64,000 nt of DNA from Cyanobacteriota bacterium. GTDB taxonomy: Bacteria; Acidobacteriota; Vicinamibacteria; Vicinamibacterales; UBA2999. Below the pieces are notes generated by a model that worked only from the letters and a program-made list of their open reading frames with translations, made no database searches and had not been told where the DNA came from. Where the stretch lies: positions 196,842 to 260,841 of the forward strand of contig JAIEMQ010000006.1 of assembly GCA_019752015.1 (NCBI GenBank), written 5' to 3'. Positions 1 to 64,000 of the stretch are shown here, piece after piece. Each line of letters opens with the position of its first letter. Positions within the stretch are counted from its first letter, which is position 1. Position numbers and translations under genes: made by a program.

Positions 1-321
1 ATTGGTCACGCGCAGCACAGCCTCCTGTCCTTCGCGTAAGCGAACAAGCGGCCCAGGCACCGTACCGTTCATGGCAATCGCGCCACCAACGCGGCCATCC
101 ACTGGGAACGCCAGACTGTCGATCGACAGATCGATGACGTTGACACCGCTCTGTCCAAGAGGGATCGGTCGTGACTGAATCGCCGCGCCGGCGGCATCTG
201 CCCAGGCGTACGCGGGCGCCAGCCGGCCGAGGGCTGCCCACGCACCCAGCAGCGTGGCGTTCTGAAGCAACCTTCGCCGAGTGATGGAGCGTGTCTGAGT
301 GTCCACGAGCGGTCTCCGCAT
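1..321 (-). CDS. Copper-resistance multicopper oxidase, N-terminal part (runs off window edge)
   Basis: Reverse-strand translation MRRPLVDTQTRSITRRRLLQNATLLGAWAALGRLAPAYAWADA... has a TAT-like RR motif followed by NGTVPGPLVRLREGQEAVLRVTN, typical of cupredoxin domain 1. Confidence 0.75.
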   Translation of the reverse strand, partial: MRRPLVDTQTRSITRRRLLQNATLLGAWAALGRLAPAYAWADAAGAAIQSRPIPLGQSGVNVIDLSIDSLAFPVDGRVGGAIAMNGTVPGPLVRLREGQEAVLRVTN

Positions 322-335
322 CTTGACGAGGCAAG

Positions 336-1193
336 TCACTTCTTCGAAGCCGCCGTGCCGAGGAGCGCATTGCGCTGGTCCGGGGTCAGCACGTCGATGG
401 CTTCGCCAACCGCGCGAATGAACTCGATGCGCTGGCCCGTACGAGCCCGCTCGATCTCCCCGATCTTCGCTTCGATGCGTGCCGCATCCGTGCCGTCGCC
501 AGTCAGCGCCCAGAGCTCCTGTTCCGCCTGCTCGACGGCGCGGTCGGCATTCGTCCGCATCGAGAGCGCTCGCTCCTTGATGCCGCGCAGCGTGGATTGC
601 TGATCCGGCGTGAGCCCAATCGCCGGCTGATCCAGGAAGAAGTCCGTCGCCCCAATGTGATGGAGGTGCGACACGCCCGGCATGCCGGGCATGGTTGACA
701 ATGGCCGTGACGCTGTCGCGTCGGACGGCGGCGGAGCTGATGACGCCGGCGCTGCCGGTGCCATTTCTCGCATCATGCGCTCTGGCGCCATGCCCATCTC
801 GCCACGGTGCATGCCCATCATCGCCGGGCCGAAGCCGACACCTGCGGCAGACGACTGCTGTCCGCTTGGCGTCGCCGCTCCTGACGCAGGTTGGGCACTT
901 TGCGCGGGCACCACAAGCTTGTCGACGACGGCGGCGACACCATTTGTGGTTCGCGCCAGATCGACCGCCTTCGACTTGACGGCTCCGGAATCGACATTGC
1001 CCGCGAGAGTGACGACCTTGCTGGCGGTTGTTACGTCGATGCGCGAGGCCTTGGTGGTGTCATCCGTCGTGAGTCGATTCTTCACCTGCGCGGTGATGGC
1101 GGCGTCGGTCGGCGAACATCCGGCGATCGCCACCACCATCACGATGATTCCCGCCAGGATCCCGTGTGTTCTTGACATGACGGCGCCTCGCAA
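336..1193 (-). CDS. BON-domain lipoprotein with C-terminal Spy/CpxP-like domain
   Basis: Lipobox-like AIAGCSP; BON-like ITAQVKNRLTTDD...VVTLAGNVDS; C-terminus FFLDQPAIGLTPDQQSTL...RTGQRIEFIRAVGEAIDVLTPDQRNALLG. Confidence 0.65.
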   Translation of the reverse strand: MRGAVMSRTHGILAGIIVMVVAIAGCSPTDAAITAQVKNRLTTDDTTKASRIDVTTASKVVTLAGNVDSGAVKSKAVDLARTTNGVAAVVDKLVVPAQSAQPASGAATPSGQQSSAAGVGFGPAMMGMHRGEMGMAPERMMREMAPAAPASSAPPPSDATASRPLSTMPGMPGVSHLHHIGATDFFLDQPAIGLTPDQQSTLRGIKERALSMRTNADRAVEQAEQELWALTGDGTDAARIEAKIGEIERARTGQRIEFIRAVGEAIDVLTPDQRNALLGTAASKK

Positions 1194-1209
1194 TTGGCTT
1201 GGCAGTGAC

Positions 1210-2226
1210 CTACTTCTTGGGCATCGCCATGCCTGTGAGCGCGTTCTGCTGCTCTGGTGTCAGTTGCTTCGTTGCTTCACCAACAGCACGAATGAAGGCG
1301 ATCCGCTGCGCGGTCCGCAGCTGCTCGATCTCTTGCAGCTTTGCCTGCACCTTCGCGGCATCCGGGAGATCAGCCCCTGTGAGAGCCCAGAGTTCTTGCT
1401 CGCCTTGCTCGATGCGCCGTTCTGCATTGCTCCGCTCGAGCAGCGCGCGTTCTTTGATCCTGTTCAGCGCGGTCTGTTGTTCCGTGTTCAGGTTCAATTG
1501 CGGCTGATCGAGAAAGAAGCCCGTAGCGCCGATGTGGTACACGTGCGACGCGCCTGGCATACCCGGAAGCGACGAAACCGATTTCGGTGTGCGAGGACGC
1601 GCGGCGCTGCTGCCACCGCCCATGGCCATCCCGCCGCCCGCTGTGGCTCCGCCGCCAGTAGGCGAGGCGCCGCCCATGTTCATGCCGCCAGTCGCAGGCG
1701 CGCTGGGGGACGGGCTGCCCATTCCCATCTCGCCCTTCATCATTCCGTCTGGCATCTTCATGCCATCGGGCGGCATGCCCATCTCACCTTTGTCCATGTC
1801 CATCATCGGCATCGCGCCGGGCATTGGGTCCTTCTGGGCACCCATGCCGGGTTTCATGCCACCCATTTCACCAGCCGGCATCCCACCGGGCGGCATCGCG
1901 CCCATCTCGCCCATCATGCGGCGGCCCGGTGCCGGTGCCGGAGTGGAAGAAGCGCCAGCAGTAGGTGTCTGAGGGACCTGCTTCTGCTGATCTAGCGCCG
2001 ACTGCAGTTTGGCGACTTGCGCACGCAGCTCGGCGATCTGCTTTTGAAGATCCTGGTCCTGACCAGTTGCAGTCATCTGGCCGGCGGTCTGCGGATGTGA
2101 GTGCGGTGCCCCGGCGGGCATGGTTTGCGCCGTGCTCGCTCCCGGAAGCCACACGAGGCTGCCAGCGGCAATCATCGCGGCGACCTTGGGGCTTACCGCG
2201 CTCAGGTATGAAGTGAAGGGTCTCAT
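1210..2226 (-). CDS. Secreted Met/Gly/Pro-rich Spy-like protein
   Basis: Signal peptide, coiled segment, Met-rich repeats (GMKPGMGAQKDPMPGAMPMMDMDKGEMGMP), C-terminus homologous to the 336-1193 product. Start moved to MRPFTSY. Confidence 0.65.
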   Translation of the reverse strand: MRPFTSYLSAVSPKVAAMIAAGSLVWLPGASTAQTMPAGAPHSHPQTAGQMTATGQDQDLQKQIAELRAQVAKLQSALDQQKQVPQTPTAGASSTPAPAPGRRMMGEMGAMPPGGMPAGEMGGMKPGMGAQKDPMPGAMPMMDMDKGEMGMPPDGMKMPDGMMKGEMGMGSPSPSAPATGGMNMGGASPTGGGATAGGGMAMGGGSSAARPRTPKSVSSLPGMPGASHVYHIGATGFFLDQPQLNLNTEQQTALNRIKERALLERSNAERRIEQGEQELWALTGADLPDAAKVQAKLQEIEQLRTAQRIAFIRAVGEATKQLTPEQQNALTGMAMPKK

Positions 2227-2559
2227 GATTATCTTCCTCTCTGGCCTCTCATGCTGGCGTAACTCCTTCGGACGCAACTGCGGCCGCATTGACGGCTCAG
2301 ATCCTGTTGAGGCCAGCTAAAGACGCAGACAGCAACCGACATGCCATTGAACGGCAGGTGGCAATCGCTCGCGAGCTCTCCATCGGGCCGCCGATGGTGG
2401 CTGTTTTCAGACAGGCGGCCCACGACGGTGAGCCAAATGACACACAGCGTTCGATTGGGCGGGGCCGAGGCCTCAAGATCCGGCGTCTGACGACCGGCTC
2501 CGGACCTGCGCTCCACCGGCATTGCTCTTGCCTATGCAAGTTACAGAGGCATCAAGGGA

Positions 2560-4749
2560 TTGGATGCCCCCGAGCGCGAGCAGGAGTTGAGGCACATGGC
2601 AGGACTCGACACAGGGACACCCGCACCGGCTGCGAGCCAGTGGGTCTGTCCAATGCACCCGGAGATCGTTCGCGATCAGCCCGGTGCTTGTCCGATCTGC
2701 GGGATGGCTTTGGAGCCGAGAGCGGGAGGGGCGGAGGACGAAGAGAACGCCGAGTTGCGCGACATGTCCCGGCGTTTCTGGATCGCGGCCGCGCTCACCC
2801 TTCCACTCGTCGCGCTGGCGGTGGGCGACATGCTGGCGAGTGATCCCTTCTCGAGCTTCGTGTCAAAGCGCGCCCGCACGATCGTCGACCTGACGCTGGC
2901 GAGCGTGGTCTGCATATGGGCCGCGTGGCCATTCTACGTGCGCGCCGTGTTGTCCGTGACGAATCGCAGTTTGAACATGTTCACGCTGATTGGCCTCGGT
3001 GTTTCGGTGGCCTACGTGTATAGCGTCATCGCGACACTTTTCCCAAATCTCTTTCCGGTCAGCTTCCGTGATGACGGGGGCGAGGTCGCCGTCTACTTCG
3101 AAGCGGCCGCGGTGATCGTGACGCTCATTCTGCTCGGACAGGTCCTCGAACTGCGCGCGCGCAGCAGCACCAGTGCCGCGATCAGAAAACTCCTCGGGAT
3201 GGCCGCGAAATCCGCTCGACGCGTGAAGGAGGATGGCGGCGATGAGGACGTGGCACTCGAGGCCGTCCAGGTCGGTGATCGCCTCCGAGTGCGGCCCGGT
3301 GAAAAGGTGCCGGTCGACGGTGCTGTCCTTGAAGGCGTCAGCGCGATCGACGAGTCGATGGTGACCGGCGAACCCATACCCGTTCAGAAGGGACCTGGTG
3401 ACCGTGTCGTCGGCGCGACCATCAACGGAACCGGATCGCTGATCATGCGCGCCGAAAAAGTCGGCGCAGACACCCTGCTATCGCGGATTGTGGCGATGGT
3501 AGCCGAAGCACAGCGCAGCCGCGCGCCGATCCAGAAGCTCGCCGACGTCATTTCCGGTTACTTCGTGCCGATCGTTGTCGTGATTGCGATCGTCACGTTT
3601 GTGGTTTGGGCCACTCTTGGCCCGCAGCCGCGCATGGCGTACGCCATCGTCAATGCTGTCGCGGTGCTGATCATCGCGTGTCCCTGTGCGCTGGGACTGG
3701 CGACGCCGATGTCCATCATGGTGGCGACCGGCAAGGGGGCCACGATGGGCGTGCTGTTCCGCAACGCCGAAGCGATCGAAGTCTTGCGGAAAGTCGACAC
3801 ACTCGTCGTCGATAAGACCGGCACGCTCACGGAAGGCAAGCCGCGGCTCGTCACGACTGTTCCGGCTCCAGGCTTCGATGAACCTGTACTCCTGCGGATG
3901 GCGGCGAGCATTGAACGGGCAAGTGAGCATCCGCTCGCCGGCGCGATCGTGAAGGGTGCCGAAGAACGTGGCGCGAAGCCGGCCGAGGCCACCGAGTTCC
4001 GCGGTGTCACCGGCAAGGGTGTCACCGGAATTGTGGAGCGTCAGTCCGTCGCGCTTGGCAACCGCGCGCTCATGGCCGACCTCGGCGTCGACCTCGGAGA
4101 TCTTCGCGAGACCGCGGAGAAGCTGCGGGCGGAGGGACAGACAGTGATGTTTGTCTCCGTCGAAAGGAAAATGGCCGGCCTCCTCGGCGTTGCCGATCCG
4201 GTGAAGGAGAGTACACCGGAAGCGATTCAATCCCTCCACCGCGAAGGGATCCGCATCGTCATGCTGACGGGCGACAGCCGGACCACGGCACAGGCTGTCG
4301 CGCGCACGCTCGGCATCGACGACATGATTGCCGAAGTCCTGCCCGATCAGAAGGTCGACGTGATCAAGCGACTCCAGTCGGAAGGGCGCTTCGTCGCCAT
4401 GGCGGGCGACGGCATCAACGACGCGCCCGCGCTGGCGCAGGCGCACGTCGGCATTGCGATGGGCACGGGCACCGACGTCGCGATGGAGAGCGCTTCGGTC
4501 ACACTCGTCAAGGGCGATCTGCGGGGCATTGTGCGTGCGCGGCGGCTGAGCCGCCACACGATGACCAATATCAAGCAGAACCTCTTCTTTGCTTTTGCCT
4601 ATAACGCGGCCGGCGTGCCCATCGCAGCGGGAGTGCTTTACCCGGCTCTCGGCATCCTGCTGTCTCCGATTGTCGCCGCTGCCGCCATGAGTTTGAGTTC
4701 CGTCTCCGTCGTGGGGAATGCCCTGCGGCTGCGGCGGACCAATGTCTGA
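2560..4749 (+). CDS. copA: Copper-translocating P-type ATPase with N-terminal heavy-metal-binding YHS-like motif
   Basis: [66 protein letters not shown]. Confidence 0.93.
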
Positions 4750-4760
4750 GGAGGCCCATC

Positions 4761-5021
4761 GTGTTGAACGTCAAAGCATGGACGATGTCCCTCGGTTGCT
4801 GGATGGTGGCCACGTTCACGATCTGCGTGCTTGGGGGCGTGGTCGCACCGGGCCTGCCAATTCCGCATCGCACGTTGGAATTGTTATTGCCAGGCTTCAC
4901 GTGGATCTCACTGGGCTCGTTCGCGCTGGGCGTTGTTGAAGTTTTTCTTTACGGCGTGTACGCAGGGTGGCTATTCGCGTCGCTCCACAACTTCTTCGCG
5001 CGTCGCTGGACACCCAATTAG
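4761..5021 (+). CDS. DUF5676-like small membrane protein
   Basis: 86 aa, two TM helices, immediately downstream of the Cu ATPase. Confidence 0.55.
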   Translation: MLNVKAWTMSLGCWMVATFTICVLGGVVAPGLPIPHRTLELLLPGFTWISLGSFALGVVEVFLYGVYAGWLFASLHNFFARRWTPN

Positions 5022-5029
5022 GAGGACCT

Positions 5030-5296
5030 GTGCAGACCGTCACCAACCCGATCCGGCAAGGTGAGCCCTTTCGAATGCCCGTGTGGCTGGGGCTCTGTTT
5101 CTTCCTGGCCATTGCGGCGTTCTTTCTCTGGGAGGAGCACCGAGCGCACATCCTTGGGGCGCTGCCGTACGCGCTGCTACTGCTGTGCCCGATCATCCAC
5201 CTGTTCATGCACCGGGGGCATGGCGGCCATGGCGGCGGAGGCTCAGGCCAAGGGGGCCACGATCATGACCACCGCTCCAGAGGAGCCGTGTCATGA
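5030..5296 (+). CDS. DUF2933-like small membrane protein with His/Gly tail
   Basis: GTG start after GGAGG; MPVWLGLCFFLAIAAFFLWEEHRAHILGALPYALLLLCPIIHLFMHRGHGGHGG. Confidence 0.6.
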   Translation: MQTVTNPIRQGEPFRMPVWLGLCFFLAIAAFFLWEEHRAHILGALPYALLLLCPIIHLFMHRGHGGHGGGGSGQGGHDHDHRSRGAVS

Positions 5297-5967
5297 ACCA
5301 CGACATCCCGGCATACGGTCTCTGGTCGCTTGTGGTCATCAACTCCGCGATCTTCATCATGTTCGCCTTCAGCTTTTTCAAGCCGAAGACGACCCGTGAC
5401 TGGCGGACCTTCGGCACGTTCTCCGCCTTCATCGTCGCGCTGTTTGTCGAGATGTACGGCTTCCCGCTGACCATCTATCTCCTGTCCGGATGGCTCACTC
5501 GACGATTCCCCGGTGTCGATCCCCTCGGCCATGACTTCGGCCACCTTTGGTACACATTGCTCGGCTTCGAGGGCGATCCACACTTCAATCGCATTCACAT
5601 CGCCAGCAACGTTGTGATCTTCGGTGGGTTCATCCTGCTCTCTGGCGCCTGGAGAATCCTCTTCGAGGCGCAACGCGAGGGCAAACTCGCAACGACGGGG
5701 CCTTACTCGTATGTCCGCCACCCGCAGTACGTCGCCTTCATCGCGATCATGTTCGGGTTCCTGCTGCAGTGGCCGACACTGGTAACGCTCGTCATGTTTC
5801 CCATACTCGTAACGGTGTACGTCAGGCTCGCGCGCCGCGAGGAGCGCGAGACGCGGGCGCAGTTCGGTGACACCTGGGATCGCTATGCCGCGCAGACGCC
5901 GGCGTTTCTACCGCGATGGCGGCGTGACAGTGGCGTCTCCGGACAAAAGGGGAAGGCTCATGCCTGA
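5293..5967 (+). CDS. Isoprenylcysteine carboxyl methyltransferase-like membrane protein
   Basis: GPYSYVRHPQYVAFIAIMFGF...REERETRAQFGDTWDRYAAQTPAFLPRW motif typical of ICMT/PEMT family. Confidence 0.75.
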   Translation: MNHDIPAYGLWSLVVINSAIFIMFAFSFFKPKTTRDWRTFGTFSAFIVALFVEMYGFPLTIYLLSGWLTRRFPGVDPLGHDFGHLWYTLLGFEGDPHFNRIHIASNVVIFGGFILLSGAWRILFEAQREGKLATTGPYSYVRHPQYVAFIAIMFGFLLQWPTLVTLVMFPILVTVYVRLARREERETRAQFGDTWDRYAAQTPAFLPRWRRDSGVSGQKGKAHA

Positions 5968-6484
5968 AGCTCCCCGAGCCTTTCCTCATCACCACGAAGA
6001 CAGTGCGTTTGTCGACGCGTCGGCCGACAGCGTATTCGCTCACGTAGACGACCACTCTCGCCTGTCGTCCCACATGAGCCAGTCCTCCTGGATGATGGGC
6101 GGAGGTCGGATGGAGCTTGAACTTGACGAGAGCCGTGGGCGCCGCGTTGGGTCACGGATTCGCGTGGCCGGCCGGGTCTTTGGCGTGCGGCTCTCGCTCG
6201 AGGAGATCGTCATCGAACGGACTCCACCGCACCGCAAAGTCTGGGAAACAACTGTTTCCACCCAGGCTGTTGGTCATGGGCCATTACCGAATGGGTTTCG
6301 AAATCACTGCCGAGGGTAGTGGTTCGCATCTCCGGGTTTTCATCGACTACGCGCCGCCCGACGCACCGTCCACGCGTTGGCTCGATACCGATTTGGGGGC
6401 TATTACGCGAGGTGGTGCACTCAGCGCATGGTCGGCGACGCGGCGAAGCATTTTGCACCGACGGTGAGACCGGAGGAACGATGA
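5960..6484 (+). pseudogene. SRPBCC-family protein, disrupted by two frameshifts
   Basis: DSAFVDASADSVFAHVDDHSRLSSHM continues in a second frame (PPRLLVMGHYRMGFEITAEGSGSHLRVFIDYAPPD) and a third (GYYARWCTQRMVGDAAKHFAPTVRPEER). Confidence 0.6.
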
Positions 6485-7131
6485 GCGCCTGCGAATGCAG
6501 CGAAGTTCATGAGCGGCGACGGGTCGTGCTGACCGGCGGTCCGGGCGCGGGCAAGACGGCGTTGCTCGAACTGATCCGCCAGTCATTCTGTTCGCACGTG
6601 AAGGTCCTTCCGGAGGCGGCCGGCGTGGTGTTCGGGGGCGGCTTCCCGCGCGAGGACAATCCGCAATGTCGAAAGGCCGCGCAACGAGCGATCTTCCACG
6701 TCCAACACGAGTTGGAGGTGATCGGAGACAGCCACAATCCAGCGATTGTGTTGTGCGACCGCGGCACGCTGGACGGGCTCGCCTACTGGCCGGGGCCGGC
6801 AGAGGAGTTCTGGTCGTCCATGGGAACAACCCTCGACACTGAGCTCCGCCGCTACGATGCCGTCATTCACCTGCGGACGCCGGCGCACGCGGACGGCTAC
6901 AACCATCAGAATCCTCTTCGCACTGAGTCCGCAAGCCTCGCCGCCGAAATCGACGCGTGCGTCGCGCGCGCTTGGGATGCGCACCCCAAACGGCTCTATG
7001 TCGAGTCGTCCGCCGACTTCCTCGACAAGGCCGCATACGCTCTCGAGATCTTGCGCGGCGAGATGCCCGAATGTTGCAAGCGCCACGTCGTCCCGGCGCT
7101 TCACGACCGTGAAAGCAGGATCGCGAGATGA
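6481..7131 (+). CDS. AAA_28-like P-loop ATPase
   Basis: VVLTGGPGAGKTALLELI Walker A; VLCDRGTLDGLAYWPG. Confidence 0.7.
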   Translation: MSACECSEVHERRRVVLTGGPGAGKTALLELIRQSFCSHVKVLPEAAGVVFGGGFPREDNPQCRKAAQRAIFHVQHELEVIGDSHNPAIVLCDRGTLDGLAYWPGPAEEFWSSMGTTLDTELRRYDAVIHLRTPAHADGYNHQNPLRTESASLAAEIDACVARAWDAHPKRLYVESSADFLDKAAYALEILRGEMPECCKRHVVPALHDRESRIAR

Positions 7132-7232
7132 GACAGGTGGGGAATAGTCCGCTTCGGTTGGGACATTCCGCGCAGGCGCGGCGAATCTCGCGATCGCACT
7201 GGGCATCTGGTGCCTGGGACACGCCGGCTTAC

Positions 7233-7248
7233 TGGCTCACAGCTTGCA
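7233..7248 (+). promoter_or_regulatory. Candidate sigma54 promoter TGGCTCACAGCTTGCA upstream of hydrogenase operon
   Basis: Matches TGGCAC-R-N4-TTGCW with correct GG/GC spacing; GGGGAATAGTCCGC at 7139-7152 upstream. Confidence 0.5.
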
Positions 7249-7303
7249 AAGCAGCACGCGCACGGCAGCGCGATCGGCAACCAGCAAGGACGGGAGACCT
7301 TCG

Positions 7304-7459
7304 ATGAGACGGCACCACGAAGAGCTCGCGGCGGCACCGGCACTCGTCACGGCGGTCACGGCCCTCATTCCCATCGGCGTCGCGGTCTGGATCCGCGTCA
7401 AGGAATGGCGCGGTCAGCACGACGGTCCCACACCTCGAAAGCGAGGGGAATCCACATGA
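7304..7459 (+). CDS. Small hypothetical protein preceding hyaA
   Basis: MRRHHEELAAAPALVTAVTALIPIGVAVWIRVKEWRG; single TM; translationally close to hyaA. Confidence 0.35.
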   Translation: MRRHHEELAAAPALVTAVTALIPIGVAVWIRVKEWRGQHDGPTPRKRGEST

Positions 7460-8566
7460 GTGATCACAATCGTTGGTTGGCGGAGGAACTCGCCCGCGCC
7501 GGGGTGTCCCGACGCGAGTTCATGGGCTTCTGCGCCGCCATGGCGTCGGCGCTCGCCCTGCCGAATGCAGCAGCCGCCTAGATCGCGCGGGCCATCAGCC
7601 GCACGGAGAAGCCGGTACTCGTCTGGCTCGAGTTTCAGGACTGCGCCGGTAACACCGAGTCGTTCTGCGCGCGAGTCGACCCACCGCGGCGGACGTGATT
7701 CTCGACACGCTGTCGCTCGACTATCACGAGACCATCATGGCCGCAGCCGGCCACCAGGCTGAAGCGGCGCGCGATCGCGTCGTCAAGGAACGCGCGGGCG
7801 CGTACATCGCCGTCGTCGAAGGATCGATCCCGACCGGGGCCAATGGCGCCTATTGCACGATCGGCGGGCGATCGACATCGCGCGTGAAGTATGTGGCAGC
7901 GCGTCGGCGACGATCGCGATCGGCACCTGCGCGGCGTTTGGCGGCATTCCGGCTGCCGGGCCCAATCCCACCGGCGCCCTGGGCGTCTCGGACGCCGTCC
8001 CCGGCGTGAAGAACCTGATCAACCTGTCGGCATGCCCGGCCAACGTCGAGAACCTCACTGCGTTGCTCGTGCATTACCTGACCTTCAAGCGATGGCCTGC
8101 CCTCGACCAATACCGGCGGCCGCTCTTCGCCTACGGGAAGTCCATTCACGACGGCTGCGAGCGCCGCGCGCACTACGACGCTGGTCAGTACGTCGAAGAG
8201 TGGGGCGACGCGGGCCATCGGGAGGGCTACTGCCTTTACAAGATGGGATGCAAAGGCCCCGTGACGTTCCAGAACTGCCCGCACATCAAATGGAACGGCG
8301 GCACCAACTGGCCGATCGGCTGCGGCCATCCGTGCATCGGGTGCTCGGAGCCGAACTTCTGGGACACGATGACGCCGTTTTACCGTCACCTGCCTGGTGC
8401 GCCCGGCTTCGGGGCCGCCTCCGACCTCGACAAGATCGGCGCGATGGCGGTCGCCGGCGTCGGCGCCGCGTTTGCCGCGCACGGCCTGATTCAGATCGCC
8501 AAGCGCGTTGGCGAGAACCGCTACGCGCCGGTGACGCCACCGGCGAAGGAAGAAGGTGACCGATGA
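7456..8566 (+). pseudogene. hyaA: [NiFe] hydrogenase small subunit, disrupted by one in-frame stop and two frameshifts
   Basis: TAT-like SRREFMGFCAAMASALALPNAAAA then TAG, then [28 protein letters not shown], frame change, [20 protein letters not shown]..., frame change, [29 protein letters not shown]...GHPCIGCSEPNFWD. Confidence 0.85.
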
Positions 8567-10268
8567 GCCGCGTGATTGTCGATCCGGTGACACGCATCGA
8601 AGGGCACCTGCGCATCGAAGCAGAGGTTGACGGCGGCGCGGTACGCGACGCGTGGTCGTCGTCCACGATGTTCCGCGGTATCGAGCTGATCCTGAAAGGC
8701 CGCGATCCGCGCGATGCCTGGGCCCTCACCCAGCGCATTTGCGGCGTCTGCACCACCGTGCATGCCATCGCTTCGATCCGCGCGGTCGAGAACGCGATCG
8801 GCGCCGCGCCGCCCCCTAACGTCCGGCTGTTGCGAAACCTGATCATCGCCGCGCAGTGCGTGCAGGATCATGTCGTCCATTTCTATCACCTGCACGCGCT
8901 CGACTGGGTCGACATCGTGTCGGCGCTGTCGGCGGATCCGGCGAAGACGTCGGCGCTCGCGCAGTCGATTTCAGACTGGCCGCTGTCGAGCCCGACGTAT
9001 TTCACAGGCGTTCGCGACCGCATCAAGGCATTCGTCGAGCGTGGGCAGCTTGGACCCTTGGCGAACGCCTACTGGGGACATCCGGCGTATCGCCTGCCGG
9101 CAGAAGCGAACCTGATGGCAGTCGCGCACTATCTCGAGGCGCTCGACTGGCAGCGCGAATTTATCAAGATGCACGCCGTGCTCGGCGGCAAGAATCCGCA
9201 CCTCCAGAGCTTCCTCGTCGGCGGCATGTCGACGCCGATCGATCCCAACAGCCAGTCGGCGATCAACGCCGGCACGATCGCGGAGCTGAAGCAGCTCGTG
9301 GCGAAGGCGCGCGACTTCGTGGTCCGCGTGTATATCCCCGATCTGCTCGCGGTCGCCGCGGCCTACAAGGATTGGGCCGGCCATGGCAAGGGCGTCGGCA
9401 ACTATCTCGCCTACGGCGAGTATCCGGACGATGACACGACGGCGCCGGCGTTGTTCCTGAAGGGTGGCGTTATTCGCGGACGCGACTTGTCGAAGATCGC
9501 GCCGTTCGATCCTGGCAAGGTCACCGAGTACGTCGCCCACTCCTGGTACGACTACCAGCAGGGTGATGCGGTGGCACTGCATCCATCGAAGGGCGAGACG
9601 TTGCCCAACTACACCGGACCCGCGCCGCCGTACGAGCGGCTCGACACCGACAAGAAGCATTCGTGGCTCAAGTCGCCGCGTTACGACGACGAGCCGATGG
9701 AAGTCGGACCGCTGGCACGAATGCTCGTCCGTATGTCTCCGGCCATCCGCGCGTCAGGACCCTCGTGGACGGCGTGCTGAAGGCCCTCAATGTCGGTCCC
9801 GAAGCGTTGTTCTCAACGCTCGGTCGCGTCGGCGCCCGTGGAATCGAAACGCAATTGCTCGCGGAGAAGATGGATGAATGGGTCGACGCGCTCGCTGCGA
9901 ACATGGGCGCCGGCGATCTCCGGATCCACGACAACAGCAAGTGGGATCCGTCGTCTTGGCCCGCTGACGCGATGGGCGCCGGGTTCCACGAGGCGCCGCG
10001 CGGCGCGCTGGCGCACTGGGTGCACATCGAGAACGGACTGATCTCGAACTACCAGTGCGTGGTGCCGAGCACCTGGAACGCCGGACCGCGTGACGCGAAA
10101 GGCCAGCGCGGTCCGTACGAGGAGGCGCTGCTTGGAACCCCGGTAGCCGATCCCGAACGGCCGATCGAGATCCTCCGCACCGTGCATAGTTTCGATCCGT
10201 GCATGGCCTGCGGGGTCCATGTTGTCGACGGCACGCGCCGGATCCTGTCGAGCGTGAGGGTCGCATGA
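8563..10268 (+). pseudogene. hyaB: [NiFe] hydrogenase large subunit with one frameshift near 9720
   Basis: L1 motif RICGVCT and C-terminal DPCMACGVHV present, but in two different frames (ORFs 8563-9780 and 9663-10268). Confidence 0.88.
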
Positions 10269-10420
10269 AGGACGATCCCTGAGCTCGCGTACAGGTGTAC
10301 GTATGGCAGGTTCCGGTGCGTGTCACGCACTGGCTGATCGCGCTGTCGATCGGAGTGCTCACGATCACGGGCTTCTACATCGGCCGGCCGTTCGTGACGG
10401 TGCCCGGGCCGGCCGCGCTT
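10265..10420 (+). pseudogene. hyaC: Hydrogenase b-type cytochrome subunit, N-terminal fragment
   Basis: MKDDP*ARVQVYVWQVPVRVTHWLIALSIGVLTITGFYIGRPFVTVPGPA, then abrupt switch to HypF sequence. Confidence 0.65.
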
Positions 10421-12401
10421 CAGCATCATCGAAGCGCTCCCGTACGATCGCGCCAACACGTCGATGAGGCGTTTCACGATGTGCGCGGCCTGCGCCGGTG
10501 AGTACGACGATCCTGGGGACCGCCGCTTTCATGCCCAACCCAACGCGTGTCCCGCCTGCGGTCCGAGCCTCACGCTTTGGGATTCGGCCGGCCAGACAAT
10601 TGCGAAAGAGGACGATGCGCTGCGGGCGGCGGTGGCGGCCATTGCCAAAGGAAGCATCGTGGCCGTCAAGGGGCTGGGCGGCTTCCACCTGATGACTGAT
10701 GCCCGCCACGATGAGGCGGTCCGGCGTCTTCGCGAGCGGAAGTATCGCGAGGCGAAGCCGTTCGCATTGATGTTCCAGGATCTCGATGCCATCGATCGGC
10801 ACTGCGTGGTGTCGTCGGCCGAGGTCCGCGTCCTGCAGTCGCCCGAATCGCCGATCGTGCTGCTGTCGCGTCGCCCGGCCGTTGACGGGCTCGCGCCCTC
10901 GCTGGCGCCGGGCAACCCCAACCTCGGCGTGATGCTGCCATATACGCCCCTTCACGTGCTGCTGATGCAGGAGATCAGCGGGCCGGTCGTGGCCACGAGC
11001 GGCAACCGCTCCGACGAGCCGATCTGCATCGACGAACACGACGCCATCGACCGGCTCGGCGGCATCGCGGATTGCTTCCTCGTGCACGACCGTCCAATCG
11101 TCCGGCACGCCGACGACTCGATCGTCCGCATCGTCCTCGATCGCGAGTTGGTGCTCCGTCGCGCGCGCGGCTATGCACCGCTGCCGATCCCGATCAGACA
11201 TGCGGCGGAGCCGGTGCTCGCGGTCGGCGCGCACCTGAAGAACACCATCGCGCTGGCTTCGGGAACGAACGTCTTCGTGAGTCAGCACATCGGCGATCTC
11301 GACTCGGCTGAATCGACCGCGGCATTCGAGGCCGCGATCGACGACCTGGAACGGTTGCATGAGATCGCGCCGACTGCGGTGGTGGCGGACCTCCATCCGG
11401 ATTATCGATCGACCGCATACGCCCGCGCGCTCGGCCTGCCGCTCACGCAGGTGCAGCACCATTGGGCGCACATCGCCGGGTGCATGGCCGAGAACGACCT
11501 CGATGGCCCGGCGCTCGGCGTGTGCTGGGACGGCACGGGATACGGGACCGACGGGACGGTGTGGGGTGGCGAGTTCCTGACCGTCACCGGATCGTCATTC
11601 ACACGGGTGGCCTGCCTGCGGCCGTTCCGATTGCCGGGTGGCGACCGCGCGGTCCGCGAACCCAGGCGTTCCGCGCTCGGCCTTCTGCACGCCCTCGATC
11701 CCGCACTACCGCTGTCTGCGCACGTGGCCGCGGCCTTCAGCGACGTCGAGCAGCGAGTACTGATTGACGCCGTCGATCGCGGCATCAACGCGCCAGTGAC
11801 GACGAGCGCGGGCCGGCTGTTCGATGCGATTGCGTCGATCACCGGCCTGCGACAACGCGCCGGGTTCGAAGGCCAGGCGGGAATGGATCTCGAATTCGCC
11901 GCCGACCCCGCTGTCGACATTGACTATCCGTTCGACACTACGCGAGACGGCGCCCGCTTCACGCTCGGGTCCTGGCAGGCGCCGCCGCTGGTGATCGACT
12001 GGGCGCCGATGATCCGGGCGATCGCCGATGACACCGCTGCCGGTGTTGCCGCCGGCGTGATGGCGGAGCGCACGCACAACACGCTCGTGAAGATGATTGT
12101 CGCAGTCGCGCGCCTGCACACGGAACCGGCCGTCGTCCTGAGCGGCGGCTGCTTCCAGAATCGCTGCCTGACCGAGCGCACCGTCACGGCGCTGCGGCAC
12201 GCCGGCTTCAGGCCCTATTGGCATCAGCGCGTGCCGCCGAACGACGGCGGCATCGCGCTCGGACAAATCGCCGCGTACCTTCGCAACAAGGAGAGTCTTC
12301 GATGTGCCTCGCCATCCCAGGTCGAATCCTCAGCATTGAGCCCGGCGACCCCGTGCTTCGCAGCGGCCGGGTCGACTTCGCCGGCATCGTCAAACACGTG
12401 A
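10420..12401 (+). CDS. hypF: HypF carbamoyltransferase lacking its N-terminal acylphosphatase domain
   Basis: Begins at PRFSIIEALPYDRANTSM, zinc-finger CAACAGEYDDPGDRRFHAQPNACPACGP, YrdC-like GGFHLMTDARHDEAVRRLRERKYREAKPFALM, Kae1-like C-terminus; runs past hypC start. Confidence 0.85.
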
Positions 12402-12559
12402 ACTTGAGCTATGTGCCCGACGCGGTGATCGGCAACTTCGTGCTGGTGCACGTCGGCTTCGCCATTTCAACAGTGGATGAGGCGGAGGCGCAGCAGGTCT
12501 TCCGCTATCTCGAACAGATGGGCGAGCTCGCCGAGCTCGAAGAAGGGGAGCCGTCATGA
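12302..12559 (+). CDS. hypC: Hydrogenase assembly chaperone HypC
   Basis: [14 protein letters not shown]-terminal signature. Confidence 0.92.
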
Positions 12560-13683
12560 AGTTCATCGACGAGTACCGCGATCCGGAAGCCGCGGGCGGC
12601 TTCGCCCGGGCGTTACGGCGCATCACGACGCGGCCGTGGACGCTGATGGAAGTGTGCGGCGGGCAGACCCACGCCATCGTCAAGTTCGGCGTCGACGAGC
12701 TGTTGCCACCGGAAGTCGAGCTGGTGCACGGTCCCGGCTGTCCCGTGTGCGTCACGCCACTCGAGCTGATCGAGAAGGCGCTCGAGATTGCGGCGATGCC
12801 GAGCGTGACCTTCTGTTCGTTCGGCGACATGCTGCGCGTGCCGGGCCGCACGACCGATCTGTTGACGGTTAAGGCCCGCGGCGGCGATGTCCGCATCGTC
12901 TACTCGCCGCTCGACGCGGTGAAGCTGGCGCGCGAGAACCCCGATCGTGAGGTCGTGTTCTTCGCCGTCGGCTTCGAGACCACGGCCCCGGCGAATGCGA
13001 TGGCCGTGTTTCAGGCGGCGCAGCTCGGTCTGACGAACTTTTCGATCCTCGTATCTCACGTGCTCGTTCCGCCGGCAATGGAGGCCATCCTGTCGTCGCC
13101 CAAGAGCCGGGTGCAGGGATTCCTCGCCGCGGGCCACGTGTGCAGCGTCATGGGCTTCACGGAGTACGAACCGCCGGTGGCGCGGTATCGCGTGCCGATC
13201 GTCGTGACCGGCTTCGAGCCGCTCGACATCCTGCACGGCGTCTATATGTGCGTCAAGCAACTCGAAGAGGGGCGCGCCGAGGTCGAGAACCAGTACGCGC
13301 GTGCCGTGCGACGCGACGGCAATGTGCAGGCACAACTGCTGATGCGCGAGGTCTTCCGGATTGTGCCGCGCAAGTGGCGCGGCGTGGGCGAGATACCCGA
13401 GAGCGGGCTGGGCCTAGCCGAGCCTTACGCGCCATTCGATGCCGAACTGCGCTTCGGTGTCGCCAGCCACACCGCCGATGAGCCGACCGAATGCTGCAGT
13501 GGCCAGATCATGCAGGGTCTGATGAAACCACACGAGTGCCCGGCGTTCGGCACGCGGTGCACGCCCGAGCACCCGCTGGGGGCCACCATGGTGTCGTCCG
13601 AAGGCGCGTGCGCCGCCTACTATCGCTACCGGCGCCTGACGGTGCCGCAGCAGGAGCAGAAAGCGGTGAGCCATGGCAACTGA
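12556..13683 (+). CDS. hypD: Hydrogenase formation protein HypD
   Basis: [21 protein letters not shown]...[11 protein letters not shown]...[14 protein letters not shown]. Confidence 0.94.
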
Positions 13684-14728
13684 TCTCGCGCCGGGAGGGA
13701 CCTGCGCGGTTCCGATCGGCGACCATGCGCATGTACTCCTCGCCCACGGCGGCGGCGGCCGGCTGACAAACCAGCTGATCGACGGGCTGTTTCTGCCCGC
13801 GTTTGGCAATCCATCGAGCCACGCGCACCACGACGGCGCGCATCTCAACCTGGGCGGGGCTCGCCTGGCGTTCTCAACCGACTCCTATGTCGTCCGGCCG
13901 ATGTTCTTTCCCGGCGGCGACATCGGCACGCTGGCGATCAACGGGACCGTGAACGACCTGGCGATGTGCGGCGCTCGGCCCCAGTTTCTGAGCGTGGGCT
14001 TCGTCATCGAGGAAGGGTTGCCGATGGACAGCCTCAGGCGAATCGTCTCGTCGATGCAAGCGGCCGCTCTCGCTGCCGGCGTGACCATCGTGACAGGCGA
14101 CACGAAGGTCGTGGACCGAGGCAAGGGTGATGGGGTCTACGTGAACACGGCCGGCGTCGGCCTGATCGAATACGACGGACTGATCGCGCCGGCGAGCGTT
14201 CAGCGTGGGGACGTGGTCTTACTATCCGGTGATATCGGCCGGCATGGCATGGCCGTGATGGCCGCGCGGGAGGGACTGCAGTTCGAGTCGGACATCGAAA
14301 GCGATTGTGCCCCGCTGGTTGAGCCAGTACTGGAGCTGATCGAGTCCGGCGTCACCATTCATTGCCTGAGGGATCTCACGCGCGGCGGCGTGGCCAGTGC
14401 GACCGTCGAAATCGCGGAATCGACAGGCCTCCACATCCGGATGAATGAGCACGCCATCCCCATTCGTGAAGACGTCCGCGGCGCCTGCGAAATCCTCGGC
14501 TTCGATCCGCTGTACGTCGCCAATGAAGGCCGGTTCATCGCGTTCGTCCCAGAAGCGGAGGTCGGCCGGGCGCTCGACATCCTGCGCCGCTGTCCGGTGA
14601 GCCGCGAGGCCGTCGCTATTGGAGCGGTGTTGGAGACGCAGGGCGGGTTGGTGACGCTCAAGAGCCGCATTGGTGCCACACGCGTCGTAGACATGTTGAG
14701 TGGCGAGCAGTTGCCGCGGATCTGTTGA
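13673..14728 (+). CDS. hypE: Hydrogenase expression protein HypE
   Basis: [16 protein letters not shown]...; C-terminal GEQLPRIC. Confidence 0.94.
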
Positions 14729-14876
14729 CCCTCAGACAAGTTTAGAAGGCATATGTCAATCGCGAACGCGTGCCCGAGCGGCAGTGCCTGATTTCAGACA
14801 GTGACCGCCGAAACGACGGCGCCTTCAGAGCGCCACGTCATCAGCCTCAATGTAAAATCGGCGCTGATCGGTTTAT

Positions 14877-16856
14877 ATGCACACCACGATCGACGACCCT
14901 CACCGACACCGGTACGCATGCTCGGTTTCTTCTTGTTTCCTGACCATGATCGTCACGTTGCTGCTGTTGTCGGTGAGCGGCAGACCTGCTGGCGCTCAGA
15001 CAACGGCCGACGAACACGCGCAGCACCATCCCGCCGCGAACGCGACCCCGGCCACGCCAGGCAGCGGTCCGGTTCCATCCCCCGGCATGGTGGGCATGCC
15101 GGGCGCGCCTCCAGGCGGAGCGATGGCCGCGGAGATGGGCGAGATGATGAAGCAAATGGGCGCGCCTCCGCCCAAGGAGCTTTATCCCTCGCTCATGGCC
15201 CTGCCTGATGAGATAACGCCCGAACAACGCGCCGCAATCGAGCAACTGGCCCGTGAGCGTATGAAGACCGGCGCCGCGTCGATGTCCGCCGGCCTTGAGA
15301 AGCTCGCTGCTTCTACGGCCGACGAAGACTTTGCTGCGATGCAACAGGCGGCGGCGCAGATGCGTCAGGGCCTCGCCGAGTTCGAAGCGGGACTCGCAGC
15401 CCGACAGGTTCTGTCCGAAGGCAAGGCGGCGCGCAACCTCGCGCTCGACTGGTTCAAGCGTGAGATGAACCTCGCGTCTCCGATCCCGCCAGAAACGCGT
15501 CGCACGCTCCTCGGCGTCACCCCTCTGCACCTCTTCACCATGGGGCTGCTCATCGTCTTTGCGCTCGCGATGGTCACTATGTACTTCTTCAAGATGCGCC
15601 GGGCGGCGGTCCTTTTTGGCCGTCTCGCTCCCGACACGAACCCAACGCCCGGAGGCGCACCACCACCTGGCGGAGGATCCGGGCCGTCCTCGCCACCTGC
15701 CGGGCCGACAACAGTCGTCACGCCCCCACCGTCCGGCGCCGGCGCGCCGCCAGCCTCAGCAACACCGCCTTCCGCGTCGACGATTGTCAAGTCGACGTCA
15801 GTATCGCCGGTGACGACGAATTGGCGCGGGCACTTGCGCGTAGCGAGCATCGTGGCGGAAACACCTACCGTCAAGACGTTTCGGCTCGTTCCTTCATCCG
15901 GCAATGAGCTTCCATTCACATTTGTTCCCGGGCAGTTCCTCAACGTCACATTTTCGATTGGCGGCGCCAGGATGAACCGCTCGTACTCGATCTCCTCATC
16001 TCCGGCGCAACAGGAGTATGTCGAGTTGACGGTGAAGCGCGAGCCGCGGGGCGCGGTCTCACGCCACATCAACGATCTGCTGAAGGTGGGCGATCAGATC
16101 GAGGCGGGAGGGCCTGTCGGTCGCTTCACGTTTACTGGCACGGAAGCCGACAGTGTTGTGCTCATCGCCGGCGGTGTCGGCGTCACGCCACTGATGAGCA
16201 TCGCACGCTATCTGACGGATCGGGCCTGGGAGGGTGACATCTTCCTCGTGTACGGTTGCAGCAACCCGACGGAGTTCATTTTCAGGAACGACATCGCCGC
16301 GCTTCAGCGTACCAATCCGAAGCTCCACGCAGTGGTCACCATGGAACGCCCCGACGGTGCGGCCTGGGAAGGACCAACCGGCCGCATTACGAAGGACCTG
16401 TTGATTCGAGCAGTGCCTGATCTCCCTACGCGCCGAATTCACCTTTGCGGTCCGATCCCGATGATGAACGCAGTGAAGGCCATTCTGCGCGACTCGGGTG
16501 TCGCGCCCGAACAGGTGAAGACCGAGTCGTTCGGCACGCTCATGCCAGCGCCGCCCGCCCCCGGCACGTTTCCGCCGCCGACAGTTGCGGCGACTGGTCC
16601 ACTGGTCACATTTTCTAGGAATCGCCGGTCGGCACGAATTCATGTCGATCAGACCGTGCTCGAGTTCTCGGAGGAGCTTGCCATCGGGATCGAGTATTCG
16701 TGCCGTGTCGGGACTTGTGGCGTGTGCAAGGTGAGAATGACGTCCGGCGAGGTGGAGATGGCCGTCGAGGACGCGCTCGATCCTGACGACAAGGTCAACG
16801 GCATCATTCTCGCCTGCCAGGCCAAGCCGACGAGCGACATTGTGGTTGAAGCGTAG
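14877..16856 (+). CDS. Fusion: secreted Spy-like domain, TM helix, FAD/NAD-binding oxidoreductase, C-terminal 2Fe-2S ferredoxin
   Basis: N-terminal GMVGMPGAPPGGAMAAEMGEMMKQMG...DEITPEQRAAIEQLARERM; TM LHLFTMGLLIVFALAMVTMYFF; RSYSISSSP, GGVGVTPLMSIARY; CRVGTCGVCKVRM...ILACQAKPTSDIVVEA. Confidence 0.85.
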   Translation: MHTTIDDPHRHRYACSVSSCFLTMIVTLLLLSVSGRPAGAQTTADEHAQHHPAANATPATPGSGPVPSPGMVGMPGAPPGGAMAAEMGEMMKQMGAPPPKELYPSLMALPDEITPEQRAAIEQLARERMKTGAASMSAGLEKLAASTADEDFAAMQQAAAQMRQGLAEFEAGLAARQVLSEGKAARNLALDWFKREMNLASPIPPETRRTLLGVTPLHLFTMGLLIVFALAMVTMYFFKMRRAAVLFGRLAPDTNPTPGGAPPPGGGSGPSSPPAGPTTVVTPPPSGAGAPPASATPPSASTIVKSTSVSPVTTNWRGHLRVASIVAETPTVKTFRLVPSSGNELPFTFVPGQFLNVTFSIGGARMNRSYSISSSPAQQEYVELTVKREPRGAVSRHINDLLKVGDQIEAGGPVGRFTFTGTEADSVVLIAGGVGVTPLMSIARYLTDRAWEGDIFLVYGCSNPTEFIFRNDIAALQRTNPKLHAVVTMERPDGAAWEGPTGRITKDLLIRAVPDLPTRRIHLCGPIPMMNAVKAILRDSGVAPEQVKTESFGTLMPAPPAPGTFPPPTVAATGPLVTFSRNRRSARIHVDQTVLEFSEELAIGIEYSCRVGTCGVCKVRMTSGEVEMAVEDALDPDDKVNGIILACQAKPTSDIVVEA

Positions 16857-16858
16857 GT

Positions 16859-17602
16859 ATGAAGGATCGTGAACGGATTGTCGTCAGCGGCATTCTGGGT
16901 GTGTTGTTGCTTGGCTGGCTGGGCTTCTTCGTCCACCGATCACCGCGCTTTCCTGGCAGTGGCGTTGGCGCGACGTTCGCGATTGCGGGCGCGGCGCTGA
17001 TGCTCGTGCCGCTCGTGTACACGGTCGCCAAGCGAATCCCGCGGCTACACATGCCCATCACAAAGCGCGTGTCGATGCAGTCGCTCCTGGCGCTTCACAC
17101 CTACACGGGCATTCTGGGTTCGCTGCTGGCGCTGATCCACACCGGTCACAAGTTCGACAGTGTGCTGGGGATCGCACTCACGGCTACGATGCTGCTGCTG
17201 GTCGTGAGTGGGTTCGCGGTTCGCTACTTGCTCACGTACGTCAACCGTGAGATCACCGACAAACTCGCCCTGTTGCAGACCGCCCGTGGCGATCTCGACA
17301 GTGCCTGGGGCGTGCTCGAGCGCTCCCCAGTTGCCGTGAGAGGTCTTCCGAAGGCGCGACTATTGGCGGTAGGCGCGGCCTCCGTCGGTATCGAGCTCCC
17401 ATTCGCCGGCCCAGCGGGTGAGATCATCCGCACTGCCGAAGGCGTGGCGGACCTGGAGTACGCAGTCAAGACACACGAGTTGTTCAAACGCTGGTTCGCG
17501 CGATCTCTGAAGCTGCACATCGTTCTCTCCGTAGTCTTCTACGTTCTGCTCGCGGTGCACATCGGATCCGGCGTCTACTTCGGGCTGCGGTGGCTTCGAT
17601 GA
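16859..17602 (+). CDS. Cytochrome b-like integral membrane protein
   Basis: Multiple TM helices with paired histidines (LLALHTYTGILGSLLALIHTGHKF; LKLHIVLSVVFYVLLAVHIGSG). Confidence 0.65.
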   Translation: MKDRERIVVSGILGVLLLGWLGFFVHRSPRFPGSGVGATFAIAGAALMLVPLVYTVAKRIPRLHMPITKRVSMQSLLALHTYTGILGSLLALIHTGHKFDSVLGIALTATMLLLVVSGFAVRYLLTYVNREITDKLALLQTARGDLDSAWGVLERSPVAVRGLPKARLLAVGAASVGIELPFAGPAGEIIRTAEGVADLEYAVKTHELFKRWFARSLKLHIVLSVVFYVLLAVHIGSGVYFGLRWLR

Positions 17603-18402
17603 AGCGCCTCGTGCTCTGGTTCGCGCTGATTATTGCGGTCGGGACTGCGTCGGTGCTCGCAATGCTGCATTTCACGACCGCGTCATCGGCGCTCCAGCAG
17701 GCCGTCAGTCCAGGTCCGCTGTCGCGCGGTCACGCGTACCTCGGCGACCGATGCGCATCGTGCCACCAACCGACCGTTGGCGTGACGGTCACCAAATGTA
17801 CGGCCTGCCACGCGAACGCCGAGCGGCTACTCGGGCGTCAGCCCACCGCGTTCCACGCGAGCATCCAGGAGTGCTCGGCCTGTCACGTCGAGCACCAGGG
17901 CACGAACATCCGCCCCGTCGCCATGGACCATGTGGCGCTGGCCAAGGTCGGGGCACGGACCCTGCGCCGCGCCTCTAGCACTGATGCCGCCAGCGACACA
18001 ACGCTCAAGTCGCTGGAGAAGTGGTTGCGCATTCGCGTCCCGGACCAGCTCGACGCGAGCTCTGTGCGCGAGGCCCTCGACTGCGTCGGATGCCACTCCA
18101 CAAAGGACCGGCACGTCGGGCTGTTCGGCAAGGACTGCGCGCAGTGCCACGCCACGACCCAATGGACCGTCCCCGAGTTCCAGCACCCCTCGCCCCGCTC
18201 GACGAGCTGCGGACAATGCCACCAGGCCCCACCAAGCCACTACATGATGCACTTCGACATGGTGTCGAAAAAGATCGCCGGTCAGGTGGATGCGCAGGTC
18301 GCCGAGTGCTGCGGCCCGGCACAGCCGTATCAGTGCTATCGCTGCCATCAGACCACTTCTTGGAATGACATTCGTGGCGTGGGGTACTACAAGCATCACT
18401 GA
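17599..18402 (+). CDS. Multiheme c-type cytochrome (seven CxxCH)
   Basis: CASCH, CTACH, CSACH, CVGCH, CAQCH, CGQCH, CYRCH; N-terminal signal anchor. Confidence 0.88.
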   Translation: MKRLVLWFALIIAVGTASVLAMLHFTTASSALQQAVSPGPLSRGHAYLGDRCASCHQPTVGVTVTKCTACHANAERLLGRQPTAFHASIQECSACHVEHQGTNIRPVAMDHVALAKVGARTLRRASSTDAASDTTLKSLEKWLRIRVPDQLDASSVREALDCVGCHSTKDRHVGLFGKDCAQCHATTQWTVPEFQHPSPRSTSCGQCHQAPPSHYMMHFDMVSKKIAGQVDAQVAECCGPAQPYQCYRCHQTTSWNDIRGVGYYKHH

Positions 18403-18446
18403 CATCGAATCGCACAAGTAGGTTTGCGACGTCGTGGACCTCAAGA

Positions 18447-18507
18447 GATCGGCCACGAGATCGGCCAAACTGGCCTATCCACAAAGATCGGCCGCGAAAT
18501 CGGCCAA
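18447..18507 (+). repeat. Two direct copies of GATCGGCCRCGARATCGGCCAA upstream of fic
   Basis: 18447-18468 GATCGGCCACGAGATCGGCCAA and 18486-18507 GATCGGCCGCGAAATCGGCCAA; TATAAT at 18535-18540, ATG at 18553. Confidence 0.7.
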
Positions 18508-18552
18508 GACAGCCGGTAAAGGCAGGAAACGCCCTATAATCTCATAGACACG

Positions 18553-19764
18553 ATGGCTATAAATCAGCCAAAGGACGTCGAGAACGTCCAGAGGATTGAG
18601 CCGGCGCGAATCGAAAATCCGCCGGAAACCGTGGCCGATCTGACGGCTGAGCTATCGGCAGGATCGGCCACACTGGGCCGCAATCTGCACCCTCGCACGG
18701 CCGGCAACCTAGCGGACCTCGTGCGAATTATGAACACCTACTACACCAATCTGATCGAGGGGCACCACACACGTCCGAGAGACATCGAGCGCGCCCTTGC
18801 CGGCCAGCTTGATCGAGATGAGGAACGCCGCGACCTTCAGTTGGAAGCCGCCGCCCACGTCCGTGTCCAGACCGAGGTCGACCGACTGGGGTTGGCGGGT
18901 GATCTGCCGGAGCCCGCGTCGCCGGAGTTCATTCAGTGGCTGCACCGCGAGTTCTACCACGCCGCACCGGAGCGGCTGCTTCGCATCGCCGGCGTCGGTC
19001 GAGAGATCACGATGACGCCAGGTGAATGGCGATCGCAACCAGAACACGATGTCGCCGTCGGCAGGCATCAGCCCCCATCGAGCTCCCGTGTCGATGAGTT
19101 CATGCGCTATTTCGCGGAGCGGTATGGCTTCGATGGCATGGGTCGCGCTGGCCGCATCATCGCGATGGCAGCCGCGCATCATCGGCTCAATTACATTCAT
19201 CCGTTTCCAGATGGCAACGGCCGCGTCAGTCGCCTGATGAGTCACGCGATGGCGTGGCGCGCAGACGTGGCGGCTCATGGTCTATGGTCAATCTCTCGTG
19301 GCCTTGCACGGGGGTTGCAGAGTCGAAACGAATACAAACAGATGATGGATCTCGCCGACACACCGCGACAGGGTGACCTTGATGGTCGAGGCAACTTGTC
19401 AGAGCGCGCGTTAGTCGAGTATGTTACGTGGTTTCTGCGCGTCGCTGTGGACCAGGTGACGTTCATGTCGGAGCTCGTTGACCTAGACAACCTCGCCAGC
19501 CGCCTGCGGGCCTATGTCGCTCGCCGGAATCGGTTCAAACCTGAGGCGGCGATACTGCTGGAACAGACACTCGTGCGCGGAGAGATCGAGCGTGGCGAGG
19601 CCTCCCGAATTACTGGCCTGCCGGTTCGTACTGCCCAGCGTGTCCTGAATGATTTGGTCGCCGCGGGTCTCATTGCTTCCGCTACGCCGAAGGGCGCGGT
19701 ATCGCTACGCTTCCCGGCCGACAGTCTCGAAGAGTTGTTTCCCCGCCTGTACCCCCTCGCCTGA
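18553..19764 (+). CDS. Fic family protein with internal inhibitory helix and C-terminal winged-helix-like domain
   Basis: Fic motif [12 protein letters not shown]; inhibitory-type motif TNLIEG; C-terminal [22 protein letters not shown]. Confidence 0.9.
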
Positions 19765-19968
19765 CGCAAGCGGCTTGCGGTGCGAACCTGGCGCGATTCG
19801 CACAGGCGAAAGTGCCTCTACCGCGCGTCGGCCGTCCGCAACTGATCATTCGTTCGGTTTCTGCAAAGCAGCGCCCGCGGAAGGCGCGTCGCTAGGTTCT
19901 CCGTGATCATCGAGAATGGCGCTGTGTTGTCTTCGCCCTGAATATGTTTGCTACGTTACTGCAGGATG

Positions 19969-20289
19969 CTTGCGCGGTCGCCCACGTAGCCCATCACCAC
20001 CAACCCAGAACCATCCGCGACCGCACAGCGTGAGATCTCTTCAGCGACTACGTGAGGCGTCCATCCCGTTTCGGCGGCAAACCGTTTCACGATCGCGTCC
20101 AGATCTTGGGTTGCTGTGTAGTACGTTGCGTTTGATAGTCGCGAAAGCTTCTTCGGCCGCCATGCCGGATGACCCGTGACGATGAAATCCGACGATGAGA
20201 TCGCGAAGGGCTGCGTGATCGGCGCCTGGAAGCGTTGCGAGGGCCGCAGGGATGCCAGCGGTCAGGAACGCGCGTGCCAGGATCAACAC
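19969..20289 (-). pseudogene. Remnants of a CHAT-domain protein and a universal stress protein
   Basis: Reverse strand VLILARAFLTAGIPAALATLPGADHAALRDLIVGFHRHG...AEEAFATIKRN (CHAT-like C-terminus), then in another frame VVAEEISRCAVADGSGLVVMG, nearly identical to VAKEISRCAVVEGSGLVVMG of the 21156-22532 USP. Confidence 0.5.
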
Positions 20290-20596
20290 GGCCGGGTTCT
20301 CGATTTTGCGCCCGCATCTTTGATGACGCAGCGATCCACCCACTGGGGCTGCTCGCTCCTGCACTTCCGCCGACTCTTGTACACTACGTCTTCGAGCCTT
20401 GGCTTCGACACGTTCAACTTGATTAGCGATGGCCGACTTTTCGTTGCCGGCGCAAATGCGATTGGGCAATTCACCGTCGGTGTGGCGGCTCTCTATTGCG
20501 GGTAGGCGTTAATCGCTCGTTAACGGATGCGACCACGCCATGTGGTTTTGGGTTTGAGGGCCTATCTGCAAGGCCTATAATCCTCACAAATCAGGG

Positions 20597-21076
20597 ATGA
20601 CCATTTATGAACTAACCGCCGCGGAGTGCGAGGAGTTCCTCAGTCACGCCAAGGTCGGCCGGCTTGGTTGCGCTCGCAAGGGCCAGCCGTACATCGTTCC
20701 TGTCTCGTTGTACTTCGGCCGCGAGGAAAGATGCTTGTACGGTTTCTCGACTGTAGGCAAGAAGATCGAGTGGATGCGCGACAATCCGAGCGTTTGCGTC
20801 GAGGTCGACGCGATCTCAGATCAATACCAATGGACGACGGTGTTGGCCATGGGACGCTACGAAGAGCTCGACGCCTCAGAGGAGCAACAACGAGCGCGGC
20901 AACGCGCGCTGGACCTGTTTCAGGAGCAGTCGCGCTGGTGGCTGCCCGGCGGCGCCAAGCTTTCTTCGGGCGTCGAACACGCCTCACCGGTTGTTTACCG
21001 GATTCACATCTCGTCGGTCAGCGGACGCCGCGCGGTGCGCCAACCGCCTCAGCCGCCTTCAGCGATCGGCGGGTAG
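20597..21076 (+). CDS. Pyridoxamine 5'-phosphate oxidase-like flavin-binding protein
   Basis: VGRLGCARKGQPYIVPVSLYFGREERCLYGFSTVGKKIEWMRDNPSVCVEVD; TATAAT at 20576-20581. Confidence 0.8.
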   Translation: MTIYELTAAECEEFLSHAKVGRLGCARKGQPYIVPVSLYFGREERCLYGFSTVGKKIEWMRDNPSVCVEVDAISDQYQWTTVLAMGRYEELDASEEQQRARQRALDLFQEQSRWWLPGGAKLSSGVEHASPVVYRIHISSVSGRRAVRQPPQPPSAIGG

Positions 21077-21155
21077 ACCGTAGGCGGGCCTTCAAGTGTA
21101 AGGAACGTATGCTCGCGAACTCACACCTGTGAAGATTCGAGTCCTACTTACTTCA

Positions 21156-22532
21156 TCACCGCGTCGAGGTGAAAGACAGCGGCCCGTGCAGCACGTCAAC
21201 GGCAACATCTGCGTGCATGTCGGCGAGTATGAGAACACCGGCAACCGAGCGGAACGCGAGCTCGGGTGGTAGACGGGGTAGCGCCGCTGCCACACACTCG
21301 GTAACGGGGCGCGTTCCTTGCGCCGACCCACCGATCCGCACGACATGCCAAGTACCGGAGTACAGTTCGCCGGCGTCGCAACCGGCGCGCAACACGGCAA
21401 CCAGTCGCGCACTGATCGCCGCCGCGGCGGTCGGCGTGAAGAATTGACCGGGAGACGTTGTCGGCCGTTCCGCGAGGATGCCCTTGGCCAGTTCCACAGA
21501 CTCGATTACGTCAGGTTCGAGCCCGGCGCGCCGATGCACTTGGCCGAGGCGCCTTTCCACCTGGCGGTGAAGAAACGCGTACGAATCGGCGGCACGTTGA
21601 AACGCGACGATCGCGTCGACGTCCGCAAATGACGACTGGGCGGCAGATCTGGCGCTAGCGAGTGCGATCAACGCCGCTGATGCGGCGATCATCGGAAGTC
21701 TCCGTATGATGCGGCGCCAGGTCTCCACGGCCTTTGCTCGACGATTCGGAACCGCCAGAACGAACGCGCGATCCGTTTTCAGCACGGCCGAGGCTATCCC
21801 ACCAGGTTGACATCGCGGCGTGGCGCGTAGGCCCATTACCACCAAGCCGGATCCCTCGACCACCGCGCAGCGGGAGATCTCTTTCGCGACCGATCCGCGT
21901 CGGACGATAAGCGAATGCGGCTTTACTGTCATACGATGCGCGCGCTCGCGTAAGTCCTCTGATGCCTGATGATCGGTGACACGGCTCTTCGCGACGGTCA
22001 TCAACAGCAACGGTTGCGCGCCAAGTTGTGCAATGGCAGCGGCCATCTGTAACTGCTCGCCGGACTCCTCAGCGAGGTCCACGGCGGCAATCACCGCACC
22101 GCTCGTCAGCGAAACGCGGTCGCCGATGCTGACGATGTCCATGTCGATTGGGGGAACCAACAGCACCACCGTGGTGGCATTCCTGAGTACCGCTTCGCTA
22201 GTCGAGCCCAGAGTGAACTTCGCAACCGCGCTGTGCCGGCGCGATCCCATAACGACGAGCGCGGCGTCGCTCGCGATGGCTTCGCGCGCGATCGCATCCG
22301 ATACATGACCCGTCCGAATTGCTACCTGCCCGTCGTCGAAATCAACTTGATACGGGCCAAGCTGAACGCACGCGTTTAGCACCCGCTCGCGCGTATCGCG
22401 GCTGGTGTCGCCATTGACGTGGAGAACCTCTAATGGCGCACCGAACAGCCGCGCAAACGCCGCAGCGTGATACAGCACGCGCGGGGTAAGCGGACCGAGA
22501 TCAATGGCTGCAATGACAGGACCGGCATTCAT
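21156..22532 (-). CDS. Universal stress domains fused through a signal-anchor-like segment to a secreted domain of unknown function
   Basis: USP motifs ALVVMGSRRHSAVAKFTLGSTSEAVLRNATTVVLLVP and GSGLVVMGLRAT; hydrophobic RRLPMIAASAALIALASARSAAQ; C-terminal domain resembles the 30150-30638 product. Confidence 0.75.
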   Translation of the reverse strand: MNAGPVIAAIDLGPLTPRVLYHAAAFARLFGAPLEVLHVNGDTSRDTRERVLNACVQLGPYQVDFDDGQVAIRTGHVSDAIAREAIASDAALVVMGSRRHSAVAKFTLGSTSEAVLRNATTVVLLVPPIDMDIVSIGDRVSLTSGAVIAAVDLAEESGEQLQMAAAIAQLGAQPLLLMTVAKSRVTDHQASEDLRERAHRMTVKPHSLIVRRGSVAKEISRCAVVEGSGLVVMGLRATPRCQPGGIASAVLKTDRAFVLAVPNRRAKAVETWRRIIRRLPMIAASAALIALASARSAAQSSFADVDAIVAFQRAADSYAFLHRQVERRLGQVHRRAGLEPDVIESVELAKGILAERPTTSPGQFFTPTAAAAISARLVAVLRAGCDAGELYSGTWHVVRIGGSAQGTRPVTECVAAALPRLPPELAFRSVAGVLILADMHADVAVDVLHGPLSFTSTR

Positions 22533-22550
22533 AGCTTTGCCCGTGTAAGG

Positions 22551-22566
22551 GGCAAGCTCCGTGCCT
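22551..22566 (-). promoter_or_regulatory. Candidate sigma54 promoter AGGCACGGAGCTTGCC
   Basis: Only the first T and last W differ from TGGCACG-N4-TTGCW; located 19 nt before ATG at 22532. Confidence 0.55.
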
Positions 22567-22998
22567 CGTCAATCGCATCGAATTCGGGCGCAAATCGGCC
22601 GTTTCTCGACACCGCCGCCACGAACTTTTCCGCGACGCGGGGAATATTCTGGCCCTTTCAATGCAGATTCTCGAGCTTTCGCCGGATATCGTTGCGGCAC
22701 GTCTTTCGCTGTCTATATCGGCATGGGAGGGTTGCTACGCGTTTTCCTGTTCGCGGGTTGCGGCCCGCATTGGCCATGCTCGTGATCGCCCAGGGCCTCG
22801 CGCACGCTGTGCCGCCGCTTCGCGGTTCGATTCATCATCCGTACTACGGTTGGTGAGGAGCCGATCCCCGTGTGAGCGGCGGCGCTTAACATGATGGCGT
22901 TCGAGTCACCGCACTTCATCATGGAGCGAAAGATGATGCCGCAGATCAAGGCCTGGGCCGAGTGGCAGTCCTGACGCGTTCGGTTTGCCGTAGCCCAT

Positions 22999-23553
22999 AT
23001 GACTCGACGATCTCTGCACATCGAGCCGGCAGGCCTGCTACCAGTTGCCCGCCACTACGTCCGTGAGCTGGTCTACGGCGCCAACGACGGCATCATCACG
23101 ACGTTTGCGGTTGTCGCCGGTGTGGCAGGCGGAGGTCTCTCCCTGCGCGTCGTCCTGATTATCGGAGCAGCCAATCTGGTTGCCGACGGTCTGTCAATGG
23201 CCGCGGGCAACTACCTGGCGATTCGATCGCATGAGAGCGTCCTCGAGGCACAAGGGCTGCCGGAGGAGGAGGCGTTCCCGACACGTCACGCGATTGCGAC
23301 ATTCCTCGCATTTGTGTCTGCGGGTGCGGTTCCACTGTTGCCGTACATGATCGAAGGCCTGCCGGTGGATCGCTTCATTGCGTCGGTCGTGTTGACTCTC
23401 GGCGCGATGTTCCTCGTCGGCGCCCTGCGGGCCCTCATCGCCAATGTCCGATGGTGCAACGCCGGTGCCGAGATGTTGATCCTCGGCGCCGTCGTCGCGC
23501 TCCTGGCATATGTCAGCGGCGGACTCGTCGCCCGTCTGGTCGAAGGAGCCTGA
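22999..23553 (+). CDS. VIT1/CCC1-type transporter-like membrane protein
   Basis: RELVYGANDGIITTFAVVAGVAGGGLSLRVVLIIGAANLVADGLSMAAGNYLAIRSHESV. Confidence 0.88.
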   Translation: MTRRSLHIEPAGLLPVARHYVRELVYGANDGIITTFAVVAGVAGGGLSLRVVLIIGAANLVADGLSMAAGNYLAIRSHESVLEAQGLPEEEAFPTRHAIATFLAFVSAGAVPLLPYMIEGLPVDRFIASVVLTLGAMFLVGALRALIANVRWCNAGAEMLILGAVVALLAYVSGGLVARLVEGA

Positions 23554-23842
23554 AGAGCCGCCCGCGCAGGAACGACTCCACATTACAAACGACGGCGGCG
23601 CCACGATCGGCAGCCCGCCGCCGCCACTTTTCAGATCCTTCGGAATTCAGTCGCGGCTGGATCGGGCCAAGCGATCATTCGATTCGCCGATGCATCAGCG
23701 CGTACTCGCGCGTCGCACTGATAAACCGCTCGTCGGGCGCCGCCGGCGGCGATTGCGCGGACGCCGTACCGGTCAGCATGGCCAGGCACACCGTTACCAG
23801 GAATAGATTCGATGATGTGTTGCACACGATTGTTCTCCTGTA

Positions 23843-24355
23843 CTACGCTGCTGCTGCTGCGAGCAGCCGGCGGAACTCATCCGCGAACGCGCGTACGTCG
23901 GCCCAGTCGGTGTAGTCGTAATCGCGCGACACGTCCGTATCCCCGCCCGCCTTGGCGACGATGCGTTTCATGATCCATTGCTTGAAGATGTTGTAGCGCG
24001 TGTAGAGCAATGCGCCGGCGACCTGCTTGACCATCGGCGGCTGCCATCCCGTCGTTGTTTCGAACCCCGTGACGATGGCCGCAAGTTCCGCCCGCACTTT
24101 CGGATCGGACTTCTGCAGCACCGCCAGGCATACCGACACGAAGGCCGTCGGCCTTGCACCGAATTCATGCGTGTGAGCCCTCACCCATTGCTCGACGGCT
24201 TTCTGGTAACGGCCGGCGTGAATCGATGCGGCCACTATGATGCCGTCGTATACGTAAAGCGCAGGATCGAGCGTGCCCGCCTGGATGACATCGGTAGCGA
24301 CGCCGTACGTCGACAACCCCTCGGCGATTCCGTACAAGATCAGTACTCGTGACAT
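23843..24355 (-). CDS. hemG: Flavodoxin-like protoporphyrinogen oxidase HemG homolog, FMN loop apparently missing
   Basis: IQAGTLDPALYVYDGIIVAASIHAGRYQKAVEQWVRAH...FVSVCLAV...YTRYNIFKQWIMKRIVAKAGGDTDVSRDYDYTDW; N-terminus MSRVLILYG-IAEGL lacks the usual TTxGHT segment. Confidence 0.7.
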   Translation of the reverse strand: MSRVLILYGIAEGLSTYGVATDVIQAGTLDPALYVYDGIIVAASIHAGRYQKAVEQWVRAHTHEFGARPTAFVSVCLAVLQKSDPKVRAELAAIVTGFETTTGWQPPMVKQVAGALLYTRYNIFKQWIMKRIVAKAGGDTDVSRDYDYTDWADVRAFADEFRRLLAAAAA

Positions 24356-24381
24356 GACGACTCCTCCCGCGTCACCGACCG

Positions 24382-25284
24382 TTAATGCACCGGCCTGGCC
24401 TGAATCGATTCAATGAAATCGACCAGGGACTGAATCATCCGCGCGACTCTCTCCGGATCGCCGCCGTCGCGCGAGCGCGCAAAGGCGTCGCCCCACACCG
24501 GCATGTCCGGCCCGCCATGCCCGCGGATCGGCTTCTTGCCATCGATGGTTCGGAACACGAGCTCCGACGGAAACAATCCGCCATTCCGTTTGGCGATCTC
24601 TGTCAGATCCGCCGGCTTGCGCGTCATCGACGAGGCCAGCGGGCCGTCGCCCCGCGCCGCGGTGCCATGACAGGCGGCACAATACGTACGAAACAGCTCC
24701 CCCCCGGAAACGGCCTGCTTCATCTCGGTGGCCTGCGCGAGTCCTGGCGTCGGCACAAGCAGCAATGTGAGCATCAAGGCGCCGATCGCGCACATCGTCG
24801 CGGCGGCGGCTGGTTTCTTCTCGGCCTCGCGAATCTTTTCGCGCGTCTCGCGGACGGTCAACACCGGACACGGCGCCGTGCGCACCACGCGTTCGGCGAC
24901 GTTGCCCACGAGGACATGCATCAGCGGGCCGTGACCGTGCGTGCCCATCACAATCATGTCGGCGTGTGCTGTGGTCGCCGCCGTCACGACGCCGCGCGCC
25001 GGATTGCCGAAGAGCACCTCGGTCGACACAAGGACATCGGGCAGCCGCTGTTGACGCTCCAGCAGTTGCTTCTCGGCCTCCTCGCCGAGCCGCTGGCTCC
25101 AGTCCGTATAGGCGACTGCGTACGCGTCGATCGAGCCGGTCCCCATCGCAGGCACTTCACAAACGTGCACCAGATGTAGCGCGGCGTCGAATCGCCGCGC
25201 CATGAGTCGGGCGTACTCCAGTGCAAGCTCGGAGTTCGCGCTGAAGTCCAGAGGCACGAGGATCTTCTTGATGTCGAGCGTCAT
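24382..25284 (-). CDS. Universal stress protein fused through a TM segment to a periplasmic cytochrome c domain
   Basis: MTLDIKKILVPLDFSANSELAL...VMGTHGHGPLMHVLVGNVAERVVRTAPCPVLTVR; TM MCAIGALMLTLLLVPTPGLAQ; CAACH heme site GGELFRTYCAACHGTAARGDGPLA. Confidence 0.85.
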   Translation of the reverse strand: MTLDIKKILVPLDFSANSELALEYARLMARRFDAALHLVHVCEVPAMGTGSIDAYAVAYTDWSQRLGEEAEKQLLERQQRLPDVLVSTEVLFGNPARGVVTAATTAHADMIVMGTHGHGPLMHVLVGNVAERVVRTAPCPVLTVRETREKIREAEKKPAAAATMCAIGALMLTLLLVPTPGLAQATEMKQAVSGGELFRTYCAACHGTAARGDGPLASSMTRKPADLTEIAKRNGGLFPSELVFRTIDGKKPIRGHGGPDMPVWGDAFARSRDGGDPERVARMIQSLVDFIESIQARPVH

Positions 25285-25320
25285 GGCGATTCCCTTTCGC
25301 AAAACTGTCTACCGGTTAAG

Positions 25321-25336
25321 GGCAACGGTCATGCCA
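25321..25336 (-). promoter_or_regulatory. Candidate sigma54 promoter TGGCATGACCGTTGCC
   Basis: TGGCAT-G-N4-TTGC with correct spacing, 37 nt before ATG at 25284; CGGGGATTTCCCCG at 25390-25403 upstream. Confidence 0.6.
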
Positions 25337-25437
25337 TGAGGCCCCACGGTCAAATGCGCGCGAAAAGGCTTGACAACGGCACCATCGTTCGGGGATTTCC
25401 CCGATCCCGCGGAAAAACCCCCGCGAGCGGCTTGCCG

Positions 25438-25929
25438 CTACGCCGACGTCGCTACTGTCAGCGCGTCGGGCGCGATGAACTCACGTTCGTGCGCGCGGAC
25501 CGCGAGCACCGGACACGGCGCCGTGCGAACCACGCGCTCTGCGACGCTGCCCATGAGCAGCTGTTTCATCGCGCCGCGGCCGTGCGTGCCGACGACAATC
25601 ACATCGATTAGCTGCGCCTTGGCGTAGGCGACGATGGCGGCGGCCGCGTTGGTCGCGCTCTCGAGCGCTGGGACGACTCGCAGGTCGCGGATATTGTCGG
25701 CGCTAATAAGCTGGTCGAGCTCACATCGCGCGGCACGATCGAGATCGCGTTGCATCTCCGGCACGGCGAACCCAACCTCAGGAGCGTACCGCAACATCAT
25801 GTTGTCCGTGACGTGTAGCACGTGCAGCGTGGCGTTATAGGCGCGCGCCAGGTCGCGTCCGTACGCGAGTGCGTTCGCCGACGGCTCGCTGAAATCCGTT
25901 GCGACTAGGATTCTCTTCAGAACGATCAT
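25438..25929 (-). CDS. Universal stress protein (UspA family)
   Basis: MIVLKRILVATDFSEPSANALAYG...VVGTHGRGAMKQLLMGSVAERVVRTAPCPVLAVR. Confidence 0.9.
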   Translation of the reverse strand: MIVLKRILVATDFSEPSANALAYGRDLARAYNATLHVLHVTDNMMLRYAPEVGFAVPEMQRDLDRAARCELDQLISADNIRDLRVVPALESATNAAAAIVAYAKAQLIDVIVVGTHGRGAMKQLLMGSVAERVVRTAPCPVLAVRAHEREFIAPDALTVATSA

Positions 25930-25975
25930 GAGTGCCTCGCAATCTCCCGGCAGACGGGCCGGCCGACCACGGATG

Positions 25976-25991
25976 AGCACAAGACGTACCA
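25976..25991 (-). promoter_or_regulatory. Weaker candidate sigma54 promoter TGGTACGTCTTGTGCT
   Basis: GG and GC spaced correctly with two mismatches; 47 nt before ATG at 25929. Confidence 0.35.
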
Positions 25992-26037
25992 CCGGTATAC
26001 TGCCGAAGGTTGGCGCAATTCTTGATATGTCACAGGC

Positions 26038-26502
26038 ATGACTAAGACCACCACCGCCGTTGGACGTGATTCCGGGCGTGAACTGAGGGATCCGGCTCTA
26101 CCGCAGTGGGAGATTTCCGGGCCGGCCGTGAGAAAAATCCCACGACGGGTGCTGGTCGTAGACGACGAGCCGCTGATCCGGTGGTCGGTGACCGAGACAT
26201 TGGCCGGGCTGGGACTTGACGTTGAGCAGGCCCATGACGCGGTATCCGCGCTGCGCGCCATCACCGCACCCAGGGACGGATTCGACGTCGTCATCCTCGA
26301 CCTGCGATTGCCGGACATGAACGATCTGTCGCTGCTGGCGACGATTCGCCAGGTCGTTCCCGACGTGACGATCGTGCTCATGACTGCGTTCGGAACTGAC
26401 GAGGTCGTCGAACGCGCGATCGCGCTCGGCGCCTGCTCAGTACTGCACAAGCCTTTCGAGCTAGGCGCGCTTGTCGCCGCCGTCTACGGGGCGTCCACCT
26501 AA
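26038..26502 (+). CDS. Stand-alone response regulator receiver protein
   Basis: [24 protein letters not shown]...VVILDLRLPDMNDLSLLATIRQ...LMTAFGT...VLHKPFE. Confidence 0.85.
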   Translation: MTKTTTAVGRDSGRELRDPALPQWEISGPAVRKIPRRVLVVDDEPLIRWSVTETLAGLGLDVEQAHDAVSALRAITAPRDGFDVVILDLRLPDMNDLSLLATIRQVVPDVTIVLMTAFGTDEVVERAIALGACSVLHKPFELGALVAAVYGAST

Positions 26503-27866
26503 TGCCGAACGCGACGGTGCTCGTCGTCGATGACGAACCACTCATTCGATGGTCGCTGGTCAACAGGCTGAAGGAAGACGGCTACCGCACCCTTGAAGCA
26601 GGAACCGGTGCGGATGCGGTAGCCCAACACCGGGAGGGCGTCGACCTGGTGCTCCTCGATTTTGCCCTGCCCGATTCAAACGGCTTGAGCGTCCTCAAGC
26701 AGATCAAAGAAGCCGATCCGGACACGCTGGTGATCATGTTGACCGCACACACTGGCGTGGAGACGGCAGTCGAGGCGATGAAGGGCGGCGCCTATCACTA
26801 CGCTAACAAACCGTTCGATCTCGACGAAGTCATGCTGCTGGTCGAGAAGGCGCTGGAGACCACGCAACTGCGGCGTGAGGTGCGGACGCTGCGCGCCAAA
26901 CAGGCCCAGCCCTTTGGTCTCGAGAGCATTGTCGGCAACAGCGACGCGATCAAGAACGTGCGCGGGCTGCTGAAAAAGATTGGCGTCAGCCCGGCGTCGA
27001 CGGTGCTGCTGATGGGCGAGAGCGGTACCGGCAAGGACCTCGCCGCAAAAGTGATCCACTACAGCAGCAACCGGGCGGCACGGTCGTTCATGAACATCAC
27101 GTGCTCGGCCTTGCCGGAGACGCTGCTCGAAAGCGAGTTGTTCGGGCATGAACGAGGAGCGTTCACCGGTGCCGATCGGCAGAAGCGCGGGTTGATCGAG
27201 TCCGCCGACGGCGGCACCGTGTTTCTCGACGAGATTGGCGAAATGGTGCCGTTGCTTCAGGCCAAGCTGTTGCGGTTCCTGGAGGAAAAGTCCTTCAAAC
27301 GGGTCGGAGGTTCGGCGGACGTCAAGGTCGACGTCCGGGTGATCGCCGCCACCAATCGCTCGCTACAGGAAGAAGTAAAGCAGGGACGCTTCCGCGAGGA
27401 TCTGTACTATCGACTGAACGTGATGGCCGTCACGTTACCACCCCTGCGCGAGCACCGCGAAGACATCCGCCTGCTGATCGATCACTACATCGACGTTTTC
27501 AACCTCGAGTTCCGGAAGAAAATCCACGGCCTTACTCCCACCGCGCTGGCGGCACTCGAAGGTTACGCGTGGCCGGGGAACGTTAGAGAACTACGGAACG
27601 CAGTGGAGCGCGCAATGCTACTCGCCGAGGGTACTGACGTGACGGAAGTACATTTTCCGATGCTCACCGCGGTCGAGCCCAGTCTGTCGACAGGCATGGC
27701 GCTGCCGGTGGGCGGCATCAACCTCGACGCACTGGAGCGCTCGCTGGTGACGCAGGCGCTGGAACGCTGCAACTGGAACCAAACCAAGGCGGCGCTGCTC
27801 CTCGGCCTCAACCGCGATCAGATTCGTTACCGGATCGAGAAGTTCAACCTTCAGAAACCGTCGTAG
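26502..27866 (+). CDS. NtrC-family sigma54-dependent response regulator
   Basis: REC domain; [35 protein letters not shown]; Fis-type [28 protein letters not shown]. Confidence 0.95.
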
Positions 27867-28929
27867 GCAACCGCACGGTGATCTCGGTCCCGCCTGCCGG
27901 CGGACAGACGACGCTAATCTGGCCGCCGTGCAGCTCCACTAGCCTCTTGGCGGTCGCCATACCGAGTCCGGTGCCGCGCGCTTTCGTGGTCTTGAAGGGG
28001 CGGAACAGCTCGGCACGAATCTCCGCAGGGATACCCGGCCCCTGATCGATGATCTCGACCGACTGCCAGTCGTGGTCGGCGTGACATTTCACGTCGATCG
28101 TACCGCGCCCCTGCATTGCCTGTGCGGCGTTGATCAACAGATTCTGAAACGCGATGTCGAGCAGATTTGCATCGCCGGCAATTGGGGGTACGCTGCCGGT
28201 GATCGAGATCTCGAGCGCCGGAAACGCCGGGTCGGTTTTTAACAGCGACGCGATCGACGCAAGCATCGCCGTTATGTCGAGGGCCGCAAACTTCGGCTTC
28301 GGCGGACGCGCGAACACTAGCAGGTCCTGGATCAAATCGTTCAGGCCATCGAGACGCGCAATGATCTCCTTGACGATCACCGCATCGGAGGTGCTTGGCG
28401 GCAGGCGTGTGCCAAGCACTTGAATCGCGCCGCGCACCGCTGCTAAGGGGTTCTTGACTTCGTGCGCGATGACCGCCGCCATTTCGCCCAATCGCGCCAG
28501 CGCCGTCGCCTCGCGCAGCCGATCCTCGAGCTCGGTGCGCCGCGAGAGGTCGTGTAGGATTCCTGTAAAGTGCTTCTCCCCGTCGAGATCGAGCTCGCCG
28601 ACGGACAGATGCAGGGGAAAGGTAGTGCCGTCTTTCCGCCGACCCGTCACGGCGCGCCCGATACCGATGATGCGTCGCTCACCCGTCTGGAGGTGATGCG
28701 CGATGTATCCGTCGTGCCGCGATCGGTCGGGCTCTGGCATCAAAAGTTTGACATTCTGCCCGAGTGACTCGCTTTCGTTATAGCCGAACATCCGCAGCGC
28801 CGAGGCATTGATCGCCTCGACGATGCCGTGTGCATCGATGACGATGATGCCGTCCACAGCGGCGTCGACGATCGCGCGCCATCGCGCCGCGCCGACGCGT
28901 TCGTCGGGGGCGGCGTTGCCCTGATTCAT
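27844..28929 (-). CDS. PAS-domain sensor histidine kinase (NtrB-like)
   Basis: PAS VDAAVDGIIVIDAHGIVEAINASALRMFGYNE; H-box VIAHEVKNPLAAVRGAIQVLG; GTGLGMATAKRLVELHGG. Confidence 0.93.
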   Translation of the reverse strand: MNQGNAAPDERVGAARWRAIVDAAVDGIIVIDAHGIVEAINASALRMFGYNESESLGQNVKLLMPEPDRSRHDGYIAHHLQTGERRIIGIGRAVTGRRKDGTTFPLHLSVGELDLDGEKHFTGILHDLSRRTELEDRLREATALARLGEMAAVIAHEVKNPLAAVRGAIQVLGTRLPPSTSDAVIVKEIIARLDGLNDLIQDLLVFARPPKPKFAALDITAMLASIASLLKTDPAFPALEISITGSVPPIAGDANLLDIAFQNLLINAAQAMQGRGTIDVKCHADHDWQSVEIIDQGPGIPAEIRAELFRPFKTTKARGTGLGMATAKRLVELHGGQISVVCPPAGGTEITVRLPTTVSEG

Positions 28930-28938
28930 GCGATCAGT

Positions 28939-29475
28939 CTAACGCTTCAATGCGGCTCGAAGCGACGGCAGGTCGGCGCGATACGCGACGGGATCGCCAT
29001 ACGGTGCGAAAGCCTGATACCGGCCGTGCGGTTCCCGAACCCGCCGCGCATGACGGATCGGACACCAGTATTGCTCGGTGCGTGCTGCCACCTCGCGCAC
29101 GTACGCAATCAGGCCGTTCGCGTAACTGCAGTACAGACAGTTCACTTTCTCCAGGCCGTTCAGATACGCGAGCTTGTGGCGGTCGAGTACGAAGTAGTGG
29201 CGCCGTCTTACGCGCCGAAGCGCCCACGCCCGGAAACAGATCGCTTGATAGATCGACACCCAGGCATCAAGAATCACGAACGGAACGATCGTCGAGTAGA
29301 TCACCGGTGCGCTGAGCAGCGTCGTAACACCGCCACGCGTGATGTAACGCCACAGCCCCGTGCGCAGCCGCCGGTGGTCGGCGCGCACAGCCGGATCGCG
29401 CTGGGCCCGTCGCCGGGCCGCGCGCGTCTGCTGACGCGCATCGGCCGGCGCTCGTTTCGCGATTGGCTCGCGTGA
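28939..29475 (-). CDS. Conserved hypothetical membrane-associated protein with CLYC motif
   Basis: TTLLSAPVIYSTIVPFVILDAWVSIYQAICF...VNCLYCSYANGLIAYVREVAARTEQYWCPIRHARR. Start uncertain. Confidence 0.55.
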   Translation of the reverse strand, partial: SREPIAKRAPADARQQTRAARRRAQRDPAVRADHRRLRTGLWRYITRGGVTTLLSAPVIYSTIVPFVILDAWVSIYQAICFRAWALRRVRRRHYFVLDRHKLAYLNGLEKVNCLYCSYANGLIAYVREVAARTEQYWCPIRHARRVREPHGRYQAFAPYGDPVAYRADLPSLRAALKR

Positions 29476-29507
29476 CAACACGCGAAGGGCTGTGGCCCGA
29501 TGTCGCT

Positions 29508-29948
29508 TCACTCCTCCTCCCGCGTCGTGGCTTTTTTCATCCGGCGCAGGTGCGCGTCGTGTTTGGACAGTTCCGCCGGCCGGTGCGCGATCATATCGAG
29601 CAAGTCCGAGACCGTTACGATCCCGGCAACGTTGCCCTTGGCCGAGGTCACGACCAGCGATCCGATCGAGCGGCCCTTCATCAGTGCCGCCGCCCGACGT
29701 ATTGGCGTGCGCGAAGTCACGGTGACAACCGGCGCGGTCATTAAATCGCCAACGGTCCACTTGCCCAGTGTCTTCGGCAGTTTGGTGCCGCCAAGATCGC
29801 GCTCCGACACGATCCCCTGTAATTCGCCGTCGCGTGTGACTACGAGATGCCGGATCCTCCGGTTCCGCATACGCGTCTTCGCCTCTGATGCTGCGACCTC
29901 CGGATGGACCGTTTCAACGGACTTGCTCATCACCTCGTAAACCCGCAT
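29508..29948 (-). CDS. CBS-domain pair protein
   Basis: MRVYEVMSKSVETVHPEVAASEAKTRMRNRRIRHLVV...VGDLMTAPVVTVTSRTPIRRAAALMKGRSIGSLVV. Confidence 0.85.
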   Translation of the reverse strand: MRVYEVMSKSVETVHPEVAASEAKTRMRNRRIRHLVVTRDGELQGIVSERDLGGTKLPKTLGKWTVGDLMTAPVVTVTSRTPIRRAAALMKGRSIGSLVVTSAKGNVAGIVTVSDLLDMIAHRPAELSKHDAHLRRMKKATTREEE

Positions 29949-29969
29949 GACAGCCTCCACCGGTCAAAG

Positions 29970-29985
29970 TGCAATTGACGGGCCG
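29970..29985 (-). promoter_or_regulatory. Candidate sigma54 promoter CGGCCCGTCAATTGCA for CBS gene
   Basis: GG and TTGCA spaced correctly; 22 nt before ATG at 29948. Confidence 0.5.
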
Positions 29986-30026
29986 AGCCCTGAGCGAGAT
30001 TGCGGCGGCTTCAGCCGCCGCGATCG

Positions 30027-30063
30027 GGGGAATAGTCCGCAGTCGGCGCGAGAGATTCCCCGC
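30027..30063. promoter_or_regulatory. Candidate activator-binding element GGGGAATAGTCCGC-N14-ATTCCCCGC between divergent sigma54 promoters
   Basis: GGGGAATAGTCCGC also occurs at 7139-7152 with a similarly placed ATTCCGCGC. Confidence 0.45.
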
Positions 30064-30103
30064 CCCGCTCACGACACTTCAGGCCGATTTCCTGCAGTTC
30101 GGC

Positions 30104-30119
30104 TGGCATGAACGATGCT
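30104..30119 (+). promoter_or_regulatory. Candidate sigma54 promoter TGGCATGAACGATGCT
   Basis: TGGCAT-G-N4-ATGCT with correct spacing, 31 nt before ATG at 30150. Confidence 0.55.
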
Positions 30120-30149
30120 TTAGCCAGGGTAAATCGAAGGGAACACCCA

Positions 30150-30638
30150 ATGAGAACCATCGCCACCGGCCTATTGGCACTCGCGCTCGCTCATGGCAGT
30201 GCCGCCGCGCAAACCGCCGGCGAACAGGCGCAGATCCTTCGGGACTTCCAGCACCGCGTGGCGGAATACACGCAGCGTCATCGTTGCCTCGACATGTTCC
30301 CCGAGGCCACCGACGCCGCAACGCCCGCGCCGAGGATCTTTACGCCGCCGGTGGCGATGGTCTTCCGCCAGATGATTGCCCGAACGCTCGCTGAACGTGA
30401 CGGCGTGGCTGCCATCAGCGGCGTCGGCGCATATGCGCATGCGACCGCTCTGGAGCCATTCCCCTCGCTCGAGCTCCATGACTTCCCGCGGGTGTTGGCC
30501 GACGCGCTGCCGCCGTTGCCGGCGGCCCTTGAATATCGGCTGATTAGACATGACCTGGTTATCCGCGACAAGGAGCTGAACATCATCGTCGACGTGGTTC
30601 GCAACGCGGTCGGGCCGGCGCTCACCGTCATTCGTTAA
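30150..30638 (+). CDS. Secreted protein of unknown function, paralogous to the C-terminal domain of the USP fusion at 21156-22532
   Basis: Signal peptide MRTIATGLLALALAHGSAAAQ; PRIFTPPVAMVFRQMIARTL...LPPLPAALEYRLIRHDLVIRDKELNIIVDVV. Confidence 0.7.
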   Translation: MRTIATGLLALALAHGSAAAQTAGEQAQILRDFQHRVAEYTQRHRCLDMFPEATDAATPAPRIFTPPVAMVFRQMIARTLAERDGVAAISGVGAYAHATALEPFPSLELHDFPRVLADALPPLPAALEYRLIRHDLVIRDKELNIIVDVVRNAVGPALTVIR

Positions 30639-30714
30639 GGAGGGCGTTATCGCCAATTCTCTCGTATCGACGCCGCCGCGGCCTTATCCGAGCAACCAGC
30701 TCTTACTCCGGGTG

Positions 30715-30885
30715 ATGAGTGAGTACGACGAGATGCCGAGTCTGCGCCTGACCATGGCTCAGGCCATGCGATTGTGGGGACTCGATGAGCCGATGTGCGA
30801 GGCGGTGTTACACACGCTAGTCGAAGCGGATTTTCTCCAACGGGACCACTGGGGACAATTCGCAAAACGGCACGCCGCCTATTGA
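30715..30885 (+). CDS. Small hypothetical protein with winged-helix-like sequence
   Basis: MSEYDEMPSLRLTMAQAMRLWGLDEPMCEAVLHTLVEADFLQRDHWGQFAKRHAAY. Confidence 0.45.
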   Translation: MSEYDEMPSLRLTMAQAMRLWGLDEPMCEAVLHTLVEADFLQRDHWGQFAKRHAAY

Positions 30886-31143
30886 TGGAGGACCATCATG
30901 ATGCGCAACTTGGCAGTCGCTCTCCTTGCGAGGACGCTCGGCGCAGGTTGCGCGTCGATCACGGCGAGCGCGGACATCGATTGTGCTCCGATGCCGCAAT
31001 CGATTGCACGCGCGATGCCAAGAAGGAAACAGCGCAGGCGCCTGTTTCTGCACTTGAGCCCGACAGCCCAGAGGGAATTACCCCGGCGGCTGGAAATAGT
31101 CCACGGCCGTTGAGTGTGGCCTGCCTCGTGTTCTGTCTAGATC

Positions 31144-31740
31144 ACTAGCGCACTATCAGTACGGGCGTTCGGCTGCGATCCAACGCGCCCTGCGCGACGC
31201 TGCCGATGAGGAGCCCGCGGAGGCCGGTAGCACCGGTCGCGCCTAGCACAAGCAAGTCGGCATCCTCCGATGTGCAGGCGCTCAACAGCGCTTGTAAGGG
31301 AGCCGCTTCGCTAACGAAGACAGTCCACCTTTGGCGTTTTCGTTGGCGACTTCTGTTTGCATCGTTGCCCTGGGCGCACCGCCGGTCAACGCGCCGGAGG
31401 GCGCCTGCATCATGTGAACCGCCATGACCAGCGCGATCCGCGCGTCGTCGGGTGCCAGCCTGGTGAGGAATTCAATAGGCCGTGCGCTGTTTGGCGACCC
31501 GTCGTAACAAGCACGACTCGGCGCAGATTTCTCGACGCCTGGCACACGACCAACACGGAACATGACGCGTGACGCACAACGCCGCGGGAGACGCTGCCGA
31601 CGAGCAGCCGACGCATCACTCCATGGCCGCGCCAACCCATCACAATTAGATTGGCACGCGTTCGGCGTGACTGACGCAGGATCACCGACACCGGCTCACC
31701 GGAGTACCGCAAGACGCGTGCGTTTCTTCGCGGCCATTGG
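31144..31740 (-). pseudogene. Tandem universal stress protein, frameshifted
   Basis: ANLIVMGWRGHGVMRRLLVGSVSRGVVRHASCSVLVV in one frame and EDADLLVLGATGATGLRGLLIGSVAQGALDRSRTPVLIVR in another. Confidence 0.6.
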
Positions 31741-31744
31741 CCCC

Positions 31745-33187
31745 TCAGTCGTGTTTTGTCTTGTGCGTGTGCGTCGTGGCCTTGCCGTCGCCGACCAGTA
31801 CCGTCCCCATCAGGCCGCCCTCGGCATGATCGAGAATGCGGCAGTGAATCATCCACTCGCCCGGCCGCTCGTCGAAATGCACGAGCAATCGCACCGTCGA
31901 TTTCATCGGCACGTTGACGGTGTCTTTCAGTGCCAACGGCCGAACCGGCTCCCCCTTTTCATCGAGAACGTGGAAGAAGAACCCGTGCAAGTGGAACGGA
32001 TGATCCCAGTCGGAGTCGTTCTTCACGGTCCAGATCTGTTTCTCACCGAGCTTCGACAGAAACGGCTTCGCCTTCCAGAACGGCAAGCCGTTGATGCGGA
32101 ACTCCGACTTATTGTTCTGCATCGGCGGCAGCGTCAATACCATCTCGACCGGCGTGGCGCCGGCCGTTGATGGCATTTCCAGCGCCCGCGATACGGTCAC
32201 GGGCTTGGCGTTGATGGACGGCTCGTTCGTGAACTCGATCGTCAGCACATCTTCGACGCTGCGGTATTCGACGCTGCCGTAACCGCGGTTGTAAAGCATC
32301 GCACGCAGCGGCAATGGCGCAGCGGGCTTGCCTTTCGGTGTCACGATCACATCGACGCGCTCACCGGCCGTAATCAGGAGGATGTCGGTCGTCACCGGTT
32401 TCTCTTGAATGCCGCCATCGACGCCGATGACCGTGAACTCCTGGCCGTCGAGATCGAGGTAGAAGAAACGGCTCTTGGCGGCGTTCACGATGCGCCAGCG
32501 CTGTGGCGCACCGGAACGCGCCTTGAGCACCGGCCGGTGGCGCCCGTTCACCAGCACGTAATCGCCTTCGCGCCCGAACACCATGCCCGCCGAGCCGCCG
32601 CTATCGGCCGGCTCGAGCTCGCCTCTCGCGTTGAAGCCGATATCGCTGAGCACCAGCGTTAGCTGATCGTCGACGCCGACGCCGTCATTGGGATCCTCGA
32701 CCAAGAGCGGGCCGTAAAGACCGAACCCCACCTGCGCAGCCGCCATGACGTGCGGGTGATACCAGTAGAGTCCCGCATCCCGCACGACGAAGCCGTAGGT
32801 GAACGACCCGTCCTCGTTGACCGGCGGTTGTGAGATGTCCGGCACGCCGTCCATCTCGATTGGCACGCGCACACCGTGCCAGTGGACCGTCGTCGGTTCC
32901 TTGAGTTCGTTCTTGAAGTGGACTATCAGCCGATCGCCGAGTCGCGTCTTGATGAGCGGGCCAGGCAGGCCGCCGTTATACGTCCAGGCGCGGACGCGTT
33001 TACCAGGCGCCACTTCGACGTCGGCGAGTTTCGCGACCAGCTCGACCTCGACGACCTTCGGATCGGGATTCGTATCGTCGAGTTCGTTGAGCCTCAGTCC
33101 ATCTGCCCAGCCGGCAGGCGCGTACGATTGGGCAGCGCCGTGAATCGGGACGAGGAGGCAGGCGGTCAGCAACAGGCGGACAACCAT
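31745..33187 (-). CDS. Multicopper oxidase with HCR in place of HCH in the C-terminal Cu motif
   Basis: TVHWHGVRVP, YWYHPHVMAA, DHPFHLHGFFF, MIHCRILDHAEGGLMGTVLV; signal peptide. Confidence 0.9.
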   Translation of the reverse strand: MVVRLLLTACLLVPIHGAAQSYAPAGWADGLRLNELDDTNPDPKVVEVELVAKLADVEVAPGKRVRAWTYNGGLPGPLIKTRLGDRLIVHFKNELKEPTTVHWHGVRVPIEMDGVPDISQPPVNEDGSFTYGFVVRDAGLYWYHPHVMAAAQVGFGLYGPLLVEDPNDGVGVDDQLTLVLSDIGFNARGELEPADSGGSAGMVFGREGDYVLVNGRHRPVLKARSGAPQRWRIVNAAKSRFFYLDLDGQEFTVIGVDGGIQEKPVTTDILLITAGERVDVIVTPKGKPAAPLPLRAMLYNRGYGSVEYRSVEDVLTIEFTNEPSINAKPVTVSRALEMPSTAGATPVEMVLTLPPMQNNKSEFRINGLPFWKAKPFLSKLGEKQIWTVKNDSDWDHPFHLHGFFFHVLDEKGEPVRPLALKDTVNVPMKSTVRLLVHFDERPGEWMIHCRILDHAEGGLMGTVLVGDGKATTHTHKTKHD

Positions 33188-33202
33188 GATTTTTAGGTCT
33201 TT

Positions 33203-33760
33203 CTATTTGGATCCGTCCGCGCGGTCGGCGATCTCAGCGATGAGGCGATCGATCATCAGCACGGCGTCGCGCCTGAGCAAGCGCCTGAGCACGAATGCCG
33301 GTACCTCGAACTTAGGTTGCGCCGACAGCTCGTATGTCACCGTCGTGCTGCCGCGGGTGCCCGTCAGGCGCCACGCCCCTTCGTAGATGGCGAAGCTCTT
33401 TCCACACCGATCGCGGAAGCGTATGGTGCCGCCGTTTTCGCTCACGTCGAGCAAGAGATGTACCTTCTTCGAAAACATCATGAATTTCGCCGTCGCTTCC
33501 TGTTCGATGACGACGCCGGCTTGAGTGCGCGAGAGTACCTGGCTTGTTTTCACGTCGGGCATGAACCGCGGGATGCGCTCGTAATCAGTGAGCACGGTGG
33601 CCACAGTCTTCACTGCCGCCCCAACAGTGAACGATGCCGTCACGCGGTACACGCCGTCGGTCTCTGCCACGTTGATGCTCGGCGCCTCCGCCGGCGACGC
33701 AAATACGATGGTCGCGGCAAGTGCCGCGACCATCGCTAATAGGGCCTGGACCATGAGCAT
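33203..33760 (-). CDS. Secreted SRPBCC/START-like protein
   Basis: VYRVTASFTVGAAVKTVATVLTDYERIPRFMPDVKTSQVLSR...WRLTGTRGSTTVTYEL. Confidence 0.75.
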   Translation of the reverse strand: MLMVQALLAMVAALAATIVFASPAEAPSINVAETDGVYRVTASFTVGAAVKTVATVLTDYERIPRFMPDVKTSQVLSRTQAGVVIEQEATAKFMMFSKKVHLLLDVSENGGTIRFRDRCGKSFAIYEGAWRLTGTRGSTTVTYELSAQPKFEVPAFVLRRLLRRDAVLMIDRLIAEIADRADGSK

Positions 33761-33771
33761 GATCTGCTCCG

Positions 33772-34800
33772 TCAGAAGGCGACCACGCCCTCGAGCATGA
33801 ACCCCTTGAACCGGCCGCCGTTCCTGACGTTGGCCGCCGGGTAACCAAAGTATTCCTGGTTGACATATTCACCTTTGGCCATCAAACCCGGAAGGATGAA
33901 CCAGCCGGCACCGATCTGCCAGCGATCCGCGCCAACGCCTGGCATCCCCGCCAAGTCACCCTTGGCGCGGTTGAACCGCACACCGAAGTACGCCTTCTCA
34001 TCGGGCAGGAAGCGATAGACCGCATCCACCGCGTATTGGTTCCAGATGCGTTCGTTCAATTCGGTGTTGGCCTTGCCTTCGGCGCGCTCGACCACGCCGA
34101 ATACTTCGGCACCGCCGAACTTCACGAACGGGTTGACCTGCAGCGCAACAATCTCATTCTTGAAGCCGGGGTTAATCAGGCCCGACGTAAAGTTTCCTGT
34201 CTCGGTCGCAGTAGTGTTTTCGAGGACCCAGTAATAGCGCGATCCAGCGCGGTCGCCGCCATACAAAGTGTTATTCAACGTCCGGTCGGTTGAGCGTCAC
34301 GATCTCGAACAACATCTTCAGCGGCGCGATGTCAATCGGGGATTGGTCGATCTGCAGGTAACCGTCCTTCACCCACGTTTCGTTGCGATGCCGTGAGGAC
34401 AGGTAACTCGTGAGCTGAACTCGGATCCCGGGTGCGAGCTGCGCGTGCACATACAAGTTCGCCGTCGAGGTGTTGAAGCCAAAGCCGATGTCGGCGAGCT
34501 GGTTGGCATTAACCCCGGCAACGACATTCGGCACTGCGGTGGTGCTGTGCGCCAAGTCCTGCAGCTGCGTGGTGAATGCGCCGCCGAAATCGAGCTTGAA
34601 CCCGGTGAATTCAACGCCCGGGTCCTTGGTCGTCTCGAAGATGTTGAGTCCGCGCTTGTCCTGTGGCCGCAGGTACTGAACCGTGATCGGACGGCCCTTC
34701 TTCCAGGCCTCGATCGCCGACGCGACCTTCCCTTCCTGATCGGTTTTCTCCGTCGGCCCAGCGGTAGCCGGCGGATCGGTGGGGGTGTCCTGCGCTCTCG
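33772..34800 (-). pseudogene. Outer-membrane beta-barrel (porin-like) gene: signal peptide lost, internal segment missing, frameshifted
   Basis: N-terminal part [19 protein letters not shown]...[49 protein letters not shown] ends in a different frame from C-terminal TLNNTLYGGDRAGSRYYWVLENTT...GGRFKGFMLEGVVAF. Confidence 0.6.
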
Positions 34801-36954
34801 CGATTTCGGACAGACCTGCTGGTAGTGCCCGCCATCGGCGAGCTCGTAGCGGAACCCAAGCTCGTGTTCCACCTGCTCGAGATCGCGCACCATCATCTGC
34901 GGCGCAAACGCCGCGCCGCATCGCTTGCAGGTGGCGGCGTCGCCACGGGCGCCGGCGTCCTTATAGAAGCTCACACCCAGCTGCGCCGGCCGTTGAAAGA
35001 TGTGAAACAGCTTGCCAAAGGGCAGCCACAACAGCGTCACGATCACCGTGATCGCGTGCAGCACGGCGAGAAAGTCATAGGCGTAGCCACGCATCCACGT
35101 ATAGCTCGCCGTCAGCATCAAGCCCGTCATACTGATCGCAAACAGGGCGAGCAGTGGCAGCACATCCTGCGCGAACTGCTGCGTCGCGGCGGCGCCGTGA
35201 TCGATCATGCGCCGCCGGAATGCGAGCATCACGCCCGCGATCACCGGCAACGACGCCCATACCAGCCCGTGAAAGATGATGAATGCGAAGAACGAGTCGA
35301 CCGGGAAGTCCTGCATCGCGACGCCGAACACGAACGCACGATACATCTCGACGTCGCCGGGCACCGTCTCGAAGTGAACCCATCCCCATACCAGCGGAAA
35401 CGTGATCGCCGCCGCCAGAACGCAGCCCCACATGATCAGCCAGTGCGCAAGGCCCCGCATTGATGAGCGCTGGAAGATGAAACGATTGCCGGCGACGTCA
35501 ATCGTTGCGCGCTTCGCCAGCGACACCGCGTTTCGCAGAGCCAACCCGCGAGTGAAATATGCCTGCCATCCGCGGCGCCAATACAACCGCGTCGGCGGAC
35601 GTTCGATCCACATCGCATAGCGATACGCAATGCCGAAGGTAGCAAACAACGTCGCAAAGGTGTAGCCGACGAGCGCGGCGTCGAAGTGCGCGAGGTTGCG
35701 CGAGCCGATGACGATCGCGCCGGCGAGCAGGAGCGTCATGGCGGCCGCCCATGCTCCGGCGCGGATCCGATCCACCGCATCGCGGGCGGGTATCGGCAGT
35801 GCCGCACGCCACGACACATCGGCGGGATGAAAGATGCGGCGATTCGCCAGCCACAGCAGACCAGCGGTCAGCGACAGCAGCGCGAAGCCTGGCCACAATA
35901 CGCCGAGGTAATCGCGAAACACTCCGAGCAGCAATGGAGGGAAGAAGCCGCCAAGGCCGCCGAGCGCGCCGACAAGTCCGGTGACGGTGCCGGTATCGCG
36001 AGGAAAACGCTCCGGCACGAGCTTGAAGACCGCACCGTTCCCCAAGCCGAGCAGCGCGGCGCAGCCAAGCGCGCCTACCGTGAACGGGATCATCGACGGC
36101 CACGCCAGGAGCAGGGCAAAACCCGCCACGCCGCTAAAAACCCACGATAGTACTCGTGCCCCGCCGATTCGATCAGCCAGCCAGCCGCCGAGCGGTCGCA
36201 TCAGCGTCGCGAGCACGACGAATCCGGCAGCGCGAAATCCGGCATCGGCAGGTGAGAGGCTAAACTGAGCGCGCAATAACGTCGGCAGATATATAGAGAA
36301 CGCGACGAAACCGCCAAAGGTGAGGAAATAGAAGGCGCCGAGCCACCACGCGACCGGCTCCTGCCGCAGCACGCGGAGCATCGCGGCGACGTTGGCTGGC
36401 CGTGCCGCCGCCGGATTGTTGCGCGCCAATCTCGCGAACACGATTGCCCAGACCAGGAGCAGCGCGGCAACGAATTGAAATACTGCCTGCCACCCGAAGG
36501 TCGCGGCAGCCACAGCACCGCCAAACACCGCTGCCGACTGCCCAAGTAGTCCGAGCCCGAATACGCCGAGCGCGGTGCCCTGCATGGCCGGCGGCGTCCA
36601 TCGCGACACAAACGCGGCGCCGATCGCGAACGAAGATCCCGCGAGGCCGATGAAGAATGCCGAGACCAGCAAGGCCTCGTAGCTCGTGGTCATCGACACG
36701 ATCCACGAGGCGATCGCCGACACGATCAGCAGGATCGTGAACATCGCGCGGCCACCGAAGCGATCGGTGAGCATGCCCATCGGCAGGCGCGCGATCGACC
36801 CGAGCAAAACCGGCACGGCCACGAGTAACGCAGTTTGTGAAGCAGAAAGGCCGTAGAGTTGCGTGAAGACGGGCGCGAGACCGCCAATCAATCCCCAGGC
36901 GGCGAATGAGATCGCAAACGAAACCGTGGCCAGACCCAGCGCGCGCCAGTTCAT
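34800..36954 (-). CDS. NarK-like MFS transporter fused to a cytochrome b/NarI-like membrane domain and C-terminal zinc-ribbon-like motif
   Basis: [23 protein letters not shown]; second TM region [33 protein letters not shown]...[19 protein letters not shown]...[41 protein letters not shown]...QQVCP. Confidence 0.75.
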
Positions 36955-37037
36955 CTCTACTACGCAGGACCGCGCCAACTTGGCTGCCGCCACATGCGCC
37001 CGGACCGACTATTACGCAATCGCCACGCGTTCGACGT

Positions 37038-37051
37038 ATGACGCCCGTCAT
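37038..37051. promoter_or_regulatory. Crp/Fnr-type palindrome ATGACGCCCGTCAT
   Basis: ATGAC-N4-GTCAT, 84 nt upstream of ATG at 36954. Confidence 0.55.
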
Positions 37052-37168
37052 AGCAGGCCGACAACGCGTCGCCTACCATCACTGTCGTGAATTCCCGCAG
37101 GAGCGTTGAAAATCCCGCTCCTTCATGCGACGAACCGTGGAATCTCGTCCGATTGTGACGGGCAGTCG

Positions 37169-37184
37169 CGGCATGAATTTCGCT
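37169..37184 (+). promoter_or_regulatory. Candidate sigma54 promoter CGGCATGAATTTCGCT
   Basis: GG/GC spacing correct, 26 nt before ATG at 37210; ATTCCCGC (37091) and AATCCCGC (37111) upstream, 20 bp apart. Confidence 0.4.
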
Positions 37185-37209
37185 CTGGTGTCGTAGAGGG
37201 AGGCAATCT

Positions 37210-37704
37210 ATGCATTACAGCCTTCTAGGCGCGCTGGCCGTTACGGGCATGTTCCTGCTTGCCCCTGCCGCAGCCGATGCCGCGTGTTGCAACGTCAAAG
37301 CGCACGTGGTTCCCACGATCGATGTCGAAGCGATCCTGCTACGGCAGCTGAGAGCGGATCCGCAGCTCGTACCTGCGCCGCCGGTACGGCAGCTGGCCGC
37401 GGTCTGGTTCCATCGTGCCGTGATCGTCGGACGATCGATGCTGCAGGGGCGGTATGTGATCGAACACGACAACGACCGGATGGCGCGTGGCGAGCCTTGC
37501 ACGCACATCTACGCCTACGCTGATTTTGCCGACGGCGATCGCACGAAACCGGTGGCCGCGTTCCATTGCACCCATCTCGAACGGGACCGCGCCGATCAGA
37601 ATACCGTTGTGCTCGTCACCGCGCCGGATGGCCGCATGCAAGGGCTGACGGAGTTCCAGTTCGCGGGTGAGACAGCATCGCACGGCTATCCGACAGGCCG
37701 TTAA
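37210..37704 (+). CDS. Secreted protein of unknown function with RMARGEPC / AFHC motifs
   Basis: Signal peptide; HDNDRMARGEPCTHIY...VAAFHCTHLERD...LTEFQFAGETASHGYP, shared with 47689-48075 product. Confidence 0.6.
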   Translation: MHYSLLGALAVTGMFLLAPAAADAACCNVKAHVVPTIDVEAILLRQLRADPQLVPAPPVRQLAAVWFHRAVIVGRSMLQGRYVIEHDNDRMARGEPCTHIYAYADFADGDRTKPVAAFHCTHLERDRADQNTVVLVTAPDGRMQGLTEFQFAGETASHGYPTGR

Positions 37705-37724
37705 GAACAGCGACCAGACGCGCG

Positions 37725-38006
37725 ATGGGCGAGCTCATCGCGCGTCTTCGTCGATCGCCGCGCGAGACCTGGAGATTTGTCATGAAGACCCTGAAGGATG
37801 AGATTCTCCATCCGAAACATCCTGAGCGTATCTGCTGGGGTTGCGATCGCTATTGTCCGATACACGATCTCGCCTGTGGCAACGACACTATTCGCGCCGC
37901 GCATCTGGTGGAATTGTTCGGTGAGGACTGGTTCGACTGGGCCGAACGCCGACCGAGCAATAGTAGGCTCCAATCGACCCCTGCCGTTTCCGAAAAACAC
38001 GGTTAG
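37725..38006 (+). CDS. DUF3079-like small protein
   Basis: HPKHPERICWGCDRYCPIHDLACGN...AELFGEDWFDW-like. Confidence 0.75.
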   Translation: MGELIARLRRSPRETWRFVMKTLKDEILHPKHPERICWGCDRYCPIHDLACGNDTIRAAHLVELFGEDWFDWAERRPSNSRLQSTPAVSEKHG

Positions 38007-38028
38007 GAATCTTTGGTGATAGGCGCAA

Positions 38029-39357
38029 TCACATACCCGCCGTCGTTGCCGCGGTAGTTGGGATGACGGGCCTGTAGCTCTGGGCACAACGTGCGCTGAA
38101 CGCATGCTGCGCAGCGCGCAGCGCCTGGATCGCTCCGATGACCACGGCCGCCTCCAGTGCCAGCGCGCCGGCCGTGAGCAGCGGAATGCCATCGAGTGCG
38201 AAGCCTACCGCGAGCGCGGGCACGCCCCAGAGCCACAGGATGAACGAGATGGCTGCCAACCGCGGGGAAATTACCGCGTGCGGCGAACCGTGGTTGCCGC
38301 GGTCGGCCGCGCCGCGGGCTGCCGTAAACCAGGCCAGCAGCGGCAGCAGCCGCAACTGCACGCCGGCAACCACCTGGGCGAGAAAGCCAACCAGCCCGAA
38401 CACGCCGTAAGCGAGCGCGAGCCGCAACGTGACGTCTGACATATCAGCGACGGCAAGGATCATTCCGAGCACCGCGGAGATTGCGAGTGATCCCAGTGCC
38501 AGAAACACGTGCCGGATCGCATAATCGGGGGACGGTAGATGGACGGCTGGCCGGCCTCGACGCATCAGCATCACAACTGGGTGTGCGACGAAGACGGCGA
38601 AGCCGGCCACGGTCGTCGCGGCGAAGAAGGCCACCCACTCCGACTGCAGAATCAGCGTGACAAATAGGCCGGTCGCGCCCGTCTGCAGCAGTATCGCGCT
38701 TGCGTACATCGACCTGCGTTGCGGCGGCCGCGCCGCCAACATCATCGGCAGCATTCGGTAGGCGATCCCAACGACCATCATCGATACCCAGCCGATAGCC
38801 GCAAGGTGCGCGTGCGCGATGACATTGGCCAGGACGTACCCGGGAAGGAAGTGATAGACCTTGTCAAATCCGAGGAGCACGCCGGCCGTCGCTGCTGCGG
38901 CGATGTTTCCAAAGGCGAGCCTGATGTGGAGTTTCACCGCGCCATGAATCGGCGCGTGCCGCAGCTGCCGGACGACGCGGGCACCCACGAGCAGGATTCC
39001 TGCAGCCACCATCAGCCCCGACCACGCCATCCCGCCGAACTGCTCAATCCAGAAGTGCGCGACCATTCCGATGATTCCGGTCACGACCGAGGCGAATGCG
39101 AGGGCGTCGGCACGGCCGGCCGGCATCGGCATGCGCAGCGCGATCGGCCCTACGACGTAGAGCGCTCCGAGGATCGACATGGTGATCCAGCCGAGCGTCA
39201 CGAGGTGGACGATACCGGCGAGGCGCGCGTGGTAGAAGAAGCCGGCGACCCCTCGTGGATCCCAGAGAATCGCTGCAAAGGCAAGCGCCAGCGAGATCCA
39301 CGCGCAGCCGAAATAGAGCCACGGCAGCACGCGGGCCGGCCTCAAAGTTGTCCTCAT
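38029..39357 (-). CDS. Polytopic NnrS/heme-copper-oxidase-subunit-I-like membrane protein
   Basis: About 12 TM helices; histidines in YHARLAGIVHLVTLGWITMSILGALYVVGPI and ANVIAHAHLAAIGWVSMMVVGIAYRMLPMML; divergent from nos genes. Confidence 0.6.
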   Translation of the reverse strand: MRTTLRPARVLPWLYFGCAWISLALAFAAILWDPRGVAGFFYHARLAGIVHLVTLGWITMSILGALYVVGPIALRMPMPAGRADALAFASVVTGIIGMVAHFWIEQFGGMAWSGLMVAAGILLVGARVVRQLRHAPIHGAVKLHIRLAFGNIAAAATAGVLLGFDKVYHFLPGYVLANVIAHAHLAAIGWVSMMVVGIAYRMLPMMLAARPPQRRSMYASAILLQTGATGLFVTLILQSEWVAFFAATTVAGFAVFVAHPVVMLMRRGRPAVHLPSPDYAIRHVFLALGSLAISAVLGMILAVADMSDVTLRLALAYGVFGLVGFLAQVVAGVQLRLLPLLAWFTAARGAADRGNHGSPHAVISPRLAAISFILWLWGVPALAVGFALDGIPLLTAGALALEAAVVIGAIQALRAAQHAFSARCAQSYRPVIPTTAATTAGM

Positions 39358-39391
39358 CCCAACAGCGTACCGAGCCCACCTCTCGAGGCCC

Positions 39392-39405
39392 ATGACCGCT
39401 GTCAT
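39392..39405. promoter_or_regulatory. Crp/Fnr-type palindrome ATGACCGCTGTCAT
   Basis: 35 nt upstream of ATG 39357 (minus). Confidence 0.55.
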
Positions 39406-39505
39406 ACGGGGTCTCGAATGATTTCGCACTGCGGGGAAAATTCAGCACCGGTCGATCGAAATACCTGAAAAATCTGGCCGTTTGTGCGGGGTACGTCTCT
39501 TGCTC

Positions 39506-39519
39506 ATGACGCTCGTCAT
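39506..39519. promoter_or_regulatory. Crp/Fnr-type palindrome ATGACGCTCGTCAT
   Basis: About 49 nt upstream of ATG 39568 (plus). Confidence 0.55.
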
Positions 39520-39567
39520 ACACAAACGCCGCTGGCTCGGTCAGCCTACAGCTTGAGGATTGAACTC

Positions 39568-40716
39568 ATGATTCGACAAAGACGCCTTGCATTGCTGCCG
39601 TTGCTGCTCGCGCTGACCGCATGCGGCCCTGGACGCACGGCAGCGCCAGCCTCGTCGGTGGTGCCTCCGTTCCTGGAGACGCCAGTGGCTGCGCATCCGG
39701 CCTCGAGCGCTGACACGCTCGCGCTCGGCAAGAGGATCTACGACGTCAACTGCGCGCATTGCCATGGTGAGGCGGGAGACGGCAACGGCTTCGGCGCGCC
39801 CCACCTGTCACCGGCGCCGCGCGACTTCACCACCGTGGACTTCAAGTTCCGCACCACGGCGTCTGGCCACCTCCCAACCGACGAGGATCTCTACCGTGTC
39901 GTCTCGCGCGGGTTGAATGGTACGGGCATGCCGCCGTGGCAGTACCTGCTGACCGATGCGGAGCGCTGGGCGGTGGTCGACTATGTGAAGACGTTCCAGC
40001 CGCGCTTTGCGGAGGAGCCGGCGGCGACGCCGGTGACACTGCCTGATGCGCCGGCGGGCACCCGCGATCTCAAGCGGGGCGCGGCAGTGTACGCGACGCT
40101 GGAGTGCGCGAAGTGCCACGGGCCGGACGGGCGCGGCATCGGGCAGTCGTCGCTGACGCTGGTGGACGGGCGCGGGCGCCACGTCAACGCGCGCGACTTC
40201 ACGCAGCCCGGCACTTTCCGCACCGGCTGGACCGAGCGCGAGATTGTCCGCACGATCTACACCGGCAACAACGGCGTCGCGATGCCCGCCTACGACGGCA
40301 TCGTCAGCAAGGCGGAGGAATACGACCTCGCCGCCTACATCATGAGCCTCGCCGGGCACGGCCCCGGAAACCAGCTGCGCCGATCGGCGCGTGGCATGGA
40401 CGGGCTCGGCGAGCCGGCGCGCGTCATCGCGCTGCGCGAGCACGCCTGGAAGTACGAGCCCTCGGAGATCCGCATCAAGGCGGGCGAGGTGGTGCGCATC
40501 GACTTATCGACCACCGACAACGGTCTCGGTGCCGGCCACGGCTTCGCCATCGACGGCTACGACCAGCAGGTGTTCATCAACGGCGCAATGGTCGGGTCGC
40601 CGCAGTCGGTGACGTTCCGCATCAACGAGCCGGGTCGCTACAAGTTCTACTGCTCGACGCAGTGCAGCGTGAGCGAGCTGCACCCGCATATGAAGGGCAC
40701 GCTCATCGTCGAGTGA
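39568..40716 (+). CDS. Di-heme c-type cytochrome lipoprotein fused to CuA-like cupredoxin domain
   Basis: Lipobox LTACGP; CAHCHGEAGDGNGFG and CAKCHGPDGRGIG; C-terminal RYKFYCSTQCSVSELHPHMKGTLIVE. Confidence 0.85.
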   Translation: MIRQRRLALLPLLLALTACGPGRTAAPASSVVPPFLETPVAAHPASSADTLALGKRIYDVNCAHCHGEAGDGNGFGAPHLSPAPRDFTTVDFKFRTTASGHLPTDEDLYRVVSRGLNGTGMPPWQYLLTDAERWAVVDYVKTFQPRFAEEPAATPVTLPDAPAGTRDLKRGAAVYATLECAKCHGPDGRGIGQSSLTLVDGRGRHVNARDFTQPGTFRTGWTEREIVRTIYTGNNGVAMPAYDGIVSKAEEYDLAAYIMSLAGHGPGNQLRRSARGMDGLGEPARVIALREHAWKYEPSEIRIKAGEVVRIDLSTTDNGLGAGHGFAIDGYDQQVFINGAMVGSPQSVTFRINEPGRYKFYCSTQCSVSELHPHMKGTLIVE

Positions 40717-40735
40717 CGGCACGAAGGAGCCAATT

Positions 40736-42574
40736 ATGAAGATGAAAACAGTTTTGCTGGTGCTCCTCACGATCGCCGGCACCATCGCCGGCTTGCAGTT
40801 CGCAGGGTGCCAGAGCATCGGCGCCACGTCCGCGCGCACCTGGGCGGCCGAGAAGGTCTACGTCGCGCCGGGTGAACACGACAAGTACTACGGGTTCCTG
40901 TCGGGCGGACAGAGCGGATCCGTGTTCGTCGTCGGCATCCCGTCGGGGCGGCTGATTCGCGAGGTGCCGATCTTCGAGCCGCGCGCTGCCGTCGGGTACG
41001 CGGTGCACCCCAACGACCCGCGGCGCAAGGAGCTCGAAGCCACCGGCGGCGCGTGGGGTGACACGCACCATCCCGTCCCCTCCGAGACCAACGGCGTTTA
41101 CGACGGCAAGTATCTCTGGATCAACGACCTCGCCAACGGGCGCGTTGCCCGTGTCCGGCTCGACGTCTTCGAGACCGACAAGATCGTCAAGATTCCAAAC
41201 ATGCAGGGGGCGCACGGCATCGCCGCCCTCTCGCCGAACACGAAGTACATCTTCGTAAACGGCGAGTTCGAGCAGCCGACCGATGGCTTGGTGACGAACC
41301 CGGATCCCTACACCTCTGTTGTCGCGTTCCTCGATCCCGAGTCGATGGCAGTGAAGTTCCAGGTCCGCGTCAACGGCAACATCGACATCGCCGACAGCTC
41401 GAAAGACGGGCGCTACGCTTTCTCGACCGTTTACAACCTTGAGCAGGGCAAGGACGCCGATGCGATGTTCCAGTACGACCGGGACGCCGTCGTGGCCATC
41501 GACGTCCCGGCGGCGGAGAAAGCGGTCGCAGAAGGCAAGGCGCGGATCCAGAACGGTGTGCCGGTAATCGATCCCAAGGAGGTGCCCGGCGTGATGACGT
41601 TGATCCCGGTGCCGAAGAACCCGCACGGCATCAACGCAACGCCCGACGGCAAGTACGTGATCGCCAGCGGCAAGCTGTCGCCGACGGTGACGATAATCGA
41701 CGCGAAGACGCTGAAGATCGTCGCTGAGCCCGAGGTCGGCCTCGGACCGTTGCACACCACGTTCGACAATCGTGGCAACGCCTTCACATCGCTCTTCCTC
41801 GACAGCCAGGTCGTGAAATGGGACATCGACAAGGCGATCGCGGGCGCCGCCGACTACATCGTCGACCGCATCGACGTGCACTACAACATCGGCCACCTGC
41901 AGGCGGTTGGCGGCGAAACGATGGACCCGAAGGGAGATTACTTGCTCGCGCTCAACAAGCTGTCGAAGGACCAGTACCTGCCGGTCGGCCCTGAGCTGCC
42001 CGAAGCGCAGGAGCTCATCGACATCTCCGGCGAAAAGATGCGGATGCTGTTGGCGTTTCCGACGCCGCCAGAGCCGCACGATGCGGTATTCATGCCGGCC
42101 GAAACGCTGCGCGGCAAGGTGAAGCAGACGTTCGATCTCGCGCCCGAGGCCATTGCCGAAGGCAAGGAGAGCGTGATGAGGACCGGACCGAAGTTGGTGA
42201 AGGTGAACATGACGCTGATCCGCAGCGCCTACACGCCACACCAACTCGACGTTCGCGAAGGCGACGAGGTAACGCTGACGATCACCAACGTCGAGACGAT
42301 CCGCGACATGACGCACGGCTTCGCGCTGCCGGATCACAGCTTGAACATCGCGCTCCCCCCGGGCGCGACCAAGACCATCACGTTCACCGCCGGAAAGCCG
42401 GGAGTCTACTGGTACTACTGCACGAACTTCTGCAGCGCGCTCCACCTCGAGATGCGCGGCCGCATGGTGGTGCACCCGAAGGATCGGACGCTCACGCTCA
42501 CCGATTGGAGCCCGGCCCAGAACGTGAAGGGTAAGGCGATACCGGGCGTGCCTTCGACGGGAGCGGAACGGTGA
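40736..42574 (+). CDS. nosZ: Nitrous-oxide reductase, clade II-like
   Basis: Propeller-type N-terminus with Sec/lipoprotein-like signal (no TAT RR), GDTHHPVPSETNGVYDGKYLWINDLANGRVARV, CuA motif GVYWYYCTNFCSALHLEMRGRM. Confidence 0.94.
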   Translation: MKMKTVLLVLLTIAGTIAGLQFAGCQSIGATSARTWAAEKVYVAPGEHDKYYGFLSGGQSGSVFVVGIPSGRLIREVPIFEPRAAVGYAVHPNDPRRKELEATGGAWGDTHHPVPSETNGVYDGKYLWINDLANGRVARVRLDVFETDKIVKIPNMQGAHGIAALSPNTKYIFVNGEFEQPTDGLVTNPDPYTSVVAFLDPESMAVKFQVRVNGNIDIADSSKDGRYAFSTVYNLEQGKDADAMFQYDRDAVVAIDVPAAEKAVAEGKARIQNGVPVIDPKEVPGVMTLIPVPKNPHGINATPDGKYVIASGKLSPTVTIIDAKTLKIVAEPEVGLGPLHTTFDNRGNAFTSLFLDSQVVKWDIDKAIAGAADYIVDRIDVHYNIGHLQAVGGETMDPKGDYLLALNKLSKDQYLPVGPELPEAQELIDISGEKMRMLLAFPTPPEPHDAVFMPAETLRGKVKQTFDLAPEAIAEGKESVMRTGPKLVKVNMTLIRSAYTPHQLDVREGDEVTLTITNVETIRDMTHGFALPDHSLNIALPPGATKTITFTAGKPGVYWYYCTNFCSALHLEMRGRMVVHPKDRTLTLTDWSPAQNVKGKAIPGVPSTGAER

Positions 42575-43131
42575 TGCGCCGCGTCCGCGTCCTGCTCGTG
42601 ACGGCGGCGGTGCTGACCGCCGCCTCCCTGCTGCTGCCGATCTGGGGTGTACGAATGACGGCGCCCCAGTACCCGGACGAGGCGCTGATGCTGCGCATCG
42701 ACCGGCACGGCATTGGCGGCGATGTTCACGAGGTCGAGACGCTGCAGCGATACATCGGCGTCAGGTTTCCTGAGGCGATGCCGGAGTTGAACTGGTTACC
42801 GGGCGTGGTGCTCGTGCTCACTCTTTTGCTGCTGATCGCGGCAGCGGCCGGACGCGGCACTGCCGCCCGAGCACTACGGATCTTTACCGTCACCGCCTTC
42901 ATATTATTCCTGGCTGCGTCCGCGGCGCTCGTGCAGAAGCGTCTGTACGACGTCGGCCACGATCGCGATCCGAGCGCGCCAATCAAGGCCGTGAAGACGT
43001 TCACGCCGCCGATGGTTGGACCCGCGCGGGTAGGCAACTTCACCGTCTGGTCGTTTCCGCACGCCGGCGCCCTCTCGCTCCTGACAGCCGCGTTGCTGGC
43101 CGGCGCGGCGGCACGAAAGAGGATCGCGTGA
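42574..43131 (+). CDS. nosB: NosB-like membrane protein
   Basis: RMTAPQYPDEALMLRIDRHGIGGDVHEVETLQRYIGVRF; position between nosZ and nosD as in clade II clusters. Confidence 0.65.
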   Translation: MRRVRVLLVTAAVLTAASLLLPIWGVRMTAPQYPDEALMLRIDRHGIGGDVHEVETLQRYIGVRFPEAMPELNWLPGVVLVLTLLLLIAAAAGRGTAARALRIFTVTAFILFLAASAALVQKRLYDVGHDRDPSAPIKAVKTFTPPMVGPARVGNFTVWSFPHAGALSLLTAALLAGAAARKRIA

Positions 43132-44471
43132 AATCCTTCGCGCTCGCGGCGGCGCTCGTGCTGATTGTTGCGGCACCTGCAACCGCAGCGCGCACGTGGA
43201 CCGTTGGCCCTACCGGTGCGGACTTCCCGCTCATCTCGCCGGCGCTTGCTGCCGCGGCCGATGGCGACACGATTCTCGTCGGCGCGGGCGTTTACCGCGA
43301 GAACCTGGTGCTGCACCGCCGCGTGTCGATCGTGGGACGCGGATCACCATTGCTTGTCGGGCTTGGCACCGGCAGCGTCATCCGCATCGTCGCGCCCAAC
43401 TGCGAGATTCGCGGGCTCGTGCTCGAGGGCTCAGGCACCGGCGACACGAACGAAATGGACGCGGCCGTCACGGTGACATCGAGCGGGAATCGCATCGTCG
43501 ACAACACGATGCGGCGCGTGTTCTACGGTGTGGTGATTGGCGCGCCGGACAACGAAGTGATCGGCAATCGCATCACCGGCTTCCTCGACCTGCCCTTCGG
43601 CCGGCGCGGCGACGGTGTCTATGTCTACCGCTCGCACTCCGCCCGCGTGCTGCGCAATCACATCGTCGGGCAGCGCGACGGCATCTACTTCCAGTACGCG
43701 CCTGGCGGCCTCGCCGATGGCAACGTCGTCGAGGACAGCCGCTACGGCCTCCACGTCATGTTTGCGAACGACATCGTCGTCCGTGGCAACACCTTCCGTC
43801 GATCCTCGGTCGGTGCCAACATCATGGAGTCGCGACGCATCCGGATCGAGGACAACAACATCGAGCACAACCGCGGCGCGTCGGCAGTGGGTCTGGCGCT
43901 GAAGGGGTGCGACGACTCGATTGTGCACGGCAACCTGTTGTCGGACAACGCACGCGGGCTGCAGGTGGACGGCTCGTCGCGAAACACCTTTGCGGATAAC
44001 CGGCTCCTTTACAACGACACGGCGGTCATGCTGTTCGCGAGTGCCGAGCAGAACGTGTTCACGGGCAACCTGTTCGACGCCAACTGGAGCGACGTTGTCG
44101 TCAGCGGCCGCGGAGCAACAACGGAGTGGAGCCGCGGCGGTCGCGGCAATCAGTGGAGCGGCTATCGCGGCTTCGATTTCGACGGCGACGGTGTCGGCGA
44201 ATCGGCGCATCCGTTATTGACGCCGTTCGCGGCGATCGAAGGCGTCAATCCAATCGCGCGGCTGTTCCTCGGAACGCCCGCATCGGCCGGACTCGAGCTC
44301 GCCGCTCGCGCCGGCCTTGTACCCGGCCTGGGCGATTCTGATCCGCACCCGGTCGTCGGCGGTGCGGTCGCCGCTCGGGAGACGGAAACGGGCAGCCAAA
44401 CGGGTGGCATGACGCTGGCGCTGCTCACGGTGGCGCTCGCGTTCTTCGGCGTTCGCGAGGTGGTGCTGTGA
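43128..44471 (+). CDS. nosD: NosD-like parallel beta-helix copper-maturation protein
   Basis: Beta-helix repeats NRIVDNTMRRVFYGVVIGAPDNEVIGNRITGF...YGLHVMFANDIVVRGNTFRRSSVGANIMESRRIRIEDN. Confidence 0.88.
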   Translation: MKSFALAAALVLIVAAPATAARTWTVGPTGADFPLISPALAAAADGDTILVGAGVYRENLVLHRRVSIVGRGSPLLVGLGTGSVIRIVAPNCEIRGLVLEGSGTGDTNEMDAAVTVTSSGNRIVDNTMRRVFYGVVIGAPDNEVIGNRITGFLDLPFGRRGDGVYVYRSHSARVLRNHIVGQRDGIYFQYAPGGLADGNVVEDSRYGLHVMFANDIVVRGNTFRRSSVGANIMESRRIRIEDNNIEHNRGASAVGLALKGCDDSIVHGNLLSDNARGLQVDGSSRNTFADNRLLYNDTAVMLFASAEQNVFTGNLFDANWSDVVVSGRGATTEWSRGGRGNQWSGYRGFDFDGDGVGESAHPLLTPFAAIEGVNPIARLFLGTPASAGLELAARAGLVPGLGDSDPHPVVGGAVAARETETGSQTGGMTLALLTVALAFFGVREVVL

Positions 44472-45280
44472 TCGAACTGCTCGGCGTGGAGAAAGCCTAC
44501 GGCGAGCGGATCGTGCTTGCCGGCGCTGACCTGGTCGTGAACCAGGGCGAATCTGTGGCGCTCGTCGGCGGCAACGGTTCGGGAAAGACCACGACGCTGC
44601 GGTGCATCGCAGGGCTGGCGCGGCCGGATCGCGGCCGCGTGCGGGTGGATCAGATCGACGTTCTGATGCAGACGCGCGAGGCACTCGACCGACTCAGCTA
44701 CCTGCCGCAGCGTCCCGCTTTTCCCGGGACCCTCAAGGTGCGCGAAGTCATCGGCGTGGCTGCGCAGCTGCGCAAGCAGCCGGCGCGTGCGGTCGATCGC
44801 GAAATCGAGCGGTGCGGCCTCGTCCTGGTGGCAGACCGATTCGTCTCGCAGCTCTCCGGCGGCGAGCGTCAACGGCTCGGCCTTGCGGTCACCTTCGTCG
44901 CGGCTGTACCTGTCTTCATCTTCGACGAGCCGTCGGCAAACCTCGACCCTTCAGCCACTCGCATGCTGATCGATCGCGCGCGCGAACTGCGCCGCGATGG
45001 GCGCGCCGTGCTCTACACGACACACGTGGCCGCCGACATCGACGCGCTCGCCACGCGCGTCGCACTGCTGGGAGGCGGACGCATCGAGGTGCTGAACGAT
45101 CTGGAACTCGGACACGCGCCGCCGTTGGCGGCGCGGACGGCGGGAGAGCGCGCGCTCGAACGCCTCGAGGCGCGACATGACGCGAAGACAACGCTGGACG
45201 ATGATTGCGTGGCTGCTGGTGGTGCCGGGCTGCGGGAGCGCGGCCCTCGAGCCGCAGCCACTGCCGCTGGACCACGTTGA
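44468..45280 (+). CDS. nosF: NosF ABC transporter ATPase
   Basis: GGNGSGKTTTLRCIAGLARPDRG; LSGGERQRLGLAVTF; FDEPSANLDP. ORF overlaps nosL by ~100 nt, so the 3' end may be frameshifted. Confidence 0.88.
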   Translation: MIELLGVEKAYGERIVLAGADLVVNQGESVALVGGNGSGKTTTLRCIAGLARPDRGRVRVDQIDVLMQTREALDRLSYLPQRPAFPGTLKVREVIGVAAQLRKQPARAVDREIERCGLVLVADRFVSQLSGGERQRLGLAVTFVAAVPVFIFDEPSANLDPSATRMLIDRARELRRDGRAVLYTTHVAADIDALATRVALLGGGRIEVLNDLELGHAPPLAARTAGERALERLEARHDAKTTLDDDCVAAGGAGLRERGPRAAATAAGPR

Positions 45281-45611
45281 GTGCGCGAGCTGTCGAATGT
45301 TGATTTCAAGCTCCGCTCATGCAGCGCAGGCGGTGGCGGCGGGCGAAGAACCGCGCTTTTACGACGACCGCGGCTGCCTGGCAAAAGACGCGGCTTCACT
45401 CCCGTCCGGTGCGCGTCTCTTCGTGCAACTCGACGGCGAGGCAGGCTGGATCGAAACGGACAAGGCGTTCTTCGCGTTCTCCGCGACTGCGAGGACGCCG
45501 ATGAGCTACGGTGTGACCGCGTTCCGCACCGAAGCAGCGGCGTCGAGCGCGGATCGCGGCGGCCGCGCCATCAGGTGGGCCGACGTCGTCCGAGAGATAA
45601 GGGGATCATGA
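45177..45611 (+). CDS. nosL: NosL copper-chaperone lipoprotein
   Basis: Lipobox VVPGCGS; VECASCRMLISSSAHAAQ...FYDDRGCLAKD. Confidence 0.82.
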   Translation: MTRRQRWTMIAWLLVVPGCGSAALEPQPLPLDHVECASCRMLISSSAHAAQAVAAGEEPRFYDDRGCLAKDAASLPSGARLFVQLDGEAGWIETDKAFFAFSATARTPMSYGVTAFRTEAAASSADRGGRAIRWADVVREIRGS

Positions 45612-46435
45612 TTCACCGCCTCTTCGTCATCAGCTGTCTCGAATTCGTCAGCGTCGCGCGGCTGCGATGGATCCGGCTCTTTGCGGTGGCATTTGCGCTG
45701 CTGACCCTCGCGGCGGCATGGTCCGCGGGATCGGCACGCGAGCTGGCGGGGGCTGACAGCTTCGCGCGAACCACCGTTGCGCTCATGCCGCTCGTGCTGC
45801 TGCTGGTGCCACTCGTTGCCATCCTAGTCGGCGTCACTGGTCAGACCACTGAGGCCGGATCCGATGCGTTCCTCTATTCGCAGCCGGTGACGCGCTTCGA
45901 GGTGACCCTGGGGCGCTGGTGCGGCCAATCTGCCGCGCTTGGCGCGGCGCTGGCCGCCGGCCTCGGCGCTGGCGGGACCATGGTCGCACTGAGCGCCGGC
46001 GCCGCTGATGTCGCCCGGTTCGTCGTCTTCGCGGTTGCGACTTTCGTGCTCGCGCTGGTATTCCTCGCGATCGCCGCACTGCTCGGAGCCTGGTTCGAGC
46101 GCCGCATCGCGGCGCTTGCGGCCAGCGCGTTCGCCTGGTTCTTCTTCGTGCTGTTCTTCGATGGGATCGCACTCGCATCGGCGGTGTGGCTATCCGGACG
46201 GGCCGGCGCGCGTTTGCTGATGCTCTCGGTCTTCCTGAATCCTGCCGATCTGGTGCGCGTGCTGACGCTGTCATTCGCAGGGACGCCGCACCTGCTCGGC
46301 GCGGCTGGGGAGTCGTGGCAGCGGTTCCTTGGCGGGCCGGGCTGGGCGGCGCTGATCGCGTGCGGGGCATTGGCCCTCTGGATCGCCGCACCGCTGACGG
46401 CGGCCCGGCTCGCGATCTCGCGTCGCGATCTCTAA
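45608..46435 (+). CDS. nosY: NosY ABC transporter permease
   Basis: Six TM helices; LFLYSQPVTRFEVTLGRWCGQ-type motif; last gene of nosDFLY order. Confidence 0.8.
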   Translation: MIHRLFVISCLEFVSVARLRWIRLFAVAFALLTLAAAWSAGSARELAGADSFARTTVALMPLVLLLVPLVAILVGVTGQTTEAGSDAFLYSQPVTRFEVTLGRWCGQSAALGAALAAGLGAGGTMVALSAGAADVARFVVFAVATFVLALVFLAIAALLGAWFERRIAALAASAFAWFFFVLFFDGIALASAVWLSGRAGARLLMLSVFLNPADLVRVLTLSFAGTPHLLGAAGESWQRFLGGPGWAALIACGALALWIAAPLTAARLAISRRDL

Positions 46436-47127
46436 CCTGCCGACGCTGCGTCCAACGCGTTGCGATCCATGACGACGAATCCGTCTTTGTTGGTATGCAC
46501 GAGATCTTCCTTTTGCCAACGGCTCATGATCCGAATGGCCGTTTCGATCGTCGTTCCCGTTAGATCGGCCAGCTCCTGGCGCGATAGCGGCATCGGGACA
46601 AAAATGCCGCCCCGCTCCTTGCGGCCGATCTGATCGCACAGCTTCAGGAAGAGCCGCGCAAAGCGCACTTCTACACGCGCACCTGACAGATCGGCGAGGC
46701 GCCTAGTCAGCTCGGCGAGCCGCAGCGTGAGCCCCGACAGCAACCCGCGTACGAACTGCGGATCCTCTTCGAGCAATTGGAAGAACGGCCCTTTGTCGAT
46801 GCGTAGCACCCGAGACGGTTCGAGCGTCTGGGCGGACGCCATGAACGGCACACCTTCATACACCGCTACCGCGCCGAGTGGATCGCCGGCGCCGAAAATC
46901 TCGAGGATGATCTCCTTCCCCGCGGGCGTCGACTTGAAGACCTTGACACGGCCTTCGACGATGGCCATGAACGCGTCCGACGGATCGCCCTCGGCGAAGA
47001 TCAGCTCGTGGTCCCCGTAGGATTTCAGCCGGGCCACCTCCGCAACTCGGGCGCGCAGCGCCGGCGTCAGCCGGCGGAAGAGCGGCAGTCTCCGCAGTAG
47101 ATCGTCGTCTGGAAGCGACACGGGCAA
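46432..47127 (-). CDS. Crp/Fnr family transcriptional regulator
   Basis: cNMP-binding-like FAEGDPSDAFMAIVEGRVKVFKSTPAGKEIILEIFGAGDPLG; HTH MPLSRQELADLTGTTIETAIRIMSRWQKEDLV. Confidence 0.92.
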   Translation of the reverse strand: MPVSLPDDDLLRRLPLFRRLTPALRARVAEVARLKSYGDHELIFAEGDPSDAFMAIVEGRVKVFKSTPAGKEIILEIFGAGDPLGAVAVYEGVPFMASAQTLEPSRVLRIDKGPFFQLLEEDPQFVRGLLSGLTLRLAELTRRLADLSGARVEVRFARLFLKLCDQIGRKERGGIFVPMPLSRQELADLTGTTIETAIRIMSRWQKEDLVHTNKDGFVVMDRNALDAASAG

Positions 47128-47130
47128 AGT

Positions 47131-47688
47131 CTAGAGCACCTGGCGTTCGAGCTCCAACGCGCGCGGGAACAGAACTTCGTTCTCAATACGGTGATGCTCG
47201 CGAAGATGCCGATCAAACTCGGCCAGTTCGGTCATGCACCGGCGGAAAGGCACCGACAGCGAATCGGGCGCGGTGATCGCCAGCGCCAGCTCGTGCAGGC
47301 GCCCGAGCGTCTGCTCAATCCGGACGTGCTCGGCTTCGAGCACGCGAATCGGATGAAGGACTGTGGCAAACGTCGTCGGCGGCCGCAGGAAAGGCGGCGT
47401 GTCCGCGCCAGGCAGGGCGGACAAGGCGGGAAAAACGAGATGTTCTTCCTTGGCGAGATGGCTGTGAATCTGTTCGGCAAGCTCGGCGAACACCTCGCAC
47501 ATCTCCCGCGCTGCCGGTGATGCGGCTTCCCGGGCGAATGCTGTCAGCCAGGCGCGAATCTGCGGCAGCGAACGATGGAGCGCGGCATGGTACCGGTCGA
47601 CGATGTCAGTGCACATCACGTCGAGGGGACGTCGGCCTTCGTCGGTGCGGTCCATGCCAACGCTCGCATTCTTGACGCGTATAGACAT
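47131..47688 (-). CDS. Hemerythrin-domain protein
   Basis: DIVDRYHAALHRSLPQIRAWL...HSHLAKEEHLVFPAL...EAEHVRIEQ...LREHHRIENEVLFPRALELE. Confidence 0.82.
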   Translation of the reverse strand: MSIRVKNASVGMDRTDEGRRPLDVMCTDIVDRYHAALHRSLPQIRAWLTAFAREAASPAAREMCEVFAELAEQIHSHLAKEEHLVFPALSALPGADTPPFLRPPTTFATVLHPIRVLEAEHVRIEQTLGRLHELALAITAPDSLSVPFRRCMTELAEFDRHLREHHRIENEVLFPRALELERQVL

Positions 47689-48075
47689 CTACCGTGCCGT
47701 CTTGGTGACGAGGTGCGCCTCCTCGTCGCCGGCGAACTGGTATTCAGTGAGTACCGGCGGCCCGTCGGGCCGCGTGGTCGTCGCCGTGGTGAAACGCGCG
47801 GGCGCCTTGACCCAGCGCGGCTTGCAATGGAACGCCACAAGTTCCTCGCCAGGGCCCTTGCCCGGCTCGAATCGGTGGACGCTCGTGCAGGGCTCGCCGC
47901 GCGCCATCCGGCCATCGTCGTGGACGAAGACCACCGGACCCGAGACGAAGGCACCGGCAATCATCGTGGTGTCTTTCAAGTTGACGGCTGCCCATTTCAC
48001 GCTGGGTGCCGCATTAGTGGTGGCGACCAGCAGGGCGATGAGAAACAGCGATCCAAGCAAGATTCGCGACCGCAT
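47689..48075 (-). CDS. Secreted protein of unknown function, paralog of 37210-37704
   Basis: Signal peptide; VHDDGRMARGEPCTSVHRF...LVAFHCKPRW...LTEYQFAGDEEAHLV. Confidence 0.6.
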   Translation of the reverse strand: MRSRILLGSLFLIALLVATTNAAPSVKWAAVNLKDTTMIAGAFVSGPVVFVHDDGRMARGEPCTSVHRFEPGKGPGEELVAFHCKPRWVKAPARFTTATTTRPDGPPVLTEYQFAGDEEAHLVTKTAR

Positions 48076-48125
48076 AGGCTAAGCCTCCTTCACGTTGACG
48101 CTACCGCGACCGCCTCCGGATGAAC

Positions 48126-48139
48126 ATGACGGCCGTCAT
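48126..48139. promoter_or_regulatory. Crp/Fnr-type perfect palindrome ATGACGGCCGTCAT
   Basis: 51 nt upstream of ATG 48075 (minus). Confidence 0.6.
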
Positions 48140-48370
48140 ACGCCGTCTGTCTGGCGATGCGCGATGATCGCTGGGATGAGTCGTAGCGCGCCAATGCGCT
48201 GGAATGCGCCAGATACCGTCGACGGAGTGGTCCTTCGAAAGATCTCGCCTCGCGAGATCGCGGATTTTGTCCTGGACGAACTGGAGCAAGGCGCACATAT
48301 GAGCCATGCCGTCTTCATCGGACATGAGTGATGGGGCGCCCAGGACAGTCACGCGCAATGAGGTACGCCG

Positions 48371-49640
48371 TCACAACACCAGCGCGCCAGCGCCGGCCGC
48401 GGCCATCGCGAGCAACGCGCCGCCGGCCCGCCATTTGAAACCCGCAGACCCGATCACGACTGCAATACCCGCCTTCATGAGGGAGTTGGCGACGATGCCG
48501 ATCGTGATCGCGCGAGCGGCGGCGTCGATCGCCGTTCCAGTGGCCACGCTTCGCGTCATCGATAACGTGAGCGCGTCCATATCCGTCAGCCCGAGCACGA
48601 ACCCGCTCAGCATTAAGCCGCGGTCGCCCACCTCGCGGCGCGCGTAGAACACTACGAACAATGCGATTTGAAACAACCCGGCCATTTCGATGGCACCGCG
48701 GAACTGCAGCGGGTTCTTCAAGCTCTGTGGGGGCGTGTGCGTATCGCGAAGCGATCGCCAGGCAAGCAGCATCGCGACGACGGCAGCACTAAACGGCGCC
48801 GCCAGGTATCGCGCGAGAGCTGGAAGCACCGACGCATCAATGGCGGCAACGGCGATCGCGATGCGCACGAACATCACCGTGCTTGCCCCCACTGCGCCGG
48901 CGGCGAGTGCGGTAACCTGCGGCTTATGCGATTTGCTCAACCGCGCAAAGGTCAGCGTCACACTCGTAGACGACACCAGTCCGCCGAGCAGCCCGGTGAG
49001 CGGGTATCCCGCCGCGCCCGCGGCGCGTTGCGCGATGAAGCCGACAAAGCTCAGGCCGGAAAACAACAGCACGAGCATCCATAACTCGCGCGGCCGGATG
49101 CCAGGTCCGGGTCCGATCGGCCCCTCGGGCAGCAGGGGTAGAACGACCACCGACATGACGGCGAACCGCGCCGCGGCCAACATCGTCGGTTCGTCGAGGC
49201 GGGCGACGAACTTGTGCAACCGCGGCTTCTCCGCCAGAAGCAACACGGTCATGGTGGTGAGCGCGGCCGCCAGCCGCAGCTCGCCGATCCCAGCCAGGAC
49301 GCCCGCACCCAACACCACGAGCGCGGCCACTTCGGTCGTGGCGTCGATGTCTTGCCGGCTGGCACGAACGTAAGCGGCAACCGTGAGCGCCAGCGCCCCG
49401 GCGATTAGCAATGCCGCCGGAATCATTAGCTCAAGTTCGATCAGGAGACCGGCGATGCCGCTCAGTGTGCCGAGAAGCGTAAACGTGCGAACGCCGCCGA
49501 AACGCGCCTCCGGTCCAGTGGCATGTCCCGATCGTTGTCGCTCGACGCCCACGGCGGCGCCGCCCAGAATGGCCACCGCCAGTCCGGCCAGATTGCCTAG
49601 TGATCGCGATTCTGGTTGCCGCAGGAATGATCGACTCCGG
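48371..49640 (-). CDS. MgtC/SapB-like, DUF4010 membrane protein (start uncertain)
   Basis: LAVAILGGAAVGVERQRSGHATGPEARFGGVRTFTLLGTLSGIAG; C-terminal GLMLSGFVLGLTDMDALTLSM. Confidence 0.82.
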
Positions 49641-50278
49641 CAACCGACCGCGTGATGCCTGGGCAACGGTCGGAGTCGATTATGACGACGTCGTTGGTGG
49701 TCTCATCGCTGTCGGCACTATGCCTATGGGATGGAGCGTGCCTCATGGGGCGACGGTCACGCTGCCTCCGCGAGTGTTGAATTCGTGCGAATGGCCTCGG
49801 CCAGAGATGCCAGATGCCTGGGTGTTTGTGACCGAGAACCCGTCAGTTACCGCTGCTGCATCCGATTTAGCCATCAACGTCCCGGCAGTCCGTCTCCTCT
49901 GCACCAGCGGTACTCCCGCCGCAAAGTGAGGTTGCTGCAATCGCTCGCCTCGCGCTTACGGGATGGCGCATCGCAGTCCGAGCAGACTTTGACTCCGCTG
50001 GGCTGGAGCATGTGGCTACCATCTTGAGGGCGGTACCGGACGCCGCGCCGTGGCGGATGGGTGTAACGGACTACGTCGATAGTCTTCAGAGGGCAATGCA
50101 GGAAGAAATCCGGCTCGAGAGAGTCCCAAACGCTGCTTGGAATCCGGAGCTGTCAACCGTGATGCGCGAGAATGGGCTCGCGGCGTATGAAGAGGTTCTT
50201 CTGCCGCTCCTGCTTGAAGACATCGCAGCAGGACGCCCAGTCACCACGATTCGAACAGGGTCGGCGGCGTTGAGATAA
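49605..50278 (+). pseudogene. 3' remnant of a TIGR02679/DUF2399 (JetD-like) protein with two frameshifts
   Basis: DAWATVGVDYDDVVGGLIAVGTMPMGW...WVFVTENPSVTAAASDLAINVPAVRLLCTSGTPAAK, shift, VRLLQSLASRL, shift, GWRIAVRADFDSAGLEHVATILRA...WNPELSTVMRENGLAAYEEVLLPLLLEDI. Confidence 0.55.
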
Positions 50279-50478
50279 TGCGCCCGTGTGAAATTCGTTC
50301 GCCGCCTAAGGTGAAGTCACGACAGACCGCTTCTCGGGGCATGTTCAAGAATTGTACTGAGCCTCTGACTCAGTCCGAAAGAGGCCCGATCGAATCCTCT
50401 GCTCAATTTGTTAAGACTCAGGCCGCAGACTGGCTGAGTCAGTTGCGGAAATCGTCCAGTGCGGTGAGTTGGTCGACA

Positions 50479-50662
50479 CCGTCTCCAAAATGTCTCCAGG
50501 ACGCGGGTAGAATCGCGCGGATTCGGGTGGACGGCAGTGAACGAAACGGAGCGACGTAACCGCCTGTGACTCAAGCGCTTAAACCAGAAGTCGCGCGCCA
50601 TCACCAAGTTAGAAAAACAGACGGCTCCGGGTTCGAGTCCCGTCCACCCCGCCACTCATTCG
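50479..50662 (+). repeat. ~185-bp direct repeat, left copy, ending in tRNA-like GGGTTCGAGTCCCGTCCACCCCGCCA
   Basis: High identity to 58930-59115 in the same orientation; third partial copy of the 3' end at 50738-50758. Confidence 0.85.
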
Positions 50663-51084
50663 GTTTTCAACCTCATTCGTGTCGGGGTGGCCGGTCTCGG
50701 TCAGATCGCGAACGCCTTCGGCGTTCGCGAATCAGTGCGAGTCCCGTCCACCCCGCCATAACTCACGCTAGATCAAGGACTTGCGGATCTAGCGACTTTC
50801 CGTCTCCAAATTATCTCCACAAAATGCGGTGACTCGCGGTTCACCCGTCGCGGATCCGTGGGCAAATTACGAATTGAGAGCTGCGTCATCGCAGGAATTA
50901 ATCGCCCATCCCGTCAACCTCCCTTGGGCTCATTGATGGGGACACTCTGAGGATTCGCTGTAAGAGGAAGAGATCGAGCCATGGGCGGACATTGAAGCCG
51001 AGCTGCTTGAATCGCTCATCTTGACAACCTAAAGGTCGGAACTGGTATCATCGCTCTCGTCTTGTTACCCTAAAGGAGAGCCGC

Positions 51085-51411
51085 GTGGATCGACTGGACA
51101 TCCCTCAAGGCACACTGGATCTCATGATCCTGACGATCCTGACGCGAGAGCCCATGCACGGTTATGGGATCTCGCAGCGACTCGCGGCGCTCAGCCACGA
51201 CAGTTTCCAGGTCAATCCGGGATCGCTCTTCCCGTCGCTCTATCGCCTGGAGCAGGACGGCAAGCTCAAGGCCGAGTGGCGCGCGAGCGAGAACAATCGC
51301 AACGCCAAGTACTACAACCTGACGGCGGCGGGTCGAAAGCAGCTCGAGAAACATCGACAGCGCTGGGATCGCATCGCCTTCGCGATCACGAGCGTTCTTG
51401 AGGGCGCGTGA
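51085..51411 (+). CDS. PadR-family transcriptional regulator
   Basis: GTLDLMILTILTREPMHGYGISQRLAAL...NPGSLFPSLYRLEQDGKLKAEW. Confidence 0.9.
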   Translation: MDRLDIPQGTLDLMILTILTREPMHGYGISQRLAALSHDSFQVNPGSLFPSLYRLEQDGKLKAEWRASENNRNAKYYNLTAAGRKQLEKHRQRWDRIAFAITSVLEGA

Positions 51412-54128
51412 CTCCTCTCAGCCGCCTCGCCTCGATGCTCCGCTGGCTGTTCCGAAGGAACACCATCGAACGTGAGCTTCACGACGAGCTTCGAACGTTC
51501 ATCGACATGGCAGCCGCCGCCAAGGAAGACGAAGGGATACTGCCCGCGGAGGCTCGGCGACTGGCCGCGATCGAGCTCGGCGGCATGGAACAGGTCAAGG
51601 AACGCGTCAGAACAGGACGACCTGGCGCCTGGCTGGACGAGATGGCACAAGATCTTCGATATAGCCTTCGGACACTCGCGCGCGCGCCGGTGTTCACCGC
51701 GGTCGCGCTTCTGACTTTGGCGCTTGGGATCGGCGCCAACACCGCCATCTTCACCATCGTCAACGGCGCCATCCTGCGCCCGCTCGCCTACCCCAGACCG
51801 CAGCAGCTCATTTCGATCTCGTCGGAGTTCCCCGCATTTCGGTCAGTAGCATCGCTTTCGGCCGCCGAGTATCAGGAGTTTCGGACGCTCAACCAATCCT
51901 TCGAAGAGGTTGGCGCCTTTGGGACAGGCGGTGGTGGATTCACAACTAGTACTAGCGAGGTCAATCTGACTGCGGGGGATCGACCACTCCGTGTGCGGTC
52001 GATGTCTGTGGATGCACATCTGCTCCGGGCGCTCGGTATTCAACCCGTCGAAGGACGCTTCTTCAGCGCCGAGGAATCCTCCCGCTGGACCGGCACGCTG
52101 CCGCCGGCCCTCGCGATCCTGTCCTACGAATTGTGGCGAAACGCCTTCGGCGGACAACCGGTCGTTGGGCAAACGGTGCAGCTGGAGGGACGGCCTCACG
52201 AAGTCGTCGGCATCATGCCGCCGGGCAGCGACGTCATGGACAACCACACCCAGGTCTGGTTGCCGCTTTGGGTTCATCCGGCCATCGCCCAAGGTCGCGC
52301 GAATCATGTGCTCCGCATCATCGGACGACTGAAGGACGGCGTCACGCTCGAGCAGGCGCAAACAGAGCTGACCGCCGTGGTCGATCGCTGGGCGGAGCGC
52401 GTGGGCACGACCGAGCATGTGCCGACCAACCATCCTTCGGTAGTCGTTGACCACACGCTCCGGATGCGCCCACTGCAGGACGCGGTTCTCGGTAGCGCGG
52501 GCCGCTCGATCTGGCTGCTGCAGGCCGCCGTCGGATTCGTCTTACTCATTGTCTGCGCCAACCTCGCGAACCTCTTAATGGCCCGCGCGGAATCGCGGCG
52601 TCGGGAGTTCGCGGTGCGCGCCGCGCTCGGCGTAAGCCTGGGTCGATTGCTGCGGCAACTACTCACCGAAGGGGCGGTGATCTCGGCGGCTGGCGGGTTG
52701 ATGGGGGTATGGCTCGCCCAGAGCGGCGTCGAGACGTTTGTGCGCGCGTATCCCACGAGCATGCCTCGCACGGCCGATCTCCACATCGATGAATCCGTGC
52801 TCCTTGTTGCGCTCGGCCTGTCGATGGCGACCACCGTGCTGTTTGGACTCGCGCCGATCGGGCATCGCACGCATGGTCTCGTCGTGGCGCTCAAGCAGGG
52901 CGGCGACAGAGGCGCTAGCCCTGGCCACTACCGCGTCCGCCGTGCGCTGATGATGGCCGAAGTCGCGTTCGCGGTGACGCTCGTGATCGGCGCAGGTCTC
53001 CTCGTCCGCAGCGCGTTCAACCTCACAAACGTCGATGCCGGATTCGATCGCTCTCGCCTCGTCACCTTCTCCATGACGTTGCCGCAGGCCAACACTGAGC
53101 CCGACACCCGTGCGCAAGCCTTTCAGCGTGTGCTCGAGGGACTTCGCCGCCAGCCCGGCATCGAAAGCGCCGGCGTCATGACAGGCCTGCCTCCCAACCG
53201 GCCCACCGATGCCATCGGCACGCGCATCGAGAACGCCACCTCCCCAGACGGCAACCCGTTGGAAGTCGTGGACTACTACCAGTTCGTCATCGGTGACTAC
53301 TTCAAGACGATGGGAATTCCGATTGTGGCCGGGCGTGGATTCGAGCCCACGGACGTCGCGTCGGATAGCAAGGTCGTCGTAGTCAACGAAACACTCGCTA
53401 GCCGGATCTGGAAAGGACAGAGTCCGATCGGACGGCGGCTCCGCCCGAATCTGGGCGGCACTCTTGGAGCAAGCGTGAGCCCATGGCACACCGTCATCGG
53501 CATCGCGAAAGACGTCAAGCAGCGTGGCGTCGATCAACCCACAGGCACCGAGCTGTACGTCTTCCTCGACCAGCATCGCATCGCACCGTCCACGATGAAT
53601 GTGGTGGCGAGGACGACGCTGCCGCCGGCGGCGCTAGCGGGAACGATCGAGCGTCTCGTGCGCGAGGTCGATCCCGGTGTCCCAGTCGTCAGGCTGCGCG
53701 CCATGGACTCGGTGTTCTCGGAGTCGATTCAGCGGCCGACGCTCGTCGCGCAGTTGCTCGCCGGATTCGCGGTGATTGCACTACTGCTTGCCGCGGTTGG
53801 CACCTATGGCGTCCTCTCCTACATGGTCACCGAACGCCGCCGTGAGATCGGCATCCGGATGGCGCTTGGCGCCGCGCGCTCCGCCGTGGTCGCGCTTGTT
53901 ATGAAGGAAGGTCTGCGGATGACCCTCGCTGGCGTCCTGATCGGAGTCGCAGGTGCATTCGGCCTGAGCCGGCTCATCGAATCGCTGCTCTTCGGTGTCC
54001 GGCCGACCGACGCTGTTACGATCGCGGCCGTCGTCGCGATCATTACCGCCGTCGCCGCGATCGCGTGCGGACTGCCGGCGTGGCGAGCGTCGCGGCTCGA
54101 TCCGATCGCCGTACTCAGGGCTGACTAG
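51408..54128 (+). CDS. ADOP-type ABC transporter permease (MacB/FtsX-like)
   Basis: DLRYSLRTLARAPVFTAVALLTLALGIGANTAIFTIVNGAILRPLAYP; C-terminal GTYGVLSYMVTERRREIGIRMALGA. Confidence 0.92.
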   Translation: MTPLSRLASMLRWLFRRNTIERELHDELRTFIDMAAAAKEDEGILPAEARRLAAIELGGMEQVKERVRTGRPGAWLDEMAQDLRYSLRTLARAPVFTAVALLTLALGIGANTAIFTIVNGAILRPLAYPRPQQLISISSEFPAFRSVASLSAAEYQEFRTLNQSFEEVGAFGTGGGGFTTSTSEVNLTAGDRPLRVRSMSVDAHLLRALGIQPVEGRFFSAEESSRWTGTLPPALAILSYELWRNAFGGQPVVGQTVQLEGRPHEVVGIMPPGSDVMDNHTQVWLPLWVHPAIAQGRANHVLRIIGRLKDGVTLEQAQTELTAVVDRWAERVGTTEHVPTNHPSVVVDHTLRMRPLQDAVLGSAGRSIWLLQAAVGFVLLIVCANLANLLMARAESRRREFAVRAALGVSLGRLLRQLLTEGAVISAAGGLMGVWLAQSGVETFVRAYPTSMPRTADLHIDESVLLVALGLSMATTVLFGLAPIGHRTHGLVVALKQGGDRGASPGHYRVRRALMMAEVAFAVTLVIGAGLLVRSAFNLTNVDAGFDRSRLVTFSMTLPQANTEPDTRAQAFQRVLEGLRRQPGIESAGVMTGLPPNRPTDAIGTRIENATSPDGNPLEVVDYYQFVIGDYFKTMGIPIVAGRGFEPTDVASDSKVVVVNETLASRIWKGQSPIGRRLRPNLGGTLGASVSPWHTVIGIAKDVKQRGVDQPTGTELYVFLDQHRIAPSTMNVVARTTLPPAALAGTIERLVREVDPGVPVVRLRAMDSVFSESIQRPTLVAQLLAGFAVIALLLAAVGTYGVLSYMVTERRREIGIRMALGAARSAVVALVMKEGLRMTLAGVLIGVAGAFGLSRLIESLLFGVRPTDAVTIAAVVAIITAVAAIACGLPAWRASRLDPIAVLRAD

Positions 54129-54289
54129 CGCATCGCACTACTGTAGAGTGATCGCCGGCGCCTCGGCGGGCGGTCCGCTCGCTCTGGACGACGGTCGTCC
54201 ATGCAACCGCAAGTCGCGCTCGTGTCCAGCCGTCGGCGCCAAACCCGCAGCGCCCCGCAGCAGTCAAAACGGCTGGAGGTAGAAACCGG

Positions 54290-54832
54290 ATGAGAATCAG
54301 CATTCTGCTCGGGCTGATCACTGCCGTAGCCGTCGCGCAGGCACCTGCGCTACGGATCACGTTCACTCCGGAGTCGCCACAATTCGAGGCAGCCGCGAGC
54401 GAATACGCGGAGCTGTGGACTCGCGAGGGTGAACGGATCGTGAACGCGATGGAGTCCGTTTCCGGGTTGAAGTTCGACGGAAACGAAGTCAAGGCGATCG
54501 TTTTCGAAGGTACCAGCGAGTCGGGCTTCCGCGAGCGCCCGATGCGCCTGCGCGCGAGCTACCCTCCAGACACCAAGAAGGCGACGCTGATTCATGAACT
54601 GGGCCACCGGCTGGAATCCGACATCTTTCGCAAAGGCGACGACCATGCGTACCTCCTCCTGTGGATTTACGACGTTTGGGTGAAGCTCTACGGTCGCCAG
54701 TTTGCGGACGATCAGGTCGCCGTGGAGAAAGCGCGCGGGCGCATGTATCCCGCGGCGTGGGAAGCGGCCATGGCTCTTACAGCCGAACAGCGCGCGTCGA
54801 AATGGCGCGAGACAGTCGCAGCACGAAAGTAG
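54290..54832 (+). CDS. Secreted protein with HExxH metallopeptidase-like motif
   Basis: Signal peptide; ATLIHELGHRLESDIF. Confidence 0.6.
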   Translation: MRISILLGLITAVAVAQAPALRITFTPESPQFEAAASEYAELWTREGERIVNAMESVSGLKFDGNEVKAIVFEGTSESGFRERPMRLRASYPPDTKKATLIHELGHRLESDIFRKGDDHAYLLLWIYDVWVKLYGRQFADDQVAVEKARGRMYPAAWEAAMALTAEQRASKWRETVAARK

Positions 54833-55174
54833 CGCTGTTTCTACTTGAGTGCATCGATGTGACGTAACCTGGAGTTTCGAATGCACTACGAGTGCTTGGA
54901 CGCCATCTTTACAATGAATTACGGGGAAGCCATCGGTTAATGAGCCGCGACAGCCGAAAGAGTGTCTGGCGCCGCGTGCGATGGCGGCAGCCACCGCTCC
55001 GGCCGCGGCGACTGAATCGACGATCTCCTGCAGCGCCGTGTCAAGGGCTCGATCGTTTCGTCGAGCATTCCGAAGTCAAAGAGTTCGAGCTTATCGGAGA
55101 CGGCTGCTCGGCTGGCTTCCTTCTGCGCCAGCTGAGAAATGAGCCCAGTTTGTTGAATAGCACCACGTCGATGC

Positions 55175-57601
55175 TTAAGTGTCGATCTCGACGGGAACCA
55201 TCAGCGTCGTTTGGATCGGCGTGTATATCTCTATGCCTTCCGCCTCGACCGAAATCAGCAGCGAGAAAGGCATTGAGGCCTGGCGGAATTGGTCGCGGCG
55301 ATCCCACCAACCGAGCGCTGGATAGACGGCGATGAGCTTGTCGCCGGCGAGGTAGGCAGCGGTGCCTCGCCATCGATCACTCTGAACAGTGCCTCTGCTT
55401 CGCCGACGCAGCCCTAGCTCCCAGTCGAACGAGCTGGTTCGATCCTCTCGGCGCTGTTCGCCTCTGGCGAGGCGATTGATTCTCTGAAGAAACTGCGTTT
55501 CGGACTCCTGCGGTCCTTGCATGTCCCACCGCAAGTCGAGTCCACGCTGTGTCCGACCTCGTATCGTGTTCGGCTCAGCGAAGTACGAAAGTGTGACGCG
55601 AAGACGGACGGCCGAATCAGGAAGTTCGAGGAGAAGATCATCCGGAAGAGGAACGCGGAAGATCTTCGCGTAGCGACGGACTTCGTTTACGTCCCGATAG
55701 CGTCCGTTTGGTTGTTGCCGACGCACGCGCGCGATGTCGGCATTCGCGAGCTGATCCTCGATCAGAATGGTTGCTCGATTAGCCAGGCAGCCCGAGGCGT
55801 ATCCTAGATCCGGAACGCCAAGTCCAAAGGCCGCGAGCCGCTCGTCAACGTTGGAAAATTGCTGCGTCATCGCTGGTGTCCAGCCTGCGGAATGGACGAC
55901 CAGACCACGAATCGTCTGCGGAGTGACGCCGTCAATGGCTCGAAGCAATTGAGCCATGAACCATGCTGAATGACCGGCTGCCTCGCTAGTTCCGAACATC
56001 GAATCGAGTAACCGACTCTGGAACTCGTGGTGCGTCGTGACGGTACCCAGGAGAGCAGCATCGCCAACCGCGCCGTCGAACGCGACGTTTCCGGCTTCGA
56101 ACACAACATCGGGCTTGATCGCTTCGGGGCGAACTGGCAGGCCGCATCGGCTATGTGGGGAGAGTGCCCCACTTGGAGCCACGGGAGCGTACGCCGTATG
56201 CGGCGGAGGAACGGTCGTGCGAACCGTGTAGCCACCGACCGTCAGCGCGTTCGCCGCTTGCGCAGGATCGTCCAACCTTGAGGCGAAATTCTGCTGCGGA
56301 TAGTTGTTCAGCAGATCGATGCTCGTATAGTCGGCATTGCCGATTGAAACCGTGATGAGTCTTCCCGCGCCAGCGTTGTACGCCAGGCGATCCACCGAGT
56401 CGCTCCACGAAGTCGCGCGCCCGGGATCGTCCATTCCGGCCGTGACAGCAAGCGCGTAGACTCGTCGGCGCGCGCCAGTCGCTTCTGTCTCGGTTACGGC
56501 GTCTGCCGTGATGGTCGGCCAGAATTCGGCACCGGCCGCGGCCGCTGTGCCGACATTCGACCCGACAAGGATCCGGGCCGATTCGAGCCAATGACTGGCC
56601 ACGCCCTCGCCGGCCGTGACCATCGCGCCGAGGTCGTCAAAGGCGGCGATGCCTGCCATGTTTGTTCCGTGACCATGCGTATCTGCTGGCGAGTTGTCGC
56701 CTGGCACGACTGACAGCGCGTTCAGAAGCACCGGCGCCAACAACGGATGCTGGGATGCTATGCCTGTGTCGAGGACGACTACACTCGGAGCGTCGGCGGG
56801 CGGTTGGGTTACCGCGACGTCACCAGGCGGCTGGCCGTGCTCTACGATCAGCCAGTCTCGCACCTCCTGAGCCGAAAGCTCGATCTCGTAAACACAATCC
56901 ACGAGCTCGACAAGCTGTTGCAGAGTCTGCAAAGAGGTCCGGACGAACAGCACCAGACGCTCGGTACCGTTGTATTCAGCAGTGATCGTCGTCCCTAACG
57001 TTGGAAGAACGGCTCGTATCTGCGCCCGGCTTGCTGTCGTCTCCGCGGGCGCAAGATACCCTCCGCGACACGCGAGTTCGAACCAGTCCGCGGCAGTGGG
57101 ATCGAGTGTGGCAGCCTGCAGACGAGGGCCATATCTGTCGGCGAGGGTTGTGATCGCGATCGCGCCAATCGGGGCGATCGAAGGTTCGTTCCTGGGATGG
57201 CCGCCCGGCGTGAGAGTATCAGCCCCGTACGCCTGCACCTTCCGTCGGATATGGGCGAGTTGCGCATCTGGAGTATCGATCACGACACTCCCGGTGCGTT
57301 CGTCCGTTGCAACGACCCTTACGTCACGCCGTTGATCCGCAAAGGCGTCTGCTGGGAGGGCGTATCCGGCTTCTGGTTGCACGGTGACCAACTCTCGAGT
57401 TGCACCGATCGCCTGATCGCGGCGAGCCTGTCTCGTCCGAATCGCGCCCTCTATGTCCGTCAATTGGCGGAGTAGATCGGCGCGATGCCGAGCGCGATCG
57501 CGCGCTGGTACCGGAACGGGATCGCTGCCGCCAAATACGCTTTGAAAGCGGTCGAGGCGGTGAAATCTCGCCCTGATGTGGGGAAGAATGTGGTCGGCCA
57601 A
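55175..57601 (-). CDS. S8 family (subtilisin-like) serine peptidase
   Basis: Asp VVVLDTGIASQHPLL; His DTHGHGTNMAGIAAF; Ser FGTSEAAGHSAWFMAQLL. Confidence 0.88.
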   Translation of the reverse strand: MADHILPHIRARFHRLDRFQSVFGGSDPVPVPARDRARHRADLLRQLTDIEGAIRTRQARRDQAIGATRELVTVQPEAGYALPADAFADQRRDVRVVATDERTGSVVIDTPDAQLAHIRRKVQAYGADTLTPGGHPRNEPSIAPIGAIAITTLADRYGPRLQAATLDPTAADWFELACRGGYLAPAETTASRAQIRAVLPTLGTTITAEYNGTERLVLFVRTSLQTLQQLVELVDCVYEIELSAQEVRDWLIVEHGQPPGDVAVTQPPADAPSVVVLDTGIASQHPLLAPVLLNALSVVPGDNSPADTHGHGTNMAGIAAFDDLGAMVTAGEGVASHWLESARILVGSNVGTAAAAGAEFWPTITADAVTETEATGARRRVYALAVTAGMDDPGRATSWSDSVDRLAYNAGAGRLITVSIGNADYTSIDLLNNYPQQNFASRLDDPAQAANALTVGGYTVRTTVPPPHTAYAPVAPSGALSPHSRCGLPVRPEAIKPDVVFEAGNVAFDGAVGDAALLGTVTTHHEFQSRLLDSMFGTSEAAGHSAWFMAQLLRAIDGVTPQTIRGLVVHSAGWTPAMTQQFSNVDERLAAFGLGVPDLGYASGCLANRATILIEDQLANADIARVRRQQPNGRYRDVNEVRRYAKIFRVPLPDDLLLELPDSAVRLRVTLSYFAEPNTIRGRTQRGLDLRWDMQGPQESETQFLQRINRLARGEQRREDRTSSFDWELGLRRRSRGTVQSDRWRGTAAYLAGDKLIAVYPALGWWDRRDQFRQASMPFSLLISVEAEGIEIYTPIQTTLMVPVEIDT

Positions 57602-57612
57602 AGGGACTGTTG

Positions 57613-58608
57613 TTAGCTTCGGGGAGCTGGCTGTCGCTCCTGCACAGCTGCGATCTTGCCGAACGAGTCGAGCAGGTCAGCTTCCGTCAATTGAACACGT
57701 CGGTCCAACGCCATAGAACGGATCGCGTCCTCGCAGCTCCGAGTCGCATCTGCATATGAAATGCCCTCGTATCGCTTGGCGATCTTGGTGATGACGCGAG
57801 GGTCAACGCGAAAACGCGCAAGCTTGAGCTTCAACAGTGCCACGAGCTGCTTCTGATTGGGCTTGTTGAACGCCACGGAGGCGTCGAATCGCCGGAAGAC
57901 TGCGTGGTCGAGCAGGTCAACATGATTCGTTGCTGCAATCAGTAGACTCGGACTCTTGTCGGAGTCAATCAACTGCAAGAACGATGTGACGATCCTACGC
58001 ATCTCGCCGACATCTTGTTGGTCGCCGCGCTTCTTCGCGACTGCGTCGAACTCGTCGAAGAAATAGACTCCTGGCCGTTTCGGCATCTCCTGGAAGATCA
58101 ATCGCAGATGGTTCGCCGTCGCACCAAGGAAGCGCGAGAACAGCGCGTCAAAACGAACTGTCATGAGCGGCATTCCAAGCTCGCCAGCAAGAACGGAGGC
58201 CGCTAGTGTCTTTCCACAACCGGGTGGTCCAAAGAACAACAGCTTTCGCCGTGGCTGTACGCCCCAGCCCTGTAACGACGAGCGCTGTCGGTTCTCGTGG
58301 ACAATGCGTTCAAGGACCTGCGCTGTGTCGTCGCAAAGGACGATGTCCTTGAAACGTTCACTTCGATGTGACCCTTCCAGAAGCTCCGCGAGATCGCCAC
58401 GAGGTTGGGCGATATCAACGATGAGACCAGTCCGCCCCTTTTGCGTAGGCGACGCTGCGCGCGTCAACAACTCGCGGAGTTCTTCCGCTGCGCGCGTGTG
58501 ACCAGCCGCGCTCTCAGCTGACACGAGCTGCAACGCAGCTTTTCTGAATGCCGGATCGTCTCGTTCGATGTGGGCTCGGAGAAGCTCCTTCACTAGCTGT
58601 CTTTTCAC
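57613..58608 (-). CDS. AAA+ ATPase (FtsH-like AAA core)
   Basis: LLFFGPPGCGKTLAASVLAGELGMPL; Walker B GVYFFDEFDAVAKKRGD; sensor LLIAATNHVDLLDHAVFRRFD. Confidence 0.9.
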   Translation of the reverse strand: MKRQLVKELLRAHIERDDPAFRKAALQLVSAESAAGHTRAAEELRELLTRAASPTQKGRTGLIVDIAQPRGDLAELLEGSHRSERFKDIVLCDDTAQVLERIVHENRQRSSLQGWGVQPRRKLLFFGPPGCGKTLAASVLAGELGMPLMTVRFDALFSRFLGATANHLRLIFQEMPKRPGVYFFDEFDAVAKKRGDQQDVGEMRRIVTSFLQLIDSDKSPSLLIAATNHVDLLDHAVFRRFDASVAFNKPNQKQLVALLKLKLARFRVDPRVITKIAKRYEGISYADATRSCEDAIRSMALDRRVQLTEADLLDSFGKIAAVQERQPAPRS

Positions 58609-58820
58609 TTGACGGCTCCTGTGAGTTCTCCGACGAGTGAATGGCGTGCCTCGGGGCTGGAGGCAAGAACTTTTGGAAGCCGTGCGGCGGGCTCGCCGAT
58701 GCGGAGTTCGCCGCGCTCCCAGCGAGCGACAGTGTTCGCTCGAACGCCAAGCGCATCACTGAGCTGAGCTTGTGTCATGCCAAGCCGTTTCCGAAGGACC
58801 CTGAATTCGTTTGGCTTCAA
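58605..58820 (-). CDS. XRE-family HTH regulator
   Basis: EFRVLRKRLGMTQAQLSDALGVRANTVARWERGELRI; overlaps the AAA gene start. Confidence 0.85.
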   Translation of the reverse strand: MKPNEFRVLRKRLGMTQAQLSDALGVRANTVARWERGELRIGEPAARLPKVLASSPEARHSLVGELTGAVK

Positions 58821-58929
58821 TTCTTCTGGAGTATACCGCCCGTATAGATGGCGAGCAATCGCTCTGGAGGTGACTTATGCCATCGAGCGGTTGCTCCAAT
58901 AGTGCGGGGAGTGACTCGGACGGCTCATT

Positions 58930-59115
58930 CCGTCTCCAGAATGTCTCCACGACGACGGGAGAATCGCGAGGACTGGGGGTGGACGGCAGTGAACGAACCG
59001 AAGCAACGTAACCGCCTGTGACTCAAGCGCTTAACACCAGAAGTCGCGCGCCATCAACACTTTAGAAAACTGGCTTGCTTCAGGTTCGAGTCCCGTCCAC
59101 CCCGCCACTCATTCG
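58930..59115 (+). repeat. ~185-bp direct repeat, right copy, ending in GGTTCGAGTCCCGTCCACCCCGCCA
   Basis: See 50479-50662. Confidence 0.85.
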
Positions 59116-59305
59116 CGTTATCTCTTTATAACGCAACCACTTACAGCCTAATTGCGCTCCGGGCAAAATCCCGGCCGGGGGGCGCGCTAACCCCCTGCCG
59201 GACTTGAACTTACGCTGGTTGAACTGGAAACCGTCCCAAATGTCTCCACGATTATCAGCACGTAAACCTGTGCTGCACGATGATGTCGTGCTAGTCTCGA
59301 TCATC

Positions 59306-59539
59306 ATGAAGACCAACGTCACTCTTAAGTTGGACACAAGTCTCCTGCGTGAGGCGCGAGTCTTGGCAGCCGAGGAAGGGCGGTCGATCAGCGGCCTGCT
59401 GACCGACCGGCTCGAAGCGATCGTGAGGGAACGAAAAGCCTTCGACAAAGCTAGACGCCGCGCGCTCGCCAGACTTCGCGAAGGGCTTGATCTCCGCTGG
59501 ACGCCGCCCAAGTCGCGCGACGAGCTCCATGAGCGATAG
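59306..59539 (+). CDS. VapB-like antitoxin
   Basis: MKTNVTLKLDTSLLREARVLAAEEGRSISGLLTDRLEAIV; overlaps PIN gene. Confidence 0.75.
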   Translation: MKTNVTLKLDTSLLREARVLAAEEGRSISGLLTDRLEAIVRERKAFDKARRRALARLREGLDLRWTPPKSRDELHER

Positions 59540-59957
59540 ATACTTCGTCGACACGAACATTTTGATGTACGCGCACGCCAGCGCCGCGGGCGAAAAGCAC
59601 GTCCGCGCCAAAGCGCTCGTGGAGGAGCTGTGGGAAAACAGATCGGGTGCTGTGAGCACTCAGGTCCTGCAGGAATTAGCCGTCAACCTCCGTCGAAAGG
59701 CCAAGAAGCCTCTGGACGCGAAGGCCACTCGTGAAGTCATCTCCGACTACCTCGCATGGCAGGTGGTCGTGAATGGAGGCGACTCGATTCCGGAGGCGCT
59801 CGAGTTAGAAGCGCGGTACCAGATTTCGTTCTGGGATGCGCTGGTAGTCCACGCCGCCCAAGTCGCTGGTGCCGAGATCCTGTACTCAGAAGATCTATCC
59901 GACGGGCAACGGTACGGAACCGTGCGAGTGAAGAATCCGCTGACGAGCAGCAAATGA
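59529..59957 (+). CDS. vapC: PIN-domain VapC-like toxin
   Basis: RYFVDTNILMYAHASAAGEKH...STQVLQELAVNLRR...FWDALVVHAAQVAGAEILYSEDLSDGQ. Confidence 0.88.
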   Translation: MSDRYFVDTNILMYAHASAAGEKHVRAKALVEELWENRSGAVSTQVLQELAVNLRRKAKKPLDAKATREVISDYLAWQVVVNGGDSIPEALELEARYQISFWDALVVHAAQVAGAEILYSEDLSDGQRYGTVRVKNPLTSSK

Positions 59958-60009
59958 CATCGAACCGGGGCAGCTGAACTGATGGCCCACGCAGTTGTTC
60001 ACCGACGGA

Positions 60010-60119
60010 ATCGAGCCGGAAGACCTCGACACACCGTCGGCGAAGTCATCGGAAAAGTCGCGAGGGTAGAGACGCAATAACAACCGATAAACGTGTTCAC
60101 CCAAGCTGCGTTTGGCCAT
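60010..60119 (-). pseudogene. N-terminal remnant of ADOP-type permease
   Basis: GEHVYRLLLRLYPRDFSDDFADG then unrelated sequence. Confidence 0.5.
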
Positions 60120-60137
60120 GAGCGCTCTTGTTTCGAA

Positions 60138-60539
60138 CTAAACAGACCCTCGTGCCAATCCCACTGCCTTCGCCTGGCGCAGTAACGTCGAGAGCCGAGC
60201 CACTTCCGCCTGAGCGACGGACCGCCCAAAGGGGGTGATCCGGTAGTACCGGCGCCGCTCATCATCCTCGTCAGGGCGCTGCCGGTCGTTCAGTTCGATA
60301 ATCAGGCCCTCTTCGAGCATGCGTCTGATTGATCCGTACAACGTGCCGGGACTCAGCTTGAGCTCACCGTTCGTTCGATCGGCGACGTCCTGCATGATCG
60401 CGTAGCCATGGCGCTCCTCGTCCGCGACGGCGACGAGTATCTGGAACGTCGTCGACGGCAGCGGCAGAAGATCGCCGGGATCAGTCCTCGCGATATCATC
60501 ATCTGGCACGACATGACGCTCCGCGACATCATCGGCCAC
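60138..60539 (-). CDS. PadR-family regulator
   Basis: STTFQILVAVADEERHGYAIMQDVADRTNGELKLSPGTLYGSIRRMLEEGLI. Start may lie downstream of 60539. Confidence 0.85.
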   Translation of the reverse strand: MADDVAERHVVPDDDIARTDPGDLLPLPSTTFQILVAVADEERHGYAIMQDVADRTNGELKLSPGTLYGSIRRMLEEGLIIELNDRQRPDEDDERRRYYRITPFGRSVAQAEVARLSTLLRQAKAVGLARGSV

Positions 60540-61532
60540 CGGCGACTGACCGCGCTCATCGCGCGCGCGATCGATCGCGACTCGCTGCCGCCGACGCTGC
60601 TGTTCGCGGGACCGTCAGGTGTCGGCAAATGGGCGGTGGCCCGGGCAACGGCGCAGGCGGTGAACTGCCTGGAACGAGTGAAGCCCGGCGCCACCGATCT
60701 CGCCACGGACGCCTGCGGCAAATGCCGATCGTGCGATCGCGTCGCGCGCGGCGTGCACGTGGACGTGATCGCGGTCGAGCCGGACGACAAGGCCTCGATC
60801 AAGATCGACGTCATCCGCGACGTGCTGAGCCGGACGTCGTTCCGTCCTTTCGAAGGACGCAAGCGCCTCGTCCTGATCCGCGAAGCCGACACGCTCGAGC
60901 CGGCCTCGCAGAACGCGCTGCTCAAGTCGCTCGAGGAGCCGCCGCCGGGGACGATGTTCATCCTGACGTCGGCGGTGCCAGGGGCGCTCCTGCCGACGGT
61001 GCGATCGCGCTGCATGCGGCTGCGCTTCGGACGGTTGACCAGCAATGAGATCGCCGCGGCGTTGATTCGCGATCACGACTACAGCGACGCCGACGCGAAG
61101 CAGACCGCGCCGATCGCCGACGGCAGCATCGGCCAGGCGCTGGCGCTGATCGACAACGATCTGTCGATGTTCCGCGAGCTGGCGATGGGGCTGCTACGGC
61201 ACACCGCCGGCCGCGCCGACACGCAGTCGCGCGTGCAGGCGGCGAGCGCGCTCCACACCGGCGGATCGAAGAAGGAGCGCACGCGCGAGGACGTCGCGAT
61301 CGTGCTGCGGCTGATGGCGTCGATGCTGCGCGATCTCGAGGCGATCAACGCCGGCGCCGATCGCGCGGTGCTGGCCAATCCGCTGCTGACGGGCGATCTC
61401 GAAGCGCTGGCGCGCGCGTTTTCGGGCGATCGCGCCCGCGCCGCCTTTGGCGCCGTCGATCGCGCCCTCACCGCGCTCGAGCGCAACGCCGGCACCAAGG
61501 TCGTCGCCGAATGGCTCGCGGTGCAGATGTAA
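60513..61532 (+). CDS. holB: DNA polymerase III delta-prime subunit
   Basis: LLFAGPSGVGKWAVARATAQAVNC...CGKCRSCDRVARGVHVDV...NALLKSLEEPPPGTMFILTSAVPGALLPTVRSRC. Confidence 0.9.
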   Translation: MTLRDIIGHRRLTALIARAIDRDSLPPTLLFAGPSGVGKWAVARATAQAVNCLERVKPGATDLATDACGKCRSCDRVARGVHVDVIAVEPDDKASIKIDVIRDVLSRTSFRPFEGRKRLVLIREADTLEPASQNALLKSLEEPPPGTMFILTSAVPGALLPTVRSRCMRLRFGRLTSNEIAAALIRDHDYSDADAKQTAPIADGSIGQALALIDNDLSMFRELAMGLLRHTAGRADTQSRVQAASALHTGGSKKERTREDVAIVLRLMASMLRDLEAINAGADRAVLANPLLTGDLEALARAFSGDRARAAFGAVDRALTALERNAGTKVVAEWLAVQM

Positions 61533-62464
61533 TGGTCCCTCGACTTCGCTCGGGACACGCGCTGCCGAAAATCGGCCTCACCGCCGGCGATCCCGCGGGC
61601 ATCGGCCCCGAAATCGTTGCGAAAGCCGCCGCCGATCCGTCGGTGCGTGCGGTCTGCAATCCAGTGGTGTTCTCGACCGAGCCCGACGGCCCGGTGCGCG
61701 TCGGCAAGGTTTCAGCCGCGGCCGGCCGCGCCGCCTACGAGACCATAGTTCGCGCCGTGGACTTTGCGCAGCGCGGCGACGTCGATGCGATCGCCACCGC
61801 GCCCGTGAACAAGCTCGCCTTTGCGAAGGCCGGTCTCAAGTGGAAAGGACACACCGATCTGCTCGCGCATCTCTGCGACACCAAGCGCGTGGCGATGATG
61901 TTTCATTCGCCGAAGGTCAAGGTCGTGCTGATCACGGTTCATGTTCCGCTCAAGACCGTGTCGAAGTACCTGACGCCGGCGCTCGTCGATCAGACCATAG
62001 CGCTCACCGTTGAGGCGATGGAGATGTTCGGCACGCGCGCGCCGCGCCTGGCGCTGGCGGGGTTGAACCCGCATGCCGGCGAAAACGGCGTGCTCGGCGA
62101 GGAAGACGCTCGCGTCCTCGCGCCGGCGGTGAGAAAGGCGCGGCGGAGAGGCATCACCATCGAGGGCCCGATTCCCGGCGACACCGTGTTCGTCCGCGCG
62201 GCACGCGGCGAATTCGACTGCGTAATCGCGTGCTATCACGATCAGGGACTGATTCCGGTGAAGCTGCTGTCGTTCGGCAATGCCGTCAACGTCACGATCG
62301 GCCTGCCGATCATCCGCACGTCGGTCGATCACGGCACCGCGTTCGACATTGCCGGCAAGGGCGTCGCCGATCCCGGCAGCATGATCGCCGCCGTCAAACT
62401 GGCGGCTGAAATGGTCACCCGCCTTCGCGCGACGCGCTCCGGCGAGGCAGGCTCCCGATCATGA
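61532..62464 (+). CDS. pdxA: 4-hydroxythreonine-4-phosphate dehydrogenase
   Basis: IGLTAGDPAGIGPEIVAKA; NPHAGENGVLGEED; CYHDQGLIPVKLLSF; IIRTSVDHGTAFDIAGKG. Confidence 0.93.
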   Translation: MVPRLRSGHALPKIGLTAGDPAGIGPEIVAKAAADPSVRAVCNPVVFSTEPDGPVRVGKVSAAAGRAAYETIVRAVDFAQRGDVDAIATAPVNKLAFAKAGLKWKGHTDLLAHLCDTKRVAMMFHSPKVKVVLITVHVPLKTVSKYLTPALVDQTIALTVEAMEMFGTRAPRLALAGLNPHAGENGVLGEEDARVLAPAVRKARRRGITIEGPIPGDTVFVRAARGEFDCVIACYHDQGLIPVKLLSFGNAVNVTIGLPIIRTSVDHGTAFDIAGKGVADPGSMIAAVKLAAEMVTRLRATRSGEAGSRS

Positions 62465-62955
62465 GCGCGAAGAAGGCGAAGACCGCCGACGACCAGGAAT
62501 CGACGCAGCCGATTGCCGAAAATCGCAAGGCGTTTCACGACTACCACATCCTCGAAACGTTCGAGGCCGGCATTGCGCTGCTCGGCACCGAAGTCAAAGG
62601 CATCCGCGAAGGCCAGGCCAACCTGCGCGACAGCTTCGCGCGCGTGGACAAAGGCGAAGTCTGGCTGTTCAACGTGCACATCAATCCGTACAGCCATCGC
62701 GGGTATGTCGATCACGATCCGAAGCGCAAGCGGCGGCTGCTGCTGCACAAGGCCGAGATCAGGAAGCTGATCGGCAAGACCGTCGAGAAGGGCCTGACGC
62801 TGGTGCCGACGCGGTTGTATTTCAAGAACGGCAAGGTCAAGGTGTCGCTCGCGCTGGCGAAGGGCAAGCAGGATTACGACAAGCGCGAAACCATGCGCCG
62901 CCGCGAGGTCGATCGTGAAACGCGCGCCGCCGTGAAGGAGCGCGTCCGGCGATGA
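62461..62955 (+). CDS. smpB: SsrA-binding protein SmpB
   Basis: ENRKAFHDYHILETFEAGIALLGTEVKGIREGQANLRDSFARVDKGEVWLFNVHINPY. Confidence 0.96.
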   Translation: MSAKKAKTADDQESTQPIAENRKAFHDYHILETFEAGIALLGTEVKGIREGQANLRDSFARVDKGEVWLFNVHINPYSHRGYVDHDPKRKRRLLLHKAEIRKLIGKTVEKGLTLVPTRLYFKNGKVKVSLALAKGKQDYDKRETMRRREVDRETRAAVKERVRR

Positions 62956-62989
62956 GCCACAGACGGCACAGAAGAAGCCAGGGCCGCAG

Positions 62990-63844
62990 ATGGCGCAGAT
63001 GGCTCAGATCAAAATGCGCGTGCTAATAGTCGGCGCGGCGGGGCAACTCGGGCAGGCGATGGTGGCGCGGCTTCGCGGCGAACACGACGTCACCGCCTGG
63101 ACCCGGCAGGACATCGAGCTGACGAGACATCAGGACGTGCGCGAAGCGATCGGCGAGCTGGCGCCGGAAGCGATCGTCAACTGCTCAAGCTTCAACCAGG
63201 TCGATGCGGCCGAAGACGATCAGGTGACGGCGATCGAAGTGAACGCGATGGTGGTCGGCACGCTGGCGCGCTCGGCGGCCGCGCTCGGCGCGGTGTTCAT
63301 GCACTACAGCACCGATTTCGTTTTCTCGGGCACCGCGCAGACGCCGTACACCGAAACGGATCAGCCCGAGCCGAGGAGCGCCTACGCGCAATCGAAGCTG
63401 ATCGGCGAGTGGCTGGCCGCTGATGCTCCGAAGCATTACGTATTGCGGGTCGAGAGCCTGTTCGGCGGCCCGCGCCGCAAGAGCAGCGTCGATCGCATTG
63501 TCGATCTGGTGCGCAAAGGCGAGCCGGCGCCGGTGTTCGTCGATCGCGTCGTGTCGCCGAGTTTCGTGTTCGATGTCGCCGACGCGTCGGCCTTTATCCT
63601 GCGCGCGCAACCGCCACCCGGCGTGTATCACTGCGTGAATTCCGGCCACGCCACGTGGCTCTCGGTGGGGCAGGAGATCGTCCGCTGCATCGGGTCGGAA
63701 ACATCGCTCAAGGCGATTTCCGTGAACGACGTGAAGCTGCCGGCGCCGCGGCCGCAGTTCGCCGCGCTCAGCAACGCAAAGTTAGCGAAGGCCGGCTACC
63801 AAATGCCAACGTGGCAGAACGCGATTGGCAGATATCTATCGTGA
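62990..63844 (+). CDS. rfbD: dTDP-4-dehydrorhamnose reductase-like NAD(P)-binding protein
   Basis: VLIVGAAGQLGQAMVARLRGEHDVTAWTRQDIELT...VNCSSFNQVDAAEDD...HYSTDFVFSGT...YAQSKLIGEW. Confidence 0.85.
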   Translation: MAQMAQIKMRVLIVGAAGQLGQAMVARLRGEHDVTAWTRQDIELTRHQDVREAIGELAPEAIVNCSSFNQVDAAEDDQVTAIEVNAMVVGTLARSAAALGAVFMHYSTDFVFSGTAQTPYTETDQPEPRSAYAQSKLIGEWLAADAPKHYVLRVESLFGGPRRKSSVDRIVDLVRKGEPAPVFVDRVVSPSFVFDVADASAFILRAQPPPGVYHCVNSGHATWLSVGQEIVRCIGSETSLKAISVNDVKLPAPRPQFAALSNAKLAKAGYQMPTWQNAIGRYLS

Positions 63845-64000
63845 CGAAGATCGCCGTGGCCGCGCGTTCGTTCGCCCGCAACGCCGTGCTCCGCGCCGAG
63901 CTGTCGGCGAAATATCCGCACGTCACCTTCAGTGAATCGGCGGCGCTGCTCGATGGCGCCGACCTGGTCGCGCTGTTGCGTGGCCACGAGCGGGCGATCA
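63841..64000 (+). CDS. Start of a downstream gene (possibly 2-hydroxyacid dehydrogenase-like), truncated by window edge
   Basis: GTG start overlapping rfbD stop: MTKIAVAARSFARNAVLRAELSAKYPHVTFSESAALLDGADLVALLRGHERAI. Confidence 0.4.
   Translation, partial: MTKIAVAARSFARNAVLRAELSAKYPHVTFSESAALLDGADLVALLRGHERAI

Follow-up and report, generated by a model that had tools for sequence, protein, structure and literature searches.

A candidate low-oxygen sigma54 regulon around an NtrC-family activator and a FixL-type kinase in an Acidobacteriota genome

The NmpRSTU system of Myxococcus xanthus combines an NtrC-like regulator with a heme sensor kinase and a receiver-only protein, and its sigma54 promoters are preceded by tandem palindromes (PMC11841059). 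It is induced at low oxygen, its targets include CBS, universal stress protein (USP), heme-synthesis and respiratory genes, and its own signalling genes belong to the regulon; the globin-coupled sensor kinase acts via the hybrid kinase NmpS, and the DNA site is GCGCA-N5-TGCGC (PMC11841059). Low-oxygen gene sets rich in USPs are also found in the DosR regulon of Mycobacterium tuberculosis and the lxa locus of Burkholderia cenocepacia (PMC6127331).

We analysed a stretch of 64,000 nt (hereafter the window; JAIEMQ010000006.1 of assembly GCA_019752015.1, positions 196,842 to 260,841) from a genome of the lineage Acidobacteriota, Vicinamibacterales, UBA2999. A compact set of stress and respiration genes in it has in common the predicted binding site of one regulator beside sigma54 promoters (Table 1). 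NmpRSTU is the closest known system: logic and targets are similar, sigma54 promoters preceding CBS, USP and respiratory genes here too, whereas the sensor and the DNA site are different, the window having a FixL-type PAS kinase, the site GCGGGRAWWTYCCCGC and a hydrogenase among the targets. No NmpS-like hybrid kinase was found among the genes adjoining the activator, the adjacent kinase being of the PAS-HisKA type and not globin-coupled, and a search for GCGCA-N5-TGCGC with up to 2 mismatches returned 104 matches against 150 expected, with no pair at the target promoters. The DosR and lxa sets are controlled by DosR (LuxR/NarL type) or a FixK-type protein, in contrast to the sigma54 activator found here. 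The DosR regulon also includes CBS and nitrate-transport genes. FixJ belongs to the LuxR/NarL type and does not itself use sigma54, whereas the partner regulator in this locus is NtrC-type. In MmoS/MmoR of methanotrophs, which controls methane monooxygenase, a PAS kinase is linked to a sigma54 activator; MmoS-like PAS domains occur in the kinases of many sister loci, whereas the window's own kinase is FixL-type. In the open-access literature that we searched for Acidobacteriota with sigma54 or FixL, we found no description of low-oxygen control via sigma54 in this phylum.

Table 1. Features assigned to the candidate regulon, in window coordinates.
Feature	Position	Strand	Score or basis
UAS pair before hydrogenase genes	7137..7173		23.2 bits
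sigma54 promoter of NiFe hydrogenase, TGGCTCACAGCTTGCA	7233..7248	+	14.8 bits
USP with C-terminal extension	21156..22532	-	Pfam Usp
sigma54 promoter before 21156..22532 USP gene, AGGCACGGAGCTTGCC	22551..22566	-	13.7 bits; equivalent in G005
UAS pair of 22551 promoter, weaker	22617..22652		19.1 bits
HemG-like flavodoxin gene behind USP-cytochrome gene	23843-24355		NCBIfam
USP domain fused in-frame to cytochrome c domain	24382..25302	-	Pfam
sigma54 promoter of USP-cytochrome gene, TGGCATGACCGTTGCC	25321..25336	-	16.1 bits; orthologous in 4/4 congeners
UAS pair of USP-cytochrome promoter	25389..25424		29.0 bits, best pair of the window
Universal stress protein	25438..25992	-	Pfam Usp
sigma54 promoter of 25438 USP gene, TGGTACGTCTTGTGCT	25976..25991	-	13.6 bits; TGGCATG...TTGTGCT in congeners
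Receiver-only response regulator directly before activator	26038..26502	+	Response_reg; adjoins activator in congeners too
UAS pair between USP gene and receiver/activator genes	26106..26143		25.5 bits
NtrC-family response regulator/sigma54 activator (receiver, AAA+, Fis-type HTH), proposed master regulator	26502..27866	+	Pfam domains
Soluble PAS-HisKA-HATPase kinase, FixL-type heme PAS	27844..28929	-	FixL heme domain, phmmer E 4.6e-41
Uncharacterised gene between CBS and kinase genes	28939..29436	-	no Pfam match; exact start uncertain
Two-CBS-domain protein	29508..29960	-	Pfam; orthologues in congeners
sigma54 promoter of CBS gene, CGGCCCGTCAATTGCA	29970..29985	-	12.4 bits; 39.7 total including UAS pair
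UAS pair common to divergent CBS and SEC1 promoters	30025..30063 (30025-30040, 30048-30063)		27.3 bits
sigma54 promoter of SEC1, TGGCATGAACGATGCT	30104..30119	+	16.2 bits; orthologous promoters
SEC1, secreted protein, function uncharacterised	30150..30638	+	no Pfam match; orthologues in two congeners
Weak UAS pair and promoter of SEC2 (37210-37704), tentative	37085..37184	+	28.9 total, the window's lowest
UAS pair and promoter upstream of cytochrome c/cupredoxin gene and nosZ cluster, tentative	39414..39504	+	33.4, held-out scan

A first-pass annotation of this DNA had proposed a sigma54 stress/redox regulon with an NtrC-type regulator and a PAS kinase at its centre, and all the sequences that it cited lie where it placed them. 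Counted alone, -24/-12 matches are at chance level (109 observed, 112.8 ± 11.2 expected) and over the whole genome the reversed pattern outnumbers the pattern itself (63 versus 42), so that promoter density provides no evidence. The regulon is supported instead by the upstream elements and by orthologues.

These upstream elements are tandem pairs of imperfect 16-bp palindromes with centres 17-24 bp apart, the nearer palindrome lying 47-90 bp upstream of the -24 element, except at the 25438 USP gene, where the distance is 122 bp; together with orthologues, they back most of the cited promoters. Motif discovery against controls, suggested in that annotation, revealed enrichment of GGGGAA/TTCCCC, which occurs in only 5.4% of control stretches but in 16 of 28 promoter-anchored regions (1,426 6-mers tested; p about 7e-14, the regions being partly orthologous and so not fully independent). 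The full scan identified 10 promoter-plus-pair arrangements within the window; a motif trained without the window recovered 7, and none in 40 shuffles. In relatives' loci unused in training, the held-out motif gave 20 matches in 316 kb, whereas unrelated loci totalling 493 kb yielded 2, and 400 kb of two same-genus genomes without the regulator contained no such arrangement. Elsewhere in the genome that contains the window, we found one weak arrangement in 580 kb, and none at its oxidase loci or at its remaining CBS and USP loci. The scans used weight matrices on selected stretches, because the UAS-pair alignment lost register between the two sites and precluded a covariance model; the genome scan covered the window, strong-promoter matches, the USP, CBS and oxidase loci and a further 580 kb of sequence.

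In congeners, equivalents at the orthologous positions are clear for the USP-cytochrome, USP and SEC1 promoters and less so for the CBS promoter, which has weaker equivalents in two congeners. The 25976 promoter had been listed as a weaker site; it is actually among the better supported, and one half of its UAS pair, previously unlisted, overlaps the point where the receiver gene probably starts. The true starts of the USP and receiver genes are probably an ATG near 25930 and a GTG near 26127, respectively. The CBS gene probably heads an operon that includes the kinase, and the uncharacterised gene between them has a homologue downstream of a UAS-sigma54 promoter in congener G008. Upstream of hydrogenase genes, UAS pairs are present in relatives G018, G035 and G050 and TGGCACG promoters in G035 and G050; two other genera have both promoter and pair, and a third has the pair alone. 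The hydrogenase region of the window shows frameshifts, which may or may not be real. The sites at 22551-22566 and 37169-37184, the latter the weakest of those cited, pass the full scan and fail the held-out scan. USPs, CBS, cytochrome c, hydrogenase and SEC1 were retained among the targets, SEC2 is tentative, and HemG is probably transcribed behind the USP-cytochrome gene and not from a promoter of its own. For the nos promoter, orthologue support was not found, the nosZ loci of two distant relatives being without a promoter-plus-pair. A strong -24/-12 match at 2331-2346 (-) was rejected for want of a UAS pair, and candidates at 31020 (-) and 22695 (+) for want of a convincing downstream gene.

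The 26502 product is an intact NtrC-type activator as judged from its sequence: the receiver retains its Asp, the AAA+ domain carries GAFTGA at residue 219, and the recognition helix of the Fis-type HTH is near-invariant among 33 family members. The predicted paired upstream sites on -24/-12 promoters, together with a single-copy rpoN, reproduce the architecture of NtrC-family activators. In 20 of 21 loci, a kinase is encoded no more than about 2.3 kb away from the activator. The central proposal of the first-pass annotation, a sigma54 regulon with this activator and kinase in the middle, is supported by the held-out tests, the orthologous promoters in other genera, the absence of the arrangement from 400 kb of activator-less congeners, the single rpoN and the intact GAFTGA. 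USP domain matches number 6-15 per congener with the activator and 0-2 per congener without it; the activator-less genomes are also smaller, and this correlation may have other causes.

As for the signal, the kinase resembles rhizobial FixL, a heme-PAS oxygen-sensing kinase (PMC10765370): its PAS domain and the heme domain of Bradyrhizobium FixL (BjFixL) agree at 65 of 124 positions (52% identity), pocket residues are retained, and His72 aligns with the proximal heme histidine, BjFixL His200, while the BjFixL Arg206 position is occupied by His. We call it FixL-type and not FixL because its score against the FixL equivalog NF041777 (234.6 bits) lies below the NCBIfam cut-off of 850. Many sister loci carry a flavin-type PAS kinase instead, with MmoS/Aer/NifL-type PAS domains. 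Given this close relationship of the adjacent sensor to FixL, which senses oxygen through heme, the gene set is most likely switched on at low oxygen. The first-pass annotation had left the signal unnamed; with a FixL-type kinase, its "stress/redox" regulon becomes a probable low-oxygen one.

That these arrangements arose by chance, a genome of 64% GC being apt to contain GC-rich palindromes and -24/-12-like strings, is extremely unlikely: raw -24/-12 counts are at the chance level and single UAS-consensus matches barely exceed it (9 versus 5.1 expected), but the held-out motif tests, the matched genomic controls and the orthologous promoters in other genera contradict this reading. The genome encodes about 24 activator domains, and another NtrC-type activator might bind the UAS pairs while the local one controls something else. 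We consider this very unlikely, since the pairs cluster around this gene in many genomes and follow its orthologues into further genera and families, while the 400 kb of congeners that lack this activator, yet encode others, contain none.

The regulon could also be real and run by this activator while the kinase reads NO, CO or redox, giving a nitrosative or redox stress response. Heme PAS domains are able to bind NO and CO, and both the nearby nosZ cluster, NarK-type transporter and probable NnrS and the MmoS/Aer/NifL-type PAS kinases of sister loci would fit such a role. However, the heme pocket is like that of the oxygen sensor FixL, the targets agree with known low-oxygen regulons and the nos promoter is tentative only, which makes this alternative unlikely.

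We regard as likely, taken as a whole, a low-oxygen regulon running from the FixL-type kinase through the NtrC-family activator to sigma54 targets; it builds on the conserved promoter and UAS architecture, the FixL-type heme pocket, the intact activator and rpoN. As oxygen falls, the soluble heme-PAS kinase, which would bind heme and O2, would lose its heme O2, become active and phosphorylate the adjacent activator, its presumed partner, while the receiver-only protein would probably compete for phosphate or buffer it. The activator would then bind the palindrome pairs (GCGGGRAWWTYCCCGC), about two helical turns apart and mostly 47-90 bp upstream of the -24/-12 elements, and drive sigma54 RNA polymerase. 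Expression would thereby extend to the universal stress proteins, the USP-cytochrome c protein with HemG behind it, the secreted protein and, in genomes having one, the NiFe hydrogenase; induction of the CBS protein within the probable kinase operon would provide positive feedback.

Acidobacteriota are abundant in soils with fluctuating oxygen. We give about even odds to a more general oxygen circuit in this phylum, running from a heme kinase of the FixL type to an NtrC-type sigma54 activator. Sister lineages would have swapped in a flavin-PAS kinase as sensor and kept activator, site and USP targets constant, and sigma54 would take the role that FNR, FixK or DosR play elsewhere. The sensor, activator, DNA site and target list described here are testable in a cultivated relative. 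M. xanthus Nmp is the one characterised case that we found of such sigma54 wiring, and the present locus suggests that the heme or flavin sensor varies between phyla while the kind of sigma54 output to which it is connected, serving USP/CBS survival genes, is shared.

The motifs quoted in the first-pass annotation were all found in the window. As evidence, however, the density of -24/-12 (sigma54) matches proved uninformative: 109 versus 112.8 expected from dinucleotide shuffles. The genome-wide scan did no better, YGGCAYGN5TGCY occurring 42 times versus 63 for the reversed pattern. The top match in the window (18.6 bits, before a Metal_resist-domain gene) lacked a UAS pair and is perhaps a promoter served by another activator; the -24/-12 matrix had approximate weights drawn from general knowledge. 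Motif discovery against controls located the signal in the upstream elements noted at the first pass. The top enriched 6-mer, GGGGAA/TTCCCC, was present within the 170 bp preceding 16 of 28 candidate promoters, which came from the window and four congeners and included non-independent orthologous regions, versus 5.4% of control stretches. These elements are paired imperfect 16-bp palindromes (UAS pairs, putative activator sites) with consensus GCGGGRAWWTYCCCGC and centres 17-24 bp apart.

As a guard against circularity, the window was scanned with a matrix from whose training it had been left out (held-out test, SIGNIFICANCE), yielding seven promoter-plus-pair hits versus none in 40 Markov shuffles; two, at 31020 (no convincing gene) and 39489 (the nos candidate), are not firm targets. 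A second matrix, trained on the window and congeners, gave 20 hits in 17 orthologous loci outside the training set (316 kb), versus 3 when the pair was sought downstream and a shuffle mean of 0.1; the control, GC-rich loci of unrelated NtrC-type genes, gave 2 in 493 kb. G003 and G004 belong to the same genus, and their closest matches to the activator reach just 46-47% identity; 400 kb of their sequence gave no hit. Elsewhere in the organism's own genome, 580 kb contained one weak hit, and within this partial scan the predicted regulon appears concentrated around its regulator.

Features of the window and their positions
Feature	Position	Strand	Observation
Top -24/-12 match	2331-2346	-
Hydrogenase promoter	7233-7248
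Hydrogenase	7456-10268		small-subunit gene with internal stop and frameshifts; large-subunit frameshift near 9780
Fic-domain protein gene	18553-19764		downstream of hydrogenase cluster
HemG-like flavodoxin	23843-24355
USP-cytochrome c	24382-25302
USP	25438-25992
NtrC-family activator	26502-27866	+
Kinase	27844-28929	-
CBS	29508-29960
SEC1	30150-30638
UAS-like pair, weak promoter	31020-31110	-	before or within region with USP remnants (31410-31856)
NarK-like transporter frame	34369-36993		runs into membrane electron-transfer-like region, then out-of-frame stretch over porin gene; possible frameshift
SEC2	37210-37704
nos candidate (UAS pair, promoter)	39414-39504
Nitrous oxide reductase cluster	39484-46435		cytochrome c/cupredoxin, NosZ, NosD, ABC permease

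The activator comprises receiver, AAA+ and Fis-type domains and retains GAFTGA and the receiver Asp. Its 15-residue recognition helix is nearly unchanged across 33 family members and differs in unrelated NtrC-type proteins; the genome encodes one rpoN and about 24 activator domains. Congeners bearing the activator had 6-15 USP domain matches, versus 0-2 in those without it, and carried TGGCATG/TGGCACG promoters at matching positions ahead of the USP-cytochrome, USP and SEC1 genes; the CBS promoter was present, though weaker, and that of USP2x was retained in one congener.

Among the targets first proposed, we retain as predicted targets USP-cytochrome c with the HemG-like flavodoxin behind it, the further USP genes, CBS, SEC1 and hydrogenase; the SEC2 and nosZ-side promoters are tentative. 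The nitrous oxide reductase cluster was not found in the congeners searched, and its NosZ scored slightly below the TAT-type cut-off (617.7 versus 625). The congeners lack the hydrogenase. G035 and G050, whose small subunits are 48-49% identical, have both a TGGCACG promoter and a UAS pair immediately ahead of the gene, G018 (80% identical, small subunit intact) has a UAS pair and no clear -12, and G013 and G037 showed neither promoter nor pair. The lesions in the window's hydrogenase genes reflect either decay or assembly errors. Since the CBS gene is followed, in the same direction and across short gaps, by an uncharacterised gene and the kinase gene, its promoter probably drives the kinase as well; G038 has a UAS-sigma54 promoter directly before the kinase gene itself. 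Relatives' genes behind such promoters include cytochromes, YceI, DUF4136, M48 proteins and P-type ATPases, the last in two congeners (L111:385, L114:15808).

The kinase has a PAS-HisKA-HATPase architecture, with no membrane domain noted. Its PAS domain matched the B. japonicum FixL heme domain (E = 4.6e-41, 65/124 residues identical); in the alignment His72 corresponds to the proximal His200 and Arg92 to Arg220, Ile, Leu and Val occupy 215, 236 and 238, and Arg206 is replaced by His. In SmFixL, Ile209, Ile210, Leu230 and Val232 lie over the distal face, and the heme domains of SmFixL and BjFixL share about 53% identity (PMC10765370). Because the kinase fell below the NCBIfam FixL equivalog cut-off, we call it FixL-type, a putative heme-PAS sensor. 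Of 21 loci, 20 have a kinase no more than about 2.3 kb from the activator. FixL-type PAS kinases are present at ten loci of the relatives; at most of the others the kinase has a PAS that best matches MmoS (2.8e-54), Aer and NifL, which bind FAD. Beside the activator in many sister loci (L118-L127, L129, L031), the FixL-type kinase is exchanged for an MmoS/Aer/NifL-like one, with activator and UAS retained, a putative natural sensor swap.

The genome measures 5.9 Mb in 82 contigs, one of which, 496 kb long, contains the window at bases 196842-260841. The activator's best named relatives are from Acidobacteriota assemblies (69% identity, 'Acidobacteria bacterium SZAS-18'; 65%, an assembly labelled Sulfopaludibacter); we regard the organism as an acidobacterium, perhaps, as a guess, of the order Vicinamibacterales. 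FixLJ has a sensor of this type but lacks the sigma54 output. Of the systems described in the open-licence papers searched, NmpRSTU of M. xanthus comes nearest; it combines an NtrC-like regulator, tandem palindromes, sigma54, a heme sensor kinase and a receiver-only protein, with CBS (hypoxia-induced), USP, heme-synthesis and oxidase genes as targets (PMC11841059). Its regulon also holds a P-type ATPase, like those of the two congeners. We nevertheless rejected filing the system as Nmp, because defining features differ: the sensor is a FixL-type PAS rather than a globin, the wiring is distinct (a hybrid kinase was not seen), and the DNA site is another, Nmp-type sites in the window numbering below chance. 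By analogy, the system would nonetheless work like Nmp.
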